This document shows positions 1-64,000 of a DNA stretch of 64,000 nt, piece after piece. A program made the translations under genes and the position numbers. Position 1 is the stretch's first letter. Every line of letters starts with the position of its first letter. Source of the DNA: Polyangiaceae bacterium (GTDB lineage: Bacteria > Myxococcota_A > Polyangia > Polyangiales > Polyangiaceae); contig JANXOF010000037.1 in assembly GCA_025353725.1 (NCBI GenBank), forward strand, positions 186,001 to 250,000. The letters are read 5' to 3'. The notes under the pieces are model-generated. The model did no database searches. It saw only the letters and a list, made by a program, of their open reading frames with translations, and was not told where the DNA came from.

Positions 1-3000
1 TGCCGTTCTCGGCTTCGCGAAACAGCCCTTTTCGTTCGCGGTCGGCACCGGTAAACGCGCCGCGTGCATGACCGAAGAGTTCGCTTTCGAGTAAGTTCGC
101 TGGAATGGCGCCGCAATTGACACCGAGAAATGGCTGCTTTGCGCGAGGTCCCGCGAGGTGGACCGCACGGGCTACAACTTCTTTCCCCGTCCCACTTTCG
201 CCGGTAATAAGCAGAGGAACGTCCGTCTCTCGCACGCGGTCGATGATGGAATAGAGCCGGCGCATGGCGAGGCTCGTGCCGACGAGTCCGGCATAGCCGA
301 AGTGCGACCGCAACTCCGAGCGTACTTGCTTGAGGTCGCGTCGCGCGCTGTGGAGCTGTTCCGTCCGTCGACCAAGGAGCCCTGCGAGCGTCGCTTTTGC
401 ACGCTCTAATTCGTCATTCGCAACCTGAAGTTCGTCGGCGCGGCGCTTGTTCTCGCCGATAAGGCGAGCACTCTCGATGGCGATCGCCGCTTGGTCGGCG
501 AAGGCTTCGAGCGCCGGAAGCTCCGCCCGAAAGCGAACTCCGGGTCGCAGCCTGGTTTCGACATAGAGGGCGCCGATGGTTTTGCCCGCGGGGGGCGCGC
601 CCCGAATCGGTACGCACGCGATCGACTGAATCAGGAGTTGATGAACGCTCACGGCTTGCGCCAGCGAGGCGTCATCGCGCGCGCTCGTCGCCACCACGGG
701 CAGGCCTTCTCGAATCACGCGCTCGGCAACGCTGCGTGAGAAATTCTGCGCAGCCTGGCCCCCCTTGTTGTCGCGAGCCGTATGCGTATCGACGCCGCCG
801 TTTTCGTTTACCAGGACGATAAGTCCGCGCTCAGCGCCTAGAAGTCCGACGGCATGATTCGTTACGGCAACGAGCAGGCGATCCAATTCGTGCTCTCGAG
901 CGAGGTCGCGCGTGATTTCGAAAATGCGTGCGAGGCGATCCTCTGAGGGGAGTGCGGAGCGAGTTGGCGCCTCCATCGCGCCCGAGCTTTCATGAGCGAT
1001 GCCGGTGCTGGCTCGCGCGTCTAGCGGGGTCCTATCAAACGACGCTGCAAGTAACGTCGGCGTGCCATGAGCGAGGCGGAGCGCACGCCTCCGGGGGTCG
1101 TTCCAAAATACCTCGCGCAGGTCGCGCGGCAACTTTCCGGACGTCTCCTCGAGCATCAAGACGGCGGCCTCGATGTCACGTCGTGCGAGCGCTTTTCCGC
1201 CTTGCGAGCTTGCGAGTCGCGCCCGCGCATCGAGTGCCTGCCATGCCCACTCATGCTGGCCTGTCTCCATCGCCTTCGCGATGGCGTGGTCGAGCGCCAC
1301 GCGCGCCGCCGCTTCGTCGCCAAGGGCGAAGGAAAGCAGTCCGTGAACGAGGAACGTGAGCGGTTCGTGCTCCTTGAATCCGCCCTCGCGAAGCCGCGCC
1401 TGTACGGACGTCGCCTCGCGTGTAAGCGTCGAAAGGTCGACGCCGGACGAGGCACTTCCGAGCCTCGCAAGAATTCCCTCGAGCCGTGCTTCTGCGGCAT
1501 CGAGTGGCCTCGCCAGTGCGTCGTACGCTTTTGCGCACGCCTCGTAACGCTCACTGCCGTTACCGACCTCACCTATGCGCGTCGCGTATTCTGCTTCGAG
1601 GCCGAGGAGTTGCGCGCGTGCACTCGGGGCGAGACGATCGCGCTGCGCGACGAGCTGCGCTATCAAACCTCGCGCTCTCGCATAGCGCCCCAGGTAAAGA
1701 TCGAGGTTCGTTAGGTTGAATAGGGCTTGCTGTACCGCAATGAGCGCGCCAGCACGGCGTCCCATATCGAGTGCAGCCTCGAGGTGAACGAGTGATTGAG
1801 CGAGGTCGCCGTCCGCCTTTGACAGTCCGGCAAGGTGAAGGCGCGTCGTTGCGAGCGTCCAGGCGTCGCGAGCTTTCTCCGCGGCCGCGAGTGCGGCTTC
1901 GCAGGTATGCCGAGCCTCTTCGGCACGTCCGCTTCGGTGGTGCGCGATGGACAGCGAGCCCAGGGCCACGGCTTCGATGCGTGCGTCATGCACGCTTCTG
2001 GCGAGGGCGACCGCCTCGTGCAGCGCTTCGAGGGCGCTCGCTTCTTGTCCGAGGTAGGAAAGCGCCACTCCGCGAACGGCGAGAGCGTCCGCTTCATCAG
2101 CGCCTCGGGGTAAAGTTGAGCCTTGTAAGGTCGCGGCTTGTTCGGCGAGGGCGGCCGCACGTGCGAAGTCACCGGCGCGAATATACGTTCGAGCGCGCGT
2201 GGTTAGCCACGCGCGAGCATGGTCGCAAAGGCTCGCCAGCTGTTCGACTGAGTCCAACGTACCTTCCGCTGCAAGCGTCTCGCCGCGCGCCAAAAAAATG
2301 CGAGCGCGTGCGATGGCGAACTCGACGGTCTCGGAGTCGTTCTTAGGTTCCGCAAGCTCCTGAAGCGATTCAAGTGCGATATCAAAACGCCCCGTGTCGA
2401 GTGCCTCCTTAAGTCCAGCGTGCGCCTCGGCGCGTGCACGCAGCGGAGCTTGTCCAGAACCTAACGTGTCAGATGCGAAATCGATGAGCGCGTCGATTTC
2501 CGCGGCAGAGGTGAGTGCGCGACGACCCAACCGCTTGACGAAGGAGCGCAAGCGTCCGGGCCGCCACTCTACGCGCTCGAGGATGTGCCTCGTGAGACCT
2601 TGAGGCAGCGAGGGGACGGCACGCATCAAAAGGTTCAACGCGTCGGATTCGTCGAGCGGAGGCATCTCAAAAACGACACTTTGAGTTCCGCCCTCGCGCG
2701 CGAGCGCAGCCGCCGCGAGAGCGTCGCCCACAACGACAAGGCTAGCCCCGGACCTGGTGGCTCGACGCAGCTTGAGGCGGGCAGACTCATCAAGGAGACT
2801 CAGATCATCCACCACGATCACGAGCCCCGCGACGGGCTCATCGATTCCTCCCCACGGATCGAGTTCGAGCTCGATCACCTCAGAAGACGAGATACCGCCC
2901 ACGCCACACGTGGCCATACGACCAGGTTCGACGTTGGCCACGGGCGATCCGCTTACGCCGAGTGACCACGATAGCCTCCTAAGAAGCGTCGTGCGACCGC

Positions 3001-3874
3001 TCCGCCGTGGCCCGACGACGGCGAGTACGCTCCCTGCCATAAGGCGATTTACCTCCGCCGCGAGTGCTCCGGCAGGACCTTCGAGTCCGAGAACCGGCCA
3101 GGCCGCGGCCGCGTCGAAAGGCTGCGTTGCGATCTGTGCAGCGGTTTTCATCGCGTTGACGAATTCGTCGACGCTCGGGTACCGAGAGTTCGGCTCGCGC
3201 GCCGTGGCTCGCGCCGCGACTTCGCCGAGTGCGCCTCGATGACTCGCGGGTAGCTCACCGCCCCTCGCCGCCAGTGCGTCCGCGAGGGTCGCACCAAGCG
3301 AAAAGACCTCGCCGCGCACCGTCAGTCGGTCACCCTCGAAAAGTTCGGGTGCCGCGTATTTTGGAGTCAGGCCCTGGGCGTATGCGCCTCCCTCTTTCCA
3401 GCGTGTGGCGAGCCCCAGGTCGACGAGCGTTCCTATACCTTTTACATCGACAATGATGTTCGCGGGTTTAATGTCTCCGTGAAAGAGCCCCGCACGATGC
3501 AAGACCGTGAGTTGGTCTGCGGCGCATGCGAGTGCCCGAAGCCACGTAGCGTCCGGGTCGCCGCTTTCGAGCAGGGCTTCAAAGCTGCGGCCTTCGATAA
3601 GCTCGCGGACCAGGAACCGTCTTCCTTCCCGAGGCAGGCTTCCAAACGCGACGACACGCGGCACGCCGAGTCCCTCGAGGCCGCTCAGCGCAGCGGCTTC
3701 GCGGACAAGCGCCATCGTCTCCGCTTCTCCAGCGTTTTCGCTCAAAACCTTGAACGCGAGGTCTGCGCCTGTCACTCTGTCGCGAACTGCCCAAACCTCG
3801 CCTCCACCGCCTTTTCCGAGGCATGCGACGACTTGGTAGCGCGCGGGCATGACGAACGACGGCAGAGTCGTCAT
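1..3874 (-). CDS. Ser/Thr kinase-ATPase/TPR-GAF-sigma-54 activator fusion (3' end outside window)
   Basis: One frame stays open from an ATG at 3874 to the left edge, about 1,290 residues, with no stop. Reading from the N-terminus: a protein kinase domain (Gly loop GKGGGGEV near residue 20, Lys in FKVL at 42, catalytic HGDIKPAN near 131, then VDLGLA); an ATPase-like domain with a P-loop-like GPRRSGRTT near 288; a long helical, TPR-like stretch of roughly 400-930; a GAF domain around 960-1120; and a sigma-54 AAA+ domain with Walker A GESGTGKE near 1224 and GAFTGA near 1273. The DNA-binding end lies outside the window. The kinase is non-RD (HGD, not HRD) and has DLG for DFG. It probably turns a signal sensed by the TPR/GAF part into sigma-54 transcription; that is inference from the architecture. 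The start is supported by GGAG about 10 bases upstream. It follows the gene at 3891-4784 by 16 bases, on the same strand. Confidence 0.88.
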   Translation of the reverse strand, partial: MTTLPSFVMPARYQVVACLGKGGGGEVWAVRDRVTGADLAFKVLSENAGEAETMALVREAAALSGLEGLGVPRVVAFGSLPREGRRFLVRELIEGRSFEALLESGDPDATWLRALACAADQLTVLHRAGLFHGDIKPANIIVDVKGIGTLVDLGLATRWKEGGAYAQGLTPKYAAPELFEGDRLTVRGEVFSLGATLADALAARGGELPASHRGALGEVAARATAREPNSRYPSVDEFVNAMKTAAQIATQPFDAAAAWPVLGLEGPAGALAAEVNRLMAGSVLAVVGPRRSGRTTLLRRLSWSLGVSGSPVANVEPGRMATCGVGGISSSEVIELELDPWGGIDEPVAGLVIVVDDLSLLDESARLKLRRATRSGASLVVVGDALAAAALAREGGTQSVVFEMPPLDESDALNLLMRAVPSLPQGLTRHILERVEWRPGRLRSFVKRLGRRALTSAAEIDALIDFASDTLGSGQAPLRARAEAHAGLKEALDTGRFDIALESLQELAEPKNDSETVEFAIARARIFLARGETLAAEGTLDSVEQLASLCDHARAWLTTRARTYIRAGDFARAAALAEQAATLQGSTLPRGADEADALAVRGVALSYLGQEASALEALHEAVALARSVHDARIEAVALGSLSIAHHRSGRAEEARHTCEAALAAAEKARDAWTLATTRLHLAGLSKADGDLAQSLVHLEAALDMGRRAGALIAVQQALFNLTNLDLYLGRYARARGLIAQLVAQRDRLAPSARAQLLGLEAEYATRIGEVGNGSERYEACAKAYDALARPLDAAEARLEGILARLGSASSGVDLSTLTREATSVQARLREGGFKEHEPLTFLVHGLLSFALGDEAAARVALDHAIAKAMETGQHEWAWQALDARARLASSQGGKALARRDIEAAVLMLEETSGKLPRDLREVFWNDPRRRALRLAHGTPTLLAASFDRTPLDARASTGIAHESSGAMEAPTRSALPSEDRLARIFEITRDLAREHELDRLLVAVTNHAVGLLGAERGLIVLVNENGGVDTHTARDNKGGQAAQNFSRSVAERVIREGLPVVATSARDDASLAQAVSVHQLLIQSIACVPIRGAPPAGKTIGALYVETRLRPGVRFRAELPALEAFADQAAIAIESARLIGENKRRADELQVANDELERAKATLAGLLGRRTEQLHSARRDLKQVRSELRSHFGYAGLVGTSLAMRRLYSIIDRVRETDVPLLITGESGTGKEVVARAVHLAGPRAKQPFLGVNCGAIPANLLESELFGHARGAFTGADRERKGLFREAENG

Positions 3875-3890
3875 GGACCTAGGCTCCACA

Positions 3891-4784
3891 TCAAGGCTTA
3901 GGCTTTGATTCGAGACCGTACTCGCCGCTAAAACCGAACCAGAAACCCGTCAACGCGAAACCCATGCCCAGGCGCGCCACAACGGTCTTCACAGGCTTGT
4001 AGCGTAATCCGATTTGTGGGATCGAAATCCAAGGAAAGACTACCGGTTTCGACCCCCCGTCGGTCCAGCTCGGCTCGGTATATTCCCCAACCTTTAGCGT
4101 CGTTGCATTCCGATGCTCGATGGCGTTGCACCCTGCCTGCGTTCCGCCCACTTGACATTTCGCGTACCGTTTACCGTTACTTCCGCCTAAGCTTCCGTTG
4201 GCGTCCTCATAAACCCAATTGTTGACTAGGTCGCCGAAAACGACTCCGAGGCCGAAACCTGCCCCATACTCGAAGTCAAGCGTGCGCGAAATTTTCGCCG
4301 ACCAGAGCAGGTCGACAGTCGCGTAAAGCGCCTTCATGCTGCTGTTTACGTAGGAATAGTTCCCGGGAATATCTTTTGAACCTTTTTCCTTGAAAAGGAT
4401 ATCTCCTGTCCCGTATTCGGTAAGTCCGAGTGCAGGGATGAGCGAGAAGCCGTTCTTCCGCACATCAAGCTCGATGGCAACGGCGTTCGCGTAAGTCGTG
4501 CCTCCCTCGTCGACAACGAGGTTGAGCATGAACTGTGGGACTATGTTCCCGCGATATCGTGCGCCGACGAATACGTAACGCTTGCCAGCTGATTCCGAGA
4601 CGTCGTTGACGTCTTCCGTAGCAGGGCGACCTTGAGCCCAAACGTCGGGCGCTGAACCCGCGGATGCGGCCAACAAAAGGGCTGTTCCCCACGCGCGACC
4701 GCGCCGCGCCGGCCGTAAGCGCTTGTTGGAGCGCGACGCTTGACGGGCAAACCTACATTCCGAGTGTCGCGTGGGGGCTTGCAT
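3891..4784 (-). CDS. Probable outer-membrane beta-barrel protein
   Basis: This is a 297-residue protein. After an unusually long, Arg-rich start (about 30 residues) comes a hydrophobic run (TALLLAASAGSAPDVWAQG) that ends in a likely signal peptidase I site. The rest alternates short aromatic and glycine-rich strands (YVFVGARYRG, FEYGAGFGLGVVFGD, RLGMGFALTGFWFGFSGEYG) with polar loops, as in small outer-membrane barrels. Two cysteines sit in a loop near residues 203 and 213. No family is recognised by name. No later Met is available as an alternative start, so the Arg-rich leader may be real or the start may be a non-ATG codon. It lies just upstream of the kinase/sigma-54 fusion gene and could be co-transcribed with it. 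Confidence 0.75.
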   Translation of the reverse strand: MQAPTRHSECRFARQASRSNKRLRPARRGRAWGTALLLAASAGSAPDVWAQGRPATEDVNDVSESAGKRYVFVGARYRGNIVPQFMLNLVVDEGGTTYANAVAIELDVRKNGFSLIPALGLTEYGTGDILFKEKGSKDIPGNYSYVNSSMKALYATVDLLWSAKISRTLDFEYGAGFGLGVVFGDLVNNWVYEDANGSLGGSNGKRYAKCQVGGTQAGCNAIEHRNATTLKVGEYTEPSWTDGGSKPVVFPWISIPQIGLRYKPVKTVVARLGMGFALTGFWFGFSGEYGLESKPKP

Positions 4785-4885
4785 CCGTTCCCTTGATGGT
4801 GCGGCTTTGGCCGACCTAGCGACTCGATGCTACAGTCTACGTTGGGAAACGGCACGAAACTCAATGGCTACAGCCTGATCCCATC

Positions 4886-5905
4886 GTGATTCTCTACGGC
4901 CGTATGCTCGAACAGACCGTTGATCGAAAGCAGCGAGCCGTATTCCTCAAAGAACTCGTGATCACGGGCGGGAAGGTTCCGTTAGCGATGGTCCGCAAAC
5001 GTCTCGCTTCGAACGCGGGAGGGACGCGAGCGCCTGTCTTGCTCGTGCACGGCTTCGGCCAAAATCGGTACGCATGGCACCTCCCGGCACGCAGCTTTTC
5101 GAACTACCTGGCGTGTGCCGGTTTCGACGTTTTTAACCTCGACCTGCGCGGTCACGGCCGCTCACTCCAGTTCGGGGCCGCCTCCGCCCACGACGTTCAC
5201 GACTACATCGCTGAGGACCTCCCGAGTGCCGTAGCCGAGGTCCGCCAGCACAGTGGTCATCGAGCGGTCTTCTTGGTCGGGCATTCGCTCGGCGGTCTCG
5301 TGAGCTACGGCGCAGCGCCGCTCCTCGCCGAGGCGGTCGGCGGCGTCGCATCGTTAGGAAGCCCGTATCACTTTACGCGAGGTTCGCTCACGCTTAGGGC
5401 GATCGCGTTGGGTTTCGACGGACTTCGTCGCGCCGGCCTGCCACATCGGAGGGTGTCTGCGCCGCTCTATCCCGTGGGTAGGCTCATACGGACCCTTCGA
5501 CGCGTCGCCGACAGCCCATTTTACCCGCTTCCGGTTCGTGGCTGGCGGGCGGGCGCGCTCGAGCCGCACGTGCTTGAGCAACATCTTCGACTCGCGTTCG
5601 ATCGCGCTGGAATGGCGGAGCTTCGCAACATGTTCGAGTGGGCGACCGCTCGGCGTTTTGGCGGCCCTGGTCGTGATTACGTCGAACGATTCGAGGCCAT
5701 GAACCGACCACTCCTCGTCGTTTCCGGAGCCAACGATGACCTCGCCCCGCCGGTGGGCGTTCGACCGGCCTTCGAGCGTAGCCGCTCGACGGATAAAACC
5801 TACCGCACGGTTCCTCACGGTCATATCGACCTCCTCGTCGGTCGCGATGCCCCGGCGACGACGTGGCCTCTCGTTGCCCATTGGTTACTCGAGCGCGCGG
5901 CGTAG
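4886..5905 (+). CDS. Alpha/beta hydrolase
   Basis: This 339-residue protein has the alpha/beta-hydrolase fold signatures: an oxyanion HGFG near residue 55, the nucleophile elbow GHSLGG with Ser at 134, an acidic residue in SGANDDLAPP, and the late His in VPHGHIDLLVG. It carries no signal peptide and is probably cytoplasmic. The substrate cannot be told; esterases, lipases and poly(3-hydroxybutyrate)-type hydrolases share this layout. The start used is GTG at 4886; an ATG at 4904 is an alternative. It is transcribed divergently from the outer-membrane protein gene and ends 37 bases before the convergent small gene at 5943. Confidence 0.85.
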   Translation: MILYGRMLEQTVDRKQRAVFLKELVITGGKVPLAMVRKRLASNAGGTRAPVLLVHGFGQNRYAWHLPARSFSNYLACAGFDVFNLDLRGHGRSLQFGAASAHDVHDYIAEDLPSAVAEVRQHSGHRAVFLVGHSLGGLVSYGAAPLLAEAVGGVASLGSPYHFTRGSLTLRAIALGFDGLRRAGLPHRRVSAPLYPVGRLIRTLRRVADSPFYPLPVRGWRAGALEPHVLEQHLRLAFDRAGMAELRNMFEWATARRFGGPGRDYVERFEAMNRPLLVVSGANDDLAPPVGVRPAFERSRSTDKTYRTVPHGHIDLLVGRDAPATTWPLVAHWLLERAA

Positions 5906-5942
5906 CGCGTATGCACTGCTCGCAACCGAAAGCTCGACAGAG

Positions 5943-6218
5943 CTAACCCTGGTTGCGCTGTCGATCCATACGGGACATTTCCTCCTCCAGCCGTCGAACG
6001 TGTCGCTTCAAATCCCTCACTTCGTCCTCTGTGGCGAGGTTCATGGTTTTTGCGAGCTTCTCGACCTGCTCGCTCGTGAAGGACTGCACCTTGCCGGGAA
6101 CGTTCATCATTTGCATCACGGCTCTCATGATGCGCGGGTCTTGCAGCATCCGTGTGATGCGCGGATCGGACATCCACTTCACGCCCTGCTTCATAAGGGC
6201 CTTTTTGAATGAGCTCAT
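5943..6218 (-). CDS. Small coiled-coil protein, phasin-like C-terminus
   Basis: This is a 91-residue protein starting at the ATG at 6218. The C-terminal half (EKLAKTMNLATEDEVRDLKR followed by a heptad-rich tail) has the layout of the C-terminal coiled coil of polyhydroxyalkanoate granule proteins and similar small phasin-like proteins, but the resemblance is short. The N-terminal half is Met-rich and repeats the pattern DPRI twice (SDPRITRMLQDPRIMRAVM). The frame stays open upstream to 6845, but that part lies antisense to the roxA-like gene and is rejected. The ribosome binding site is weak. The function is unknown. Confidence 0.6.
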   Translation of the reverse strand: MSSFKKALMKQGVKWMSDPRITRMLQDPRIMRAVMQMMNVPGKVQSFTSEQVEKLAKTMNLATEDEVRDLKRHVRRLEEEMSRMDRQRNQG

Positions 6219-6341
6219 TGAACTAGAGCATAGCAGGGGCGCGCCTTCCCTTAAGCGCTGGCGCACCTGAAAGTGCGTTGCGCGGAGCCGGACTCGGCGC
6301 ACTTCCAGGCCTGAAGACTCGCGTGATAGGACAGCGCCGCT

Positions 6342-7574
6342 TTGACTGACGCACCCAAGGTCTCGTTGAGCCGCACCATGCTCGGAATGCCGCTGCGCAA
6401 ATTCATGAGTGAATACTGGCAAAAACAACCGCTCCTCGTTCGAGGTACGATGCTGAGTGCGGTCGAATCGTGTGCGTCGTTGGGTCCGGATGAGCTCGCG
6501 GGGCTCGCGTGTGAAGAAGGCGTTGAGTCCCGCATTGTAAGGGAGCGGGGCGGGTCGCAGCCCTGGGAAGTCACATGGGGACCGTACCGTGAGTCGTACT
6601 TTGCAGAGCTCCCGGAGCGCGGTTGGACGCTCCTCGTTCAAGAGGTGAACCGTCACGTTCCAGAGGTGGCGCAGATTCTCGAGTCGTTTACGTTTCTTCC
6701 AAGTGTCCGGGTGGACGACATCATGGTGAGCTACGCACCTCCTGGTGGCAGCGTCGGACCGCACCTCGACAGCTACGACGTGTTCCTCGTACAAGGCGCA
6801 GGTGAGCGCCGTTGGAGGTACGGCACGACCCCCGCGACGAGTCATGCGTTCCGGAAGGGCCTCGAACTCCGCATTCTCGAGCGCTTCGCGTTCGACGAAG
6901 ACGTCGTACTTGGCCCGGGCGACATGCTTTACTTACCCCCCGGGTTCGCTCATCACGGAGTCGCGGTCACGCCCTGTGTCACCTATTCTGTTGGGTTTCG
7001 TGCGCCGAGCCTCGGCGAGATGTGGGCGTCCTTCGCGACCTCCGCGGCGACCAAAGTAGGCGGTCGCGGCGCGACGCTCCTCGTTGATCCGCCGCTCAAA
7101 CCAGCTGCCAATCCGGGCGCCATTCCTCAAGCCTTACTTGCTAAAGTACGTGCCGCGATTCGCGCCGTCGACACGCGCGATGAAACCGTCGACCGTTGGT
7201 TTGCCTCGTTTGCAACAAGCCTTACACCAGGGCATCCGCTCGCCCCGCCGCGCAGGAAATCTTCGCGCTCCAAGATTGATGCCCGCCTCACGCGTGGCGA
7301 CACGGTGGTTAGATCGGAGGAGGGAAGGTGGGCGTTTCTCCCTCGTCCGTCGGCCGGCGGCCTTTTTCTGTACGTCGCGGGTGAGGAATTCGCGATTGAT
7401 GCGTCGTCAGCCTCGCTGGCGCGAATGCTGTGCGCATCCAGGCGCTGGGATGGCCGCGATCTCGTTTCGCAGGCAAAGTCAGACGCGGCTCGAGCGCTTA
7501 TCGTCCGCCTATTCGACCTCGGCGGTCTCGCTTTCGCAGGTCGGGCTTCGGCTCCGGTCGCGCAGCGGCGATAG
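6342..7574 (+). CDS. roxA: Cupin/JmjC-type ribosomal protein L16 arginine hydroxylase (RoxA/YcfD family)
   Basis: This 410-residue 2-oxoglutarate/Fe(II) oxygenase closely follows the RoxA (YcfD) family. It has the N-terminal pattern EYWQKQPLLVRG, the iron-binding HxD in GPHLDSYDVF, the core GERRWRYG, the distal metal His in YLPPGFAHHGVA, then TYSVGFRAPS and a C-terminal winged-helix-like region. In E. coli this enzyme hydroxylates Arg81 of ribosomal protein L16. The matching Arg is present in the L16 gene of this window (60564-61100). The start used is TTG at 6342 with AGGA about 11 bases upstream; ATG codons at 6378 and 6387 fit the family's usual N-terminus as well. The 3' end overlaps the convergent methylase gene by 77 bases. 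Confidence 0.87.
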   Translation: MTDAPKVSLSRTMLGMPLRKFMSEYWQKQPLLVRGTMLSAVESCASLGPDELAGLACEEGVESRIVRERGGSQPWEVTWGPYRESYFAELPERGWTLLVQEVNRHVPEVAQILESFTFLPSVRVDDIMVSYAPPGGSVGPHLDSYDVFLVQGAGERRWRYGTTPATSHAFRKGLELRILERFAFDEDVVLGPGDMLYLPPGFAHHGVAVTPCVTYSVGFRAPSLGEMWASFATSAATKVGGRGATLLVDPPLKPAANPGAIPQALLAKVRAAIRAVDTRDETVDRWFASFATSLTPGHPLAPPRRKSSRSKIDARLTRGDTVVRSEEGRWAFLPRPSAGGLFLYVAGEEFAIDASSASLARMLCASRRWDGRDLVSQAKSDAARALIVRLFDLGGLAFAGRASAPVAQRR

Positions 7575-8280
7575 CCTTGAGGTCCGGCTTCTGAGCAATG
7601 AAAAGGTAGTTGAATCCGCGTAGGAAAAAGTTTCCCTCCTCCGCCGCTTTGCGGTGGTTTCCGAGGTCGAGCGACTTGTTATGCCTCACGACGGAGACGA
7701 CATCGACGATCCGTAGCGCTTCGGCGAGGCTTCCAAAGAGCTGGAACCCGACCGGGGCGAATCCCTTTTTCTTCTCAAAGTAGTCGCACACATAGATTCC
7801 CATCGTGCCGCCAGGCTTGAGAACTCGCGCGCCCTCTCGGATGGCCCGGTGCATCGCCTGGTAGTACTTCGGGTCGTACGCGGAGAGCTTTCCGATGCAA
7901 TTCTTGTCGTCGGAGTAGTCAATGTGGTCGCCATAGGGCGGATCCATGAAGACAAGGTCGACGGACACGGAGTCAACGGGAAGCTTTCGCGCGTCCGCTT
8001 GCTCGATGTCCGCCCGGTACGGAGAAAGGTCGAATCCGCGCCCGAGCCGCCCGGTATCTTTGGCGACATCCAGCGTCGTCCCGGAACCGCAAAAGGGGTC
8101 GAGCACGAGGTCCCCAGGCTTCGTGTACCGCTCGATGAGGTTCCAAATCACGTACGAAGGCGTCGCGCCAACGTAGCGAGCATCTCCTTGCACGGAGGAG
8201 CCGTAGTGCTGAGACGGGTACTCCCACAGCGTCGTGGGCTGGATTCGAAGGGCGGGCTTGTTTGGCCTCTCATGCTGCAT
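7498..8280 (-). CDS. Orphan SAM-dependent DNA methyltransferase (N4/N6 amino-type)
   Basis: This 260-residue protein has motif I DPFCGSGTT near residue 61 followed by the catalytic DPPY near residue 111, the order of amino-methylating DNA methylases of the D12/N4-N6 type. An N-terminal TTLWEYPSQHYG stretch and the C-terminal aromatic HNKSLDLGNH region are also family-like. There is no recognisable target-recognition insert and no neighbouring restriction gene, so it is either a solitary methylase or a relative acting on RNA; both use this fold. The last 25 residues are highly basic and are encoded in the overlap with the 3' end of the convergent oxygenase gene. Confidence 0.82.
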   Translation of the reverse strand: MQHERPNKPALRIQPTTLWEYPSQHYGSSVQGDARYVGATPSYVIWNLIERYTKPGDLVLDPFCGSGTTLDVAKDTGRLGRGFDLSPYRADIEQADARKLPVDSVSVDLVFMDPPYGDHIDYSDDKNCIGKLSAYDPKYYQAMHRAIREGARVLKPGGTMGIYVCDYFEKKKGFAPVGFQLFGSLAEALRIVDVVSVVRHNKSLDLGNHRKAAEEGNFFLRGFNYLFIAQKPDLKAIAAARPEPKPDLRKRDRRGRIGGR

Positions 8281-8380
8281 CGCGAGGCACCTTAATCGGT
8301 TCGTTCGTCGGCGATACGCCGAAAACGCCGCTTCGACGCAGAACCGTCAAGAATCAAGGTCGCCGGCCCTCCGCTTAAAA

Positions 8381-8419
8381 CCAAAAGGGCTGCGCGGCTT
8401 TCGTCGGCAGCCCTTTTGG
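8381..8419 (-). terminator. Intrinsic terminator of prkA
   Basis: A perfect 13-bp inverted repeat (CCAAAAGGGCTGC at 8381-8393, GCAGCCCTTTTGG at 8407-8419) with a 13-base loop lies 28 bases past the prkA stop. Read on the minus strand the stem ends in TTTTGG, so the U-tract is part of the stem. The symmetric form could also stop transcription from the other side. Confidence 0.75.
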
Positions 8420-8446
8420 GGAACTCACACCAAAGGTCTAAGCCCG

Positions 8447-10507
<2,061 letters not shown>

Positions 10508-10822
10508 GCGACCACGCTATCACCGGTTTTAGATCGGGTGCGGCAATCGCGATGCCCACGTAAAGCGCGATGCGCGCACCTGGTAGGGCTTTCAGCACTT
10601 GTGCACGTTCGTTCACATTCGTGTCGTGAGGACTCGTTCCACGTCTCAGTTCCGAACTCGTCGACCGCTTCAAGCGGCCTCCACACGGGATTATTTTCGC
10701 TTCATAAAGGTTGGCTTTCGCCCCAGTCCGACCAACATTAGCGAGCGGCTCATAGATTGCACACGCGACTCTCGAACGCGGCGCAGGACCTCCAAAAACC
10801 AATGCCTACAGGAACGAAATGC
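10508..10822. other. Divergent intergenic region between prkA and a lipoprotein gene
   Basis: These 315 bases hold no supported gene. They must contain the promoters for prkA (leftward) and the DUF6600-type lipoprotein (rightward), but no convincing -35/-10 pair or operator was found by eye. The A/T-richest stretch, around 10690-10710, is the likeliest promoter location for the rightward gene. Confidence 0.5.
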
Positions 10823-12307
10823 GTGACCACGACCGTTCGCGCTCTAGCTATCTCGCTGCTTGCCGTGCTTGCGGTCGGATGCGGGCCCGCTCCCGGGTAC
10901 GAGCCTGAGCCGCGGATGCCCCAAGCCTACGCTCCGGTCGCGGCCGAGCCGCAGTCGGCCACTCAACTTGCCGCTCAAAGTCAAGCGAGTGCTGGCGAAG
11001 TGTCGGTCGGAGAAGCGACGAACGAATACGCCGACACCGACCCAAGCTCGCTCACCGAGTTTAAGCCAGCCCTCGACGGGCACGGCGCTTGGGTCGACGA
11101 CGCCACGTACGGCACACTCTGGGTTCCGAGCGCAGGTGAGGTCGGCACCGACTTCGTGCCTTACACGACCGCGGGCCACTGGACGTACGACGAGAGCTCG
11201 AGTTGGGTATGGGCCTCGGACTACTCGTGGGGTTGGGCTCCGTTTCACTACGGTCGTTGGGTAAACGTCAACCGTCACGGCTGGGCGTGGATCCCAGGAC
11301 GGTCGTACGCGGGCGCGTGGGTGACGTGGCGCACGGGCGTTGGATACGACTACGCGGGGTGGGCGCCGCTCGGCCCCGACTGGTACTGGTCAAACGGGTA
11401 CGCCGTCGGCTGGAATTACGGCTACACGCCTTATTATTCTTACTGCCACCGCGACCACCTTTACGACGCCGTGGTTTCGCACCACGTGGTCCGTGGCCCA
11501 GCGGCCCGCGAGCAGGAAGGAAGAACGCAGCCTTATGTCGCGGCCAACCCCGCAGTGCTGGGTGGCGGCCGAATCTCGGCGGCTCCTAGCGTTGGGGTAG
11601 GCCGTGTTGCAGCCGTGCCGGTCGCAGGAGGCGTTCGTGCGTTCGCTGCCGCGCGCATCGGTCCAAGTCCGAGCGAACTTGGGATTGCCCAAGGAAGAGT
11701 TATCGCACCCCCGTTTGATAACGCTGGCCTCGCGAGGGCTCGTGTCTTCGCGTCACCGCAAACCGCCGTCGCGCAGGGCGCAGCTGCGCCTTACATCTCG
11801 CGTGGCCGTCCACCGTTCGACAGCCTTACGATTGGGTCGCCGCGTCAGGCGTTCGAGGGCCATGCGCCCGTGAGCACACGGTTGGACGCCGTAGCGCGTG
11901 CACCTCAGTATCAAAGCGTCTCGCCTCGACCGTCGGTCGCGGGTGCAGCTTTCGCGACGACCTCAGCTCCTCCGCCGTCGTTTCGGACGCAGCCGACCAT
12001 TACAGCAACGCCGACTTACCGCGCTCCTGCCCCGAGCTTTGAGTCACCGTCACCTGCCATGCGCGCAGCGGCGAGCGCGCCTACGTTTCGATCGGCGCCG
12101 AACACCGTCGCGACGCCAGCCCTTCGCGCTTCTCCTCCAGCCGGCTTCGCGTCGCCGTCACCCGCGGCGCGCGTGATCCCGAGCACACCCGTGTTTCGCG
12201 GATCGCCGAGCGTAGCGTCTCCTATGTTTCGCGCGGCACCCGCACCCGCACCTCACGTTTCGACGCCTTCACGTCTGTCGGGCGCTACCGTCCGTGGCCG
12301 GAGATAA
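10823..12307 (+). CDS. Lipoprotein with DUF6600-like Trp/Tyr-rich domain and Pro/Ala-rich tail
   Basis: The best start is GTG at 10823, 9 bases after AGGAA, because it gives a compact lipoprotein signal ending in LAVLAVGC with the lipid Cys at residue 20; an ATG at 10802 and one at 10757 are in frame upstream. The 494-residue product has a region of Trp/Tyr-rich repeats (SSWVWASDYSWGWAPFHYGR and similar), as in DUF6600 proteins of Gram-negative bacteria. A roughly 280-residue low-complexity tail rich in Ala, Pro and Ser follows, with repeated S-P-(S/A)-A-R and F-R-x-A/S-P units. The protein is probably anchored in the outer membrane and exposed, but its function is not known. It is followed within 5 bases by another lipoprotein gene. 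Confidence 0.82.
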   Translation: MTTTVRALAISLLAVLAVGCGPAPGYEPEPRMPQAYAPVAAEPQSATQLAAQSQASAGEVSVGEATNEYADTDPSSLTEFKPALDGHGAWVDDATYGTLWVPSAGEVGTDFVPYTTAGHWTYDESSSWVWASDYSWGWAPFHYGRWVNVNRHGWAWIPGRSYAGAWVTWRTGVGYDYAGWAPLGPDWYWSNGYAVGWNYGYTPYYSYCHRDHLYDAVVSHHVVRGPAAREQEGRTQPYVAANPAVLGGGRISAAPSVGVGRVAAVPVAGGVRAFAAARIGPSPSELGIAQGRVIAPPFDNAGLARARVFASPQTAVAQGAAAPYISRGRPPFDSLTIGSPRQAFEGHAPVSTRLDAVARAPQYQSVSPRPSVAGAAFATTSAPPPSFRTQPTITATPTYRAPAPSFESPSPAMRAAASAPTFRSAPNTVATPALRASPPAGFASPSPAARVIPSTPVFRGSPSVASPMFRAAPAPAPHVSTPSRLSGATVRGRR

Positions 12308-12311
12308 CTCG

Positions 12312-12980
12312 ATGAAGTTCACAATGGCCGTTTCAACCAAGGTTTTCTCAGCGCTTGCAAGTCTTGCTCTCTCATCGACTCTGAGCGCATGCGTGATTGA
12401 AGAGGGGGCTCATCGCCGGCTCCCGCCCGGTTCCTCCTCGTCCGACCGTGTTCCTAGCGTAGGAGCTTCGGCATCCGCCAGTGCGGGTGCGGCTGAAATC
12501 CCAACCGGCGGTGGGCTCGGTGCCCCGATGCTTGTCGTGGTCGACACCGACCAAGTGATGAGTGCGAACCCGGGTCAGGGGGTCGGTATTTTTGCCGAGT
12601 ACGCAACGGGCGGAAAGTGGCATCTTTGGTGGACCTGCGACACCGCGCATTCGCGGCAAAACTGCGACGTTTCAATTCGAGCGACGATCGCCGTTGGGAC
12701 AATCTCGAACATCAGTACCGCTGAACTCTCGGGCGGGATCGTAACGACTCCGACGCCCTCGCGGGTCGAGGCGCGCAGCGTCACCACAACCGAGGTTCAT
12801 GGACTCACGTTTACGGCGCTCCCAGGAGCGTCCGTGACCGTCGAGGCTACGGTTGGCGGGTTGGCTGAGGGCCCCGGTCCCAATGGTTCCTTCTTTTTCT
12901 TCGTTCAAGCAGGACGAATTAATGGCGGCTTTTCCGGACGGCTCACAAACCCGCTTCAGTTTCAAGGAAGCACACCCTGA
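12312..12980 (+). CDS. Putative lipoprotein of unknown function
   Basis: This 222-residue protein starts at the ATG at 12312, preceded by GGAG with 9-base spacing. The signal peptide ends in a lipobox-like STLSAC (Cys at 27), followed by a Ser/Ala linker. The folded part (WHLWWTCDTAHSRQNCDVSI, then VTVEATVGGLAEGPGPNGSF) looks beta-rich with two nearby cysteines that may form a disulfide. No family is recognised. It lies 4 bases behind the DUF6600-type lipoprotein gene, so both probably sit on one transcript. The folK gene follows 17 bases later. Confidence 0.75.
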   Translation: MKFTMAVSTKVFSALASLALSSTLSACVIEEGAHRRLPPGSSSSDRVPSVGASASASAGAAEIPTGGGLGAPMLVVVDTDQVMSANPGQGVGIFAEYATGGKWHLWWTCDTAHSRQNCDVSIRATIAVGTISNISTAELSGGIVTTPTPSRVEARSVTTTEVHGLTFTALPGASVTVEATVGGLAEGPGPNGSFFFFVQAGRINGGFSGRLTNPLQFQGSTP

Positions 12981-12997
12981 CTCGCATCACGCAGCGG

Positions 12998-13477
12998 ATG
13001 GTTGTCGGGGTTGGCGCCAACCTCGGTGACAGACTTGCTATCATGAGCAAGGCCGTCGCCGCGATCCACCGCGTGCCCGGCCTCGAAGTCCTCGCGCAAT
13101 CCAACGTCTACGAGACCGTCCCCCTCGGCGGACCTCCGCAGCCGCTCTTCCTTAACGCGGCCGTTCTCGTGGGCGCTGGCATTTCGGCGCTGCACGCGCT
13201 CGACGAACTTCAGCGCATCGAACTCGAGTTTGGACGGGTTCGCGGGGTAGGGGAGATACGCTTCGGCCCACGTACGCTGGACCTCGATATCCTTTGGGTC
13301 GACGGTCTCGTACTTTCCGAGCCGCGCCTTGTGATCCCCCATCCACGCCTGCACGAACGCGCCTTTGCGCTCGTACCCATGCTCGAAGTCGTTCCCCGCG
13401 CCATCGACCCGCGCACGGGAACGTCTCTTGTTCCGCCTCCGGCCGCAGGCGTCCGCCGGACCGAGTGGAACCTTTGA
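12998..13477 (+). CDS. folK: 2-amino-4-hydroxy-6-hydroxymethyldihydropteridine diphosphokinase
   Basis: This 159-residue HPPK transfers pyrophosphate from ATP to 6-hydroxymethyl-7,8-dihydropterin in folate synthesis. The family marks are all present: VGVGANLGDR at the N-terminus, NVYETVPLGGPPQPLFLNAA, the signature RFGPRTLDLDIL with two Mg-binding Asp, and IPHPRLHERAFAL. Length and motif spacing are normal. It follows the lipoprotein pair by 17 bases and may share their transcript. It ends 24 bases before the convergent sigma-54 activator gene, and no clear terminator separates them. Confidence 0.95.
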   Translation: MVVGVGANLGDRLAIMSKAVAAIHRVPGLEVLAQSNVYETVPLGGPPQPLFLNAAVLVGAGISALHALDELQRIELEFGRVRGVGEIRFGPRTLDLDILWVDGLVLSEPRLVIPHPRLHERAFALVPMLEVVPRAIDPRTGTSLVPPPAAGVRRTEWNL

Positions 13478-13501
13478 GTCGCGCGCCTCGGTTATCCGAA
13501 C

Positions 13502-15469
13502 CTAAAGACCGAAGGACCGAAGTTTTTTGTGAAGTCCTTCTCGGGTGATGCCGAGCGTTTTGGCTGTCGCCGTCTTGTTGTTCGCGTGCTCGCGCAAGGA
13601 TTCGATAAGCAGCCAGCGTTCGACCTGATCCGTCATCTCTTTCAACGTTCCTTTCGTGGGGCGCACGCGTTCGATCATGCCCTCCACGTGACGCACACGC
13701 GGTGACAACATCTCTGGCGTCATGAACCCGCCCGCATCGACTTGAATACACAGGCGTTGAACTTCGTTTTGCAGTTCACGCACGTTTCCTGGCCAAGCGT
13801 AGCTCTGGAGTAGCTCCATCGTCTGCTGCGAGAACCCGCCCGAGGGCTTTCCGAACTCCACCGAGAACCGAGCCAGGAAGTGTTCGGCGATGAGCGGAAT
13901 GTCCTCGCGGCGCTCGCGGAGCGCGGGAACCCTGAGCGGAAACACCTTGAGTCGATAATACAAGTCCTCGCGAAAGCGCCCTTCAGCGACCTCTTTTTCG
14001 AGGTTTCGGTTGGTCGCCGTCACGATGCGAACGTTGACCTTTTTCTCGACCGTCGCGCCGACGGGCCGCACCTCGCCCTCTTGAAGTACGCGGAGCAGTT
14101 TAGACTGCAGCGACATCGGCATTTCAGTGACTTCGTCAAGGAAAAGGGTTCCACCATCGGCGATCTCGAAGAGACCTTTTTTGTCTTCGTGGGCGCCCGT
14201 GAAGCTGCCCTTCTTGTGACCGAAGAGTTCGCTTTCGAGAAGCGCTTCTGGCATCGCCGCGCAGTTTTGCCCTACAAACAGCCGGTCTCTTCGGTTCGAG
14301 CGATAGTGAACACTCGCGGCAATAAGCTCTTTGCCTACTCCTGTCTCGCCCTCGACGAGCACGGAGACACGTGTATTGACGACCTTCTCGAGTTGCTCGA
14401 GCAGGCTCATCATCGGTGCGCTTTTGCCGATAATTTCGGGTCCGCCGCCGGCTCGGGTGCCGCCGCGGCGCTCCTGCTCCTTGCTCTTGAGAAACGTGTT
14501 CTCCTTCCTCAAACGCTCTTCAGCCGCGCGAAGTCGTTTCACTAGGCGAGCGTTCGCGACGGCGAGCGAGGCATTGTGCGCGAGCACCGCCGTTATCTCC
14601 AGATCGCGGCTCGTGAGTACGCCCGCTTCTCGGTTATCGATTTGAATGACTCCAAGGATCTCTTCGCCGCGCCAAAGGGGCACTCCGAGCGTTGACCGAA
14701 TCTGCGCGCCCATCAGGGACTCGGTTTGACCGACTTCGGCCGGCGCGTCGGCGGCTACCACTGCGGCGCGCTCCGTGATGACCTTGCGGAACACGCTTCG
14801 CGTGATCGGAATCGGAGCGGTTGAAGCTGCATCCTGACCGCGAAGGCGCGTCATGACGGGAACATACCCCGCTGCGCCCTGTCGCTTGGCGCCGTCCTCG
14901 TCCTCGTCACGGAGCACGATGGTTACGTGGGTAGCTAGGGGCACAAGCGCAAAACAAGATTCGCAGATGGCGACCAGCACCTCCGCAAGGTCTTGGGCTG
15001 AGCCTATTCGCTTTTGCGCGTCGTAGAGGACGCGCAGCCTGTTGGCGTCCTTTTCCACGATCGTGGCTTGTGGGATGAGGTCTTCAATCTTTTTGACCGC
15101 GAAAACGCGTACGTCGTCTTGCTCCTCTTGGACGGTCACGGAGAGCTGCACGAGTGGTTCGGCCGACCCAAGTTCGATGATGTCGCGGTCTTCAAGAGGA
15201 GCTTCCCGCCCTGTCACGTCGTCCAGCGCGATACGCACGCCGTCTCTTAGGATGGCTGTACCGTTCGTCGATCGCCGGTCCACGAGCATGTAGCGGTCTG
15301 CGACGCGCACAACCTTTGCGTGGTCGCTCGAAACATGTGCGTCGGGCAGGACCAGGTCATTGTCCTCTCCGCGACCGATGCGGACCGTCGCAGTTGCGTC
15401 AGAGCCGTCGGACGACGGCTCGAACGTCGCGCCCACAGTATCGCCCCGGGTGACGTCGAGCCTAATCAC
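13502..15469 (-). CDS. FHA-GAF-sigma-54-dependent transcriptional activator
   Basis: This 655-residue regulator has an N-terminal FHA domain (IGRGEDNDLVLPDAHVSSDH, residues about 30-100) that should bind phosphothreonine. A GAF domain follows (about 165-315), then a sigma-54 AAA+ domain with Walker A GETGVGKE near 375, the sigma-54 contact loop GSFTGA near 422 (Ser for the usual Ala) and FREDLYYRL. The C-terminal Fis-type helix-turn-helix ends in TLGITREGLHKKLRSFGL. Such FHA activators usually answer to Ser/Thr kinases. The start is GTG at 15469, overlapping the stop of the upstream HEAT lipoprotein gene in a GTGA, so the two are translationally coupled. Confidence 0.95.
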   Translation of the reverse strand: MIRLDVTRGDTVGATFEPSSDGSDATATVRIGRGEDNDLVLPDAHVSSDHAKVVRVADRYMLVDRRSTNGTAILRDGVRIALDDVTGREAPLEDRDIIELGSAEPLVQLSVTVQEEQDDVRVFAVKKIEDLIPQATIVEKDANRLRVLYDAQKRIGSAQDLAEVLVAICESCFALVPLATHVTIVLRDEDEDGAKRQGAAGYVPVMTRLRGQDAASTAPIPITRSVFRKVITERAAVVAADAPAEVGQTESLMGAQIRSTLGVPLWRGEEILGVIQIDNREAGVLTSRDLEITAVLAHNASLAVANARLVKRLRAAEERLRKENTFLKSKEQERRGGTRAGGGPEIIGKSAPMMSLLEQLEKVVNTRVSVLVEGETGVGKELIAASVHYRSNRRDRLFVGQNCAAMPEALLESELFGHKKGSFTGAHEDKKGLFEIADGGTLFLDEVTEMPMSLQSKLLRVLQEGEVRPVGATVEKKVNVRIVTATNRNLEKEVAEGRFREDLYYRLKVFPLRVPALRERREDIPLIAEHFLARFSVEFGKPSGGFSQQTMELLQSYAWPGNVRELQNEVQRLCIQVDAGGFMTPEMLSPRVRHVEGMIERVRPTKGTLKEMTDQVERWLLIESLREHANNKTATAKTLGITREGLHKKLRSFGL

Positions 15470-17163
15470 GGCACGCGGGACCTCAACTTCAGGGCGACCT
15501 TGTAGACCTCGTCGTTGGCGTAGTTGACGCCGGCCTTTTTGTCCGCCTCGACGATCGCCTCGAGCTTGTCGGCTGCTCCTGCGTCACCTTTCGGCGCGAG
15601 GTGATCAACCGCCTCCACGATGGCCAGACGTACCGAGCCGTCCGTCACCTTCTCGACCTTGGCAACGAGCTCACGTTTTGTGCCTTCGTTCCCGTAGATT
15701 CCGGCCATCCACGCGGCCTTCACGTGACCCATCTTTGCGGTCGGCGGGGAGGAGGGAACGGGCGTGTCGAGGACGCTGACGTAACAGGCTGAATCTTGCT
15801 TGCACTTCTCGAGTACGGCAGACGCGCTCTTGAACATGTCTTTCTCGATCGATTGGCCTGGAATCCGTGAGACCGCATCGCCCACCGCTTTCGCAGTGCT
15901 GGTCGTCATCAGCTTGATAGCAGCTTGGAGAGCAGCAGGCGGCATGGCGTCGGCAGCCTCACCTTTTGCCGTTGCCGTTTCCTTCAGAAGCCATTCCGTA
16001 AGGGACGGCTCGAAGAAATTCGCCGCGGATTGGGCAAGGATCGCGTGGCCATTTCCGCCGCCAAGCAGTGGGATCGCTGCATTTGCGGGCACCTTTGCGT
16101 ACGCATCGACGTACGCTTTCACCGTTGCCGCGTCCTTCGGAAAGTGGGTGAGCTCAGTTGCCAATACGGTGCGGTTTTGGTCATTGTCAGCTTTGCTCAA
16201 AGCCTCGAGGACAGCATCGCGGCCGGCGGGACGCGAAATGTAGGCGAGCGGTTCCGCGATTCGTGGAATGTAGGCTCTTTCTGCGTATTTCTCCGCGAGG
16301 GCCTGAAGCTCGGGATCCGTGCCTTTCAGCGCGGCAATCAGGACGGGCTCGGCCTCTTTCGGCATGCGCGTAAGGGCTAGTCTCACCGGGAAGATGAGGT
16401 CGCCCTTGGTGGGCGTCATAAGCACCTTCACGAGTGTCTTTATCGCGGGTGTGTACTTGAGTTCGCCTACGAGTCGCGCGGCGGTCAGCTGCCAAAACTG
16501 AATCTGATCGATCCCTTGGGCCGGGTCTTTGGGGTCCGTGACGGGAGCCGTAAGTTTCTCGACAGCCTTCGCACCGTACGACTTGTCCTTCACCACCAAA
16601 ACGGCATTTTGGAGGTCTTTTACGAGGTTGATAGACTTGTTGTTTTTCGACGGTTGGAACTTGGCGAAGCAATCCCAAAGGGCATCGACGAGGCCTTGAT
16701 CCGCGACAGGCCCAGTTTGGGATAGCCGCGTGGTGCCCTGAGCCGCGTACTTGACGTCATCGTCGTTCTTGCCAGGCTCGAAGTCTTTGAACGCCTTCGC
16801 ATAGGCAGGAGCTGCTCGCGAGTCGCCCATGTCCCCCAGAAGTTTTATGAGATCTTTGCGAGTCTTCTCGTCGAGGCCGCCCGCAATGTACGTCTTTGTT
16901 AGTGGTTCGACGGACTCGTCGAGGATCTTCTTGACCCTCTCATCGTCCTTCTTGTTTGCCGTCGACGCCGCTCCCATCGCATCGTTGTAAAACGCGTCGA
17001 GGCGCTTGATGGCCGGCGAACGCTGCGCGGGGTCGTCCAGGCGCTTCGTCCACGTCTTGGGGTCGCTCTCATCTGCACAGCCAGCTGAAAGCATCGAAAA
17101 GATTAGAAGGGGCGATAAGCACGACAGCGGAAGCTTGAACGTAAGCGCCGATACCTTCTTCAT
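15466..17163 (-). CDS. HEAT-repeat lipoprotein
   Basis: This 565-residue protein starts at the ATG at 17163 (GGAG 8-12 bases upstream). The signal peptide ends in a lipobox, FSMLSAGC, with the lipid Cys at 29. The rest is a chain of helical pairs of HEAT/armadillo type (for example LIKLLGDMGDSRAAPAYAKA, LVGELKYTPAIKTLVKVL, LAIVEAVDHLAPKGDAGAAD), a scaffold for protein contacts, probably in the periplasm or at the outer membrane. It overlaps the downstream FHA-sigma-54 activator by 4 bases (GTGA), which suggests that the lipoprotein and the regulator work in one pathway. The frame is open further upstream to 17307, but the signal peptide fixes the start. Confidence 0.87.
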   Translation of the reverse strand: MKKVSALTFKLPLSCLSPLLIFSMLSAGCADESDPKTWTKRLDDPAQRSPAIKRLDAFYNDAMGAASTANKKDDERVKKILDESVEPLTKTYIAGGLDEKTRKDLIKLLGDMGDSRAAPAYAKAFKDFEPGKNDDDVKYAAQGTTRLSQTGPVADQGLVDALWDCFAKFQPSKNNKSINLVKDLQNAVLVVKDKSYGAKAVEKLTAPVTDPKDPAQGIDQIQFWQLTAARLVGELKYTPAIKTLVKVLMTPTKGDLIFPVRLALTRMPKEAEPVLIAALKGTDPELQALAEKYAERAYIPRIAEPLAYISRPAGRDAVLEALSKADNDQNRTVLATELTHFPKDAATVKAYVDAYAKVPANAAIPLLGGGNGHAILAQSAANFFEPSLTEWLLKETATAKGEAADAMPPAALQAAIKLMTTSTAKAVGDAVSRIPGQSIEKDMFKSASAVLEKCKQDSACYVSVLDTPVPSSPPTAKMGHVKAAWMAGIYGNEGTKRELVAKVEKVTDGSVRLAIVEAVDHLAPKGDAGAADKLEAIVEADKKAGVNYANDEVYKVALKLRSRVP

Positions 17164-17373
17164 GCGAGCTATCTCCAGATTGCAAGTCAACGAGAGAGAC
17201 GAAAGGTAGGCGTCGAAAAAGACCAATTTCGATAGCCGACCGCGGCTCGACAGTAGGGGGTTCGCCGCCAGAGTGTCAACGTGCGTTCCCACTCGGTTGC
17301 CGCCCAAGCTTCAGAGGGGCCCGACACTGCGGCGTGATGGCAGACGAGTCTCGAGCGCCAAGTAATCGTCAGT

Positions 17374-18534
17374 TTACCCAATGATCATCGCTTCAGAGAG
17401 GAGCTTTCCCTCCTTAAATCGACGCAAATTCCAGCGGTCGAACATCGGAAGGTGCGTGTGGTTCGCGATATGCTCTGCGATGAGTTTTCCGATGACCGGA
17501 GCCATCATGAAACCATGGCCCATGAATCCTGAGGCTTGGTAAAAGTGTTCCACGGCATCCACACCTCCGACGATAGGGTTCGCGTCGGGCGTCACGTCGT
17601 AGCAACCAGACCATTGTCTAAGAACCTTCACGTCGCCGAGGATGGGGCAAGCAGACACGAGCGCGCGAGCATAGAGCCCGAGGAACGCAAAAGAACTCTC
17701 TTGGTCGATTCCGTCGGGAACGCGCTCTTGTCCAATTCCGCCTACGATCTCTCCGCGCGTCGATTGGCTGAAATACAATCCGCTACCGAGGTCCGCAACC
17801 AGCGGCCTGAGCCACGGTTTGAGCGGTTCGGTCGAGCAAATCTCGTGTCGGTGAGGCTTATTTGGTAGCTCGACGCCAACCAGTTTAGCGATTTCGGGCG
17901 ACCACGCGCCTGCCGCGTTCACCACCTTGTGAGTCTTGATGCAGTGCACTTCGCCGGTCGCAGAGCGAACACTTACGCTTTCGATCGTCGTGCCGCGAAC
18001 CTCCACGCCAGCGACTTGTGTAAACGTCGCGATCTCTACCCCGAGCCTCGTCGCCGCTTGCGCGAATCCCCAGACGAAAGGCCAGGGAAAAACGACGCCG
18101 TCGTCAGGATTGAACGTAGCCGCTACCACGCCATCGAGCGCTAGCTCGGGCACTATCTTTTGCGCTTCACGCGGCGTGAGCATGCGCGTCGAAAGACCGC
18201 AGGTCCGTTGGAGTTTCGAGCTCTCTTCGAGTGCGCGGCGTTTGTCTTCGCTGCGCGCAAGAAAAAGGTAGCCACCTTGGCGGAGCCACACGTTGATCTT
18301 GAACTCGCTCGCGAAGTCACGACACATGCGGATGCTCTCCTGCATGAGTCGGACGTTGGCCTCGCTCGACCACTGGGCACGAATGCCGCCGCCGTTACGG
18401 CCGCTTGCGCCGCTGCAAAGGTAGCTTTTGTCAACGACCGTGACGTTTGTAACCCCAAGCCGCGCGAGTTGATAAGCGATCGATAGGCCCATGATCCCGG
18501 CACCGACGACGACAACGTCCGCGTGGTCTCTCAT
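17374..18534 (-). CDS. FAD-dependent glycine/D-amino-acid oxidase-like oxidoreductase
   Basis: This 386-residue flavoprotein of the DAO family has the Rossmann dinucleotide site VVVVGAGIMGLSIAYQLARL at residues 7-26, the FAD-contact region CSGASGRNGGGIRAQW around 40-55, and the C-terminal GFMGHGFMMAPVIGKLIAEH that closes the flavin site in sarcosine oxidase/glycine oxidase relatives. It should oxidise a secondary or primary amine of an amino-acid-like substrate, which cannot be named from sequence. The start at 18534 overlaps the stop of the cysQ-like gene (ATGA), and the frame further upstream is only antisense noise. It is the last gene of a three-gene operon. Confidence 0.88.
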   Translation of the reverse strand: MRDHADVVVVGAGIMGLSIAYQLARLGVTNVTVVDKSYLCSGASGRNGGGIRAQWSSEANVRLMQESIRMCRDFASEFKINVWLRQGGYLFLARSEDKRRALEESSKLQRTCGLSTRMLTPREAQKIVPELALDGVVAATFNPDDGVVFPWPFVWGFAQAATRLGVEIATFTQVAGVEVRGTTIESVSVRSATGEVHCIKTHKVVNAAGAWSPEIAKLVGVELPNKPHRHEICSTEPLKPWLRPLVADLGSGLYFSQSTRGEIVGGIGQERVPDGIDQESSFAFLGLYARALVSACPILGDVKVLRQWSGCYDVTPDANPIVGGVDAVEHFYQASGFMGHGFMMAPVIGKLIAEHIANHTHLPMFDRWNLRRFKEGKLLSEAMIIG

Positions 18535-19433
18535 TCGGGCAACTCTAGATCGCCACGCGTCGCACCGAACTTTGCTTGGTCGAGTGCGAGCCGCCGAATG
18601 ACCTCCGTGTGCAGCGTGGGGTTTCCGGCGACCGTGCCGCGTCCTTGAGAGACGGGGCCTTGGTAGTCGAAGGGTTTGCCTCTCGTATCCGTGTAACTGC
18701 CGCCCGCCGCTCGAACGATCGCCTCGGGTGCGCACGCGTCCCAGAGCTTCACCGAACTGCTCGAGGGGTGAACGTAGAGGTCACACCCACCGGTCGCGAC
18801 TTGAACTCCTTTGATGCCCGAGCTGCCGATCGAAATGACCTCCCTGCATCCTAGCGCCGCAAGCCGAGCGTTGAGCGTCGCCGTCCGCCGAAAGCGCGAC
18901 ACGGCGCACCGTGCCCGCGCGAGGTCCACGAGCTGTGTGACCTGAATTTGCGTTCGCGCTTCGTGCTCATCGAAGCAGTAAGCGCCAAGACCTTCCGCAG
19001 CAGCATAGGTACGACGTCGACCTTCGTAGGCCGGGCACACCACGACGCCTATCGTCGCGCGGCCGGCGACTGCAAGGCCGATCATGACGCAGAACTCCCC
19101 ATTTTTTGCGATGAAATCGCGTGTCCCATCGACGGGGTCAACGAACAGGGCGGCAGGCGCCGAGCGGAAGCCCTCGAACGTCGCAGGGTCACTTTCCTCC
19201 GCGACGATGGGAATCCCCGGAAGCGCTTGCTCGAGGTGAGCGAGGATGAACGCGTTCGCCTCCTTGTCCGCCCGCGTGACGGGGTCGTTTGGCCCCTTCA
19301 TTTCTATATCCACGTCCGCCGAAGCATAAACGCGCATGACGCGGTCCGACGCGCCACGCGCTGCATCCAGGAGGTGACCGAGGATGACCTCTCTATCCGC
19401 CTTGTTCCAGGATGCGGTGGGCTGTTGCCTCAC
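18531..19433 (-). CDS. cysQ: 3'(2'),5'-bisphosphate nucleotidase / inositol monophosphatase family
   Basis: This 300-residue Mg-dependent, Li-sensitive phosphatase-family protein has metal-binding VAEESD (77-82), DPVDGTRDF (99-107) and the late KLWDACAPEAIVRAAGG motif. CysQ enzymes remove phosphate from 3'-phosphoadenosine 5'-phosphate made during sulfate assimilation, but inositol and sugar phosphatases share the motifs, so the symbol is a best guess. The start is GTG at 19433, which overlaps the stop of the aldo/keto reductase gene (GTGA). Its stop in turn overlaps the FAD oxidase start, so the three are translationally coupled. Confidence 0.87.
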   Translation of the reverse strand: MRQQPTASWNKADREVILGHLLDAARGASDRVMRVYASADVDIEMKGPNDPVTRADKEANAFILAHLEQALPGIPIVAEESDPATFEGFRSAPAALFVDPVDGTRDFIAKNGEFCVMIGLAVAGRATIGVVVCPAYEGRRRTYAAAEGLGAYCFDEHEARTQIQVTQLVDLARARCAVSRFRRTATLNARLAALGCREVISIGSSGIKGVQVATGGCDLYVHPSSSSVKLWDACAPEAIVRAAGGSYTDTRGKPFDYQGPVSQGRGTVAGNPTLHTEVIRRLALDQAKFGATRGDLELPE

Positions 19434-20374
19434 GAAGCGATCCCCACGCGATCGAGGGCCCTAGGCAGCTGGCGCAAGTCGTCGTCGGCCAGGTAGCGCG
19501 GTCCGCCTCCCGTCTCGCGAACCAGTTGCTCCAGTTGCTCAATAGAGCGCACCCCGAGGACAGCCGAGGAAACGAGATAGTTTGCGAGCACGAACCGGAC
19601 GGCGGCGCCCCGCAAGGTGTGAACGTCTCCCTTGACGAGAAAACGAAGGGCTTCGAGCTGCCCGATCCGATGTTCGAGCTCCATGCGGGTCCATCGGTCG
19701 TTCCGATGGTCGCCCTCCAAGAATGTCCGCGCGGTATCCCAGGTTCCCGCAAGCATTCCGTGTGCGAGCACGCTTCGCGCGAGGACACCACACCCCGCCA
19801 CCATAAGGTCGCCTGAGATTCGATGAAGGTCGATGGAATGCACGAGATTGTAGGCAAGCTCAACGACTTCGGCTCCCTTGTCGGCAGCCGCGCGAGCGAC
19901 GTCTTCGTCGCCGGCAGCGACTCCCCAATGCTGGATCTTGCCCTCCTTCTTTAGGGCCAGGCAGGTATCGACGGCATCGAGTGAATGGATCGCGTCCGGC
20001 GTGGGATGGTGAAGAAGGAAGAGAGGTAGAGCCTCGACGCCGAGGCGCTTGAGCGAGCGCTCAACCGCACCGCGGAGGTAGATCGGGTCAAACGTCTTGC
20101 GCGCGGGGTCGGTTGTGCGATCGACACCTGCTTTCGTCACGACCACGAGGTCGGGGTGACCTTTTGCGATTCGGCCTACCATAAGCTCCATTCGCCCCCC
20201 CCCGTAAGCGTCGGCGGTATCCACGAGTGTGAAGCCCATGTCGATAGCGCGCCGAACCACACGCTCAGCGACGCTCTCCTCGACGGCGCCGTAGGCGTCT
20301 CCAGAGAGACCCCACGTGCCAATCGCGAGCTCTGAGACGACGAACCCCGTCTTGCCGAGCGGCCTCTTTCGCAC
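19430..20374 (-). CDS. Aldo/keto reductase
   Basis: This 314-residue TIM-barrel NADPH oxidoreductase has the AKR catalytic tetrad as Asp52, Tyr57 (DTADAYGGG), Lys81 (VVVTKAG) and His122 (LFLLHHP). C-terminal cofactor-binding SSAVLGVRSIEQLEQLV is present. The substrate is unknown. It is the first gene of the operon with the CysQ-like phosphatase and the FAD oxidase, whose reading frames overlap in series. A short gap of 26 bases separates it from the upstream membrane glycosyltransferase gene, so that gene could also belong to the transcript. Confidence 0.92.
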   Translation of the reverse strand: MRKRPLGKTGFVVSELAIGTWGLSGDAYGAVEESVAERVVRRAIDMGFTLVDTADAYGGGRMELMVGRIAKGHPDLVVVTKAGVDRTTDPARKTFDPIYLRGAVERSLKRLGVEALPLFLLHHPTPDAIHSLDAVDTCLALKKEGKIQHWGVAAGDEDVARAAADKGAEVVELAYNLVHSIDLHRISGDLMVAGCGVLARSVLAHGMLAGTWDTARTFLEGDHRNDRWTRMELEHRIGQLEALRFLVKGDVHTLRGAAVRFVLANYLVSSAVLGVRSIEQLEQLVRETGGGPRYLADDDLRQLPRALDRVGIAS

Positions 20375-20400
20375 GCTGCAAGTCTACCACGCGAAGCGAG

Positions 20401-22437
20401 TCACTTGGTCAGTCGTCGCGAAGTGACAAGCCACCAGTGAAACGCAGTAAACCTGGCCCCGCGGCTGACGACTTCGAGCGTGATGGCGCCAGGTAAAAGC
20501 CGTGCGGGTAGCTCAAACTCAACTTCAGCCCACGCCCCCGCCGCAACGACGCTCGCTCCCATGAAACCCATCGGAGACCGAAGCTCGACGCTCGCGTCGG
20601 TCTCAGCCTGCACGCGTCCGATCACCGAGACGTTGACGCCGCGAGGCACGTTCAAAACGAAGCGCTCTCGTGTGCGCCGCGTCCTACCGCCGTCGACGAC
20701 AACGTTTCCGTCGGGTGAAACGGCCTCGACCGCGACTTGCTCGCCATCGCGAGCCGCCAACAGCTCGTAGCGATGGGCTTCCTCGCTCTCGAGGTCGGCT
20801 ACGTCGACCGTATCGACGATCTCGCCGTGAGCGGTCCAAGGTTTTTCGCCCGATCCGAGATGGTCCCAGCGAGCATCGAACACTCTCATGACCTGTCCAC
20901 CTAGGATTGAGGAGTCCAGGACCACGGCTTCGTGCAAGACACGTCCGAGTACGGCATCGACGGCCATCCACTCCGGGTACACGATAAAGTGTGTAGGCAA
21001 CGACGTCCGTGAGGTGGCGTACAGTCGTTCATAGTGCTCGAGACGTGAGCCGGCCCCCGCCACCCAGTACTTTCCTTCCGTCGGCGTAGTTAGGCCAACG
21101 ATGTCAAACGTTTTTCGATGACCGAAGTAGGCGATAGCGCCCGTGTCATTCAGTCCTATGCGCGCGTTTGCAGGTAGATTCGCGTCTGCCCATCGACCAA
21201 GCGACACTTGTTGCCGGTCGATACCGCTTGCGGACTGCGCTACATCCTCGATCACCCACTCAAGGCGCGTCGCGAGAGCCGCGGCCATGCCTCCTGCGAG
21301 AAGGACTGTCGAGGTTGGCCCAGCCCGTGCGTCCAAGCGCGACGCAAGCGTGCCAGCAACGCGCGCGAGGCAAGCCAGGCCTACGAACCAGCCAGGTGCA
21401 AAAGGCCACAAGTAGCGTAGGCGATTCCACAAAAAGGTGACGTAGAGACAGGGGACGAACATCCCGAGCGCGAGCACCAAGACGGCGACTGCGCGGAATT
21501 CGCGCTTGGTCGCAACCCCACGCCAAGCGACCGCGAGTAGGCCAGCGCACGCGAGGGTCGCGCCACCTTGCGGCAGAAATTCTGCAGACCAAACCTCACC
21601 GTTAAGGATTTGTGTGAGCAGAACGTGAGCGTTGGTCAACGCCGCCGTGGGCATCTCGGCGTACGGATTACCTACGAGAAGCTTTACCTGCGCCGTGCTT
21701 GACGTCGCGTTGCCCGTTAGAATCATCAGAAGCGCGTTTGGTGCGCACGCGAGCGCCCCGACGCCGAGCGCCTCGCCGTTTCCGCGTAGCGACTTTACGC
21801 GCGGTCGAAGCGCGATGGCGCACGCTAAAACGACGGAAATAATTGCTCCCTCCGGGCGCATGAACGGCGCGACCAGAGCCAAACCCGCGAGCAAGCGCAG
21901 CTCGGAGGCCGTTCGGCGTGCGGGTGCTTCAGTCCACTCGGCGGCGCGTCGCGTCGCAAAAGCGAGGAGCCACGCGAAGGGAACGACCTCCATTCCGCTT
22001 GTGGCGCACCATGTAAAACCGCCAAACGCGAGTGTCATTGCGCCAGCTCCGGTAGCTGCGCCTCTCCCCGCCATCGGGAGCGCAAGCGCGAACGTTTCGT
22101 AAGCAAGCGCGCCCAAAGCCACGAAGGAGAGCGCCCAAGCCGCCCAAACGATGGACGCTCCGTGCAGCCCTATTGCGTAGGGAAGCGCAAGCACCGTCGC
22201 CCAAACAAAGCTCGTAGCTCCCGTCGAAAGCGGTTCTCCCTCCTGAAAACGAAGCGGGTGGCCCTCCGCAAATGCGCGTGCGTATTGAAAGTGGATGTAC
22301 GCGTCATCAAGGGACGCACCCGGATGTCCGAGCTTCGCCAACACCGCGCGAATCGAGGTGTATGCAAGAAGCCCCGTCGCGACGACGAGCGGAAGCCAAG
22401 GCGCAAGTCGTTTCACGGGCCCGCGAAACCACGCCAT
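20401..22437 (-). CDS. GT-C type integral membrane glycosyltransferase
   Basis: This 678-residue protein has about ten hydrophobic helices in its first 400 residues and a C-terminal soluble domain of roughly 280 residues. The first periplasmic loop carries the paired acids LDDAYIHFQYARAF (Asp44-Asp45), the usual catalytic/metal motif of GT-C enzymes that use lipid-linked sugars. The soluble tail is beta-rich (RYELLAARDGEQVAVEAVSP) and probably periplasmic. The acceptor and sugar cannot be told. It heads a minus-strand group with the aldo/keto reductase downstream and is divergent from trmB by about 20-60 bases. Confidence 0.8.
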   Translation of the reverse strand: MAWFRGPVKRLAPWLPLVVATGLLAYTSIRAVLAKLGHPGASLDDAYIHFQYARAFAEGHPLRFQEGEPLSTGATSFVWATVLALPYAIGLHGASIVWAAWALSFVALGALAYETFALALPMAGRGAATGAGAMTLAFGGFTWCATSGMEVVPFAWLLAFATRRAAEWTEAPARRTASELRLLAGLALVAPFMRPEGAIISVVLACAIALRPRVKSLRGNGEALGVGALACAPNALLMILTGNATSSTAQVKLLVGNPYAEMPTAALTNAHVLLTQILNGEVWSAEFLPQGGATLACAGLLAVAWRGVATKREFRAVAVLVLALGMFVPCLYVTFLWNRLRYLWPFAPGWFVGLACLARVAGTLASRLDARAGPTSTVLLAGGMAAALATRLEWVIEDVAQSASGIDRQQVSLGRWADANLPANARIGLNDTGAIAYFGHRKTFDIVGLTTPTEGKYWVAGAGSRLEHYERLYATSRTSLPTHFIVYPEWMAVDAVLGRVLHEAVVLDSSILGGQVMRVFDARWDHLGSGEKPWTAHGEIVDTVDVADLESEEAHRYELLAARDGEQVAVEAVSPDGNVVVDGGRTRRTRERFVLNVPRGVNVSVIGRVQAETDASVELRSPMGFMGASVVAAGAWAEVEFELPARLLPGAITLEVVSRGARFTAFHWWLVTSRRLTK

Positions 22438-22458
22438 CTGCGACGACGTTAACAGACC

Positions 22459-23193
22459 TTGACCGGTCGGTCGCGCGCGTCTACTCGGCCCTCCGTGTCT
22501 GAGCCCCCATCCGCCACGTCGCTCCCTCCGTTGCCTCTGGATTCGGGGGCGACCGAGGCGCTCGCTCGTACACTTCGCGCCCGAGGCCCTTATGAAGACG
22601 CTCCTCGGCTGCCTGACGGAGACAGCGTTGACTTGCGGACTATCGTAACGGGTAGTTCACTGGAGCTCGAAATCGGTCCGGGCCCTAAAGCTGGCTTCCT
22701 CGTCGAGCGCGCGGTGTCGTCTCCAGAGTCAGGGCTCGTCGGTCTTGAAATTCGAAAGAAATGGGCTGCGGTAGGCGATGGCCGGCTTAAGAGCTTGGGG
22801 CACGCCGCCCGAGCCAGAGTTTTCTGCGAGGACGCTCGGCTGGCCCTTCCGCGCCTTGGTCCCGACGGCGTCGTTGCGCGGGTCTATCTTCACTTTCCAG
22901 ATCCCTGGTGGAAGAAGCGGCACACCAAACGCCTCGTCATGGGTGATGTTTTTCTGAACGAAGTCATTCGGTTGCTCGCCCCAGGGGCAGAGCTTTTCGT
23001 ACAGACGGACGTCGAAGAACGCGCCGACCAGTATGCGCGTGCCGTTTCGTTGCATCCGGCGTTCGAGCCTGCGGGCGACGCCTCAGGAAGCCCTCGCCTC
23101 GCGGACCATTGCTTTGGCGCACGGAGCCCGCGCGAACACCGCGCTATTGCTGACGGGCTACCGGTTTACCGGTTCGTGTGGCGGCGCCGGTAA
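22459..23193 (+). CDS. trmB: tRNA (guanine-N7-)-methyltransferase
   Basis: This 244-residue class I SAM enzyme methylates G46 of tRNA. It has the SAM site LELEIGPGPKAGFL, the acidic LVGLEIRKKW and the family signature YLHFPDPWWKKRHTKRL, all at normal spacing. A late LPVYRFVWRR resembles the family's C-terminus. The start shown is TTG at 22459. A GTG at 22495 would give 232 residues and leave more room for a promoter between it and the divergent glycosyltransferase; neither has a good ribosome binding site. The N-terminal 35 residues are Pro/Ser-rich and not family-typical. Confidence 0.93.
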   Translation: MTGRSRASTRPSVSEPPSATSLPPLPLDSGATEALARTLRARGPYEDAPRLPDGDSVDLRTIVTGSSLELEIGPGPKAGFLVERAVSSPESGLVGLEIRKKWAAVGDGRLKSLGHAARARVFCEDARLALPRLGPDGVVARVYLHFPDPWWKKRHTKRLVMGDVFLNEVIRLLAPGAELFVQTDVEERADQYARAVSLHPAFEPAGDASGSPRLADHCFGARSPREHRAIADGLPVYRFVWRRR

Positions 23194-23276
23194 TTGCCTA
23201 ACGTCTCGGTGAAACGAGGGTAAGTTCTCCATAGGCAGGCGCGGCCGAAACCACACCTGCCAATGGACCGCTACTC

Positions 23277-24719
23277 ATGAATTTGACGAGAATTTCTTCA
23301 CTCGCTGTAGCCGCGTTCGCGCTCCTGCTCTCATTGCCGAATTTGGCTTCAGGGGCGAGCCGCGTGCGGAAGGGACCATGGGCTCAGCAAGTCACCGCAA
23401 CCTCTGCCCTTGTTCGTGTCGAGGTGGACCCGCCCGCTCCCGCTAGACTCGAGCTCGTTCTTCTGTCGGTCGATGGTGGAACGACGCTCGAAAGTCGGGA
23501 GACCCGAGCTTTGCACGCCTTTGCCCTCACAGGGTTAGAGCCCGCGACACGTTACCCTTTCGTCGTCCGTGTAGACGGAGCTTCAACTCCTGGGTCGCTT
23601 ACGACTGCACCGAGCAACGACAGCACTGATTCGTTTCGATTTCTCATTTACGGCGACAATCGAACCGACGATGCAGCGCACGCCTCGGTGGTCCGAGCGA
23701 TGACCTCGGTGGCTTCGGATTTTTTGCTCCACACCGGTGACATGGTCGCGAACGGTGGGTCGAAAGACGAGTGGCAAAGCTTTTTCGACATCGAAAACCC
23801 CTTGCTGCGTAACCACCCGCTGTTCTCGTGTGTAGGTAATCACGAGCTCGTGGATGGAGCGGGTGCTGACTATGTGGGCTACTTCGGACCCTCGAATTTC
23901 GCTACGACGACAGCGTCGAAGGTCGGTGCCACGCTCCTGACCGAATCACCTGCCGCACGCCTCACGCTTGAGCAGCTTAGCGGAACGTTTCGATGGGCGA
24001 ATGCTCGCTTCTTTCTCCTCAACGGAATGGTCGCGCACACCGGTGGACCGAGCCGAGTGTGGCTCGAAAGGGTCCTCAACGAAGCCGACGCCGAAGCTGG
24101 TCTTACGTGGCGCATCGTCGTCGTTCACCACGGACCTTGGTCGAGCGGGCCGCACGGTGAAAACCTACTTCTTCAACAGGCAAAAATTCCTGACCTACTC
24201 CGCGCTCACAAGGTGGACCTCGTCATCTCCGGTCACGACCACATCTACGAGCGAGGGGTTGCTGACGGGCTCCCTTACTTGCTCTCTGGCGGCGGTGGAG
24301 CGCCGGTCTATCGCGTGATCAAAGCGTCAGCGACGTCACGTCGCTACGAGTCTGTGCGCCACTTCGTGGAGGCGAGTGTAAGTCCCGCCGCCCTCCGTTT
24401 TGGTGCGGTCAGACCCGATGGGTCAACGATTGAGCGCTGCGCACTTCTTAAAGGGACGGGGTGGGACTGCGACGGCGATGCGTCGGTGGTGAATAAAACG
24501 GAGGTTCATCTAGAACGCGAAAAAGGGATTGTGCCCGTGGCGGGTTCTGGCACCGGTCGATGTACTTGTCGGGCAGTTGGCGTGCCACCTGCCTCCGGGA
24601 AGGGGGGGCTCATGGCTATCGCCGTCGCCGTCGCCCTCGGCGTAATTCGCTCGGCTGCGCGGCCCCGCCAAGGCAAGCACGCGAGAGACGATGACCGAAC
24701 TCGATGCCGCCTACGATAA
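23277..24719 (+). CDS. Secreted metallophosphoesterase with MYXO-CTERM-like tail
   Basis: This 480-residue protein has a signal peptide (LAVAAFALLLSLPNLASGAS), an N-terminal fibronectin-type domain like that of purple acid phosphatases, and a calcineurin-type phosphoesterase domain. The dimetal motifs are in order: YGDNR near 124, LHTGDMV near 151, GNHE near 187, VVHHGPW near 281 and SGHDHIYERG near 317. The C-terminus has a CxC (RCTCRAVG, Cys at 429 and 431), then a short hydrophobic helix (LMAIAVAVALGVI), then Arg-rich residues. This is the pattern of MYXO-CTERM sorting tails known in Myxococcota. It is likely exported and surface-attached. The 3' end lies against the TPR lipoprotein gene. 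Confidence 0.88.
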   Translation: MNLTRISSLAVAAFALLLSLPNLASGASRVRKGPWAQQVTATSALVRVEVDPPAPARLELVLLSVDGGTTLESRETRALHAFALTGLEPATRYPFVVRVDGASTPGSLTTAPSNDSTDSFRFLIYGDNRTDDAAHASVVRAMTSVASDFLLHTGDMVANGGSKDEWQSFFDIENPLLRNHPLFSCVGNHELVDGAGADYVGYFGPSNFATTTASKVGATLLTESPAARLTLEQLSGTFRWANARFFLLNGMVAHTGGPSRVWLERVLNEADAEAGLTWRIVVVHHGPWSSGPHGENLLLQQAKIPDLLRAHKVDLVISGHDHIYERGVADGLPYLLSGGGGAPVYRVIKASATSRRYESVRHFVEASVSPAALRFGAVRPDGSTIERCALLKGTGWDCDGDASVVNKTEVHLEREKGIVPVAGSGTGRCTCRAVGVPPASGKGGLMAIAVAVALGVIRSAARPRQGKHARDDDRTRCRLR

Positions 24720-24724
24720 CGATC

Positions 24725-25885
24725 ATGTGCCGGCCGCCGAGGTATGCATCGGCGGCGATCGTGCTGCTGATTCAGATGACCATCGCCTGCCGCGGGGCTC
24801 CCGCGCTGCCAGGCAAATCACCACGACATTCGGTCGATCTAACGAACCAAATCCTCGGGACTCGCGCCGAGGGCACTGCGGGTGAGCTCATCGCGAAGGG
24901 ACGACGAGCGGTGCTCGCACAACGATGGCAGGAGGCCGCGGATGCATTCGAGGCTGCACTTGCGGGGGAACCAGGGGTTCAGTACGACCCGCAAGTCTTC
25001 TACGACCTCGCGCTTGCCTACGAAAGCCTTGGAGAGCAGGAAAAAGCCCGCCGCCGGTATCAAGAGCTGGTGCGCCGCTTCCCGCGCGACGTCAACGTTC
25101 GGAACGCTCTTGTTCGCGAGGTCGCCTTGGACGCTCACCTCAACGACTGGGCGGCACTCGGAGAAGTAGCCGAGACCATCCTTGCGCGCGTTGACCTCGA
25201 CCCTGCCGAACGGATGCTCGGCCTCGGTGCGCGCGGGCTGTCAAAAATCGAAACCGGCGACGACGTGGGCGCGTCCCGACCGATTCAGCAAGGGCTCGAC
25301 CTACTGGACGAGTCTCGCTACGGAGCGTCCGGCCAGCTTCCCGTTGCCGCTGCAATGCTCAAATATGCGAATGGCGAGCTCAGGAAGCTTCGATCGGAGA
25401 AAATTTCACTTAACCCGCCAGGGAGCGACTTCGTCGAAAAACTCGAGCGACGCTGCATGCTCCTCCTCGAGGCGCAGTCGTCCTACGCAGATGCGATTCG
25501 TGCAGTTGACCCGCAGTGGGCGTTGAGGAGCGGGTATCGCGTCGGCGAGATGTACCGCTCGCTTCACGCAGAGCTGATGCTGATCCCGCCAACTACAAAC
25601 GCCCGAACGACCAGTGACAAGCAACTTTTCTATGGAATCATGCACGTGCGCTATCGAGTTCTTCTCGAAAAGGGCGTCGAAATGATGAAGCGGGTGCGTA
25701 GCGTTGCCGAGAAAACCGCCGGAGCAGAGGCGTGGCTGACTCGTGCGAACGCCTTGCAGCGCGAGATGGAAGATGCGCGTGAGGCGGAGCGCGACGCTAT
25801 CGAACGCCTGCCCTTCACGGAGCACGAGGTGGAACGAGCGATCGAAATCCTCAAAAAAAAGGACCAACGACGCCGCAGTCCGTGA
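24725..25885 (+). CDS. TPR-repeat lipoprotein
   Basis: The product has 386 residues from the ATG at 24725; an ATG at 24704 inside the preceding gene is also in frame. A hydrophobic leader (ASAAIVLLIQMTIAC) ends in a plausible lipobox with Cys at 22. Tetratricopeptide-like helices follow (AQRWQEAADAFEAALAGEPG, FYDLALAYESLGEQEKARRR), and the C-terminal third is a long charged coiled coil ending in KKKDQRRR. TPR lipoproteins usually scaffold envelope complexes. It is packed against the phosphoesterase gene, so the two are probably co-transcribed. Confidence 0.82.
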   Translation: MCRPPRYASAAIVLLIQMTIACRGAPALPGKSPRHSVDLTNQILGTRAEGTAGELIAKGRRAVLAQRWQEAADAFEAALAGEPGVQYDPQVFYDLALAYESLGEQEKARRRYQELVRRFPRDVNVRNALVREVALDAHLNDWAALGEVAETILARVDLDPAERMLGLGARGLSKIETGDDVGASRPIQQGLDLLDESRYGASGQLPVAAAMLKYANGELRKLRSEKISLNPPGSDFVEKLERRCMLLLEAQSSYADAIRAVDPQWALRSGYRVGEMYRSLHAELMLIPPTTNARTTSDKQLFYGIMHVRYRVLLEKGVEMMKRVRSVAEKTAGAEAWLTRANALQREMEDAREAERDAIERLPFTEHEVERAIEILKKKDQRRRSP

Positions 25886-25945
25886 CCCTTCAGTCGCTGA
25901 TATCAAACGCTTCTGAACGCCAAGTTAGCCTGGCGCCTTCCTTGC

Positions 25946-25974
25946 TTGCGCCCACCGAACTTCTCAGCTAGTGT
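25946..25974 (+). promoter_or_regulatory. Possible promoter of the tRNA-tuf operon
   Basis: TTGCGC (25946-25951) and TAGTGT (25969-25974) are 17 bases apart, about 150 bases before the first tRNA. The match to the sigma-70 consensus is only moderate. The location, in a 236-base gap after the TPR gene and ahead of a stable-RNA operon, is the main argument. Confidence 0.3.
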
Positions 25975-26121
25975 CCGCACGGGCGGGCCGGGCCTGGACG
26001 AGTTCAGCATGCGACATCTTCTAAATTCGTCGGCCCACGACGCCCCATGAGCGTGAGTGATCCAATGAAGTCACGATCCGGTATGGAATACATTGTTAGT
26101 CACTTCGCTGACGTCCTGCGC

Positions 26122-26194
26122 GCTGGCGTAGCTCAACTGGTAGAGCACCTGTTTTGTAAGCAGGTGGTTAGGGGTTCGAGTCCCCTCGCTAGCT
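26122..26194 (+). tRNA. tRNA-Thr (anticodon TGT)
   Basis: The acceptor stem GCTGGCG/CGCTAGC pairs with one G-U. The anticodon loop is TTTGTAA, giving UGU, and the T loop GTTCGAG is present. No CCA is encoded. It is the first of four tRNAs that precede tuf, in the same order as thrU-tyrU-glyT-thrT in E. coli. Confidence 0.96.
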
Positions 26195-26285
26195 CTGACA
26201 AGAGGCTGTCGATTCTCCTCTTGTCTCTCTTGCTGATGTTTTGATTCTGTGGTTCTAGGTACGGTGACTGGCTTGAGCGTTTCTG

Positions 26286-26367
<82 letters not shown>

Positions 26368-26446
26368 CAAAAGTTACTGAGACTCAGTTTTTTTCTTTGC
26401 TTGCATCTAGGCGGTACGTTCGGCCGCACTGAAAGTGCGGTCGAGT

Positions 26447-26522
26447 GCGGGAGTAGCTCAGTTGGTAGAGCGTCAGCCTTCCAAGCTGAACGTCGCCGGT
26501 TCGAATCCGGTCTCCCGCTCCA
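26447..26522 (+). tRNA. tRNA-Gly (anticodon TCC)
   Basis: The acceptor is GCGGGAG/CTCCCGC and the anticodon loop is CTTCCAA (UCC). The discriminator T is followed by an encoded CCA, unlike its neighbours in this cluster. Confidence 0.96.
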
Positions 26523-26586
26523 CGGCGTCTATCTCGAAACGTTCGGTACGAGATTCGTTTAGTCAAAAAAGATTCGGCACAACACT

Positions 26587-26658
<72 letters not shown>

Positions 26659-26696
26659 CAGCAGTCGAGGCCGTTCGCGAAAGTGGAGAGTTCGAA

Positions 26697-27887
26697 ATGG
26701 GTAAAGAGAAATTCCAGCGCACGAAGCCCCATGTCAACGTCGGTACCATCGGTCACATCGACCACGGAAAGACGACGTTAACCGCAGCACTTGTTAAGGT
26801 CCAGTCCAAGAAAGGTCTTGCGAAAGCAATAAGCTACGCCGACATCGCCAAAGGCGGAACCGTGCGAGATGCGACCAAGACTGTGACGATTGCTGTATCC
26901 CACGTCGAATACGAGTCCGCCGCGCGCCACTATGCGCACGTCGACTGTCCCGGCCACGCGGACTACATCAAAAACATGATCACTGGCGCCGCCCAAATGG
27001 ACGGGGCCATCCTTGTTGTCTCAGCGCTCGACTCGGTCATGCCCCAGACTCGCGAGCATGTGCTCCTTGCCCGACAGGTCGGACTCCAAAATATCGTTGT
27101 CGCTCTCAATAAATGCGACGCCGTCGACGACCCCGAGATGCTCGACCTCGTGGAAATGGAAGTTCGAGAGCTCCTAAGCAAATACAAGTTTCCGGGTGAT
27201 ACGGCGGCCGTCGTTCAGGTCGCAGCCTTCCCAGCTCTCAACGGCGAGCCGAAGTGGGAGGAGGCGATCGGGAAGCTCCTCGAAGCCCTCGACGTACAGA
27301 TTCCGACGCCGGTTCGAGACACCGACAAGCCATTCCTCATGGCCATTGAAGATGTGTTTTCAATCAAGGGCCGCGGAACGGTGGTTACCGGCCGGATTGA
27401 GCGAGGAATCGTCAAGACCGGTGAAGAGGTCGAGATCATCGGCTTCCGCGACACACGTAAAACGACCGTAACCGGCGTGGAGATGTTCCGAAAGCTTCTT
27501 GACGAGGGGAGAGCCGGTGACAACGTCGGAGTCCTCCTCCGGGGAATAGAAAAGAACGACGTCGAACGTGGCCAGATTCTCTGTAAGCCCGGCTCCGTTG
27601 CACCTCACAAAAAGTTCGAAGGGGAGGTTTACGTCCTAAAGAAGGAGGAGGGAGGGCGCCACACTCCGTTCTTCACCAACTACCGCCCTCAGTTCTACAT
27701 GCGTACGACGGATGTGACGGGCACCTGCCACCTCCCCGAAGGAACAAAGATGGTCATGCCAGGAGACAACATCCAAATGACCATCGAGCTAATAACTCCT
27801 GTCGGGCTCGAGGAGCAGATGCGCTTCGCTATCCGTGAGGGCGGTCGTACGGTTGGCGCCGGGATCATCACCAAGGTACTCGAGTAG
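26697..27887 (+). CDS. tuf: Elongation factor Tu (copy 1, tRNA-linked)
   Basis: This is a 396-residue EF-Tu that delivers aminoacyl-tRNA to the ribosome. It has P-loop [21 protein letters not shown] and the domain 2-3 sequence [20 protein letters not shown]. It differs from most EF-Tu in two GTP-site regions. Switch I reads [14 protein letters not shown] where RGITI would be expected, keeping the Mg-coordinating Thr. The G5 region reads VAAFPALNG instead of GSALKALEG. Both oddities are shared with the second copy at 55504. The ATG at 26697 is chosen because it gives the usual MGKEKFQR start; upstream sequence belongs to tRNA-Thr. Confidence 0.98.
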
Positions 27888-27898
27888 GACCCGCAAAA

Positions 27899-28051
27899 AT
27901 GGCCGAGCGGATAGCCATCACACTGGTCTGCTCGGCTTGCGAGTCTAGAAATTACAAGACGTCGCGCAAGCAGGGAACGCAGGGCCAGCTAGAACTGAGA
28001 AAGTTCTGCGCGAAGTGCAAAAAGCACACAAATCACAAAGAAACTAAGTAG
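27899..28051 (+). CDS. rpmG: 50S ribosomal protein L33
   Basis: This is a 50-residue protein starting at the ATG at 27899, 11 bases after tuf. It begins MAERIAITLVCSACESRNYK and ends FCAKCKKHTNHKETK. The two CxxC pairs (CSAC and CAKC) form a zinc ribbon, so this is the zinc-binding type of L33. The place between tuf and secE is the conserved one in many bacteria. Confidence 0.95.
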   Translation: MAERIAITLVCSACESRNYKTSRKQGTQGQLELRKFCAKCKKHTNHKETK

Positions 28052-28053
28052 CG

Positions 28054-28074
28054 GGTCGGGGCAAAAGCCCGACC
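28054..28074 (+). other. Hairpin between rpmG and tRNA-Trp
   Basis: GGTCGGG (28054-28060) pairs with CCCGACC (28068-28074) around a 7-base loop, 5 bases ahead of the tRNA. There is no U-tract. It is more likely an RNA processing or stability element than a terminator. Confidence 0.4.
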
Positions 28075-28079
28075 GCCAT

Positions 28080-28152
28080 AGGGGTTTAGCTCAGCTGGTA
28101 GAGCAGCGGATTCCAAATCCGCAGGTCGTGGGTTCGAGCCCCCCAGCCCCTG
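28080..28152 (+). tRNA. tRNA-Trp (anticodon CCA)
   Basis: The acceptor is AGGGGTT/AGCCCCT with discriminator G, and the anticodon stem-loop is GCGGATTCCAAATCCGC (CCA). It lies between rpmG and secE, the standard place for tRNA-Trp in many bacterial genomes. Confidence 0.97.
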
Positions 28153-28173
28153 CCGCATCGCAACGGAGTAACG

Positions 28174-28716
28174 ATGACGAGCGATGATGAACAGAATGAG
28201 CACGACCGGGCTGCTAGCTTTCAAGCAGCGACAGCCGACGCAATCGACCGGGTAAAAAGCGTTGACGAGCGAGAAGCCGAAGAAGCAGGAAAGCGGGACG
28301 ACGCAGCAAGAGAGGCTGCAGCATCGCCCTTACAGCTCGGCTATATGCGATTCGTCTACGCCGCCTACATGGGAATTGCGATGCTCGTGGCATTCCTCGT
28401 AGCGAAAGCCGGCCACGTCGCATGGTACCGCATGGGACAGTGGAAGCCCGGAGTTGGTGAGCCACGAGATGAAATTGTCTATATTGTCGCCGCAGGCTTC
28501 GGCATTGGGTTTGCCTTGTACTACTGGAGAAAGGCCGCTGCGAGGCAGTACGCGACCGAAGTTGCGGAAGAACTATCGAAAGTCTCCTGGCCGACTCGAA
28601 ACGAAGTAACAAACTCGACCGCAGTAGTTCTCTTCTACACGCTTTTTGCGACGGTTTTTTTCGCTCTGATGGACCAATTTTGGAAGTACGTCACCGACAA
28701 AATCTATAGCTTCTGA
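28174..28716 (+). CDS. secE: Preprotein translocase subunit SecE
   Basis: This 180-residue inner-membrane subunit of the SecYEG channel has a charged, Glu/Ala-rich cytoplasmic extension of about 50 residues. Three hydrophobic helices follow (about 60-80, 102-120 and 150-170), with the conserved amphipathic motif VAEELSKVSWPTRNEV before the last helix. Three helices match the E. coli type rather than the single-helix minimal SecE. It sits between tRNA-Trp and nusG as expected. Confidence 0.95.
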   Translation: MTSDDEQNEHDRAASFQAATADAIDRVKSVDEREAEEAGKRDDAAREAAASPLQLGYMRFVYAAYMGIAMLVAFLVAKAGHVAWYRMGQWKPGVGEPRDEIVYIVAAGFGIGFALYYWRKAAARQYATEVAEELSKVSWPTRNEVTNSTAVVLFYTLFATVFFALMDQFWKYVTDKIYSF

Positions 28717-28764
28717 GCAACCTAGAAGTCGGGATTATCGGGGTTGAACGCTGTGGAGCTCGCA

Positions 28765-29298
28765 ATGGCTAAGAAGTGGTACGTCATCCAGACCTACTCG
28801 GGATTCGAGAACAAGGTCAAAGAGTCACTTCTTCAGCGCGTGAAGGAGCATGGCAAGGACGCAGCATTCGGCGAAGTGTTAATTCCCACCGAGACGGTCC
28901 AGGAATCCGGTGGTAACGGCAAGCAACGCATTCGTCAGAAGACGAGCCTCCCTGGCTACATTTTCGTCGAGATGGAGATGACGGAAGACTCGTGGCACCT
29001 GGTGAAGGATACGCCGAAAGTGACCGGCTTCATCGGTAATCAGCGACCACAAGAGGTGCGTCCGCAGGAGATCGAAGACCAACGACGCCGCGTGGTGGAG
29101 GGCGCGGTGAAGCCTAAGCCACGCGTAAACTTCGACGTTGGGGATGAAATTCGGGTAATCGACGGCGCATTTGCCAACTTCTCCGGTACCGTCGAAGAAG
29201 TGAAGCCCGACAAGCAAAAGCTCAAGGTTAAGGTCAGCATCTTCGGACGGGCCACACCTGTTGAGCTGGATTTTAGCCAAGTTGAGAAGCGCGCTTAG
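28765..29298 (+). CDS. nusG: Transcription termination/antitermination protein NusG
   Basis: This 177-residue protein begins [18 protein letters not shown] from the ATG at 28765, with GGAG 8-11 bases upstream; a TTG at 28744 is in frame but less likely. It has an NGN domain with the [11 protein letters not shown] strand. The C-terminal KOW domain ([20 protein letters not shown]) binds Rho or S10. Length and position between secE and rplK are normal. Confidence 0.96.
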
Positions 29299-29300
29299 CC

Positions 29301-29333
29301 AATTCTAGGCCAAACACAAATAGACCTAGAATT
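29301..29333 (+). other. Inverted repeat between nusG and rplK
   Basis: AATTCTAGG (29301-29309) and CCTAGAATT (29325-29333) form a perfect 9-bp stem with a 15-base loop directly after the nusG stop. There is no U-tract. A smaller GCGCTA/TAGCGC pair follows at 29345-29358. Either could be a regulatory leader for rplK-rplA or an RNA processing site. Confidence 0.4.
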
Positions 29334-29486
29334 TGGGACCAGATGCGCTAAGTAGCGCCTCCGGATTTTAATCCTGCGACGGCGCTACGGGGGCGGGCGG
29401 GCCCAGGCCGACAGCCCGTGACCACACAGTCGACCTCGGCCGTCGATTGCTACCGCACCCACCGTAGGATCGAGAGAGAAAGCGTT

Positions 29487-29927
29487 ATGGCGAAGAAGAT
29501 AACTGGTCAAATCAAGCTACAGCTTCCGGCAGGCAAAGCGAACCCAGCGCCTCCGGTTGGGCCCGCACTAGGTCAGCATGGCGTCAACATTATGGGCTTC
29601 TGCAAGGAGTTCAACGCGCGCACGGCCGGTGGCGAAATGATCATTCCAGTGGTCATCACTGTTTATGCAGACCGCTCGTTCACGTTTATCCTCAAGACTC
29701 CACCCGTAAGCGTGCTCCTCAAGAAATTCGCGGGGCTTCCTACGGGCAAGAAGCCCGGAGCAGGCTCTAAAGAGCCGAACAAGAACAAGGTCGGGATTGT
29801 CTCCGAATCACAAGTTCGGGAACTTGCAGAGATGAAGATGCAGGACATGAATTGTACCGATCTCGAAGCGGCAATGAAAACCGTGCGTGGAACAGCGCGA
29901 TCGATGGGAATCGACATTTCTGGATAA
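29487..29927 (+). CDS. rplK: 50S ribosomal protein L11
   Basis: This 146-residue protein starts at the ATG at 29487 ([20 protein letters not shown]). It has the typical proline-rich [19 protein letters not shown] of the thiostrepton-binding L11 and the C-terminal rRNA-binding [10 protein letters not shown]. An unusually long leader of 188 bases separates it from nusG, and 198 bases separate it from rplA. In many bacteria rplK and rplA are almost adjacent. Confidence 0.97.
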
Positions 29928-30125
29928 AGCCAGTTGCTATAAGTACAAATAGCTGACTGCAACCGTTACCTTCCATTCGGATTTCAGGCAACGCGAAATG
30001 GTTCGTGTTGCAGAGTTACATAAATAACCTCATGACCACCGAGCTGCATCAAGCAGCACAGGGGTGGTAGGTCTCAAGTGCATTCGCGACTATTGCGAAC
30101 GTAGCCCAGGACCGAAAGGAGGACG

Positions 30126-30839
30126 ATGCCTAAATTGTCCAAAAACCGTGGGAAGACTGTCGATTTCGTCGACCCTGCCCGCAAGCATACAGTCGAAGAA
30201 GCATGCGCCATCGTAAAGAAGGTTACCTTCGCCAAGTTTGACGAAACTGTCGACCTGGCCGTGCGCCTTGGGGTCAATCCGAAGCACGCTGATCAGATGG
30301 TGCGCGGCGCTCTAGTTTTACCACATGGTACAGGGCAGACGGTTCGCGTGCTTGTATTTGCCAAAGGCGAAAAAGAGGCTGAGGCCCGCGCCGCAGGGGC
30401 GGACTTCGCAGGAAGCGACGACATGGTCGCAAAAGTCTCCGAAGGCTTCATGGACTTCGACCGCGTGATTGCGACGCCGGACATGATGGGGGCAGTCGGA
30501 AAGCTCGGGAGAATCCTCGGACCGAGAGGCCTAATGCCGAACCCCAAGGTCGGTACCGTGACCTTCGACATAAAAAACGCGGTCACCGAAGCCAAGGGTG
30601 GCAAGATCGAATACCGCGTAGAAAAGGCGGGCATCGTTCACGCACGCGTTGGAAAGGTTTCCTTCGCGGAGGCATCTCTTGCGGAGAACGCTCGAGCACT
30701 TATCAATGCGCTTGTTCGGGCAAAGCCGTCCACAGCGAAGGGAACCTACGTGCGGAGCATAACAATAAGCTCGACCATGGGGCCCGGCGTTAAAATAGAT
30801 ACCGCCCAGTTCATAACTGGTGGCGGCGAGGAGGCCTGA
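30126..30839 (+). CDS. rplA: 50S ribosomal protein L1
   Basis: This 237-residue L1 binds 23S rRNA at the stalk and, in many bacteria, represses its own operon. It has [20 protein letters not shown], the [11 protein letters not shown] region and the C-terminal [13 protein letters not shown] strong Shine-Dalgarno (AGGAGG) stands just before the ATG. The 198-base leader upstream contains a small hairpin (GCTGC/GCAGC at 30043-30057) that might be an L1 target; this is a guess. Confidence 0.98.
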
Positions 30840-30841
30840 GC

Positions 30842-31414
30842 ATGACTGCGATAGCATCAACCCGCGAAGGCAAGACAGCGCTGATAGGCGACGTTCGAGC
30901 TAAGTTCGAGAAGATGACGGCTGCGGTATTCCTTGACTATAAGGGAATGACGGTCGTGCAGGCGACCCAGCTAAGAGCTCAGTTTCGTAAGGTCGGCGTC
31001 GAATACAAGGTTGTTAAAAACACAATCCTAAAGCAGGCGATCTGCCAAAGCGCATACGGCGACAAGCTGGACGATGTACTCGTCGGCATGACAGCCATCG
31101 CGTGGTGCTACGAAGACCCGTCTTTGGCGGCAAAAGTCGTAAAGCAATACAAGAAGGACGCAGGCGAGGCAGGCTCAAAGCTCGTCGTAAAGGGCGGCCT
31201 TGTCGACGGAGAAGTTCTGAGCGCGCTTCGCGTTGAGAACGAGCTGGCGACAATGCCAGGAAAAGATGAGCTGCGTTCAATGTTGCTGGCGACTTTCCAG
31301 GCGCCGCTTCAGCAGTTCGTGGCTCTCCTCCAAGCGCCTACTCAAAATCTCGTTTACGTGCTTGCCGCAAAAGAGCGTCAGCTAGGAAACGATGGACCAG
31401 AAGCCTCTCAATAG
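30842..31414 (+). CDS. rplJ: 50S ribosomal protein L10
   Basis: This 190-residue stalk base protein starts 2 bases after the rplA stop. It has [19 protein letters not shown], the [12 protein letters not shown] rRNA-binding segment and a C-terminal helix ([20 protein letters not shown]) that should hold L7/L12 dimers. It is about 15-20 residues longer than E. coli L10, owing to the tail [17 protein letters not shown]. Confidence 0.97.
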
Positions 31415-31418
31415 CACT

Positions 31419-31458
31419 CCGGACGGAAACGGCCCGCAAGGACCGATCACTCGTCCGG
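31419..31458 (+). other. Inverted repeat in the rplJ-rplL spacer
   Basis: CCGGACG (31419-31425) and CGTCCGG (31452-31458) are perfectly complementary across 26 bases, immediately after rplJ. L10 feedback or processing sites are often found in this operon, but no specific function can be assigned here. Confidence 0.3.
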
Positions 31459-31500
31459 TCTCGAAAAGAACAAAAGCTTTCACGTACACGGAGTTTACAA

Positions 31501-31884
31501 ATGCCTGACCTCAGCAAAGACCAAGTTGTTGACTTTCTCTCGAACCTTCCCGTCATTCAAATTGCCGAGCTAATAAAGACGCTCGAAGAGAAATGGGGAG
31601 TTAAAGCAGCTCCCGTAGCGGTCGCAGGCCCCGCAGGCGGTGGAGCGGCCCCGGCCGCCGCTGTGGAGGAACAAACCGAATTCACTGTCGTCTTGAAGGA
31701 AGCAGGTCCCAACAAGATCAACGTGATCAAAGTCGTTCGTGAAATCACGGGCCTGGGCCTGAAAGAAGCCAAAGACATGGTCGAAGGCGCGCCGAAAGAT
31801 CTGAAGGAGAGCGTTTCCAAGACCGACGCGGCAGACTTTAAGAAGAAGCTAGAAGACGCCGGCGCAAAGGTCGAACTCAAGTAG
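31501..31884 (+). CDS. rplL: 50S ribosomal protein L7/L12
   Basis: This 127-residue acidic stalk protein has an N-terminal dimerisation helix ([20 protein letters not shown]), an Ala/Gly/Pro hinge ([16 protein letters not shown]) and the C-terminal factor-binding domain with [20 protein letters not shown]. It recruits EF-Tu and EF-G to the ribosome. Length and motif order are normal. Confidence 0.98.
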
Positions 31885-31984
31885 TTCCACGTTATTGCGT
31901 GTATCTTCTTGACGCCCGGGCGTGCGTCGGCGATCAGATAGATATGGTCTCCTGTCACGCTCAGCATAAGTTGTACCAGCAGAA

Positions 31985-32005
31985 CCTCGAACCGAGGCGC
32001 TTTTT
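31985..32005 (+). terminator. Possible attenuator between rplL and rpoB
   Basis: A short stem, CCTCG-AAC-CGAGG, is followed by CGCTTTTT, about 170 bases ahead of rpoB. The stem is only 5 bp, so it would at most be a partial terminator. A leaky terminator between rplL and rpoB is known in E. coli, which makes the placement sensible. A perfect 12-base palindrome (ACGCCCGGGCGT, 31912-31923) lies upstream. Confidence 0.4.
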
Positions 32006-32175
32006 CACTGGACAGACCTAATAAGCCAGTCGAAAAGCGTCGCGGCCAGGGATGAGTCGTGTCCAGCGACTTTCGATAATTTCTCTCAGATTCTACATAA
32101 CAGGTTCGAAAGAAACGTCCTGCCGACGAACGAATTGTTCGGAAGCGAGCCGTGACCCCGCAAAGAGGAGCAACG

Positions 32176-35100
32176 ATGGCGACCGGCATCCAGTCCAACT
32201 TCCGCATCCGAAAGAATCTAGGACGGATTCAGCGTGTCATCGAGGTGCCGAACCTCATCGACATCCAAAAGTCGTCATATGATAAGTTCCTACAGTCGAC
32301 TACGCCCCAAGGCGAGCGCCAAGAAACCGGGCTACAAGCCGTGTTTCGTAGCGTTTTTCCAATAAAGGACTTCAACGGGACGAGCGAACTTGTATTCGTT
32401 TCGTATAACCTTGAAAAGCCTAAGTACGATGTCGATGAGTGTCGTCAACGAGGAATGACCTTCGCCGCACCGATCAAGGTGACGACCCAGCTCATGATCT
32501 ATGACACCCGAGATGGTGGCGAGCGAATTGTAAGGGATATTAAAGAGCAGGAGGTTTACTTCGGCGAAATCCCGCTGATGACCGATACGGGGACGTTTAT
32601 CATCAACGGAACCGAGCGCGTTGTCGTCAGTCAGCTGCATCGTAGCCCAGGAGTTTTCTTCGATCACGACAAGGGGAAAACGCACTCAAGCGGCAAGCTC
32701 CTTTACTCGGCAAGGGTAATACCCTACCGCGGTTCGTGGCTCGATTTTGAGTTCGACCCGAAGGACATCATTTATGTCCGCATCGATCGAAGGCGCAAGA
32801 TGCATGCGACCGTCCTTCTCAGGGCGCTCGGATATTCCACACAGGATCTCCTCAACTACTTCTACAACACTGAGACAGTCTTCCTTGAAAAGGGGGAAAA
32901 GTATTCCAAGTCAGTTGAATACGACCTGCTCGCCGGTCAACGAGCCACTCGAGACATCAAGGTCGGCAACGACGTAGTCGTCAAGAAAAACACCAAGTTC
33001 ACGAAGGCATCGATAAAGAAGCTTCGCGAGGCGAAGGTGGACCGTCTGCCGGCAGACGTTGAAGAGCTAGCCGGAAAAGTTGCTGCTCATGATGTCGTCG
33101 ATAAAGAGACGGGCGAAGTCATCCTCGAAGTCAACGAAGAGGTAACCGCGGACAAGCTCGAGAAGCTCCGGGAGGCAGGTATAGACCAGTTTATGATCCT
33201 CTTCATCGATGGTCTAAACGTTGGGTCTTATCTACGCGATACACTCCTGGCGGAGAAGGTGAAGACAAACGAAGACGCGATCATGGAGATCTACCGTCGC
33301 CTTCGTCCCGGCGACCCGCCAACGCTGGAAACAGCTAAGACGCTTTTCCACAATCTCTTTTTCAATCCCGAGCGGTACGACCTTTCCAAGGTCGGACGCC
33401 TAAAGCTAAATTACAAGTTCTACCGCGACCTGCCCGAGGAACAGCGCCCGGCTCTCGACACGCAAGTGCTGACCGCCCAGGACATTCTGGAAACAGTCCG
33501 GCATCTCATCGAGCTTAAGAATGGCCGCGGTTCCGTTGACGATATTGACCACTTGGGCAACCGTCGCGTTCGCGCTGTCGGCGAGCTTATGGAGAATCAG
33601 TACAGAATCGGGCTGGTGCGCATGGAGCGTGCAATCAAAGAGCGCATGTCGATGTCGCAAGAGATCGACACTCTGATGCCGCACGACCTAATCAACGCGA
33701 AGCCTGTCTCCGCCGTAGTCAAAGAATATTTCGGGAGTTCTCAGCTTTCACAGTTTATGGATCAGACAAACCCCTTGTCTGAAGTTACTCACAAACGTCG
33801 ACTCTCCGCCCTCGGGCCCGGAGGACTGACACGTGAAAGAGCCGGTTTCGAGGTTCGGGATGTTCACCCCACCCACTACGGGCGCATATGTCCGATCGAG
33901 ACTCCGGAGGGGCCGAACATCGGCCTCATTGCTTCCCTTTCGACCTATGCTCGCGTAAATGAATATGGATTCGTAGAGACTCCGTATCGCCGAGCAGGCG
34001 AGGCCAAAGTGTCCGACGAAGTTCAGTGGTACTCAGCCCTCGAAGAGGAGGCGAAATACATCGCTCAAGCATCGGCAGAGCTCGACGAAAACGGGAACTT
34101 CCGCGAGAGCTTAGTGTCCTCGCGGCTCAATGGTGACTTCCAGATGGTCACCCCGGACATGATTCAGCTCATGGACGTCGCGCCGAACCAAATGGTTTCG
34201 GTCGCCGCCAACTTGATTCCATTTCTTGAGCACGACGACGCAAACAGAGCGCTCATGGGCGCTAACATGCAGCGCCAAGCCGTTCCTCTGATCCGCTCCT
34301 GGTCACCCCTAGTTGGAACAGGGATGGAAGCAAAGTTGGCTCGCGATTCCGGTGTTTGTGTGGTGGCTAAGCGCGACGGGATGATTGAATCCGTCGACGC
34401 GAACAGAATCGTTGTTCGGCCTGCTTCCGACCGTGCTGAAATACCAGATATCTACCAACTTTATAAGTTCCAACGTTCGAACCAATCAACTTGCTTTAAT
34501 CAGAAGCCGATAGTCCGGGCTGGTGAGCTAGTAAAAGCTGGTGACGTTCTCGCCGACGGTCCGTCGACGGATATGGGAGAGCTTGCTTTAGGGCAAAATG
34601 TCCTAGTCGCGTTCATGCCGTGGCAAGGCTACAACTTTGAAGATTCCATTTTAGTCTCCGAGCGCATTGCAAAGGACGACGTGTTCACTTCCATACACAT
34701 CGAAGAATTCGAGTGTGTTGCGCGCGACACGAAGCTCGGCAAGGAAGAAGTCACTCGAGACATTCCGAACGTCGGTGAGGAAGCACTTAAAGACCTCGAC
34801 GAGAGCGGAATCGTTCGTATCGGCGCGGAGGTGAAACCTGGTGACATCCTCGTTGGGAAAATTACCCCTAAAGGTGAAACACAGTTGTCTCCGGAAGAGA
34901 AGCTCCTACGGGCAATCTTCGGCGAGAAGGCTGGGGACGTCCGGGACAGTTCCCTTAGGGTGCCACCCGGCGTAGGTGGGATCGTCATAAATGCACGTAT
35001 CTTTGCTCGCAAGGGTACCGAAAAAGACGAGCGCTCAAAGGACATCGAGACGCACGAGCAGATCAGGCTCGAAAAGCAGCGCGACGAGGAAGTGAAGATC

Positions 35101-36309
35101 CTAAGAGATTCGTTTTTTAGCGGGCTAAAGAAACGTCTCGTAGGACAGGTCACAACCGGAAAGCTAATTGACGACAAGGGGAAAGTTCTTCTGCAAAAGG
35201 GGCATGTCCTCGAGCATGGACAACTCGACGATGTGCCTCATCGCTACTGGAGTGAGCTCCCGGTTGACAATGTGGAAGATATTTCTGCAAAACTCGCGGA
35301 GCTCGAAGAGATCATTCGAGTGCGTGAGGAGCATTTCCGAGACAAGATCGACCGGCTCTCGAAGGGCGATGAGCTGCCGCCAGGCGTCATCAAGATGGTT
35401 AAAGTCTACATTGCCATCAAGCGGAAGCTCCAGGTTGGCGATAAGATGGCAGGCCGTCATGGAAATAAAGGCGTCATCTCGCGTATCCTGCCTGAGGAAG
35501 ACATGCCGTACACTCAGGAGGGAAGGCCTGTCGACATTGTCCTGAACCCCCTTGGCGTGCCGAGTCGGATGAATGTCGGACAGATACTCGAGACTCATCT
35601 TGGCTGGGGCGGTCTGGCTCTTGGCTGGCAGCTCCAAGACATGCTGGAGTCGAAGTACAGTGACGCACACATCAAAGAGCACATCCTCAAAATATTCGAG
35701 GGCGACCGGGAACTAGCGACTTGGCTAGAAGGTCTTAGCGGGGAAGATGCCCGTGAAATCGCTCATCGTCTTAGGAGGGGCGTTCACTTTGCATCGCCAG
35801 TTTTCGATGGCGCTCCTGAGTCAGCCATCAAAGAATCTTTGGCGCTTGCTGGTCTTCCGACGAGCGGTCAAGCCGTATTGTTCGATGGGCGCAGCGGAGA
35901 GGCTTTCGATCAGGAGGTGACGGTTGGTGTGATGTATGTTCTCAAGCTCCATCACCTGGTGGACGACAAGATTCACGCCCGCTCCATTGGTCCCTACTCT
36001 TTAGTCACGCAGCAGCCCCTTGGTGGAAAAGCTCAGTTTGGAGGTCAGCGGCTGGGTGAAATGGAAGTGTGGGCTATGGAGGCATACGGTACTGCGTATG
36101 CTTTACAGGAGTTCCTCACTGTCAAGAGCGATGACGTTATGGGTCGCACGCGAATGTATGAGGCCATCGTCAAGGGTGAATACACCCTAGAGCCCGGCTT
36201 GCCTGAGTCCTTCAACGTTCTAATCAAAGAGCTTCAGGCTCTTTGCCTAAACGTTGAACTTCTCGAGCCTGGCCAGTTACGTACGAACGATCAGGCTGCC
36301 GAGGAGTAA
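32176..36309 (+). CDS. rpoB: DNA-directed RNA polymerase subunit beta
   Basis: This 1,377-residue subunit starts at the ATG at 32176 (preceded by GAGGAG); a GTG at 32152 is in frame but not family-like. The rifampicin region [20 protein letters not shown] and [20 protein letters not shown] has the sensitive-type residues at the main resistance sites. The active-site region [11 protein letters not shown] and the C-terminal [17 protein letters not shown] are present. It follows rplL after 291 bases and precedes rpoC by 177 bases. Confidence 0.99.
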
Positions 36310-36381
36310 TTATCCACGGGTCGCGTATTTCTCCGATCTGACTTCCGCCGAAGGCGCTCGAATGGAGCCACTTTGGTCGCT

Positions 36382-36413
36382 AGGTCCCGTAAGGACGTGA
36401 CCTCCGCTTTTTT
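36382..36413 (+). terminator. Possible attenuator between rpoB and rpoC
   Basis: AGGTC (36382-36386) can pair with GACCT (36399-36403), with GTCC/GGAC as an alternative inner stem, followed by CCGC and TTTTTT (36408-36413). A U-run after a hairpin inside the rpoB-rpoC spacer is unusual because the two genes are normally expressed at equal levels. The stem is weak, so any termination would be partial. Confidence 0.35.
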
Positions 36414-36486
36414 CGCTTTATGGGTCGCCGGTTCTAGGTGGCTTTAATCTTTGCTTTAGCTACGCAGTTACAGAAAGGTCACTCCG

Positions 36487-39400
36487 ATGCGCGATATCTT
36501 CAGCTTCTTCGAGAAGCCCAAGGACCCGCTTTCATTCAGCGCGATCCGCATCTCATTGGCCTCGCCAGAGAAGATCCGGGAGTGGTCTCACGGCGAGGTA
36601 AAAAAGCCCGAGACCATCAATTATCGGACTTTCAAGCCGGAGCGTGACGGTTTGTTTTGCGCGAAAATCTTTGGCCCGGTCAAGGATTACGAGTGCAACT
36701 GCGGCAAGTATAAACGCATGAAGCACCGAGGCATCGTGTGCGAGAAGTGCGGCGTCGAGGTAATTCAATCAAAGGTACGCCGTGAGCGGCTTGGGCACAT
36801 AAACCTGGCGACGCCGGTAGCTCACATTTGGTTTCTAAAGAGCCTCCCGAGTCGCATCGGGAACATGCTCGATATATCGCTCAAGGACTTAGAGAAGGTC
36901 CTCTATTGCGAGGCTTATATCGTCATTGATCCGAAAGAAACTGGATTAGCTCGTGGCGAGCTCCTCAGCGAAGAGCGCTACACGCAGCTCGTTGATGAGT
37001 ACGGAGACGAAAAGTTTCAGGCGGGTATGGGCGGCGAGGCCGTCCTCGAGATGCTAAAGAGCGTCGACATTCACTCGCTTTGCGAGACACTTCGCCAGGA
37101 GATGCGCTCCGCGACGAGCGAAGCGAAGCGCAAGAAGACTGTAAAACGTCTGAAAGTGACTGAGGCTTTCCGAGAGAGCGGAAATCGTCCCGACTGGATG
37201 ATGTTGACGGTGATACCGGTGCTCCCACCGGACTTGCGTCCGCTCGTTCCCCTCGATGGTGGGCGGTTCGCAACTAGCGACCTAAATGATCTTTACAGGA
37301 GAGTCATCAATCGCAACAACCGCCTGAAGCGTTTGCTCGAGCTGAACGCTCCCGAAATTATTATTCGGAACGAGCGTCGGATGCTGCAGGAGGCTGTTGA
37401 CGCGCTGTTCGACAACGGTCGCCGTGGAAAGACTATCACTGGTCCGAATAAGCGGCCACTGAAGTCATTGAGCGACATGCTCAAGGGAAAGCAGGGGCGT
37501 TTTCGCCAAAATCTGCTCGGAAAGCGAGTGGACTACTCGGGCCGGTCCGTAATCGTCGTTGGGCCTGCCCTCAAGCTGCACCAATGTGGATTGCCGACTA
37601 AGATGGCGCTCGAGCTGTTCAAGCCGTTTATTTATAATAAGCTTGAAGAGCGCGGGTACGTGAACACCATCAAATCTGCAAAGAAGATGGTTGAAAAGGA
37701 GAGGCCGGAGGTATTCGATATTCTCGAGGAGGTGGTGTCTGAGCACCCTGTCCTCTTGAATCGCGCGCCGACTCTACACCGTCTAGGCATCCAAGCGTTC
37801 GAGCCCGTGTTGATCGAGGGCAAGGCAATACAGCTTCATCCTTTGGTCTGCGCAGCGTTCAACGCAGACTTCGACGGCGATCAAATGGCTGTCCACGTGC
37901 CTCTGTCGGTCGAGGCTCAGATGGAGGCACGTGTGCTCATGATGAGCACGAACAACATTCTGTCGCCCGCCAACGGGAAGCCCATCATCAACCCAACTCA
38001 GGACATCGTCCTAGGGCTCTACTACGCCACTCGGGAGCGTAAGTTTGCTCGCGGCTATTACCGCGCCGGCAATCTAACTATTAGCGCGACCGGAAAGGTA
38101 GAGGGATATCTCAAGGGGGTGTACTCCTCCCCAGAAGAAGTCCGCATGGCTTTCGACAATGATGAGGTGACAACTCATACTGGGATCCGGGTTCGCGTCA
38201 TTGATCCGGGGTCCGGCAGACGAATTGTGGTGAACACTACCGTCGGGCGGTGCCTCATATCAGAGGTTTTGCCGGCCGGTTTACCATTTGAGTTAGTGAA
38301 CAAGACTCTGGACAAGAAGGCGTTGTCGCATCTTATCGACGCTTGTTACCGGATGCATCGGAACAAGGCGACAGTGCTTCTTGCCGATCGTCTTCGCTCG
38401 CTGGGGTATGAACATGCAACTCGCGCTGGTGTGTCCATTTGCATGGACCACATGGTTATTCCAGATGCGAAGCATGTGCTTCTGAACGACGCTCAGGGTG
38501 AAGTTCAGCAGGTTGTCGACCAATATCAAGAGGGGCTCATCACGGATGGTGAGCGGTACAACAAGATCGTTGATATTTGGGCTGGTGTTGCCGACAAGGT
38601 GACCGCTGAGATGATGCTCGTAATCGGCAAGGAGAAAGTTCTTGATCCGGAGACAAAGAAGGAGATCGTTGAGCCTAGTTTCAATCCGATCTACATCATG
38701 GCGGACTCTGGAGCTCGTGGCTCAACGCAGCAGATTCGACAGCTTGCTGCGATGCGTGGCTTAATGGCGAGGCCTTCGGGCGAGATCATTGAGACTCCGA
38801 TTACCGCGAATTTTCGCGAAGGCCTGACTGTTCTTCAGTACTTTATCTCGACCCACGGAGCTCGGAAGGGACTCGCTGACACTGCGCTAAAGACAGCGAA
38901 CTCTGGGTATCTCACGCGTCGCCTCGTCGACGTGGCTCAAGACGCGGTTATTTCCGAGTTTGACTGCGGTACTCTCGACGGAATCCGGGTCGCGAAGCTG
39001 GAAGACGCGGGAGAGGTCATCCAACCGCTCGGCGACCGCATACTCGGCCGTGTCACGCTTGAAGACGTGGTTGACCCTTTAACGGGCGAGGTGATCGTTA
39101 CTGCCAACACGGAGCTTGAGGAGGAGCTCGTAACGAAGATCGAAGAGGCGGGCATCGAGGAAATTGTTATTCGCTCTGTTCTCACGTGCCAGACGCGGCG
39201 TGGTGTGTGCGCGAAATGTTACGGCCGAGATCTAGCGCGTGGTTACAAGGTTAATATCGGCGAGGCCATTGGGATCATCGCTAGCCAGTCGATAGGTGAA
39301 CCGGGAACGCAGCTCACGATGCGGACGTTCCACATCGGCGGTGCAGCCGCTCGCGGAAAGATTGAGCAAAGTTCGATTGAGGCCCGAGCCGAGGGAATTG

Positions 39401-40746
39401 TCCGGATACGAGGCGCGAATCTCGCGCATCGGCGTGACGGAACAGTCACCGTGATGAACCGCCACGGCGAGCTGGTAATCGTTGATGATACGGGACGCGA
39501 GCGCGAGCACCACCGGTTGGTCTACGGAGCCGTGTTGAAGGTCGTCGAAGGTGGCAAGGTTAAGGCCGGTGACCTGCTCGCTGAATGGGATGCCTTTGCT
39601 AACGTCATTTTGACGGAGGTGGGCGGCGTCGCCCGCTTTGGGGACATTGTTGAAGGCGTTACGATGGTGGAAAAGCTCGACGAGGTGACAGGTCTTTCGC
39701 GGAAGGTCATCATCGAGTCTCGTGCAGCCGATTTGCGGCCGCGTGTTTCGATAAAACATCCGGAGACGGGAGAGACCCTTCGACTCCCTAACTCGGCGCT
39801 AGACGCTAGATATTTGCTTCCGGTTGGCGCAAATATTGTTGTTCAGGATGGTGACTTGCTAGAACCGGGTGAGGTAATATCAAAAATCCCTCGGGAAACG
39901 ACGAAAACTCAAGATATTACCGGTGGCCTGCCAAGGGTAGCTGAGTTGTTTGAGGCTCGAAAGCCGAAGGATCATGCGATTATCGCGGAGATCGACGGGG
40001 AAGTGTCATTCGGCAAAGACACTAAAGGCAAACGGAAAGTGGTTATTACTCCGTTTGGATACGACGGCGCTGCGCTGGATGACCAGTCTCGGGAGTATCT
40101 AATCCCGAAGGGTAAACACATCCATGTTCAGCCGGGCGATCGAGTTCGCGCTGGAGAGCCGCTCCAAGATGGTCCGGCCAACCCGCATGACATTTTGCGT
40201 GTCAAGGGTGAGAAAGAACTCGCGGCCTACCTGGTTAACGAGATTCAGCAGGTATATCGGCTGCAGGGCGTGGGAATCAACGATAAGCACATTGAGGTAA
40301 TTGTTCGTCAGATGCTGCGCCGCGTGCGTATCAAAGACGTCGGTGATACTAGTTTTCTTGTTGACGAGAATGTCGAGAAACATTTGTTCGAGAAGGAAAA
40401 CTTGCGGGTGGTTGAGCGCGGTGGCAAGCCTGGCATTGCCGAGCCGCTACTCTTGGGGATTACCAAGGCGTCACTTTCCACCGAGTCATTCATCAGTGCA
40501 TCTTCTTTCCAAGAGACTACTAAGGTTCTCACTGAGGCCGCGATTAACGGTAAAACCGATACACTTCGCGGCTTGAAGGAGAACGTCATCATGGGACGAT
40601 TGATCCCTGCGGGAACAGGTATCGTCGCTTATAAGTCGCTTAACCTCGTTATCGAGGGCGAGCCCGTTGAGGAAAGGTTCACGCCGCCTCAAGCACCGCA
40701 GGCGCCTTCTCCGCCGCCCTCCCTGAGCGCCGTCAACGAGGAGTAA
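36487..40746 (+). CDS. rpoC: DNA-directed RNA polymerase subunit beta'
   Basis: This 1,419-residue catalytic subunit has the N-terminal zinc site [20 protein letters not shown], the Mg-binding [12 protein letters not shown] with three Asp, the bridge-helix/trigger-loop region [20 protein letters not shown], and the second zinc site region [13 protein letters not shown]. The C-terminus ends in a Pro-rich tail ([20 protein letters not shown]). Downstream there is no close neighbour: 3.4 kb of unassigned sequence follows. Confidence 0.99.
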
Positions 40747-43700
40747 TCGTACCGCGTCGACTGGGCCCGGCTGGTAATGATTGGAGCCTGCCGTGCTTCG
40801 TCCACGCTCTGTTTCCCTCGCGTTTTCTTGCGCGCGGGTTCACGTGCCTCGCTCATTTTCGGTCGTTCCGGTGTTAAAGTTCGACTGGGCAGTTCTTCTT
40901 TAGACGCTTGCTTGGTTACAGCTGCCCTAGCCTTGTGCTGCTCGTTTGCGTCGAGGTGGTACGCTGGACCTGCCTTTTGATTGCGCGTTGGTCTAGTTTT
41001 GCTGGGTCCTGCAGTGAACGAGTAGGCTGCGTCTTCTCGTCGCCGGTTTGTGTAGCAGGCAGCGGTGTTGCTGGGTCCGTCGGTTGACGTCGGCCAAAAA
41101 GTTCTTTAGCTCGCTGACCGGCGCGCATGTCTCCCCCACTCTCGCGCCTACGCTCCGCCACTTTGGGCGAGGTATCGTGAGCGACGGTAATGGTCCAAGT
41201 GGGTGGCCGTCATGCATCGCGTAGATGTCGCCCGAAGGAGCGCGTGGCACCGGCGGTTCGTCGAATCAGATTCGTCGGCACCGGTGGGCGAGCGAGAGTT
41301 ACCGAATTGGCGTTTGGCCCGGGGGCGCTTCCTTGGGTAGGTCTTCGTGGTGAAAGTGCCGGCAGGAAGCCGTGAGCAGTTTCGAGCTGGTGGCTGGCGG
41401 GGAACTCACGGGCGCGTGCGAATTTGTCGGACGCAAGCGTACGCTTGACTTCTGTGTAGTCGGTTGGGAGGCGTCCTATAAAGTTTGTTGATCACGTGTC
41501 CTGCTATATCTTAGCGGAACCTCTGAATTTTCATCACTTCGGGTTCTTTTGCAGACGTGGTTTTGACTCCCGGGGTGAGGTCTGCGCCTGGCTCGCAGCA
41601 ACGTGTGGCTTTTATGCTTTGACGGGAGGCGACTCGGCTTCACGACGATTGCGCGTGTCGTTTCCCTCAATCGGCACGCAGCTGTCCTCTGCCGTGCGTT
41701 GCCCAAGCGCGGAGCATGTCGTCGACCAGGTTGGAATCTTGGCCTCGTGATTGGCGAAGCGTAACCAGTAGCGCACGTGGCTCGGCGTTGCGGAAGTCGC
41801 ACGGGATCCATTGATCGAGTCGGTCGAGTAGCTCAACACAGATTCTGGTCGCGGATGATGTCTGCGATGGTGGATCCAGTCCGATCGGTATTGCGCCTCC
41901 GATGCTCCTGTCCACGCGTCGGGTCGCGCCTGCATAGCGTGCGCGACCACCTTCGGTGGTGATGCTTGACAAGTTTACCTGCAACAACATGACCATGCTG
42001 AGTAGAGTTCGCGACAGCGGTATCTCGCTGTACGTCGGTCCTGGGCACGCCTGGAACACACCGTCTTATGGCTCGTGACGGAAGAACGCGGAAAGCTTTC
42101 CCCGACGCCTTCACACGGCCACAAAGCGATTCCTCTCGCCGACTCAACAATAAGCTCGGGTTCTAAGGAACGGTCGGTATCGATTGTCTCCAATGAAGGG
42201 CCGCTAAGCCCGTGATGCCTAATGGATCATGTACTGGCCTTGCTATCATGGTCTGCGTGGTGCGCGTGATGAGCGGCTGGGCGCGGAGGCGCGATAGTTC
42301 GTCAGTTTCATTGCGTGCTCCGAAGCGGCGCCGCCAAACTGCGCGCTGCGCTAGCAAGTCGACTCGGTGAGCAATTACTCGTGAACATAAAAGCCATTGG
42401 GGTGAATGAGCGCCGTCGTGGCGTTCGCTGGCCTGATGTTCAAGGTCCACAAGCTGGCCAAGGCGCCCAACCGGTCGAGAGGGGGAACGATGCTTTCCTT
42501 CAGCTTTCGAGGAGGGGCTCATCGTCATCAACGCGGACCGGCTCAGGATCCCGGGTAGCCGTCGATTCAATGGTAGCGAAGTGCGCGCCTTGTCGCCATG
42601 GCGCTCGTACTGCTGTCTATACGGGGGTAGCGAGCCAAACCGATTGGTATGCGGAGCAATTCGGGAGTTTCGACCTCGATGACGTTCGGACACGTCGGGC
42701 CTCATGCGCGTCGCGGTTTCTGTGTCGGGGAATCCTGTCGCGACGGTGACCTCCGCCGTCACCGCTGGCGAAAAGCGACACGAGCGTACGATTTCCTCAG
42801 GGACCGTCATGCTTACCCGATACGTTTGAGTAGGCGCGAGAGGAGACTCTCGCTTGAAGGTGGGCACTCGACAGGCGGACGTTGGACAGCGGGCGCGGGT
42901 CGAGCTTTTTGCTCACGGACGGCGCGGACGAGCGCAATCCCAGGACGGTCGCGAAGTGCGTCGTCGGAGCAGTTGGCTCGAATGTGAACTCGGTGCTCGA
43001 GTTCGCTGCGGAAGGCGTTCCGCTTGGCCTCGTTCGCCAGGTCTCCCGGCGTCGGGCAGTGCCGCATTCGTCGAATCGTAAACGGGCAAAGAAGACATCA
43101 TTGAAAACGAAGAGGCGCAACACTGGCTCAAAGTCGTGACGACGAGCGACGAACGCATAGCCCGGCGCGCCTCGGGTGACCCTGCTCGCTGACCTTAAGA
43201 GAGATAATGCCGCGATGCTTTGAACGTTCCTCGGTAAAGAGGAGAACGTAATCATGTCGCCAAATCGGTATTGTACCACACGAGCCAAGGGAGGGCAGTG
43301 TTGGAAGGCGCGTCCGACGATTGGCTACCAGGCGCCACCTAAATCTTCTGACCTCCAGCTGGCGCGGTCACGGACGTGAGGCTCAAGTCGCAAGCACCAA
43401 GCTCCGCGGCGTGAACGAATTCGGCGCGCTGAAGGTCCCGACGACGGGCAAGCGCCTACAGGTTACGCCCTTCGCCGTTCACGCCTCGCGATATGCAGAG
43501 GTTTACGGAGACTCGCGCCGTCGGCTCAGTGGATGCCCGTTGCTAAAGCATCAAGGCATACCAGCCTACGCGGAATTCTATGCCCTGCGACGTCGAAAGA
43601 AGCCAGCCTTGAAGCGAACAGGCGCTCCGCAAGTGGATGCATATTAGGCTGGCCGTCGCGTTGCGCGTTGCGCTACTCGCTAGAACGGAGCCCGTCTCCC

Positions 43701-44172
43701 AACGGACACGGAGTACACGGACTTCGAGCTTCAGCCGCCGATTCCTCTCGGGTTCCGGTCCGAGAAGAAGGCCGAGTCGATTCTCGACTCCGCACGGCCC
43801 ATGGTTGAAACAACGTTCTGGACCGCCGAGCTTGTAGCCTATAGAGGCAAATCATCCAGTGGACTGGCAGGGACAATCACCTTGTGATGCGGTCTCGCAG
43901 AAGTATCCGCTGCAGCCGCTGCAATCTCTACCGCACCGGCTACGGACGACGATTAGACGTTTATATCTTGAATTAGGAGTCGTGACCGTCCGAGCGGGGT
44001 AACACCGTTTTTGGAACCCAAGTCGGTACTTCCAAGAGTAAAGAGACACGCATCGACCGTGGGTGGCTAAGGTATCACCATCCCTTCTGCGCATCGCAGT
44101 CAAAGCCAATTGTAAGCGTCTCGTATCGTCGGAAGCGGGCTGGGGATAAGTTGTCTTCTTTGATACGCCAGC
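40747..44172. other. 3.4-kb stretch with no recognisable gene after rpoC
   Basis: No reading frame here matches a family I know. Several overlapping frames on both strands stay open for 100-230 codons, which is common by chance at this base composition. None has the motif order, hydrophobic pattern or codon-position bias of a gene. No clear intrinsic terminator is seen just after rpoC. A direct repeat of GGCACCGGYGG flanks a CGAATC/GATTCG palindrome around 41250-41290. The stretch looks like decayed DNA, possibly old mobile-element sequence, in a place where most relatives go straight from rpoC to rpsL. Confidence 0.6.
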
Positions 44173-45015
44173 GTGTTTATGCGTTACTTGCGCTATCTGG
44201 ATGGCTCGACAACGTTAAGTCAAAGAGTTGCACCAATGGACGTTACGACATTTTTTCGATTTTGTGATGAGGCGAGGCGGACTACACATTCTGATGGGAA
44301 TAATCGGGAGGTCAACGTTCTCTTCACTCCTCTCCTCGATGCGCTAACTAGTCTGCTCGCCGTAATGGGCGATGATGTGTCTTTTCCTCAGCCCGAGACA
44401 ATTCACGCGGGGTTGTCTACCCGTTCTGGAGTTTCCTTCGAGCGCCAATCTCGCCAATCTCGCCGCTGTCGCACGCCCAAGGACCCTGCGCAGATGTACG
44501 ATACTCGCATTTCCAAGCACTCGTGCGTACCAACGCGACCAGACTCGCTTCACGACCTTCTGAATGCTCTTGTTTGGGGAACGTTCCCGCACACGAAGCG
44601 AGCGCTTCATGCTCGGCAGCACCGCCTGATCGTTCCGTCTGTCAGGGGGGAATCGGCACGGCGGTCAGCAGAGCTCGACGCCCTGGCGCTCTTTGACGAA
44701 GGGGGCGTGGTGGTGGTGTCACAACACACGTTAGTGGGGGTCGCAGAGTCGGACGTTGAAGGTGCGATCGCTGCGGGGGATGCGGCCGCTATGCTCTTTG
44801 GTCATGCTATTTACGAGGGCCTAACGCTGGATCGGCCGGCACCACTTGCAAGTGTGATTTGCGTCGCGATCCCTGAAGGGGCAGCGGCAGCGACCAGTTG
44901 CGTAGATGTTGCCCTTGCCGAAGTCATCCGCGACAGGTCGCGTTTAGCTAGCCCGAGCGACATGCAGCGTATTCGCGTCGACCAACGGCTTGCAAAAGGG
45001 AGATGTGAACGGTAA
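44173..45015 (+). CDS. DUF3025 family protein
   Basis: This 280-residue protein (or 259 from the ATG at 44236) has the family hallmark SLHDLLNALVWGTFPHTKRA near residues 123-142, followed by ALFDEGGVVVVSQHTL and the C-terminal FGHAIYEGLTLDRPAPLASV. DUF3025 proteins occur in many Proteobacteria and have no assigned function. The segment before the hallmark (residues 90-115) is basic and poorly family-like. Ending 188 bases before rpsL, it is not a usual member of the rpoBC-str neighbourhood and could have arrived with the DNA that opened the gap. Confidence 0.75.
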   Translation: MFMRYLRYLDGSTTLSQRVAPMDVTTFFRFCDEARRTTHSDGNNREVNVLFTPLLDALTSLLAVMGDDVSFPQPETIHAGLSTRSGVSFERQSRQSRRCRTPKDPAQMYDTRISKHSCVPTRPDSLHDLLNALVWGTFPHTKRALHARQHRLIVPSVRGESARRSAELDALALFDEGGVVVVSQHTLVGVAESDVEGAIAAGDAAAMLFGHAIYEGLTLDRPAPLASVICVAIPEGAAAATSCVDVALAEVIRDRSRLASPSDMQRIRVDQRLAKGRCER

Positions 45016-45078
45016 CCGAGTCCCCAATCGTCAAAATCGCCGTGCGTCGCGGCAGCGAATGCCTTCGGTTCGAAGCGC

Positions 45079-45106
45079 TTGACAGGTTCCCGCCCGTGAC
45101 TAGAGT
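45079..45106 (+). promoter_or_regulatory. Sigma-70-type promoter for rpsL-rpsG
   Basis: A perfect -35 TTGACA (45079-45084) lies 16 bases before TAGAGT (45101-45106), about 100 bases ahead of rpsL. It is the best consensus-like promoter seen in the window and fits the need for rpsL-rpsG to have its own start after separation from rpoC. Confidence 0.7.
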
Positions 45107-45203
45107 GCCCGCCTCCTAAGGCGCCTTCTGCGGTTCTCTCTCAGAACGTCGAATGCTGCCAGACATTTAGCCTTCGCCTAAAGAAACGAGCAGGACTCTC
45201 TCG

Positions 45204-45602
45204 ATGCCCACCATCAATCAGCTCATAAACCACGGGCGTTTGGCAGCTCGCGTGAAGACGGCATCGCCAGCTCTGAAAAGTTGTCCGCAGAAACGTGGAG
45301 TTTGCGTGCGGGTTTATACGACAACGCCGAAAAAACCGAACTCTGCGCTCCGGAAGGTCTGCCGCGTTCGCCTGACCAACGGTATGGAGGTAACGTCGTA
45401 CATCCCCGGCGAGGGTCACAATCTCCAGGAGCACTCCGTCGTCTTGATTCGCGGCGGCCGCGTGAAAGATCTCCCCGGCGTTCGCTATCACGTGGTGCGC
45501 GGTACCCTGGACGCGTCTGGAGCCATCGGCCCTTCGTCTACGAACAAAGCAAATCGTAACCGAAAACGTTCCAAGTACGGGGTAAAGCGTCCCAAAGCCT
45601 GA
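45204..45602 (+). CDS. rpsL: 30S ribosomal protein S12
   Basis: This 132-residue decoding-site protein has [31 protein letters not shown] with Lys at the classic streptomycin-resistance site, and [17 protein letters not shown] with the second Lys site also wild type. Near the C-terminus it carries about eight extra residues ([14 protein letters not shown]) before [12 protein letters not shown], making it slightly longer than E. coli S12. Confidence 0.98.
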
Positions 45603-45641
45603 TATTCGCGCGTTACCTGCCATTGAACTGAAAGCCTAACT

Positions 45642-46112
45642 ATGCCCCGTCGTCGCGAAGTACCCAAGCGTCACATTATTCCCGACCCGAAATACAAAGA
45701 TAAACTGGTTTCGAAGTTCACAAACACCCTCATGTTTGGAGGCGGTAAAGCTGTAGCAGAGGGCATACTCTACGGGGCTTTTGATGTGATTGGTGAGCGT
45801 TTCAAAGAAGACCCTCTCGAAGTATTTCGGAAGGCGCTCGACAATGTGAAGCCAAAGCTCGAGGTTAAGAGTCGTCGTGTCGGTGGCGCGACCTACCAAG
45901 TTCCGGTAGAGGTTCGTCCCGAGCGGAGAGTCGCCCTGGCGATGCGTTGGATCGTTATGAACGCACGTTCTCGCGGCGAGAAAACGATGCGTGAGCGCCT
46001 AGCTGGCGAGTTCGTGGATGCCGCGCAAGGTCGCGGAAATGCCGTCAAAAAGAAGGACGACACTCACAAAATGGCTGAAGCCAATAAAGCTTTCGCCCAC
46101 TACCGTTGGTAG
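45642..46112 (+). CDS. rpsG: 30S ribosomal protein S7
   Basis: This 156-residue primary 16S rRNA-binding protein of the small-subunit head starts 39 bases after rpsL. It has [20 protein letters not shown], the conserved [19 protein letters not shown] and the C-terminal [14 protein letters not shown]. In most relatives fusA follows directly; here a terminator and 7 kb of foreign sequence come next. Confidence 0.98.
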
Positions 46113-46192
46113 GTTACGTCCTTACCTGACTTTCGCCTTAGCCTATGTTGGCTGTTCTGAGTAGCTACCTCCTGCAGCGGTCGTTGCTCACA

Positions 46193-46224
46193 CGATGCCC
46201 ACAAATAGTGGGCATCGCCGTTTT
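46193..46224 (+). terminator. Intrinsic terminator after rpsG
   Basis: A perfect 10-bp stem, CGATGCCCAC (46193-46202) / GTGGGCATCG (46208-46217), with loop AAATA is followed by CCGTTTTG. It lies about 80 bases past rpsG and should end the short rpsL-rpsG transcript. Confidence 0.75.
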
Positions 46225-46994
46225 GTCGGCGTACTGCCTCAAAGGTCGTGACCTTCCCTCCGGTCACGCCGGTCCAATTCGTCTGAGGTCGTCACGCTTC
46301 AGTGCTCCGAAGCGGAACCCAAAAGTCTGCGGCGTCTAACCACAGATACGACGACGTGTTAGCCCACAAGTCGCTGTCGTCCGCCTTCTGTTCTTTGACC
46401 TGCTTTGCACTCAGGATTGGGTAACGTTTCGCAGGCACCGTGTGCGGGCGTTTCTCAGGGACTCGATTCCTCATAGTCTCACGCGTCTCCGCGAGAGTCG
46501 CCACTGGCTCACTCGGCGTCATACCTGAATGAGCAACCGTTCCGTTATGAATGGAGGGACATACGCCCAGGACGCCGAATGCTCCACACTCGCCGCGATG
46601 GCCGATGCAAAGTGGCCGCGAAAGCCGCTTGGTCCTCTCCGCGTGAGGCTGGAGGCTCGCTCGCTGTGCCAAAAGGTGGAAAGTGTCGTATGGCAGATAA
46701 CACGAAGTGTCTTACGACGCGCTCTTGCGTCTAGCGAGTGTGACCTTTATGCAGGCCGGCGAGGGTTCTTTCGGGACTCGAAAGGAAGCGGTACAACCCT
46801 TCCTGACTAGCCTCCGCCCTAGCTGCGTCTCAAATCTGTCTTCGGGTGCGGTCGCCGACAGCTCAACAATCCGTCTCGAGCCCTCGTACCGCGGCCTGTC
46901 TCCCGAAATTGCCCCGTCGAGTTCTTTCGCCATCGCGCCGAACCCCGAGTGCGTCATTACCGGCTAATCCTAGAGAGCACTCGAATCGACATTT
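46225..46994. other. Unassigned stretch between rpsG terminator and the IS630 relic
   Basis: No supported gene is seen. The longest open frames (126 codons on the minus strand at 46292-46672, and 93 and 86 on the plus strand) have no recognisable motifs and overlap each other. A small CGTGACC/GGTCACG inverted repeat is near 46248-46270. Confidence 0.5.
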
Positions 46995-47930
46995 CTAGCC
47001 CGCATGCTCGAAGAAGGCGCGGCAGTGATGCGGGCGAACGCGATGCCGGGCGGCGTTAGCCGTCTTGCGAAGCGCAGCCGCATTCCTGGGCGCGCTACGG
47101 CGAATGTGATGCTTTGCTAGATCCCAACATCGTTCGATAGGATTGAAGTCGGGTGAATACGGGGAAAGAAATTCGATACGGGCGCCGGGTGCCTTAACGA
47201 GGGTCGCGACGCGCGCGTTCGTGTGGGCTTGCGCGTTGTCCATGATCACCACGTCGCCCGGCCACAGCTTGGGGGCGAGTTGTCGACGCACCCAGGTCTC
47301 AAAGCGTTCGCCGTCTGCGGTCTTGAACATGCTGCTAGCGTGACCCATCCAGACGCGCGTACGGCGCCTATTATCGTCAAGTTGGTCTCCCGGTTCGTGG
47401 GGCGACCTTCGATTTGTTCGGTACCTCCAAGAATCCTCGCGTGGGTTCGCCCCATCGAAAGATTGGCGCCTGATTTATCGATAGAAACGAGATGGTCGGC
47501 TGCGAGTCGCGTCAACCGGCGCGCGAAGCTCGCGCGCTTTGCTTGGACGTCGCGACGAGATTGTTCGAAGTGACGAAGGCGCTTTTTTTGAAGACATAGC
47601 CTGCGCGACTGAGGGCGCGTTGAACGCTCGATCGGTGCACTCGAGCGGCTGTCGCGACGCGCTGATTGTAGGCGACCGTTAGCTCATACGTGGTCGCGTC
47701 TCGAAGCTCGACGACAAATTTCGTGAGCGCTTCGAGGTCGACGGGTGAAGAATCCCGCCACCCTTCCTGAGCGGCGCGACGCTATCGAACTCCCGCTTGC
47801 GCCGAAGCCATCGCTGGAGTGCGCCCGGAGCCACCCCAAAACGTGCCGCGATGACCGGATTTGGTTGTCCGCTACGCTCGTGCGCGCGGACGACTCGCTC
47901 TCTAAGGTCGATTGAATGCGGGGCAGGCAT
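46995..47930 (-). pseudogene. IS630-family transposase, frame-broken
   Basis: The pieces of one transposase lie in order on the minus strand but in different frames. The N-terminal helix-turn-helix (SIDLRERVVRAHERSG, ARFGVAPGALQRWLRRKREF) starts at 47930. A middle part (VVELRDATTYELTVAYNQRV, VQRALSRAGYVFKK) follows after a shift near 47760. The catalytic region with the first Asp (LVSIDKSGANLSMGRTHAR) follows after a shift at an A7 run (47583-47589). The second Asp and final Glu (VVIMDNAQAH, LSPYSPDFNPIERCWDLAKH) come after another shift near 47345. Slippage at the A7 run could be programmed, as in some IS630 elements, but the other two shifts are not at slippery sites. The element is therefore dead. 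Ends were not found. Confidence 0.87.
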
Positions 47931-47994
47931 GTGTTCCGCTCTTGATCACGCCCAGCGCATCCGTGCAAACGAACTATGGGATTGGTTCCTACCG

Positions 47995-48767
47995 TGACGT
48001 CTCCCCGCGTGGAACGCGTGCATAACCGTGCAGTGAGTGGTGCGCGTCTCGAGTCTTTCTCCCCGCGTCGTCGGCGTCGTGTGTTCACCGCGCAGGAGAA
48101 GCTTTGCATCCTTAAGGACGCCGACGCGGCGATAGCGTCTGCCGAGCGAGGTGCGCTCGAAGCGCTCATGCGCCAACGTGGCCTTTACAGTTCGTTGCTC
48201 ACGTCGTGGTGCTCCCACGTGGCCGCGCAACGCGCCGCGGGACTTACTTCGAGGAAGCCTGGACCAAAGCCGAAGGCGAGCGACGCTGAGCGGTGCGTCG
48301 TCGTGCTGACGAAGCACAATGAGGTACTGGAACGCCCACCACATAACGCCACAGCGCTACTGGAGCTGCTCCCAAAAAGCATGCACTCCTGGACATCGTC
48401 TTGCCCGTGAGCAACGAGGAAAGCTAATCGAGCTTGTTGAGGAACTCACGGATCCCGCCGTGTCTATGGCCGAGGCATGCCTTGCGCTCGGTCTCCGTCG
48501 CGCAACGCTTTATCGGTCGACAAGCCTAAAGGCGCCGCCAACATGGCGCGAGCAAGCGCCTTCTCTACGACGTCTGAGCCGCGAGGAGCGAGAAGCGATT
48601 CTCGATGTCATGCCCAGCGAAGAGTTCAAAGAGCAGCCGCGCGCGAGGCATTTGCAACACTCTTGAGTCGATGTACGTATCTCGCTTCGATTCGCACGAT
48701 CTACAGCATTCTTGGCTCCGTAGGCGAGTCGACAGAACGTAGAAACCAGCGTTTGCCGCATGTCTAG
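47995..48767 (+). pseudogene. IS3-like transposase relic (OrfA and start of OrfB)
   Basis: An OrfA-like part starts with GTG near 47995 (VERVHNRAVSGARLESFSPR, RRRRVFTAQEKLCILKDADA, ALMRQRGLYSSLLTSWCSH) and ends out of frame near 48370. An OrfB-like part (LVEELTDPAVSMAEACLALG, LRRATLYRSTSLKAPPTWR, REEREAILDVMPSEEFKEQP) continues in a second frame, then LLSRCTYLASIRTIYSILGS in a third, and stops at 48767 before the DDE catalytic domain. At least two frameshifts and a missing 3' half make it non-functional. Confidence 0.75.
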
Positions 48768-48947
48768 GCGAAGCCATCGTTGACGGCGACCGGACCGAAC
48801 CATGGATGGACACGGGATATTAGTATGCCGCATAAAGCGAGATGAGAGATGAGCGAATGACCCCTCGCAATCGGCTTGCAGCAGCAGGTTGCAAACCACT
48901 GCAAGCGGCTTGGGTCAAAAGCCCTGGTCGTGAGCGTTGCGGAAAAG

Positions 48948-49445
48948 GTGCCCGAAGGTATCAGGTGAGAATTAGGAAGGCGAACATACGTGAATTGTCG
49001 TTCAATTCTCGAAAGTAGTCAGATGACGTCAAAACTGAGTATCGATGTTAACCTGGGTTCAGCGTGGCGGGCACCTGTCTATTCACCACGCGGCGTCCTG
49101 CATAGCGGCAGCGCCAGCCTGATTCGGGCTCTCATGTTGACGTGCGGGAACCTTCGGTCGCGATGCAAAGGGAAAGGCATAAGCGCAAAACGCGAGGCCG
49201 ACATTACCGATGCGCGGCCAAAGGGCCAGCGCGACTCGTAGTAGCGCTGAAGTCGTCGTAATGGTGGTGGACCGAAGGGGTCGCGTTATCGGGTCGGACG
49301 TTTACGTCAATCGCGAAAGCGGGAGGAGCGAGAGCGAATGACAAAGTCCTTCGATGTATACAAGATGCTCGCCTGGAAGGCATTCCAACGTGTCAAACCA
49401 AAGGGAGGAAGTCCGGGTGTAGACCAGGAATCGAAGAGTTCGTTT
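48948..49445 (+). mobile_element. 5' fragment of a group II intron
   Basis: About 390 bases lie in front of a truncated group II intron reverse transcriptase start. A GTGCCCG at 48948-48954 fits the GUGYG-type 5' end of group II introns, though I cannot fold the RNA domains by hand, so this boundary is tentative. The fragment is cut at about 49445 by the IS21-family end repeats. No 3' intron part (domain V) was found on the far side. Confidence 0.5.
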
Positions 49446-49505
49446 TGCAGGGTAGTGCCGCCACGGCATTTGCATCTGGATGCCGCCACCAGCAAGAGGT
49501 TCTGA
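49338..49505 (+). pseudogene. Group II intron reverse transcriptase/maturase, N-terminal stub
   Basis: An ATG at 49338 after AGGAGCGAG opens a frame reading TKSFDVYKMLAWKAFQRVKP then KGGSPGVDQES. This is the typical beginning of group II intron-encoded proteins (motif GGSPGVD precedes reverse transcriptase domain 0/1). The protein then runs into IS21 end sequence and stops at 49505 after 55 codons, so almost the whole reverse transcriptase is lost. Confidence 0.7.
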
Positions 49506-49569
49506 CGGAGGGTTTGCAGGGTCATGCCGCCACTTGAGGGGTGATTTTTGCAGAGTCATGCCGCCAGGA

Positions 49570-49999
49570 AGCGGGTCGAGCGACCGAGCAGTGAAAGGGT
49601 TCGTTCCGAGGACGGCGCCGGCGCCGTTGGAAGGAATTCATCGCCTAGCGGGAGCTATTTATGATCGATGTAAAAATCTTCGCCGCTGGGCGGCGATGCA
49701 CAGTCACAGAAAGATTGCCCGCGAGACGGGCACGGATAGAGACACTGCAGCTCGCTATATCGCTGCCGCCGTGCAGCTGGCGGTGCTACGCGACCGCGAG
49801 TTGAGTGACCAAGAGATTCACGAGGTCGCTCAGGGCGTACAGGCGCGACCGCTACCCGGTCCGAGCGCGGAGCGGAAGGCTGTTGGTGCACACAAGGTAT
49901 ACATTGTCGAGTGGCTCGCAAAAAAGCGTCCCATGCGGCTCGGCAAGATCCGCACGCTGCTCGTGCGCGATCACGGGCTCGTCGCGAGCTACGAAACTG
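49570..49999 (+). pseudogene. istA: istA N-terminal fragment
   Basis: The frame carries the IS21 transposase helix-turn-helix (MHSHRKIARETGTDRDTAAR) and the following AKKRPMRLGKIRTLLVRDHG, then VASYET, where it breaks into istB sequence in another frame. About 150 residues remain of a protein that is usually 400-500, with the whole catalytic core missing. The start cannot be fixed. Confidence 0.7.
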
Positions 50000-50740
50000 C
50001 TCATCCTCACGGACGAGATCGCACGCCGCGACAACACGGCGGCAGATCTGCGCGCCACGACGGCTCGACTCGAAAGCTCGATGCGGCTCGAGACATGGGA
50101 AGAGATGTCGAAAGTGAGCTTCGACAAGCGAATGGTCGCGGAGTTGACGAGTCTCCGTTTTCTCGAAGCGCATCAACACGTCGTGGTGCTCGGGCCCGTC
50201 GGCATTGGAAAAACGCTTGTTCCCCAAGCCCTCGGTCACATCGCGTGCCGCCACGGCTACTACGTGCGCTTTACACGGGCCGACGAGATGTTGCGCAAGC
50301 TACGACAGAGTCGTTTCGACAACTCGCGCGAGCCCGAGATGATCGCGCTCACGTCGGTGGACTTGCTCATTATCGGTGACTTCGCGCTCGAGCCAATGAC
50401 GAAGGAGCAGAGTCGCGATGTCTACCAACTTTTTCTCGAACGCACCGGGAGAGGCTCGATCGTCGTGACCAGCAATCGCGACGCCGCCGAGTGGCTCGCG
50501 ACTTTCGATGAAGTGCTCCTTGCGCAGAGCGCGGTCGAACGTTTCAAAAACGCTGCCTACGACTTCATTGTGGAGGGCGAGTCGTATCGTTCACGGCTGA
50601 AGCCCACGCTTGACAGCGAAGGACCGACGCCGACGTCGCCCTTCCAAAGCCACGCACCTGGCCACGACGTAGAAGCTGACCGAGCCGCCATCCGCCGAAC
50701 GCATCAAGCCGCGAAGGCCGACGGCTGGGTCGCGGCATGA
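49999..50740 (+). pseudogene. istB: istB-like ATPase, 5'-truncated
   Basis: About 245 residues of the IS21 helper ATPase are present, from DEIARRDNTAADLRATTARL onward. It has Walker A GPVGIGKT, the family segment HGYYVRFTRADEMLRKLRQS and sensor region GSIVVTSNRDAAEWLATFDE. Roughly the first 40-45 residues are missing because a deletion joins istA directly to istB. The Walker B region reads LLIIGDFAL where LLILDDFAL is usual, so one acidic residue has become Gly. A longer open frame starts at 49805, but its first part is out-of-frame istA. Confidence 0.78.
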
Positions 50741-50891
50741 ACTGCAAAAAATGTTCCCGAAGCGGGATGTGGGGCGTACAAAAAATGGAGATCGATACCG
50801 AGGTCGAGACAGGGCACTTTTAGCTCGGTCGATCGGCCCATCCTCCTGGCGGCATGACCCTGCGAATAGGGTGGCGGCATGGGGTGCGTCA

Positions 50892-51166
50892 TAGGCCCCA
50901 AGTTGAGAACGTGCCACCGTGCAGGAAATACTCATCCGGTCGCGGACTGCGAAATGCTTCTAACGTCGTACGAGCCGCACGCGCCTGCCAACGGTAGGTT
51001 CGGTCAACGATCGACATAGGCATACAATCAGGCCTGGAATGAGAGTGATTCCTTCAAACGAACGAAACTCTCATGATGGATTACAACCGCGACTGAAGGC
51101 TATTGCCAAGATGAAGCTTGCAGCACCCCTCAACTAAACTTGAGGCAAATTTGCTGGCGATTTCCG
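50892..51166. other. Short unassigned stretch after the IS21-family element
   Basis: These 275 bases hold no supported gene. An AATGAGAGTGATTCCTT / CGAAACTCTCATGATGG pair around 51036-51080 contains the inverted segments ATGAGAGT/ACTCTCAT, which might be a small hairpin or a remnant end of another element. Confidence 0.35.
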
Positions 51167-53008
51167 TCAGCGTAACAGCGGCGGCGTTCCTCCCTCGTTG
51201 GGCACTGCGGCGTTGCGCATCCATATGTGAACGTCACCGAACGCACGAGCAGGATGGTATTTCGACGCCACCCAGTCAGCGCTTGCCACGCAGCAGTAGC
51301 GGAAGTCGTCCCACGCGTCTGGGTAGGAAATTAGAGGCGCGCGATCGATGAATACGAATGCCTCCGGGGGCGCTTCTTGCAGCCGGCTAAGCATGTCACG
51401 TTCATGGCTGTCCCGCGCGTCACGAATTTTCGCGGCTTCCATCGGATTCGGTCGACTCGACCAGCCACCGTCGAGAGCGGCGTCGTCATTTAGATCATAC
51501 GCGTAGATGTACGGGGTCGCGCTCTTCCTTTCCGCGAGAAACAAAAGATAAGGGTCCATTCCGTAAACCTGAATTTTTGCCATGCTGTCCGTCGACGCTC
51601 GCAGATAGGCAGCCGCTTGCCGCATCTCCCAAGGAAAAAAATCATGACTTTTGAACGTCTGGAAATACTCCTCGGTCTGCCGACGCTCAGCGGTTTCACC
51701 GCCGGACAGAAGCCACACATTGTGAAGCAGTGGCGAGCCTTTCATGCTTGCGGCGACCTCGACAGCATATGAAACCGTAACGAACAAGGCCGCGAGGCGA
51801 CCAAGAGAATTCTTTTGAGACACGCTTCTGAAACGTTCCCAAAGCATTGCTATAACAAGCAGGAATGCCAGACGGGTCGTCGCGCTGAGAGGGTGAAAGT
51901 GGTATCCAAATCCCTTATGCTGAACGACTACGTTCGCAATCGCGCAGACGGGAGCGAGCGCAACGACGAGAGCGCGACGTGGCAACTCGCGTGTAGCAAC
52001 CAACGCGAGGACTAAAGCGCACGCCGCCAGCCCTCCCACGCCAAGAAGCAATGGCCCATCGTCGCCGAAAATTTCCTGGCTACTCTTAGCCCAGATGAAC
52101 CTGTAGATTTGCGGAACGTCCAACAGAGAAATGCGAAGGAAGCTACTCAGATTTCCGAACACAACCAGATATCCTAGCGGCGCAAGGACGCCGAGTACGG
52201 CCCCAAAAATGAACCAAGCGAGCTTGCTTTTCCTACCTAAGCTCCAATCCTGGTCGACGAGCAGTACTGTCAATTGCATGAAAGTAAAGAGGGCGAAGCT
52301 AGGCTTGCCGAACCAGGTAATGCTTGACAACGCGGCGATACACATGATCTTCCCAGACTCTGCACGCGGTCCGGTGGACGTACGCGTAAGCTGGAGCGCG
52401 ATACTCGGCAGGAGGAACCAGTCGCAGAAACTTTCTCGCTGAGCCTGGTTCCAAGGGAGATAAAGCTGATATTGCCCGCAGAGCACAACGCAAGTGGCGA
52501 AGGCCCAAGTGACGCGCTCGAACCACTTCGGTCGAGAGCGCGAAGCTAGACCCGGTAGGCACCAGCCGGCGAACGCGAATGAGGCCCCGGTAACCGACAA
52601 GTCGAGGACGCGGAAACGATGCTCATCAGCGCCTCCAAGAGCAAGAAAAAGAAGGTGAATCATGTGAACAAGTGGGCCGTTCACGTCGCGGATATCGCGA
52701 TAGTCCACTTCGCCACGCCGCACCGCCCAAGCAACGTACTGAAAGATGCCTTGATCACGTCCCAAAGCGGCTAACGAGGCTCGGTAAGTCGCGTCGCCAA
52801 CCCAGAAAATCGGCAACAAGGCCAAAATCAAGGGCGCTAAAACGCGCCTTACCAAGTCGATGCGTGACTTACTGCTGGGCAACCAAAGTCTTCGGCGCGA
52901 CGTAAGCGTGCTCGCCGCTAAGGAGCCCCGAGGGGGACCCTCCCCGCCCGCTACCGCACCCCTCACAACTTTAACAGCAGGCTGCGGCACATCTTCACAA
53001 TCCAGCAT
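51167..53008 (-). CDS. Integral membrane glycosyltransferase-like protein (GT-C type)
   Basis: This 613-residue protein starts from the ATG at 53008; the frame continues to 53095 but the shorter start is likelier. There are about ten hydrophobic helices and a loop RDQGIFQYVAWAVRRGEVDY then RDIRDVNGPLVHMIHLLF near the first helix, similar to the acidic first loop of GT39-like lipid-sugar transferases. The C-terminal 200 residues are soluble and probably periplasmic. The role is unknown, with surface polysaccharide or protein glycosylation as the likely area. It stands inside the zone that separates rpsG from fusA and reads against both, unlike the broken elements beside it, so it seems intact cargo. 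Confidence 0.75.
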   Translation of the reverse strand: MLDCEDVPQPAVKVVRGAVAGGEGPPRGSLAASTLTSRRRLWLPSSKSRIDLVRRVLAPLILALLPIFWVGDATYRASLAALGRDQGIFQYVAWAVRRGEVDYRDIRDVNGPLVHMIHLLFLALGGADEHRFRVLDLSVTGASFAFAGWCLPGLASRSRPKWFERVTWAFATCVVLCGQYQLYLPWNQAQRESFCDWFLLPSIALQLTRTSTGPRAESGKIMCIAALSSITWFGKPSFALFTFMQLTVLLVDQDWSLGRKSKLAWFIFGAVLGVLAPLGYLVVFGNLSSFLRISLLDVPQIYRFIWAKSSQEIFGDDGPLLLGVGGLAACALVLALVATRELPRRALVVALAPVCAIANVVVQHKGFGYHFHPLSATTRLAFLLVIAMLWERFRSVSQKNSLGRLAALFVTVSYAVEVAASMKGSPLLHNVWLLSGGETAERRQTEEYFQTFKSHDFFPWEMRQAAAYLRASTDSMAKIQVYGMDPYLLFLAERKSATPYIYAYDLNDDAALDGGWSSRPNPMEAAKIRDARDSHERDMLSRLQEAPPEAFVFIDRAPLISYPDAWDDFRYCCVASADWVASKYHPARAFGDVHIWMRNAAVPNEGGTPPLLR

Positions 53009-53351
53009 GTTACAAACGCCCGGAGCGTAGCAGCTCTTGACACGGCGTGCAGAGTTGGTAAGACACGACGGCGACCGAGTTAACTGCAAGAGCAACGCAA
53101 TCGAATAGCAGCAAAAACATAAGGACTGGGCCCATCGGCCTGCACGAGCGTCTAGCTACCGCTAGACGACTTTCGCAGCCTAAGAATGAGTTCGGTACCC
53201 TCTCTGGACTTACCCTTGGCGTCACTTGCGCAGAGGGCCCCGCTGGAAACGGCAGCGGGACGGCCGGAGGGGGCTTTTTATATTTTGCATCTGCCGATTC
53301 GGTCCCCTGATAACCATTAGCCATCAGCCATCAGCCGACACGGAGATCCCA
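53009..53351. other. Leader region of fusA
   Basis: These 343 bases between the divergent glycosyltransferase and fusA hold no gene. They contain a perfect CGTCTAGC-TACC-GCTAGACG hairpin (53149-53168). Further on, a GC-rich block has CCCGCTG/CAGCGGG (53239-53245, 53253-53259) followed by GGGGGC and TTTTTA (53269-53280), a possible terminator/antiterminator leader. A promoter for fusA-tuf must lie here, but no clear -35/-10 pair was identified. Confidence 0.45.
53149..53168. repeat. Perfect 8-bp hairpin upstream of fusA
   Basis: CGTCTAGC and GCTAGACG surround a TACC loop. It lies between divergent genes, so it could be an operator or a bidirectional terminator-like stem without U-tract. Confidence 0.5.
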
Positions 53352-55469
53352 GTGGCTCGCGAATACCCGTTAGAGAAGACGCGAAACATCGGGATCATGG
53401 CGCATATTGACGCCGGGAAGACGACCACCACGGAGCGGGTGCTCTACTACACCGGGGTCAACTACAAGATTGGTGAGGTTCACGAAGGCGCAGCGACCAT
53501 GGACTATATGATCCAGGAGCAGGAACGTGGAATCACCATTACCTCCGCCGCGACGAATTGCTTTTGGGCACCAGTGGAGGGGCCTCACGCGGGAATCCGT
53601 CACCGCATCAATATTATCGATACACCCGGCCACGTCGACTTCACGATCGAAGTGGAGCGCTCGCTAAGAGTTCTCGACGGAGCCGTCGCGGTCCTCGATG
53701 GCGGTAACGGAGTCGAACCGCAAACTGAAACCGTCTGGCGCCAGGCAGATAAATTTTGCTTACCGCGCATCGTTTTTGTCAATAAAATGGACAAGACCGG
53801 CGCGGACTTCGAGATGAATGTCCACTCTATCCGCGAGCGTTTGGGCGTAATCCCGGTCCCCGTACAATGGCCTCTCGGAGAAGAAGAAAACCTGCGCGGG
53901 GTAATTGACCTCATCAAAATGCGTGCGGCTATCTTTGACGACGAGTCAAAGGGACAAACCTACACCTGGGGGGAAGTTCCGCCGGAATTGATGGATAAGT
54001 GCTCCCAATACCGCGAAAGGATGATCGAAGCCTGCGCGGACGTCGACGAAAGTTTGATGGCCAAGTACCTAGGCCCTAACCCCGAAGCGATAACTGAAGC
54101 GGATATCATCGCAGCGCTCAGAAAGGGATGCATTGCCTTTAAGTTCTTCCCAGTTCTCTGTGGGTCGGCTTTCAAAAACAAGGGGGTGCAACTACTTCTG
54201 GACGCCGTCGTAAACTTTCTTCCGTCACCGCTAGATATCCCGTCGGTGAGAGGAATAAGCCCCGAGACGGGAGCGGAAGAAGAAAGGAAAGCAGACGACC
54301 GTGAGCCGTTCGCTGCCTATGCGTTCAAGATTATAAACGACCCGCATGGGAACTTGACCTTCTTCAGGGTATATTCGGGAACGGTTCAGTCCGGGACCAT
54401 GGTTACGAATTCAACGCGGGGCAAACGAGAGCGTATGGGACGGATTCTCCGGATGCACGCGAACAAGCGAGAAGAGCTCAGCGAGGCCGACGCTGGGAAC
54501 ATCTATGCTGCAGTCGGCCTGAAAGATACACGGACGGGAGATACTCTTTCGAGTGAAGCTCATCCGATAATTCTTGAAAAAATGGTCTTTCCCGAACCCG
54601 TAATCTCGATTGCAGTCGAGCCGAGGACAAAAGCTGACGTGGAAAAGCTTGGAGTTGCACTCCAGAAGCTGGCAACGGAAGACCCGTCTTTTAGAGTACA
54701 CACTGACCCCGAATCAGGCCAAACCATCATCAGCGGAATGGGCGAGCTCCACTTAGACATAATATGCGACCGTCTGCGTCGGGAATTCAAAGTGGAATCC
54801 AACGTAGGGAAGCCTGAAGTGGCGTATCGGGAGTCCCTCGCGACGAGCACGCACTGCGAGTACAAGTACGCGAGGCAGTCCGGCGGTCGGGGGCAATTCG
54901 GCCACGTCGTGATGGAGATTAGCCCTGGCGAGCGCGGGCAAGGCTACGTTTTCGATAATGCAATAGTCGGCGGAGCAATCCCGAAGGAATTTGTCCCGGC
55001 AATTCAAAAGGGAGTGAGAGAGGCGATGGAGCGCGGCGTCCTTGCAGGCTTCCCAATCGCTGACCTGACCTGCCGTGTATATGACGGGAGCTACCACGAC
55101 GTTGACTCGAGCGCAGCAGCTTTCGAGATCGCAGCCTCCCTTTGCTTTCAGGATGGCGCCAAGAGAGCGGGTTTACACTTGCTCGAGCCTATAATGAAAA
55201 ACGAAGTTGTCGTCCCCGACCAATACATGGGGGATGTGATCGGTGACCTAAATTCGCGTCGCGGGAAGATTCTCGGGATGAACCAGCGCGGCAACGCGCA
55301 AGTCATCGACGCCGAGGTGCCACTCTCTACTATGTTTGGTTACGTAACCGACCTTCGGTCGATGACGCAGGGTCGGGCGACATCCTCGTTGCACTTCTCT
55401 CACTACGCCGCCGTCCCCGTCGCTGTTCAGGACGAGGTCGTCGCGAAGGTTCGGGGTACTTCGACTTAG
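53352..55469 (+). CDS. fusA: Elongation factor G
   Basis: This 705-residue translocase starts at GTG 53352 (GGAG 7-10 bases upstream), giving the family start [20 protein letters not shown]. It has P-loop [12 protein letters not shown], switch [26 protein letters not shown], and the domain IV region [14 protein letters not shown]; the C-terminus ends in the usual HFSHYAAVP region. It heads a transcript with the second tuf and the S10 genes, but is separated from its usual partners rpsL and rpsG by 7 kb. Confidence 0.98.
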
Positions 55470-55503
55470 CTAATTAGCAAACGAATGATATCGGGAGAGA
55501 GCC

Positions 55504-56694
55504 ATGGGTAAAGAGAAATTTCAGCGTAACAAGCCGCACGTCAACGTCGGAACGATTGGTCACATCGATCATGGCAAGACGACCCTGACTGCCGCGCTTG
55601 TAAAAGTTCAGTCGAAAAAAGGCCTTGCCAAAGCAATTAGTTACGCCGATATCGCAAAGGGCGGCACGGTGCGTGACGCAACGAAAACCGTCACAATAGC
55701 GGTGTCTCACGTGGAGTACGAGTCTGCGGCCCGTCACTACGCGCACGTCGATTGTCCGGGTCACGCTGACTACATTAAAAATATGATTACGGGCGCTGCC
55801 CAGATGGATGGAGCAATCCTCGTTGTTTCGGCACTGGACTCAGTCATGCCCCAAACACGCGAGCACGTTCTGTTGGCACGTCAAGTCGGCTTGCAAAATA
55901 TCGTCGTAGCGCTCAACAAATGCGACGCGGTCGACGATCAAGAAATGCTGGAACTTGTCGAGATGGAAGTGAGAGAACTTCTAAGCAAGTATAAGTTTCC
56001 CGGAGACTCTGCCGCCGTGGTGCAAGTAGCAGCGTTTCCGGCATTGAACGGGGAGCCAAAGTGGGAGGAGTCAATTGGCAAACTGCTGGAGGCTCTTGAC
56101 GCTCAGATTCCAACCCCCGTACGGGACACTGATAAGCCGTTCTTAATGGCTATCGAAGATGTCTTTTCAATAAAAGGGCGCGGCACAGTCGTTACCGGGC
56201 GCATCGAGCGCGGGATCGTGAAGACGGGCGAAGAAGTTGAAATAATCGGCTTCCGCGACACTCGCAAAACCACGGTCACGGGCGTCGAAATGTTCCGCAA
56301 GTTGCTCGACGAAGGCCGAGCTGGAGACAACGTGGGCGTGTTACTACGAGGAATTGAAAAGAACGATGTTGAACGGGGGCAGATCCTTTGCAAGCCCGGA
56401 TCTGTGGCGCCCCACAAGAAGTTCGAGGGGGAGGTCTACGTGTTAAAGAAGGAAGAAGGTGGGCGGCATACCCCCTTCTTTACGAATTATCGCCCCCAAT
56501 TCTACATGCGGACTACGGATGTCACTGGTACCTGCCATCTGCCGGAAGGGACCAAGATGGTAATGCCAGGCGACAATATACAAATGACAATCGAGCTCAT
56601 CACGCCGGTCGGTCTGGAAGAGCAGATGCGCTTCGCGATACGCGAGGGCGGAAGAACAGTCGGCGCGGGAATCATCACAAAGGTTCTCGAGTAG
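55504..56694 (+). CDS. tuf: Elongation factor Tu (copy 2, str operon)
   Basis: This 396-residue protein is identical to the copy at 26697 except for about six conservative changes (for example Asn for Thr at residue 9, Gln for Pro after DAVDD, and Ser for Thr after KFPGD). Silent codon differences between the two genes are very frequent along the whole length. It carries the same unusual switch I ([14 protein letters not shown]) and VAAFPALNG segment. A GGGAGAG Shine-Dalgarno stands before the ATG. It follows fusA by 34 bases and precedes rpsJ by 60. Confidence 0.98.
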
Positions 56695-56754
56695 ACTTGA
56701 CCATTCGGTCGCGCGTAGTTCTAGAAATATCCAACTCCACCTAAACGAGATAAA

Positions 56755-57072
56755 ATGGCATCAGCCACCACTATTCGCATTCGCCTTCGGGCATTTGATC
56801 ATCAGCTCTTAGATAAGTCTGCTAACGACATCGTAGAGACAGCGAAGCGCACCGGCGCTCGCGTGGCCGGTCCGATCCCACTGCCTACGCACATTTCGCG
56901 GTACACAGTGTTGCGTGGTCCGCATGTCGATAAAAAGTCCCGAGAGCAATTCGAGATTCGAACACACAAGCGACTTCTCGATATCCTCGAGCCCACACAG
57001 CAGACACTAGACGCTCTGATGAAGCTCGATTTGTCGGCGGGCGTCGACGTCGAAATTAAGACGCCGCGCTGA
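56755..57072 (+). CDS. rpsJ: 30S ribosomal protein S10
   Basis: This 105-residue protein of the small-subunit head also acts as the NusE antitermination factor. It has [20 protein letters not shown], the loop [20 protein letters not shown] and [15 protein letters not shown]. Its ATG follows tuf by 60 bases. It is first of the S10 group, but rplC, which normally follows it, is absent: rplD starts 12 bases later. Confidence 0.98.
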
Positions 57073-57084
57073 GGATGTAAAGCA

Positions 57085-57726
57085 ATGGCAATCCTAGATG
57101 TATTCAACCTGAAGCGAGAAAAGGTCGGCACTGTCGACCTGGCGGACGAAGTCTTTGCCACTGAGGTGAAGGAACAACTCTTTTACGAGGTGGTGAAGGC
57201 GCAGCTAGCCTCACGGCGCGCGGGAACCGCGTCGTCTAAGAATCGGTCCGAGGTTGCTGGCTCGACAAAAAAGCGAATCAAGCAAAAAGGCACCGGTGGC
57301 GCGCGTCACGGCAATGTCCGGGCCCCGATATACGTCGGTGGGGGGCAGGCTCACGGCCCGCGCCCACGTGACTGGTCCTACAGGCCACCGCGTCAGGTTC
57401 GGATCGGCGCTCTGCGCAGTGCGCTTTCAAAGTTCGCGATCGAAGGGCGTCTTTTAGTGGTCGACGCCTTCGCTCTCACCGAGATAAAGACGAAGACTGT
57501 CCTCGGCGCTCTCTCGGCTCTCAAGACCGATCGGAAGACGATGATAGTGGACAGCGCGTCGAACGAGAATCTCCGACTCGCAGTCCGCAACTGTAAGGAA
57601 CATCAGTTCATGCCGCCGGAAGGGGTGAACGTTTACGACCTTCTACGTTACGACACACTGGTGCTTTCTAAAGACGCAGCCAAGGCGCTCGAACTACGCT
57701 GCCTTTCGAGAGGGGGTGAAAAATGA
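57085..57726 (+). CDS. rplD: 50S ribosomal protein L4
   Basis: This 213-residue protein has the exit-tunnel loop [20 protein letters not shown] and [20 protein letters not shown], followed by a normal globular part with [18 protein letters not shown]. In E. coli, L4 also represses the S10 operon. It starts only 12 bases after rpsJ, so no rplC fits between. Its stop overlaps the rplW start (ATGA). Confidence 0.98.
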
Positions 57727-58022
57727 TTGCGACTGAAAATGTCATCCGCCGCCCGATTTTTTTAACAGAAAAGTGCAATATTCTACGTGCACAGAATCAG
57801 TTCGTGTTCGAGGTATTGCGTGGTGCGAACAAGATTCAAATCCGAAACGCCGTTCAAAAGCTTTTTGGGGTGAGAGTCGAGAGCGTGAATACAATGATCT
57901 ATCGCGGTAAGGACCGTCGGATGGGTCGGGGATATGCAAAGCTCCAGAATTGGAAGAAGGCCATTGTCACTTTGGCTGTAGGCGAGAACATCGACATGTT
58001 TGCAGAGACTCTGGAGAGCTGA
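57723..58022 (+). CDS. rplW: 50S ribosomal protein L23
   Basis: This 99-residue protein, the docking site for trigger factor and SRP at the tunnel exit, starts inside the last codon of rplD. It has [40 protein letters not shown] and the basic [20 protein letters not shown] loop. A Cys in TEKCN replaces the more usual Ser/Ala, which is harmless. Confidence 0.97.
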
Positions 58023-58023
58023 C

Positions 58024-58857
58024 ATGGCCCTTAAGAAATACAAGCCGACAAGCCCAGCGCGTCGCTATTATACGGGCTACGACTTCAAGGAGCTAACTCC
58101 GGGGAAGAAGCCAGAAAAGAACCTGCTCGAGCACCAAACGTCCACCGGGGGAAGGAACACCCACGGGCGGATAACGAGTCGCTTCCGAGGGGGAGGCCAC
58201 AAGCAGCGCTATCGGATCATTGACTGGTGCAGAGCAAAGATCGGAGTTCCAGCCACTGTAGCTTCCATCGAGTACGATCCGAACAGAACCGCTCGTATCG
58301 CTCTGCTGAGCTACGTCGACGGAGTAAAGACCTATATCCTCGCACCTGACGGTCTAAGTGTAGGCGACAAGGTAGTAGCGAGCCGAAACGCCGATATCAA
58401 ACCTGGTAACTCAATGCCACTGCGGCACATCCCGCTGGGTACCATGGTCCACAATATCGAGATGCGAAAAGGAAAAGGCGCGCAGCTCGTAAGGTCGGCC
58501 GGAACAGGAGCCTCGCTGATGGCTAAGGACGGCGATTACGCTCAGGTCAGGATGCCGTCTGGCGAGGTACGGATGCTTCACCTGGACTGTCAAGCGACGA
58601 TCGGGCAGGTTTCCAATATCGACCACGCTAATATCTCTCTCGGAAAGGCAGGGAGAACCCGGTGGCTTGGCAAGCGGCCCCACCAACGCGGAGTCTCAAT
58701 GAACCCGGTAGAGCATCCGATGGGGGGGGGTGAGGGACGAACCTCGGGTGGTCGTCATCCATGTTCACCTTGGGGACAACTCGCTAAAGGTCTGAAAACA
58801 CGCAATAATAAGCGGACAGATGGCATGATAGTCAAGCGTCGCGGACAGAAGGGTTAA
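58024..58857 (+). CDS. rplB: 50S ribosomal protein L2
   Basis: This 277-residue protein starts at the ATG at 58024, 1 base after rplW. It has [40 protein letters not shown] and the peptidyl-transferase-near motif [20 protein letters not shown] with the conserved His. The frame is open upstream into rplW but the shorter start matches the family. Length is standard. Confidence 0.98.
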
Positions 58858-58859
58858 CC

Positions 58860-59162
58860 ATGCCTCGGTCAATAAAGAAGGGTCCGTTTGTCGACGGTCA
58901 TCTGATGGAGAAGATCGCCGCTGCACAAGCGACGCAATCAAAGAAGGTGATTAAAACCTGGTCGAGGCGGAGCACAGTAGTGCCAGAAGCGATCGGCTTG
59001 ACGTTCGCCGTCCACAACGGAAGGAAGTTCGTTCCAGTTTTTGTTACTGAAAACATGGTAGGTCACAAGCTAGGCGAGTTCGCGCCCACTCGGACGTTTC
59101 ATGGTCACTCCGGCGACAAAAAGTCGAAGGTCAAGCAGGGCGGCGCTGCCGCACCGCGGTAG
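58860..59162 (+). CDS. rpsS: 30S ribosomal protein S19
   Basis: This 100-residue protein has [59 protein letters not shown] and a short basic tail. It starts 2 bases after rplB. It is followed by a terminator rather than directly by rplV, which is unusual for this operon. Confidence 0.98.
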
Positions 59163-59186
59163 CTCGAAGATTACTGAAAGGGAGAG

Positions 59187-59221
59187 CGCGGGACCTTCTG
59201 TGAAGCGGGTTCCGCGTTTTT
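59187..59221 (+). terminator. Intrinsic terminator inside the S10 cluster
   Basis: CGCGGGACC (59187-59195) pairs with GGTTCCGCG (59208-59216) over 9 bp with one G-U, then TTTTT (59217-59221). It begins 24 bases after the rpsS stop and has all the marks of a Rho-independent terminator. Confidence 0.75.
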
Positions 59222-59483
59222 CGTTGTCTCCGGGGACCGTGAGATTCTGTGCTCGAGGGAAGAAACCCGTTGCAATGCTGTTCGACTTCGCTACACTCCG
59301 CGCTCAGCAGTCTGACAACGGTTTTGCCACATCTCTGCGTGGCAGAGCGTCCGTGTTGGTAGCGGTATCTTGGCCGCCGTAACGGCCCTCACGTTTCCCC
59401 CAAGAGTCCCCGATCGGCGGTGCTCGTCGCGGGTAACTGGGGGTACGACGGGGTCTCGACACAGCTGGTGGTAGTTCCACCAA
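59222..59483 (+). other. Non-coding remainder of the rpsS-rplV gap
   Basis: The whole gap between rpsS and rplV is 321 bases, where the two are normally nearly adjacent. Besides the terminator and promoter listed separately, it holds no supported gene. A leader of about 180 bases would precede rplV, with GGCCGCCGTAACGGCC (59371-59386) as a small inverted repeat (GGCC/GGCC). Confidence 0.5.
59270..59297 (+). promoter_or_regulatory. Sigma-70-like promoter upstream of rplV
   Basis: TTGCAA (59270-59275) and TACACT (59292-59297) are 16 bases apart, about 190 bases ahead of rplV. Coming right after a terminator, this is a sensible restart point for the rplV-to-spc transcript. Confidence 0.55.
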
Positions 59484-59843
59484 ATGAAAGTAGTGTTTAT
59501 GGTATCGAAAGCGATCGCCCGCTTCGCGCGGATCAGCCCGCGAAAGGCAAGAATGATTGTCAACTTGGTCCGAGGCCGGCAGGCAGGAGAGGCTCTCCAG
59601 CTACTGCAGTTCACGGCGAAGGCTGGTGCGCCGGTTATATCGAAGCTCATCGAAAGCGCAGTCGCAAACGCGCGAGCTCTTTCTCCGGGAGGTGACTTAG
59701 ATGCTCTCTTTGTCGAAACTGCTTTCGTCGACAAGGCGCCCAATAAAAATATGCGTCGCTGGCGCCCTAGGGCGATGGGTCGTGCGACGCAGATTCAAAA
59801 GGGCATGAGTCACATTACAATACACTTAGGCACCCGCGAGTAA
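59484..59843 (+). CDS. rplV: 50S ribosomal protein L22
   Basis: This 119-residue protein, or 114 from the ATG at 59499, has [20 protein letters not shown] and the tunnel loop [20 protein letters not shown]. The extra start residues (MKVVF) precede the usual family start. It is the first gene after the terminator-promoter gap in the S10 cluster. Confidence 0.96.
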
Positions 59844-59850
59844 GGCGAAC

Positions 59851-60552
59851 ATGGGTCAGAAAGTTCATCCGTACGGCTTCCGGCTTGGCGTCATCAAGAC
59901 GTGGAATTCAAAGTGGTTCGAGGACAAGAACTACGCGAAGTGGCTGCATGAAGACATGCGCATCAAGCGAGCGGTAAAGGAGTTCCTCATGAACGCCAAT
60001 ATCGCTTCGGTGGAGGTCGAACGCGCCGCAAACAAAGCCAAGGTTATTGTTTTCACCGCGCGTCCCGGAATGGTTATCGGCAAAGGCGGCAAGGGGATCG
60101 AAACCCTCAAGGTGGGTAACCTAAAGTCCGCCGTAAAGGGCGAAGCGAAGTTTCCCGGAGTCCAATCGTTCACTGAGAATGAAGTCTTTATCGACGTTCA
60201 GGAAATACGAAAGGCCGAGACGTCTGCCCAGCTAGTTGCAGAGAATGTCGCGATGCAGCTGGAACGTCGTGTAGCGTTTCGACGAGCCATGAAGAAGGCG
60301 CTTTCGACGGCAATGAAGTTCGGTGCAAAGGGCATTCGGATTCGGTGCTCGGGCCGGCTGGGCGGTAGCGAAATGAGCCGCGTTGAGACATATCGCGAAG
60401 GACGCGTTCCGCTTCACACTCTGCGGGCTGACATCGAGTTCGGTCAGCACGAGGCGCGGACCAAATACGGGATTATAGGGGTTAAGTGTTGGGTCTTCAA
60501 GGGTGAGGTTCTCGCTCGGCGCCAGCGGCGTCCACAGATAGTTGGAGCTTGA
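59851..60552 (+). CDS. rpsC: 30S ribosomal protein S3
   Basis: This 233-residue protein has [20 protein letters not shown], the KH-domain GXXG in [17 protein letters not shown], and the C-terminal [18 protein letters not shown]. It binds mRNA at the entry tunnel. It starts 7 bases after rplV and has a normal length. Confidence 0.97.
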
Positions 60553-60563
60553 GGAGGTAAGTC

Positions 60564-61100
60564 ATGTCGCAGCTAGTTCCCAAGCGAACAAAGTACCGGA
60601 AGATGCAGAAAGGCAACAACCGCGGGACTGCATACCGCGGCTCAAATGTTGACTTCGGTGACTTTGCAATGCAGGCAACGGAGCCTGGTCGACTAACCGG
60701 CCGCCAGATCGAAGCGGCGCGGATGGCAATTACCCGCCATGTAAAGCGAGTTGGAAAGCTTTGGATTCGTATATTTCCTCATCGTCCAGTTACAAAAAAA
60801 CCGCTCGAAGTGCGAATGGGCGGAGGCAAAGGAAGCGTCGAGGAGTGGGCAGCAGACATTCTGCCGGGGCGTGTAATGTACGAAATTTCAGGGGTTGATG
60901 AAAAGACCGCCAGGGAAGCGTTTCGCCTAGCAGGACATAAAATTCCCGTAGCCTACAAGTTTCTCGCGCGAGGCGTTATTGAAGCTCTTCCGATTTCAGC
61001 TTCGACTAAGTCATTAGGACATTTTCCGTCCCGGAGCGAGTCCGCAGCGGCACATAGCGGTAAGCCTGGCATGGCCGTGACGGCTGGAGCGAAGATCTGA
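60564..61100 (+). CDS. rplP: 50S ribosomal protein L16, C-terminally extended
   Basis: A GGAGG stands before the ATG. The core is a normal L16 ([40 protein letters not shown]) with [17 protein letters not shown]; Arg84 corresponds to E. coli Arg81, the residue hydroxylated by RoxA/YcfD. At 178 residues it is about 40 longer than usual. The additional tail (residues about 138-178, rich in Ser, Ala, Gly and His) has no recognised domain. Confidence 0.97.
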
Positions 61101-61102
61101 AG

Positions 61103-61348
61103 ATGAAAGCTATAGATTTGTTTGGCAAGACCACGGAAGAGCTCCTCGAACTTGAGAAGCGCCAAGCTAACGAAAAATTCACGGCACGCTTCCATAACTT
61201 CACGAACCGTCTCGATGACACCAGTTCGATTGTTAAAGCGCGGCGCGATCTTGCTCGTATTAAGACCGTCATTCGCCAGAAGGTCTTCGGTGCCGCAGCT
61301 CCGGTTGCGAGCGACGGCCTAACTTCAATCGCCTCAAAAGAGAACTAG
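61103..61348 (+). CDS. rpmC: 50S ribosomal protein L29
   Basis: This 81-residue protein, two bases after rplP, has FGKTTEELLELEKRQANEKF and IVKARRDLARIKTVIRQK, the two helices of L29. A 20-residue Ala/Ser tail makes it a little longer than average. It contributes to the trigger factor docking site next to L23. Confidence 0.95.
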   Translation: MKAIDLFGKTTEELLELEKRQANEKFTARFHNFTNRLDDTSSIVKARRDLARIKTVIRQKVFGAAAPVASDGLTSIASKEN

Positions 61349-61350
61349 CT

Positions 61351-61719
61351 ATGGCTCCGATAAGTGGGAAAGAGGCAATGGTAGGAAACCGTAGCGTAGG
61401 ACTGGCTAAGGCGGAGCTCGGTATGCTCGACGATGTCCTGAATACGCCGGAGCCTACGGGTGCTCACGGGTTCCGGCGGAAGATGGTTGGAACCGTCACT
61501 AGTGACCGGATGGATAAGACGGTCGTGGTTGAGTGCATTACTGCTAGGCGTGATCCGCTGTACGGTAAGTACATTCGAAGCAAAACTCGATACAAGGCGC
61601 ATGACGGCATTAACCAGTATCGCTTGGGCGATAAGGTCGAGATCCAGGAGCATCGTCCGATTTCGCGCGATAAGCGGTTCATCGTGGTCCGTCTCGTAAA
61701 GAAATTCGTAGAGGAGTAA
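61351..61719 (+). CDS. rpsQ: 30S ribosomal protein S17, N-terminally extended
   Basis: This 122-residue protein has the normal S17 core at residues about 42-115 ([20 protein letters not shown] and [19 protein letters not shown]). The roughly 40-residue N-terminal extension has no recognised motif. Later Met codons at 61378 and 61423 could shorten it; the first ATG is 2 bases past rpmC, so it is the simplest start. Confidence 0.94.
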
Positions 61720-61723
61720 GTCG

Positions 61724-62092
61724 ATGATTCAGATGCGGACCACGCTGGAGGTCGCTGATAACAGCGGTGCAAAGCGAGTACAGTGCATAAAGGTGCTAGG
61801 GGGTTCGCGGAGGCGGTACGCCCGGCTCGGAGATATTATTGTCGTTTCAGTTAAGGAAGCGCTTCCGGGAACCAAAGTCAAAAAAGGTGAGACTGCAAAG
61901 GCAGTTGTAGTTCGCGTGAAGGACGACACTCCGCGAAACGACGGCAGCTCGATTCGTTTCGACGAGAACAGCGCGGTCCTGATCAACGCGCAGCTTGAAC
62001 CAATAGGGACGAGAATCTTTGGGCCGGTGGCGCGGGAGCTAAGGGCCAAAAAGTTCATGAAGATAATATCGCTCGCGCCCGAGGTGCTCTAG
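61724..62092 (+). CDS. rplN: 50S ribosomal protein L14
   Basis: This 122-residue protein has [40 protein letters not shown] and [18 protein letters not shown], all standard. It starts the spc-type gene group in many bacteria. Its stop shares one base with the GTG start of rplX. Confidence 0.98.
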
Positions 62093-62448
62093 TGACGGTT
62101 CAGCGTATCCAAAAAGGGGACACGGTTGTTGTCATCTCTGGCAAAGACCGGGGCAAGCAGGGGAAAGTCATGCGCGTCTTACGTGAGGACGGCAAGGTAT
62201 TGGTAGAGGGAATCAACTTGGTGAAGCGGCACACCAAGCCTAGCGCGCGCCTGCAACAAGGCGGCATCGTTGAACGTGAAGCGCCCCTGGCGGACTGTAA
62301 AGTCATGCTTCGTGACCCGGAAACGGGCAAGCCTACGCGCTGCCGTGTGAAGGTGAGCGAAAATGGCACGAAGGTTCGAATCGCTGTCATCAGTGGGGTG
62401 GAGATTCCGTCACCGCGTGTCGCTAATAGCGGTCCACGCGCCTTATGA
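62092..62448 (+). CDS. rplX: 50S ribosomal protein L24
   Basis: This 118-residue protein has the KOW motif (KGDTVVVISGKDRGKQGKVM) and INLVKRHTKPSARLQQGGIV. It starts with GTG at 62092, overlapping the rplN stop by one base. Length is normal. Confidence 0.96.
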   Translation: MTVQRIQKGDTVVVISGKDRGKQGKVMRVLREDGKVLVEGINLVKRHTKPSARLQQGGIVEREAPLADCKVMLRDPETGKPTRCRVKVSENGTKVRIAVISGVEIPSPRVANSGPRAL

Positions 62449-62459
62449 GGGCTTGAGTC

Positions 62460-63125
62460 ATGGCTGACCAGACGACAGAGAAGACCGACAAAAAAGATAA
62501 GAAACCTCGCGATCCGAAGAAGGGTCGAGATGCGGCTTCTGCGAGGGAGAAGCCGAAGGTTGTCTCTGAGAGTGCAGCCGTTCCTCCTCGCTTCGCCGAA
62601 AAGTATAAGGCGACGGCAGTGCCGTCGTTGCTAAAGCAGTTCGGTTATTCGAATCCGAACCAAGTGCCCAGGCTTCAGAAGATCGTGGTCAATATGGGAC
62701 TTGGTCAGGCAGTTACGAATCCGAAAATAATAGACTCGGCGGTAGAAGAGCTCAGAGCTATTACCGGTCAAAAGCCAGTGGTTACCCGTTCCAAAAAAGC
62801 GATCGCTAGTTTCAAGCTGCGGGCTGGGCTTCCGATTGGAGCGATGGTGACGTTGCGGCGGGACCGCATGTGGGAATTCTTGGATAGGTTCATCACGATA
62901 GCTCTACCCAGGATGCGGGATTTCCGCGGTGTATCCCGGCGGGCTTTTGATGGCCTTGGCAATTATACTATCGGCCTAAAAGAGCAGATAATCTTCCCCG
63001 AGATAGACTACGACCGAATCGACGTAATAAAGGGGTTGAACGTTTCGTTCGTGACGTCTGCGCGCACTGACGAGGAGGGGCGCGCACTTCTTCACCACAT
63101 GGGAATGCCCTTCCGGGCGACCTGA
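62460..63125 (+). CDS. rplE: 50S ribosomal protein L5, N-terminally extended
   Basis: This 221-residue protein has a core from about residue 42 ([50 protein letters not shown]) and ends in [20 protein letters not shown]. The first 40 residues, Lys/Asp-rich, are an added tail not present in E. coli L5. It binds 5S rRNA. Confidence 0.96.
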
Positions 63126-63156
63126 CGACAGTACCCGGAAAAAGGAGATAGAAGTT

Positions 63157-63342
63157 ATGGCCCGTGCTTGTCAGTTTGCAAAGCTCAATCGAGCGCCGAA
63201 ATTTGCGGTGCGTCATGTTAACCGTTGTAAGGTGTGCGGGCGCGGTCGCGCCTACTACCGTAAGTTCGAACTCTGCCGTATTTGTTTACGGCTCTACTCT
63301 CTCCGCGGTGAGATTCCCGGTGTGATTAAGGCGAGCTGGTGA
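63157..63342 (+). CDS. rpsN: 30S ribosomal protein S14, zinc-binding type
   Basis: This 61-residue protein has [19 protein letters not shown] with CKVC and then [20 protein letters not shown] with CRIC, giving four Cys for a zinc site. This is the short, zinc-binding form of S14. AAGGAG lies ahead of the start. Confidence 0.97.
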
Positions 63343-63346
63343 TTCG

Positions 63347-63760
63347 ATGATGACCGACCCCATCTCCGATATGTTGTCTAGGATTCGAAATGGCTCGCTT
63401 GCGCGTCATGACCGAGTCGAAATGCCTCATTCTACTCTTAAGTTTGCGCTCGCCCTGGTGCTGAAGGGCGAGGGGTATATCGATGAGGTGCGCGAGAGCA
63501 GTGCTGAGGGTCCAAGGACTCTCACCTTAGTATTGCGGTATAACCGCGAGAAGTCCTCTGCGTCTGAGAAGCAGAGCGCAATTGACGGCGTGAGGAGGGT
63601 TTCGGCCCCTGGACGTCGTGTATATGTACGCTTCGATCGCATCCCGCGCGTGCGGAGCGGCATGGGGATTTCGATTCTCTCCACAAGCCGCGGTGTAATG
63701 GCTGACCGGCAGGCGCGTGAACAGCGTGTCGGCGGCGAGCTCCTCTGCGAGGTTTGGTGA
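63347..63760 (+). CDS. rpsH: 30S ribosomal protein S8
   Basis: This 137-residue protein has MTDPISDMLSRIRNGSLARH and the C-terminal GMGISILSTSRGVMADRQAR. It may start at the second ATG, 63350. It binds 16S rRNA helix 21 and often represses the spc operon. Confidence 0.97.
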   Translation: MMTDPISDMLSRIRNGSLARHDRVEMPHSTLKFALALVLKGEGYIDEVRESSAEGPRTLTLVLRYNREKSSASEKQSAIDGVRRVSAPGRRVYVRFDRIPRVRSGMGISILSTSRGVMADRQAREQRVGGELLCEVW

Positions 63761-63765
63761 GAAAT

Positions 63766-64000
63766 ATGAGTACGTCCTCTATTACCTCTGGTGGTTTGGC
63801 TACCGGTGTTAGCTCTCTCGCATCTGTCCATTTGAAACAGTCCAGGGTTGGCAAGCAGCCGATTCCCTTGGTAGCAGGGGTTACTGTTTCCATTGCGCAC
63901 GGTTCGATTTCGGTTCAAGGGCCTAAAGGTGCCTCGGTACGTCAAATCAGTCCAAACGTTTCTGTTACAATTTCAGCTGGGCAGGTTTCTGTCGCTCCGA
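63766..64000 (+). CDS. rplF: 50S ribosomal protein L6 (partial, runs off the window)
   Basis: The ATG at 63766 opens a frame that stays open to the edge. After about 24 Ser/Thr/Gly-rich residues it reads SRVGKQPIPLVAGVTVSIAH and SISVQGPKGASVRQISPNVS, the start of L6. The leading residues are longer than in E. coli L6. Confidence 0.93.
   Translation, partial: MSTSSITSGGLATGVSSLASVHLKQSRVGKQPIPLVAGVTVSIAHGSISVQGPKGASVRQISPNVSVTISAGQVSVAP

Follow-up and report, generated by a model that had tools for sequence, protein, structure and literature searches.

A predicted separate rplV transcription unit with a conserved leader RNA in the S10-spc cluster of Polyangiaceae, and S8 as its candidate ligand

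The S10-spc ribosomal protein cluster in the window (the whole stretch of 64,000 nucleotides of Polyangiaceae DNA analysed here) appears to be divided between rpsS and rplV into two transcription units, the second of which is probably controlled by ribosomal protein S8 through a leader of its own, an RNA that would mimic helix 21 of 16S rRNA. Computational comparison shows a predicted two-unit anatomy, separation of the two halves in relatives, a conserved putative promoter, a covarying RNA before rplV and, in nested genera, canonical S8-type sites. In the proposed mechanism, the first unit would end at a terminator past rpsS, and the second would start at a promoter with a GC-rich discriminator, which would place a leader of some 180-195 bases before rplV. 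A hairpin with an internal loop in that leader would mimic the S8 site of helix 21, and S8 in excess of free 16S rRNA would bind it and lower the rplV-to-spc unit, which encodes S8, a feedback that probably serves to balance the output of this half. In E. coli, S8 is described as repressing the spc operon, from rplE (PMC10931766), and PMC7247131 states that, in every case its authors know of, the ligand of an r-leader is encoded by a gene under the control of that leader.

The two predicted units are parted by 321 bases (59163-59483), exactly as the first-pass annotation of this DNA had given it, between the end of rpsS at 59162 and the first rplV start, an ATG at 59484. Because the rplV starts of relatives align to the ATG at 59499 and not to that at 59484, the true gap may be 336 bases. 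The same annotation had called the gap long relative to the usual near-adjacency of these genes, and this holds against the 14 bases from rpsS to rplV in E. coli K-12. From 5' to 3', the gap contains a predicted terminator, a predicted promoter, a conserved RNA and a small hairpin-like stretch (GGTGGTAGTTCCACC) directly ahead of 59484, after which rplV begins (Table 1). The hairpin, the hexamers and the length had all been recognised at first pass, but the conserved leader RNA that fills the gap had been overlooked. Downstream, in the run from rpsC to rpsH, S3 and S17 are named by Pfam and S8 and L5 by NCBIfam, the others from position and sequence. The host genome is a 6.6 Mb draft. Among named records its closest relatives are Labilithrix and others of the Polyangiaceae or Myxococcales, with rpsC identities of 96% and below, and the naming of the order as Polyangiales is based on them.

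Table 1. Coordinates of genes and predicted elements at the rpsS-rplV junction, as positions of the window
Feature	Position	Strand	Remarks
rpsS (S19)	58860..59162	+	PF00203, E 8e-38; closes the tuf-rpsJ-rplD-rplW-rplB-rpsS unit
Intrinsic terminator (predicted)	59187..59221	+	9 pairs including one G-U (G-T in DNA), 12-base loop, T5
Promoter of the rplV unit (predicted)	59270..59305	+	TTGCAA, 16 bases, TACACT, GC-rich discriminator CCGCGCTC
Conserved leader RNA (A-type)	59372..59455	+	Model R1, 57.4 bits (window among the training rows); covariation
A-type outer helix, GGC/GUC	59372-59374 with 59453-59455	+	
A-type P1, CCGU/ACGG	59377-59380 with 59448-59451	+	
A-type conserved loop, AACGG / UACG	59381-59385 / 59444-59447	+	
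A-type P2	59386-59391 with 59438-59443	+	
S8-site-like core, 5' strand	59382..59386	+	A59382 (595), C59383 (596), G59384 (597), C59386 (598)
Two extra bases of the S8-site-like core	A59381, G59385	+	Template fit needs two insertions
S8-site-like core, 3' strand	59443..59447	+	G59443 (640), U59444 (641), A59445 (642), C59446 (643), G59447 (644)
rplV (L22), first gene of the second unit	59484..59843	+	PF00237, E 5e-31; probable true start 59499
rpsC, rplP, rpmC, rpsQ, rplN, rplX, rplE, rpsN, rpsH	59851..63760	+	ORFs; remaining S10 cluster fused to spc genes
rpsH (S8)	63347-63760	+	Matches NF001109; carries the STS tripeptide

The omission of rplC from the first-pass gene list was correct, as L3 is absent from the S10 cluster and encoded elsewhere in the genome. 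The gene is missing between rpsJ and rplD at window positions 57072-57085 (G000:C70:1063-1965, L211), and likewise from all seven other clusters that span the rpsJ-rplD join (L206-L210, L213, L214), where the gaps are about 12-30 bases. The L3 of the window genome (TIGR03625) lies on another contig, adjoining an ORF that reads like L19. Elsewhere in the window, ORFs resembling rpsL and rpsG are about 7 kb from fusA (46113-53225), and the interval between them holds a group II intron D1-D4 match at 48851-48966 and ORFs that by eye resemble transposase and IstB-type ATPase pieces. Five tRNA genes are found by Rfam at 26122-28152, four of them inside 540 bases.

The predicted terminator has the 9-bp stem and T5 that had been claimed for it (CGCGGGACC, 59187-59195, with GGTTCCGCG, 59208-59216; T5 at 59217-59221), which is to say a GC-rich hairpin and then a T run past the last gene, the form expected of an intrinsic terminator. 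The hexamers had also been read correctly, with TTGCAA at 59270-59275, 16 bases, and TACACT at 59292-59297. A single-sequence consensus scan lists neither feature, because the terminator loop exceeds the limit of the scan and the hexamers match at only 4 of 6 positions each; over 54000-64000 the scan gives 13 terminator-like sites (10.3 expected) and four promoter-like sites (5.2 expected). By single-sequence consensus, then, the putative hairpin and hexamers are not above chance, and it is comparison with relatives that lifts both above it.

Within 160 bases past rpsS, a terminator-like hairpin with a T run occurs at 25 of 33 loci, that of the window included, where shuffles predict 5.9. For the promoter, a pattern written after inspection of the leaders (TTG[ACT], a spacer of 16-18, [CT]ANNNT and a GC-rich discriminator) is present in 25 of 32 rplV leaders, against 0.32 expected from shuffles, and the spacer is 16 in all 25; the seven leaders without the pattern include all three from family f8. 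Two hexamers at a fixed spacing, kept in relatives, are the features of a sigma-70-type promoter.

The separation of rpsS and rplV was surveyed in 58 genomes of the order, 36 in the family of the window and 22 from other families, with distances taken between gene matches (the rpsS match of G001 is a 23-residue piece). In the family, both genes were found in 32 genomes. They lie on different contigs in 17 of these, partly through assembly breaks, and on the same contig in 15, where 11 genomes have them 1.8-39 kb apart and four, including that of the window, within 330 bases. Single-chromosome records place rpsS and rplV at 1.70 and 12.85 Mb in Sorangium So0157-2, at 1.11 and 9.32 Mb in Sorangium So ceGT47 and at 9.03 and 10.85 Mb in Minicystis rosea; with the genes megabases apart, rplV there cannot be transcribed from the S10 promoter. 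In up to 1.5 kb of sequence, rplV was not found in 28 of 30 rpsS loci (that of the window and L017 excluded). Family relatives usually have a terminator and unrelated genes after rpsS, and the genes between rpsS and rplV appear by eye to be unrelated in G007 and G020, the two genomes listed in full. Among the 22 genomes from other families, the two genes are 29-280 bases apart in 15 and neither was found in two, while in five, from families f6 and f8, the genes are on separate contigs or at a distance of 7.7 kb.

The physical split of the S10-spc cluster is thus well supported computationally. The first-pass suggestion of two transcripts, divided between rpsS and rplV, draws support from the separation in relatives together with the conserved predicted promoter beside rplV. 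Whether relatives keep the gap has a mixed answer, in that a short gap of 231-353 bases with a leader is present in L067, L071, L074, L075 and L083, but most family genomes have the genes separated. Because relatives are separated and the window genome is comparatively small, the short gap of the window may itself be secondary. Taken further, the gap could be a remnant, left by a deletion that re-joined the units into what is now one read-through transcript, with the terminator and promoter as relics. Such a history would accord with the 1.8-39 kb between the parts in many relatives and with a 6.6 Mb genome that is smaller than nine of the 11 same-genus genomes listed, yet it is quite improbable given that the window retains an intact promoter spacing, terminator stem and leader core, and that the five loci just named also keep a short gap with the leader. 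A different arrangement is seen in one 3.5 Mb genome of the family (G022:C2:81570-82238, L017, L213), which has rplV 48 bases past rpsS and neither promoter nor leader seen at the rpsS-rplV junction; it has either reverted to the old gene order or kept it as a relic.

Two transcription units are the preferred reading, and the promoter of the second may be older than the split. In 12 genomes of other families with close genes, a pattern also written after inspection (TG[CT]TA[AG]A and a GC run) is found in seven gaps, where shuffles predict 0.03; it is absent from four gaps shorter than 60 bases and from one other. As these gaps hold a promoter-like pattern while the genes are still close, the promoter between rpsS and rplV probably preceded the physical split. 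GC-rich discriminators are typical of stringently controlled promoters, and the one found here suggests, by analogy, added growth-rate or stringent control of the rplV unit.

Downstream of the conserved putative promoter lies the A-type RNA element, in which a covarying helix encloses the loop UAACGGC/GUACGA. When 32 leaders were aligned by MAFFT without structure, RNAalifold recovered P1, the loop and P2 from the alignment, with changes on both sides at seven of 11 pairs. In the named structure 92.6% of cells are paired, a share that drops to 31-47% if the structure is slid along by 1-3 columns. Cells with both-side changes number 64 versus 17.4 after shuffling, and 0 of 500 shuffles are as high on any of five measures; the shuffle counts are inflated by related sequences, whereas the slid control preserves relatedness. 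Because the rows were chosen by TAACG and CGA, the constancy of those letters is partly built in. The helices are not built in by this choice, though the list was made with an earlier helix scan in view, and the pairing register of the outer helix, columns 7-9 against 96-98, had been chosen by eye from alignment A1 ahead of the covariation test.

In 108 family genomes, model R1 gives 32 strong matches (E <= 7.9e-8), one per genome, most of which are training leaders or near-copies. All 32 are within about 205 bases upstream of rplV and on the same strand, one of them overlapping the start of the rplV match. Below this set, two matches in the 108 genomes have E <= 0.01, one at rplV and one elsewhere; weaker matches (E 0.0035 and above) lie elsewhere than rplV, except for that of G070, and those in the 58 relatives (E 0.0087 and above) also lie elsewhere and are judged to be chance. 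Under strict filters, R1 has no match in 75 of the 108 family genomes, and eight of the 108 are without an rplV match. A secondary structure backed by covariation and a consistent position upstream of a ribosomal protein gene are two characters that the element shares with r-leaders, and the predicted RNA element and promoter are both well supported computationally.

It is very improbable that hairpin, hexamers and leader similarity are chance occurrences in an ordinary long intergenic stretch. The consensus scan at background would be in keeping with chance, as would the window strand alone, which folds weakly better than its shuffles (z -1.96, with 10 of 200 as good), but covariation not equalled in 500 shuffles, a promoter pattern in 25 leaders where 0.32 were expected, and the placement of all 32 strong matches speak against it. 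For the hairpin and hexamers taken by themselves, chance was considered and is ruled out by the covariation, promoter and terminator comparisons with relatives.

The 79 named loci comprise 26 leaders of a short form, 20 of a long-loop form (by a loose rule), five of a B form and 28 with none. In a tree rooted at midpoint, the short, long-loop and B forms all fall in one clade of 56 (support 100/100), with the B form nested inside; five rows without a leader are also in this clade, L063 among them with too little upstream sequence to tell. The long-loop leaders L097-L106 (Sorangium, Polyangium) have an extra conserved pair, GGCCGCCG and CGGTGACGC, inside the big P2 loop. A second CTAACGG copy is present in L044, L049 and L050, 18-34 bases before the core TAACGG.

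The S8 site has been described as a seven-base internal loop with triples, A595-(A596-U644) for E. coli or G595-(C596-G644) for T. thermophilus, in which 642 is the invariant S8-contact adenine; S8 binding is retained by an aptamer that has one more core residue on the strand facing away from the protein (PMC4176348). A template built from features published in that paper, requiring 4 or more pairs per helix, has one match in E. coli 16S rRNA, falling exactly on 598/640 in helix 21, and one match in the 16S rRNA of G047 (AAGU/AAACU). The spc mRNA site that E. coli has at rplE escapes it, probably because the two strands come in opposite order there, and the same template, with this known site missed, detects no S8 site in the operon body of the window (59481-63999).

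The window loop fits the template at C-G 596-644, G-C 597-643, U641 and A642, plus two extra bases on the 5' strand. C-G 596-644, G-C 597-643 and A642 are constant in 32 of 32 A-type rows, and position 641 is U in 28, A in three and C in one, in rows selected partly by letters that are scored as S8 core (TAACG, CGA). With two extra bases allowed, a variant chosen after seeing the data, the template fits 17 of the 32 at the looser setting and 16 at the stricter; with no extra bases the counts are one and zero, and with one extra base, zero. The canonical loop has exactly one unpaired base (595) on the 5' strand, a size that A-type lacks. Against the 16S and 23S rRNA of G047, the best R1 match is a 23S stretch and not helix 21. 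That stretch (L174, GGCGGCCGUAA...ACGG) shares GGCCGUAA and ACGG with the leader, at 11.4 bits and E 0.11, and is possibly a coincidence, possibly another mimicry. Helix 21 of the lineage was read in G047 only; 16S rRNA was not found for Sorangium or Minicystis, nor in four of five genomes including that of the window. Because the fit is post hoc, the loop size is off and neither model picks helix 21, the A-type loop is not classed as a canonical S8 site; the proposal is that it works like one.

In nested sister genera, the B-type leaders have a near copy of the helix-21 S8 site located on the rplV ribosome-binding site. Five of six hand-picked B-type leaders fit the strict template, where 0.15 would be expected. 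Model R2, built on the six, finds 18 places in 16 of the 108 genomes, all overlapping or abutting the rplV match, and 11 of the 18 lie outside the training set. The 16 distinct sequences all have AAACU as their 3' strand, and the 5' strand is GGGU in 11, AAGU in three (as in the 16S rRNA of G047) and GUGU in two; U stands opposite U at 596-644 in two of the 16. These sites have the features of a canonical S8 site, namely the exact loop, the flanking helices, A642 and G597-C643. Given two 16S sequences, R2 singles out helix 21 in neither. In two genomes rplV occurs at two loci, and each locus has a B-type site (G104: C54, C82; L217, L231. G087: C431, C382; L228, L232), and the two sites of G104 are identical, perhaps because of mixed strains in one bin.

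The two leader types would differ in how bound S8 acts. In B-type leaders it would block the ribosome-binding site directly. The A-type element is 24-224 bases from the rplV start, variable among leaders, so simple occlusion of the ribosome-binding site cannot be its general mode, and an effect on folding or stability would be needed. This variable distance, like the conserved GC-rich discriminator, could also be accommodated by a structured leader that binds no ribosomal protein and serves as a stability, anti-termination or ppGpp-linked element, with regulation at the promoter. Such a leader is improbable here, in view of the constant internal loop within covarying helices, the B-type S8 sites on the ribosome-binding site and the placement of every strong R1 match before rplV.

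A more serious competitor, though still unlikely, is a genuine r-leader of the same anatomy in which the A-type loop binds a different protein encoded in the block, with L22 the simplest choice (or S3, L16, L24, L5). In its favour, rplV is the first gene at all 32 strong R1 matches, although the identity of the first gene reportedly says little about the ligand (PMC7247131) and none of the 20 leaders in Table 1 of PMC7247131 is assigned to L22. The A-type loop is not an exact S8 site and R1 does not find helix 21, both of which would fit another ligand, yet the loop agrees with the S8 site at six core positions. The nested B-type sites might be a replacement that came with a change of ligand, but they also put canonical S8-type sites at the same gene in sister genera.

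With S8 as the probable ligand, a wider history may be considered, tentatively and at slightly less than an even chance. Control across the clade may have been rewired, with an internal promoter between rpsS and rplV arising first, then a new S8-binding RNA with an enlarged loop that assumed control of the rplV-to-spc genes from their front end, and then the break-up of the elsewhere widely conserved S10-spc cluster to distances of up to megabases, the cluster having fallen apart because control no longer depended on linkage. On this view the A-type loop would represent a natural S8 recognition fold of a new kind, and in one nested group a site resembling that of rRNA, located on the ribosome-binding site, would have taken its place. 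The clade offers a testable S8 leader in two forms and a natural range of arrangements in which the S10 and spc halves are anything from joined to far apart. It may also provide a case of how a very conserved operon can break, with promoter and autoregulation in place before separation.

The leader RNA of the split rplV unit matches no known family searched. At gathering score, Rfam finds only the five tRNAs and the group II intron piece in the whole window and nothing in the gap, where three sub-threshold matches were judged to be chance; it gives no family match for the loci of eight relatives, and one B-type stretch is without a match up to E 10. Neither leader type is among the 20 leaders tabulated in PMC7247131, and no description of a split S10 cluster or of such a leader in Polyangiales was found in the open-licence literature searched, PMC8046335 included.

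Three known systems offer comparisons. The L4-controlled S10 leader of E. coli is likewise an autogenous leader of an S10-cluster operon, but it lies within the 5' UTR that heads the entire S10 operon, and its ligand is L4, as described in PMC10931766, whereas the Polyangiales element would serve a half without rplD. The alphaproteobacterial L2 r-leader candidate (rplB, rpsS, rplV, rpsC; Table 1 of PMC7247131), rated borderline by Eckert and Weinberg in 2020, is also a structured leader inside the S10 cluster and covers rplV and rpsC; compared by description and not by alignment, it differs in starting at rplB, in lineage and in its assigned ligand. The third is the E. coli spc S8 site at the start of rplE, with helix 21, which has in common the presumed ligand, a core of 596/644, 597/643, 641 and 642, and a place in an mRNA that encodes S8. 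The E. coli site lies inside the operon at rplE, whereas the Polyangiales element is in the 5' leader before rplV, and the window type has two extra bases on the 5' strand. The unit that the element heads joins S10-distal genes to spc genes, unlike the spc operon of E. coli.
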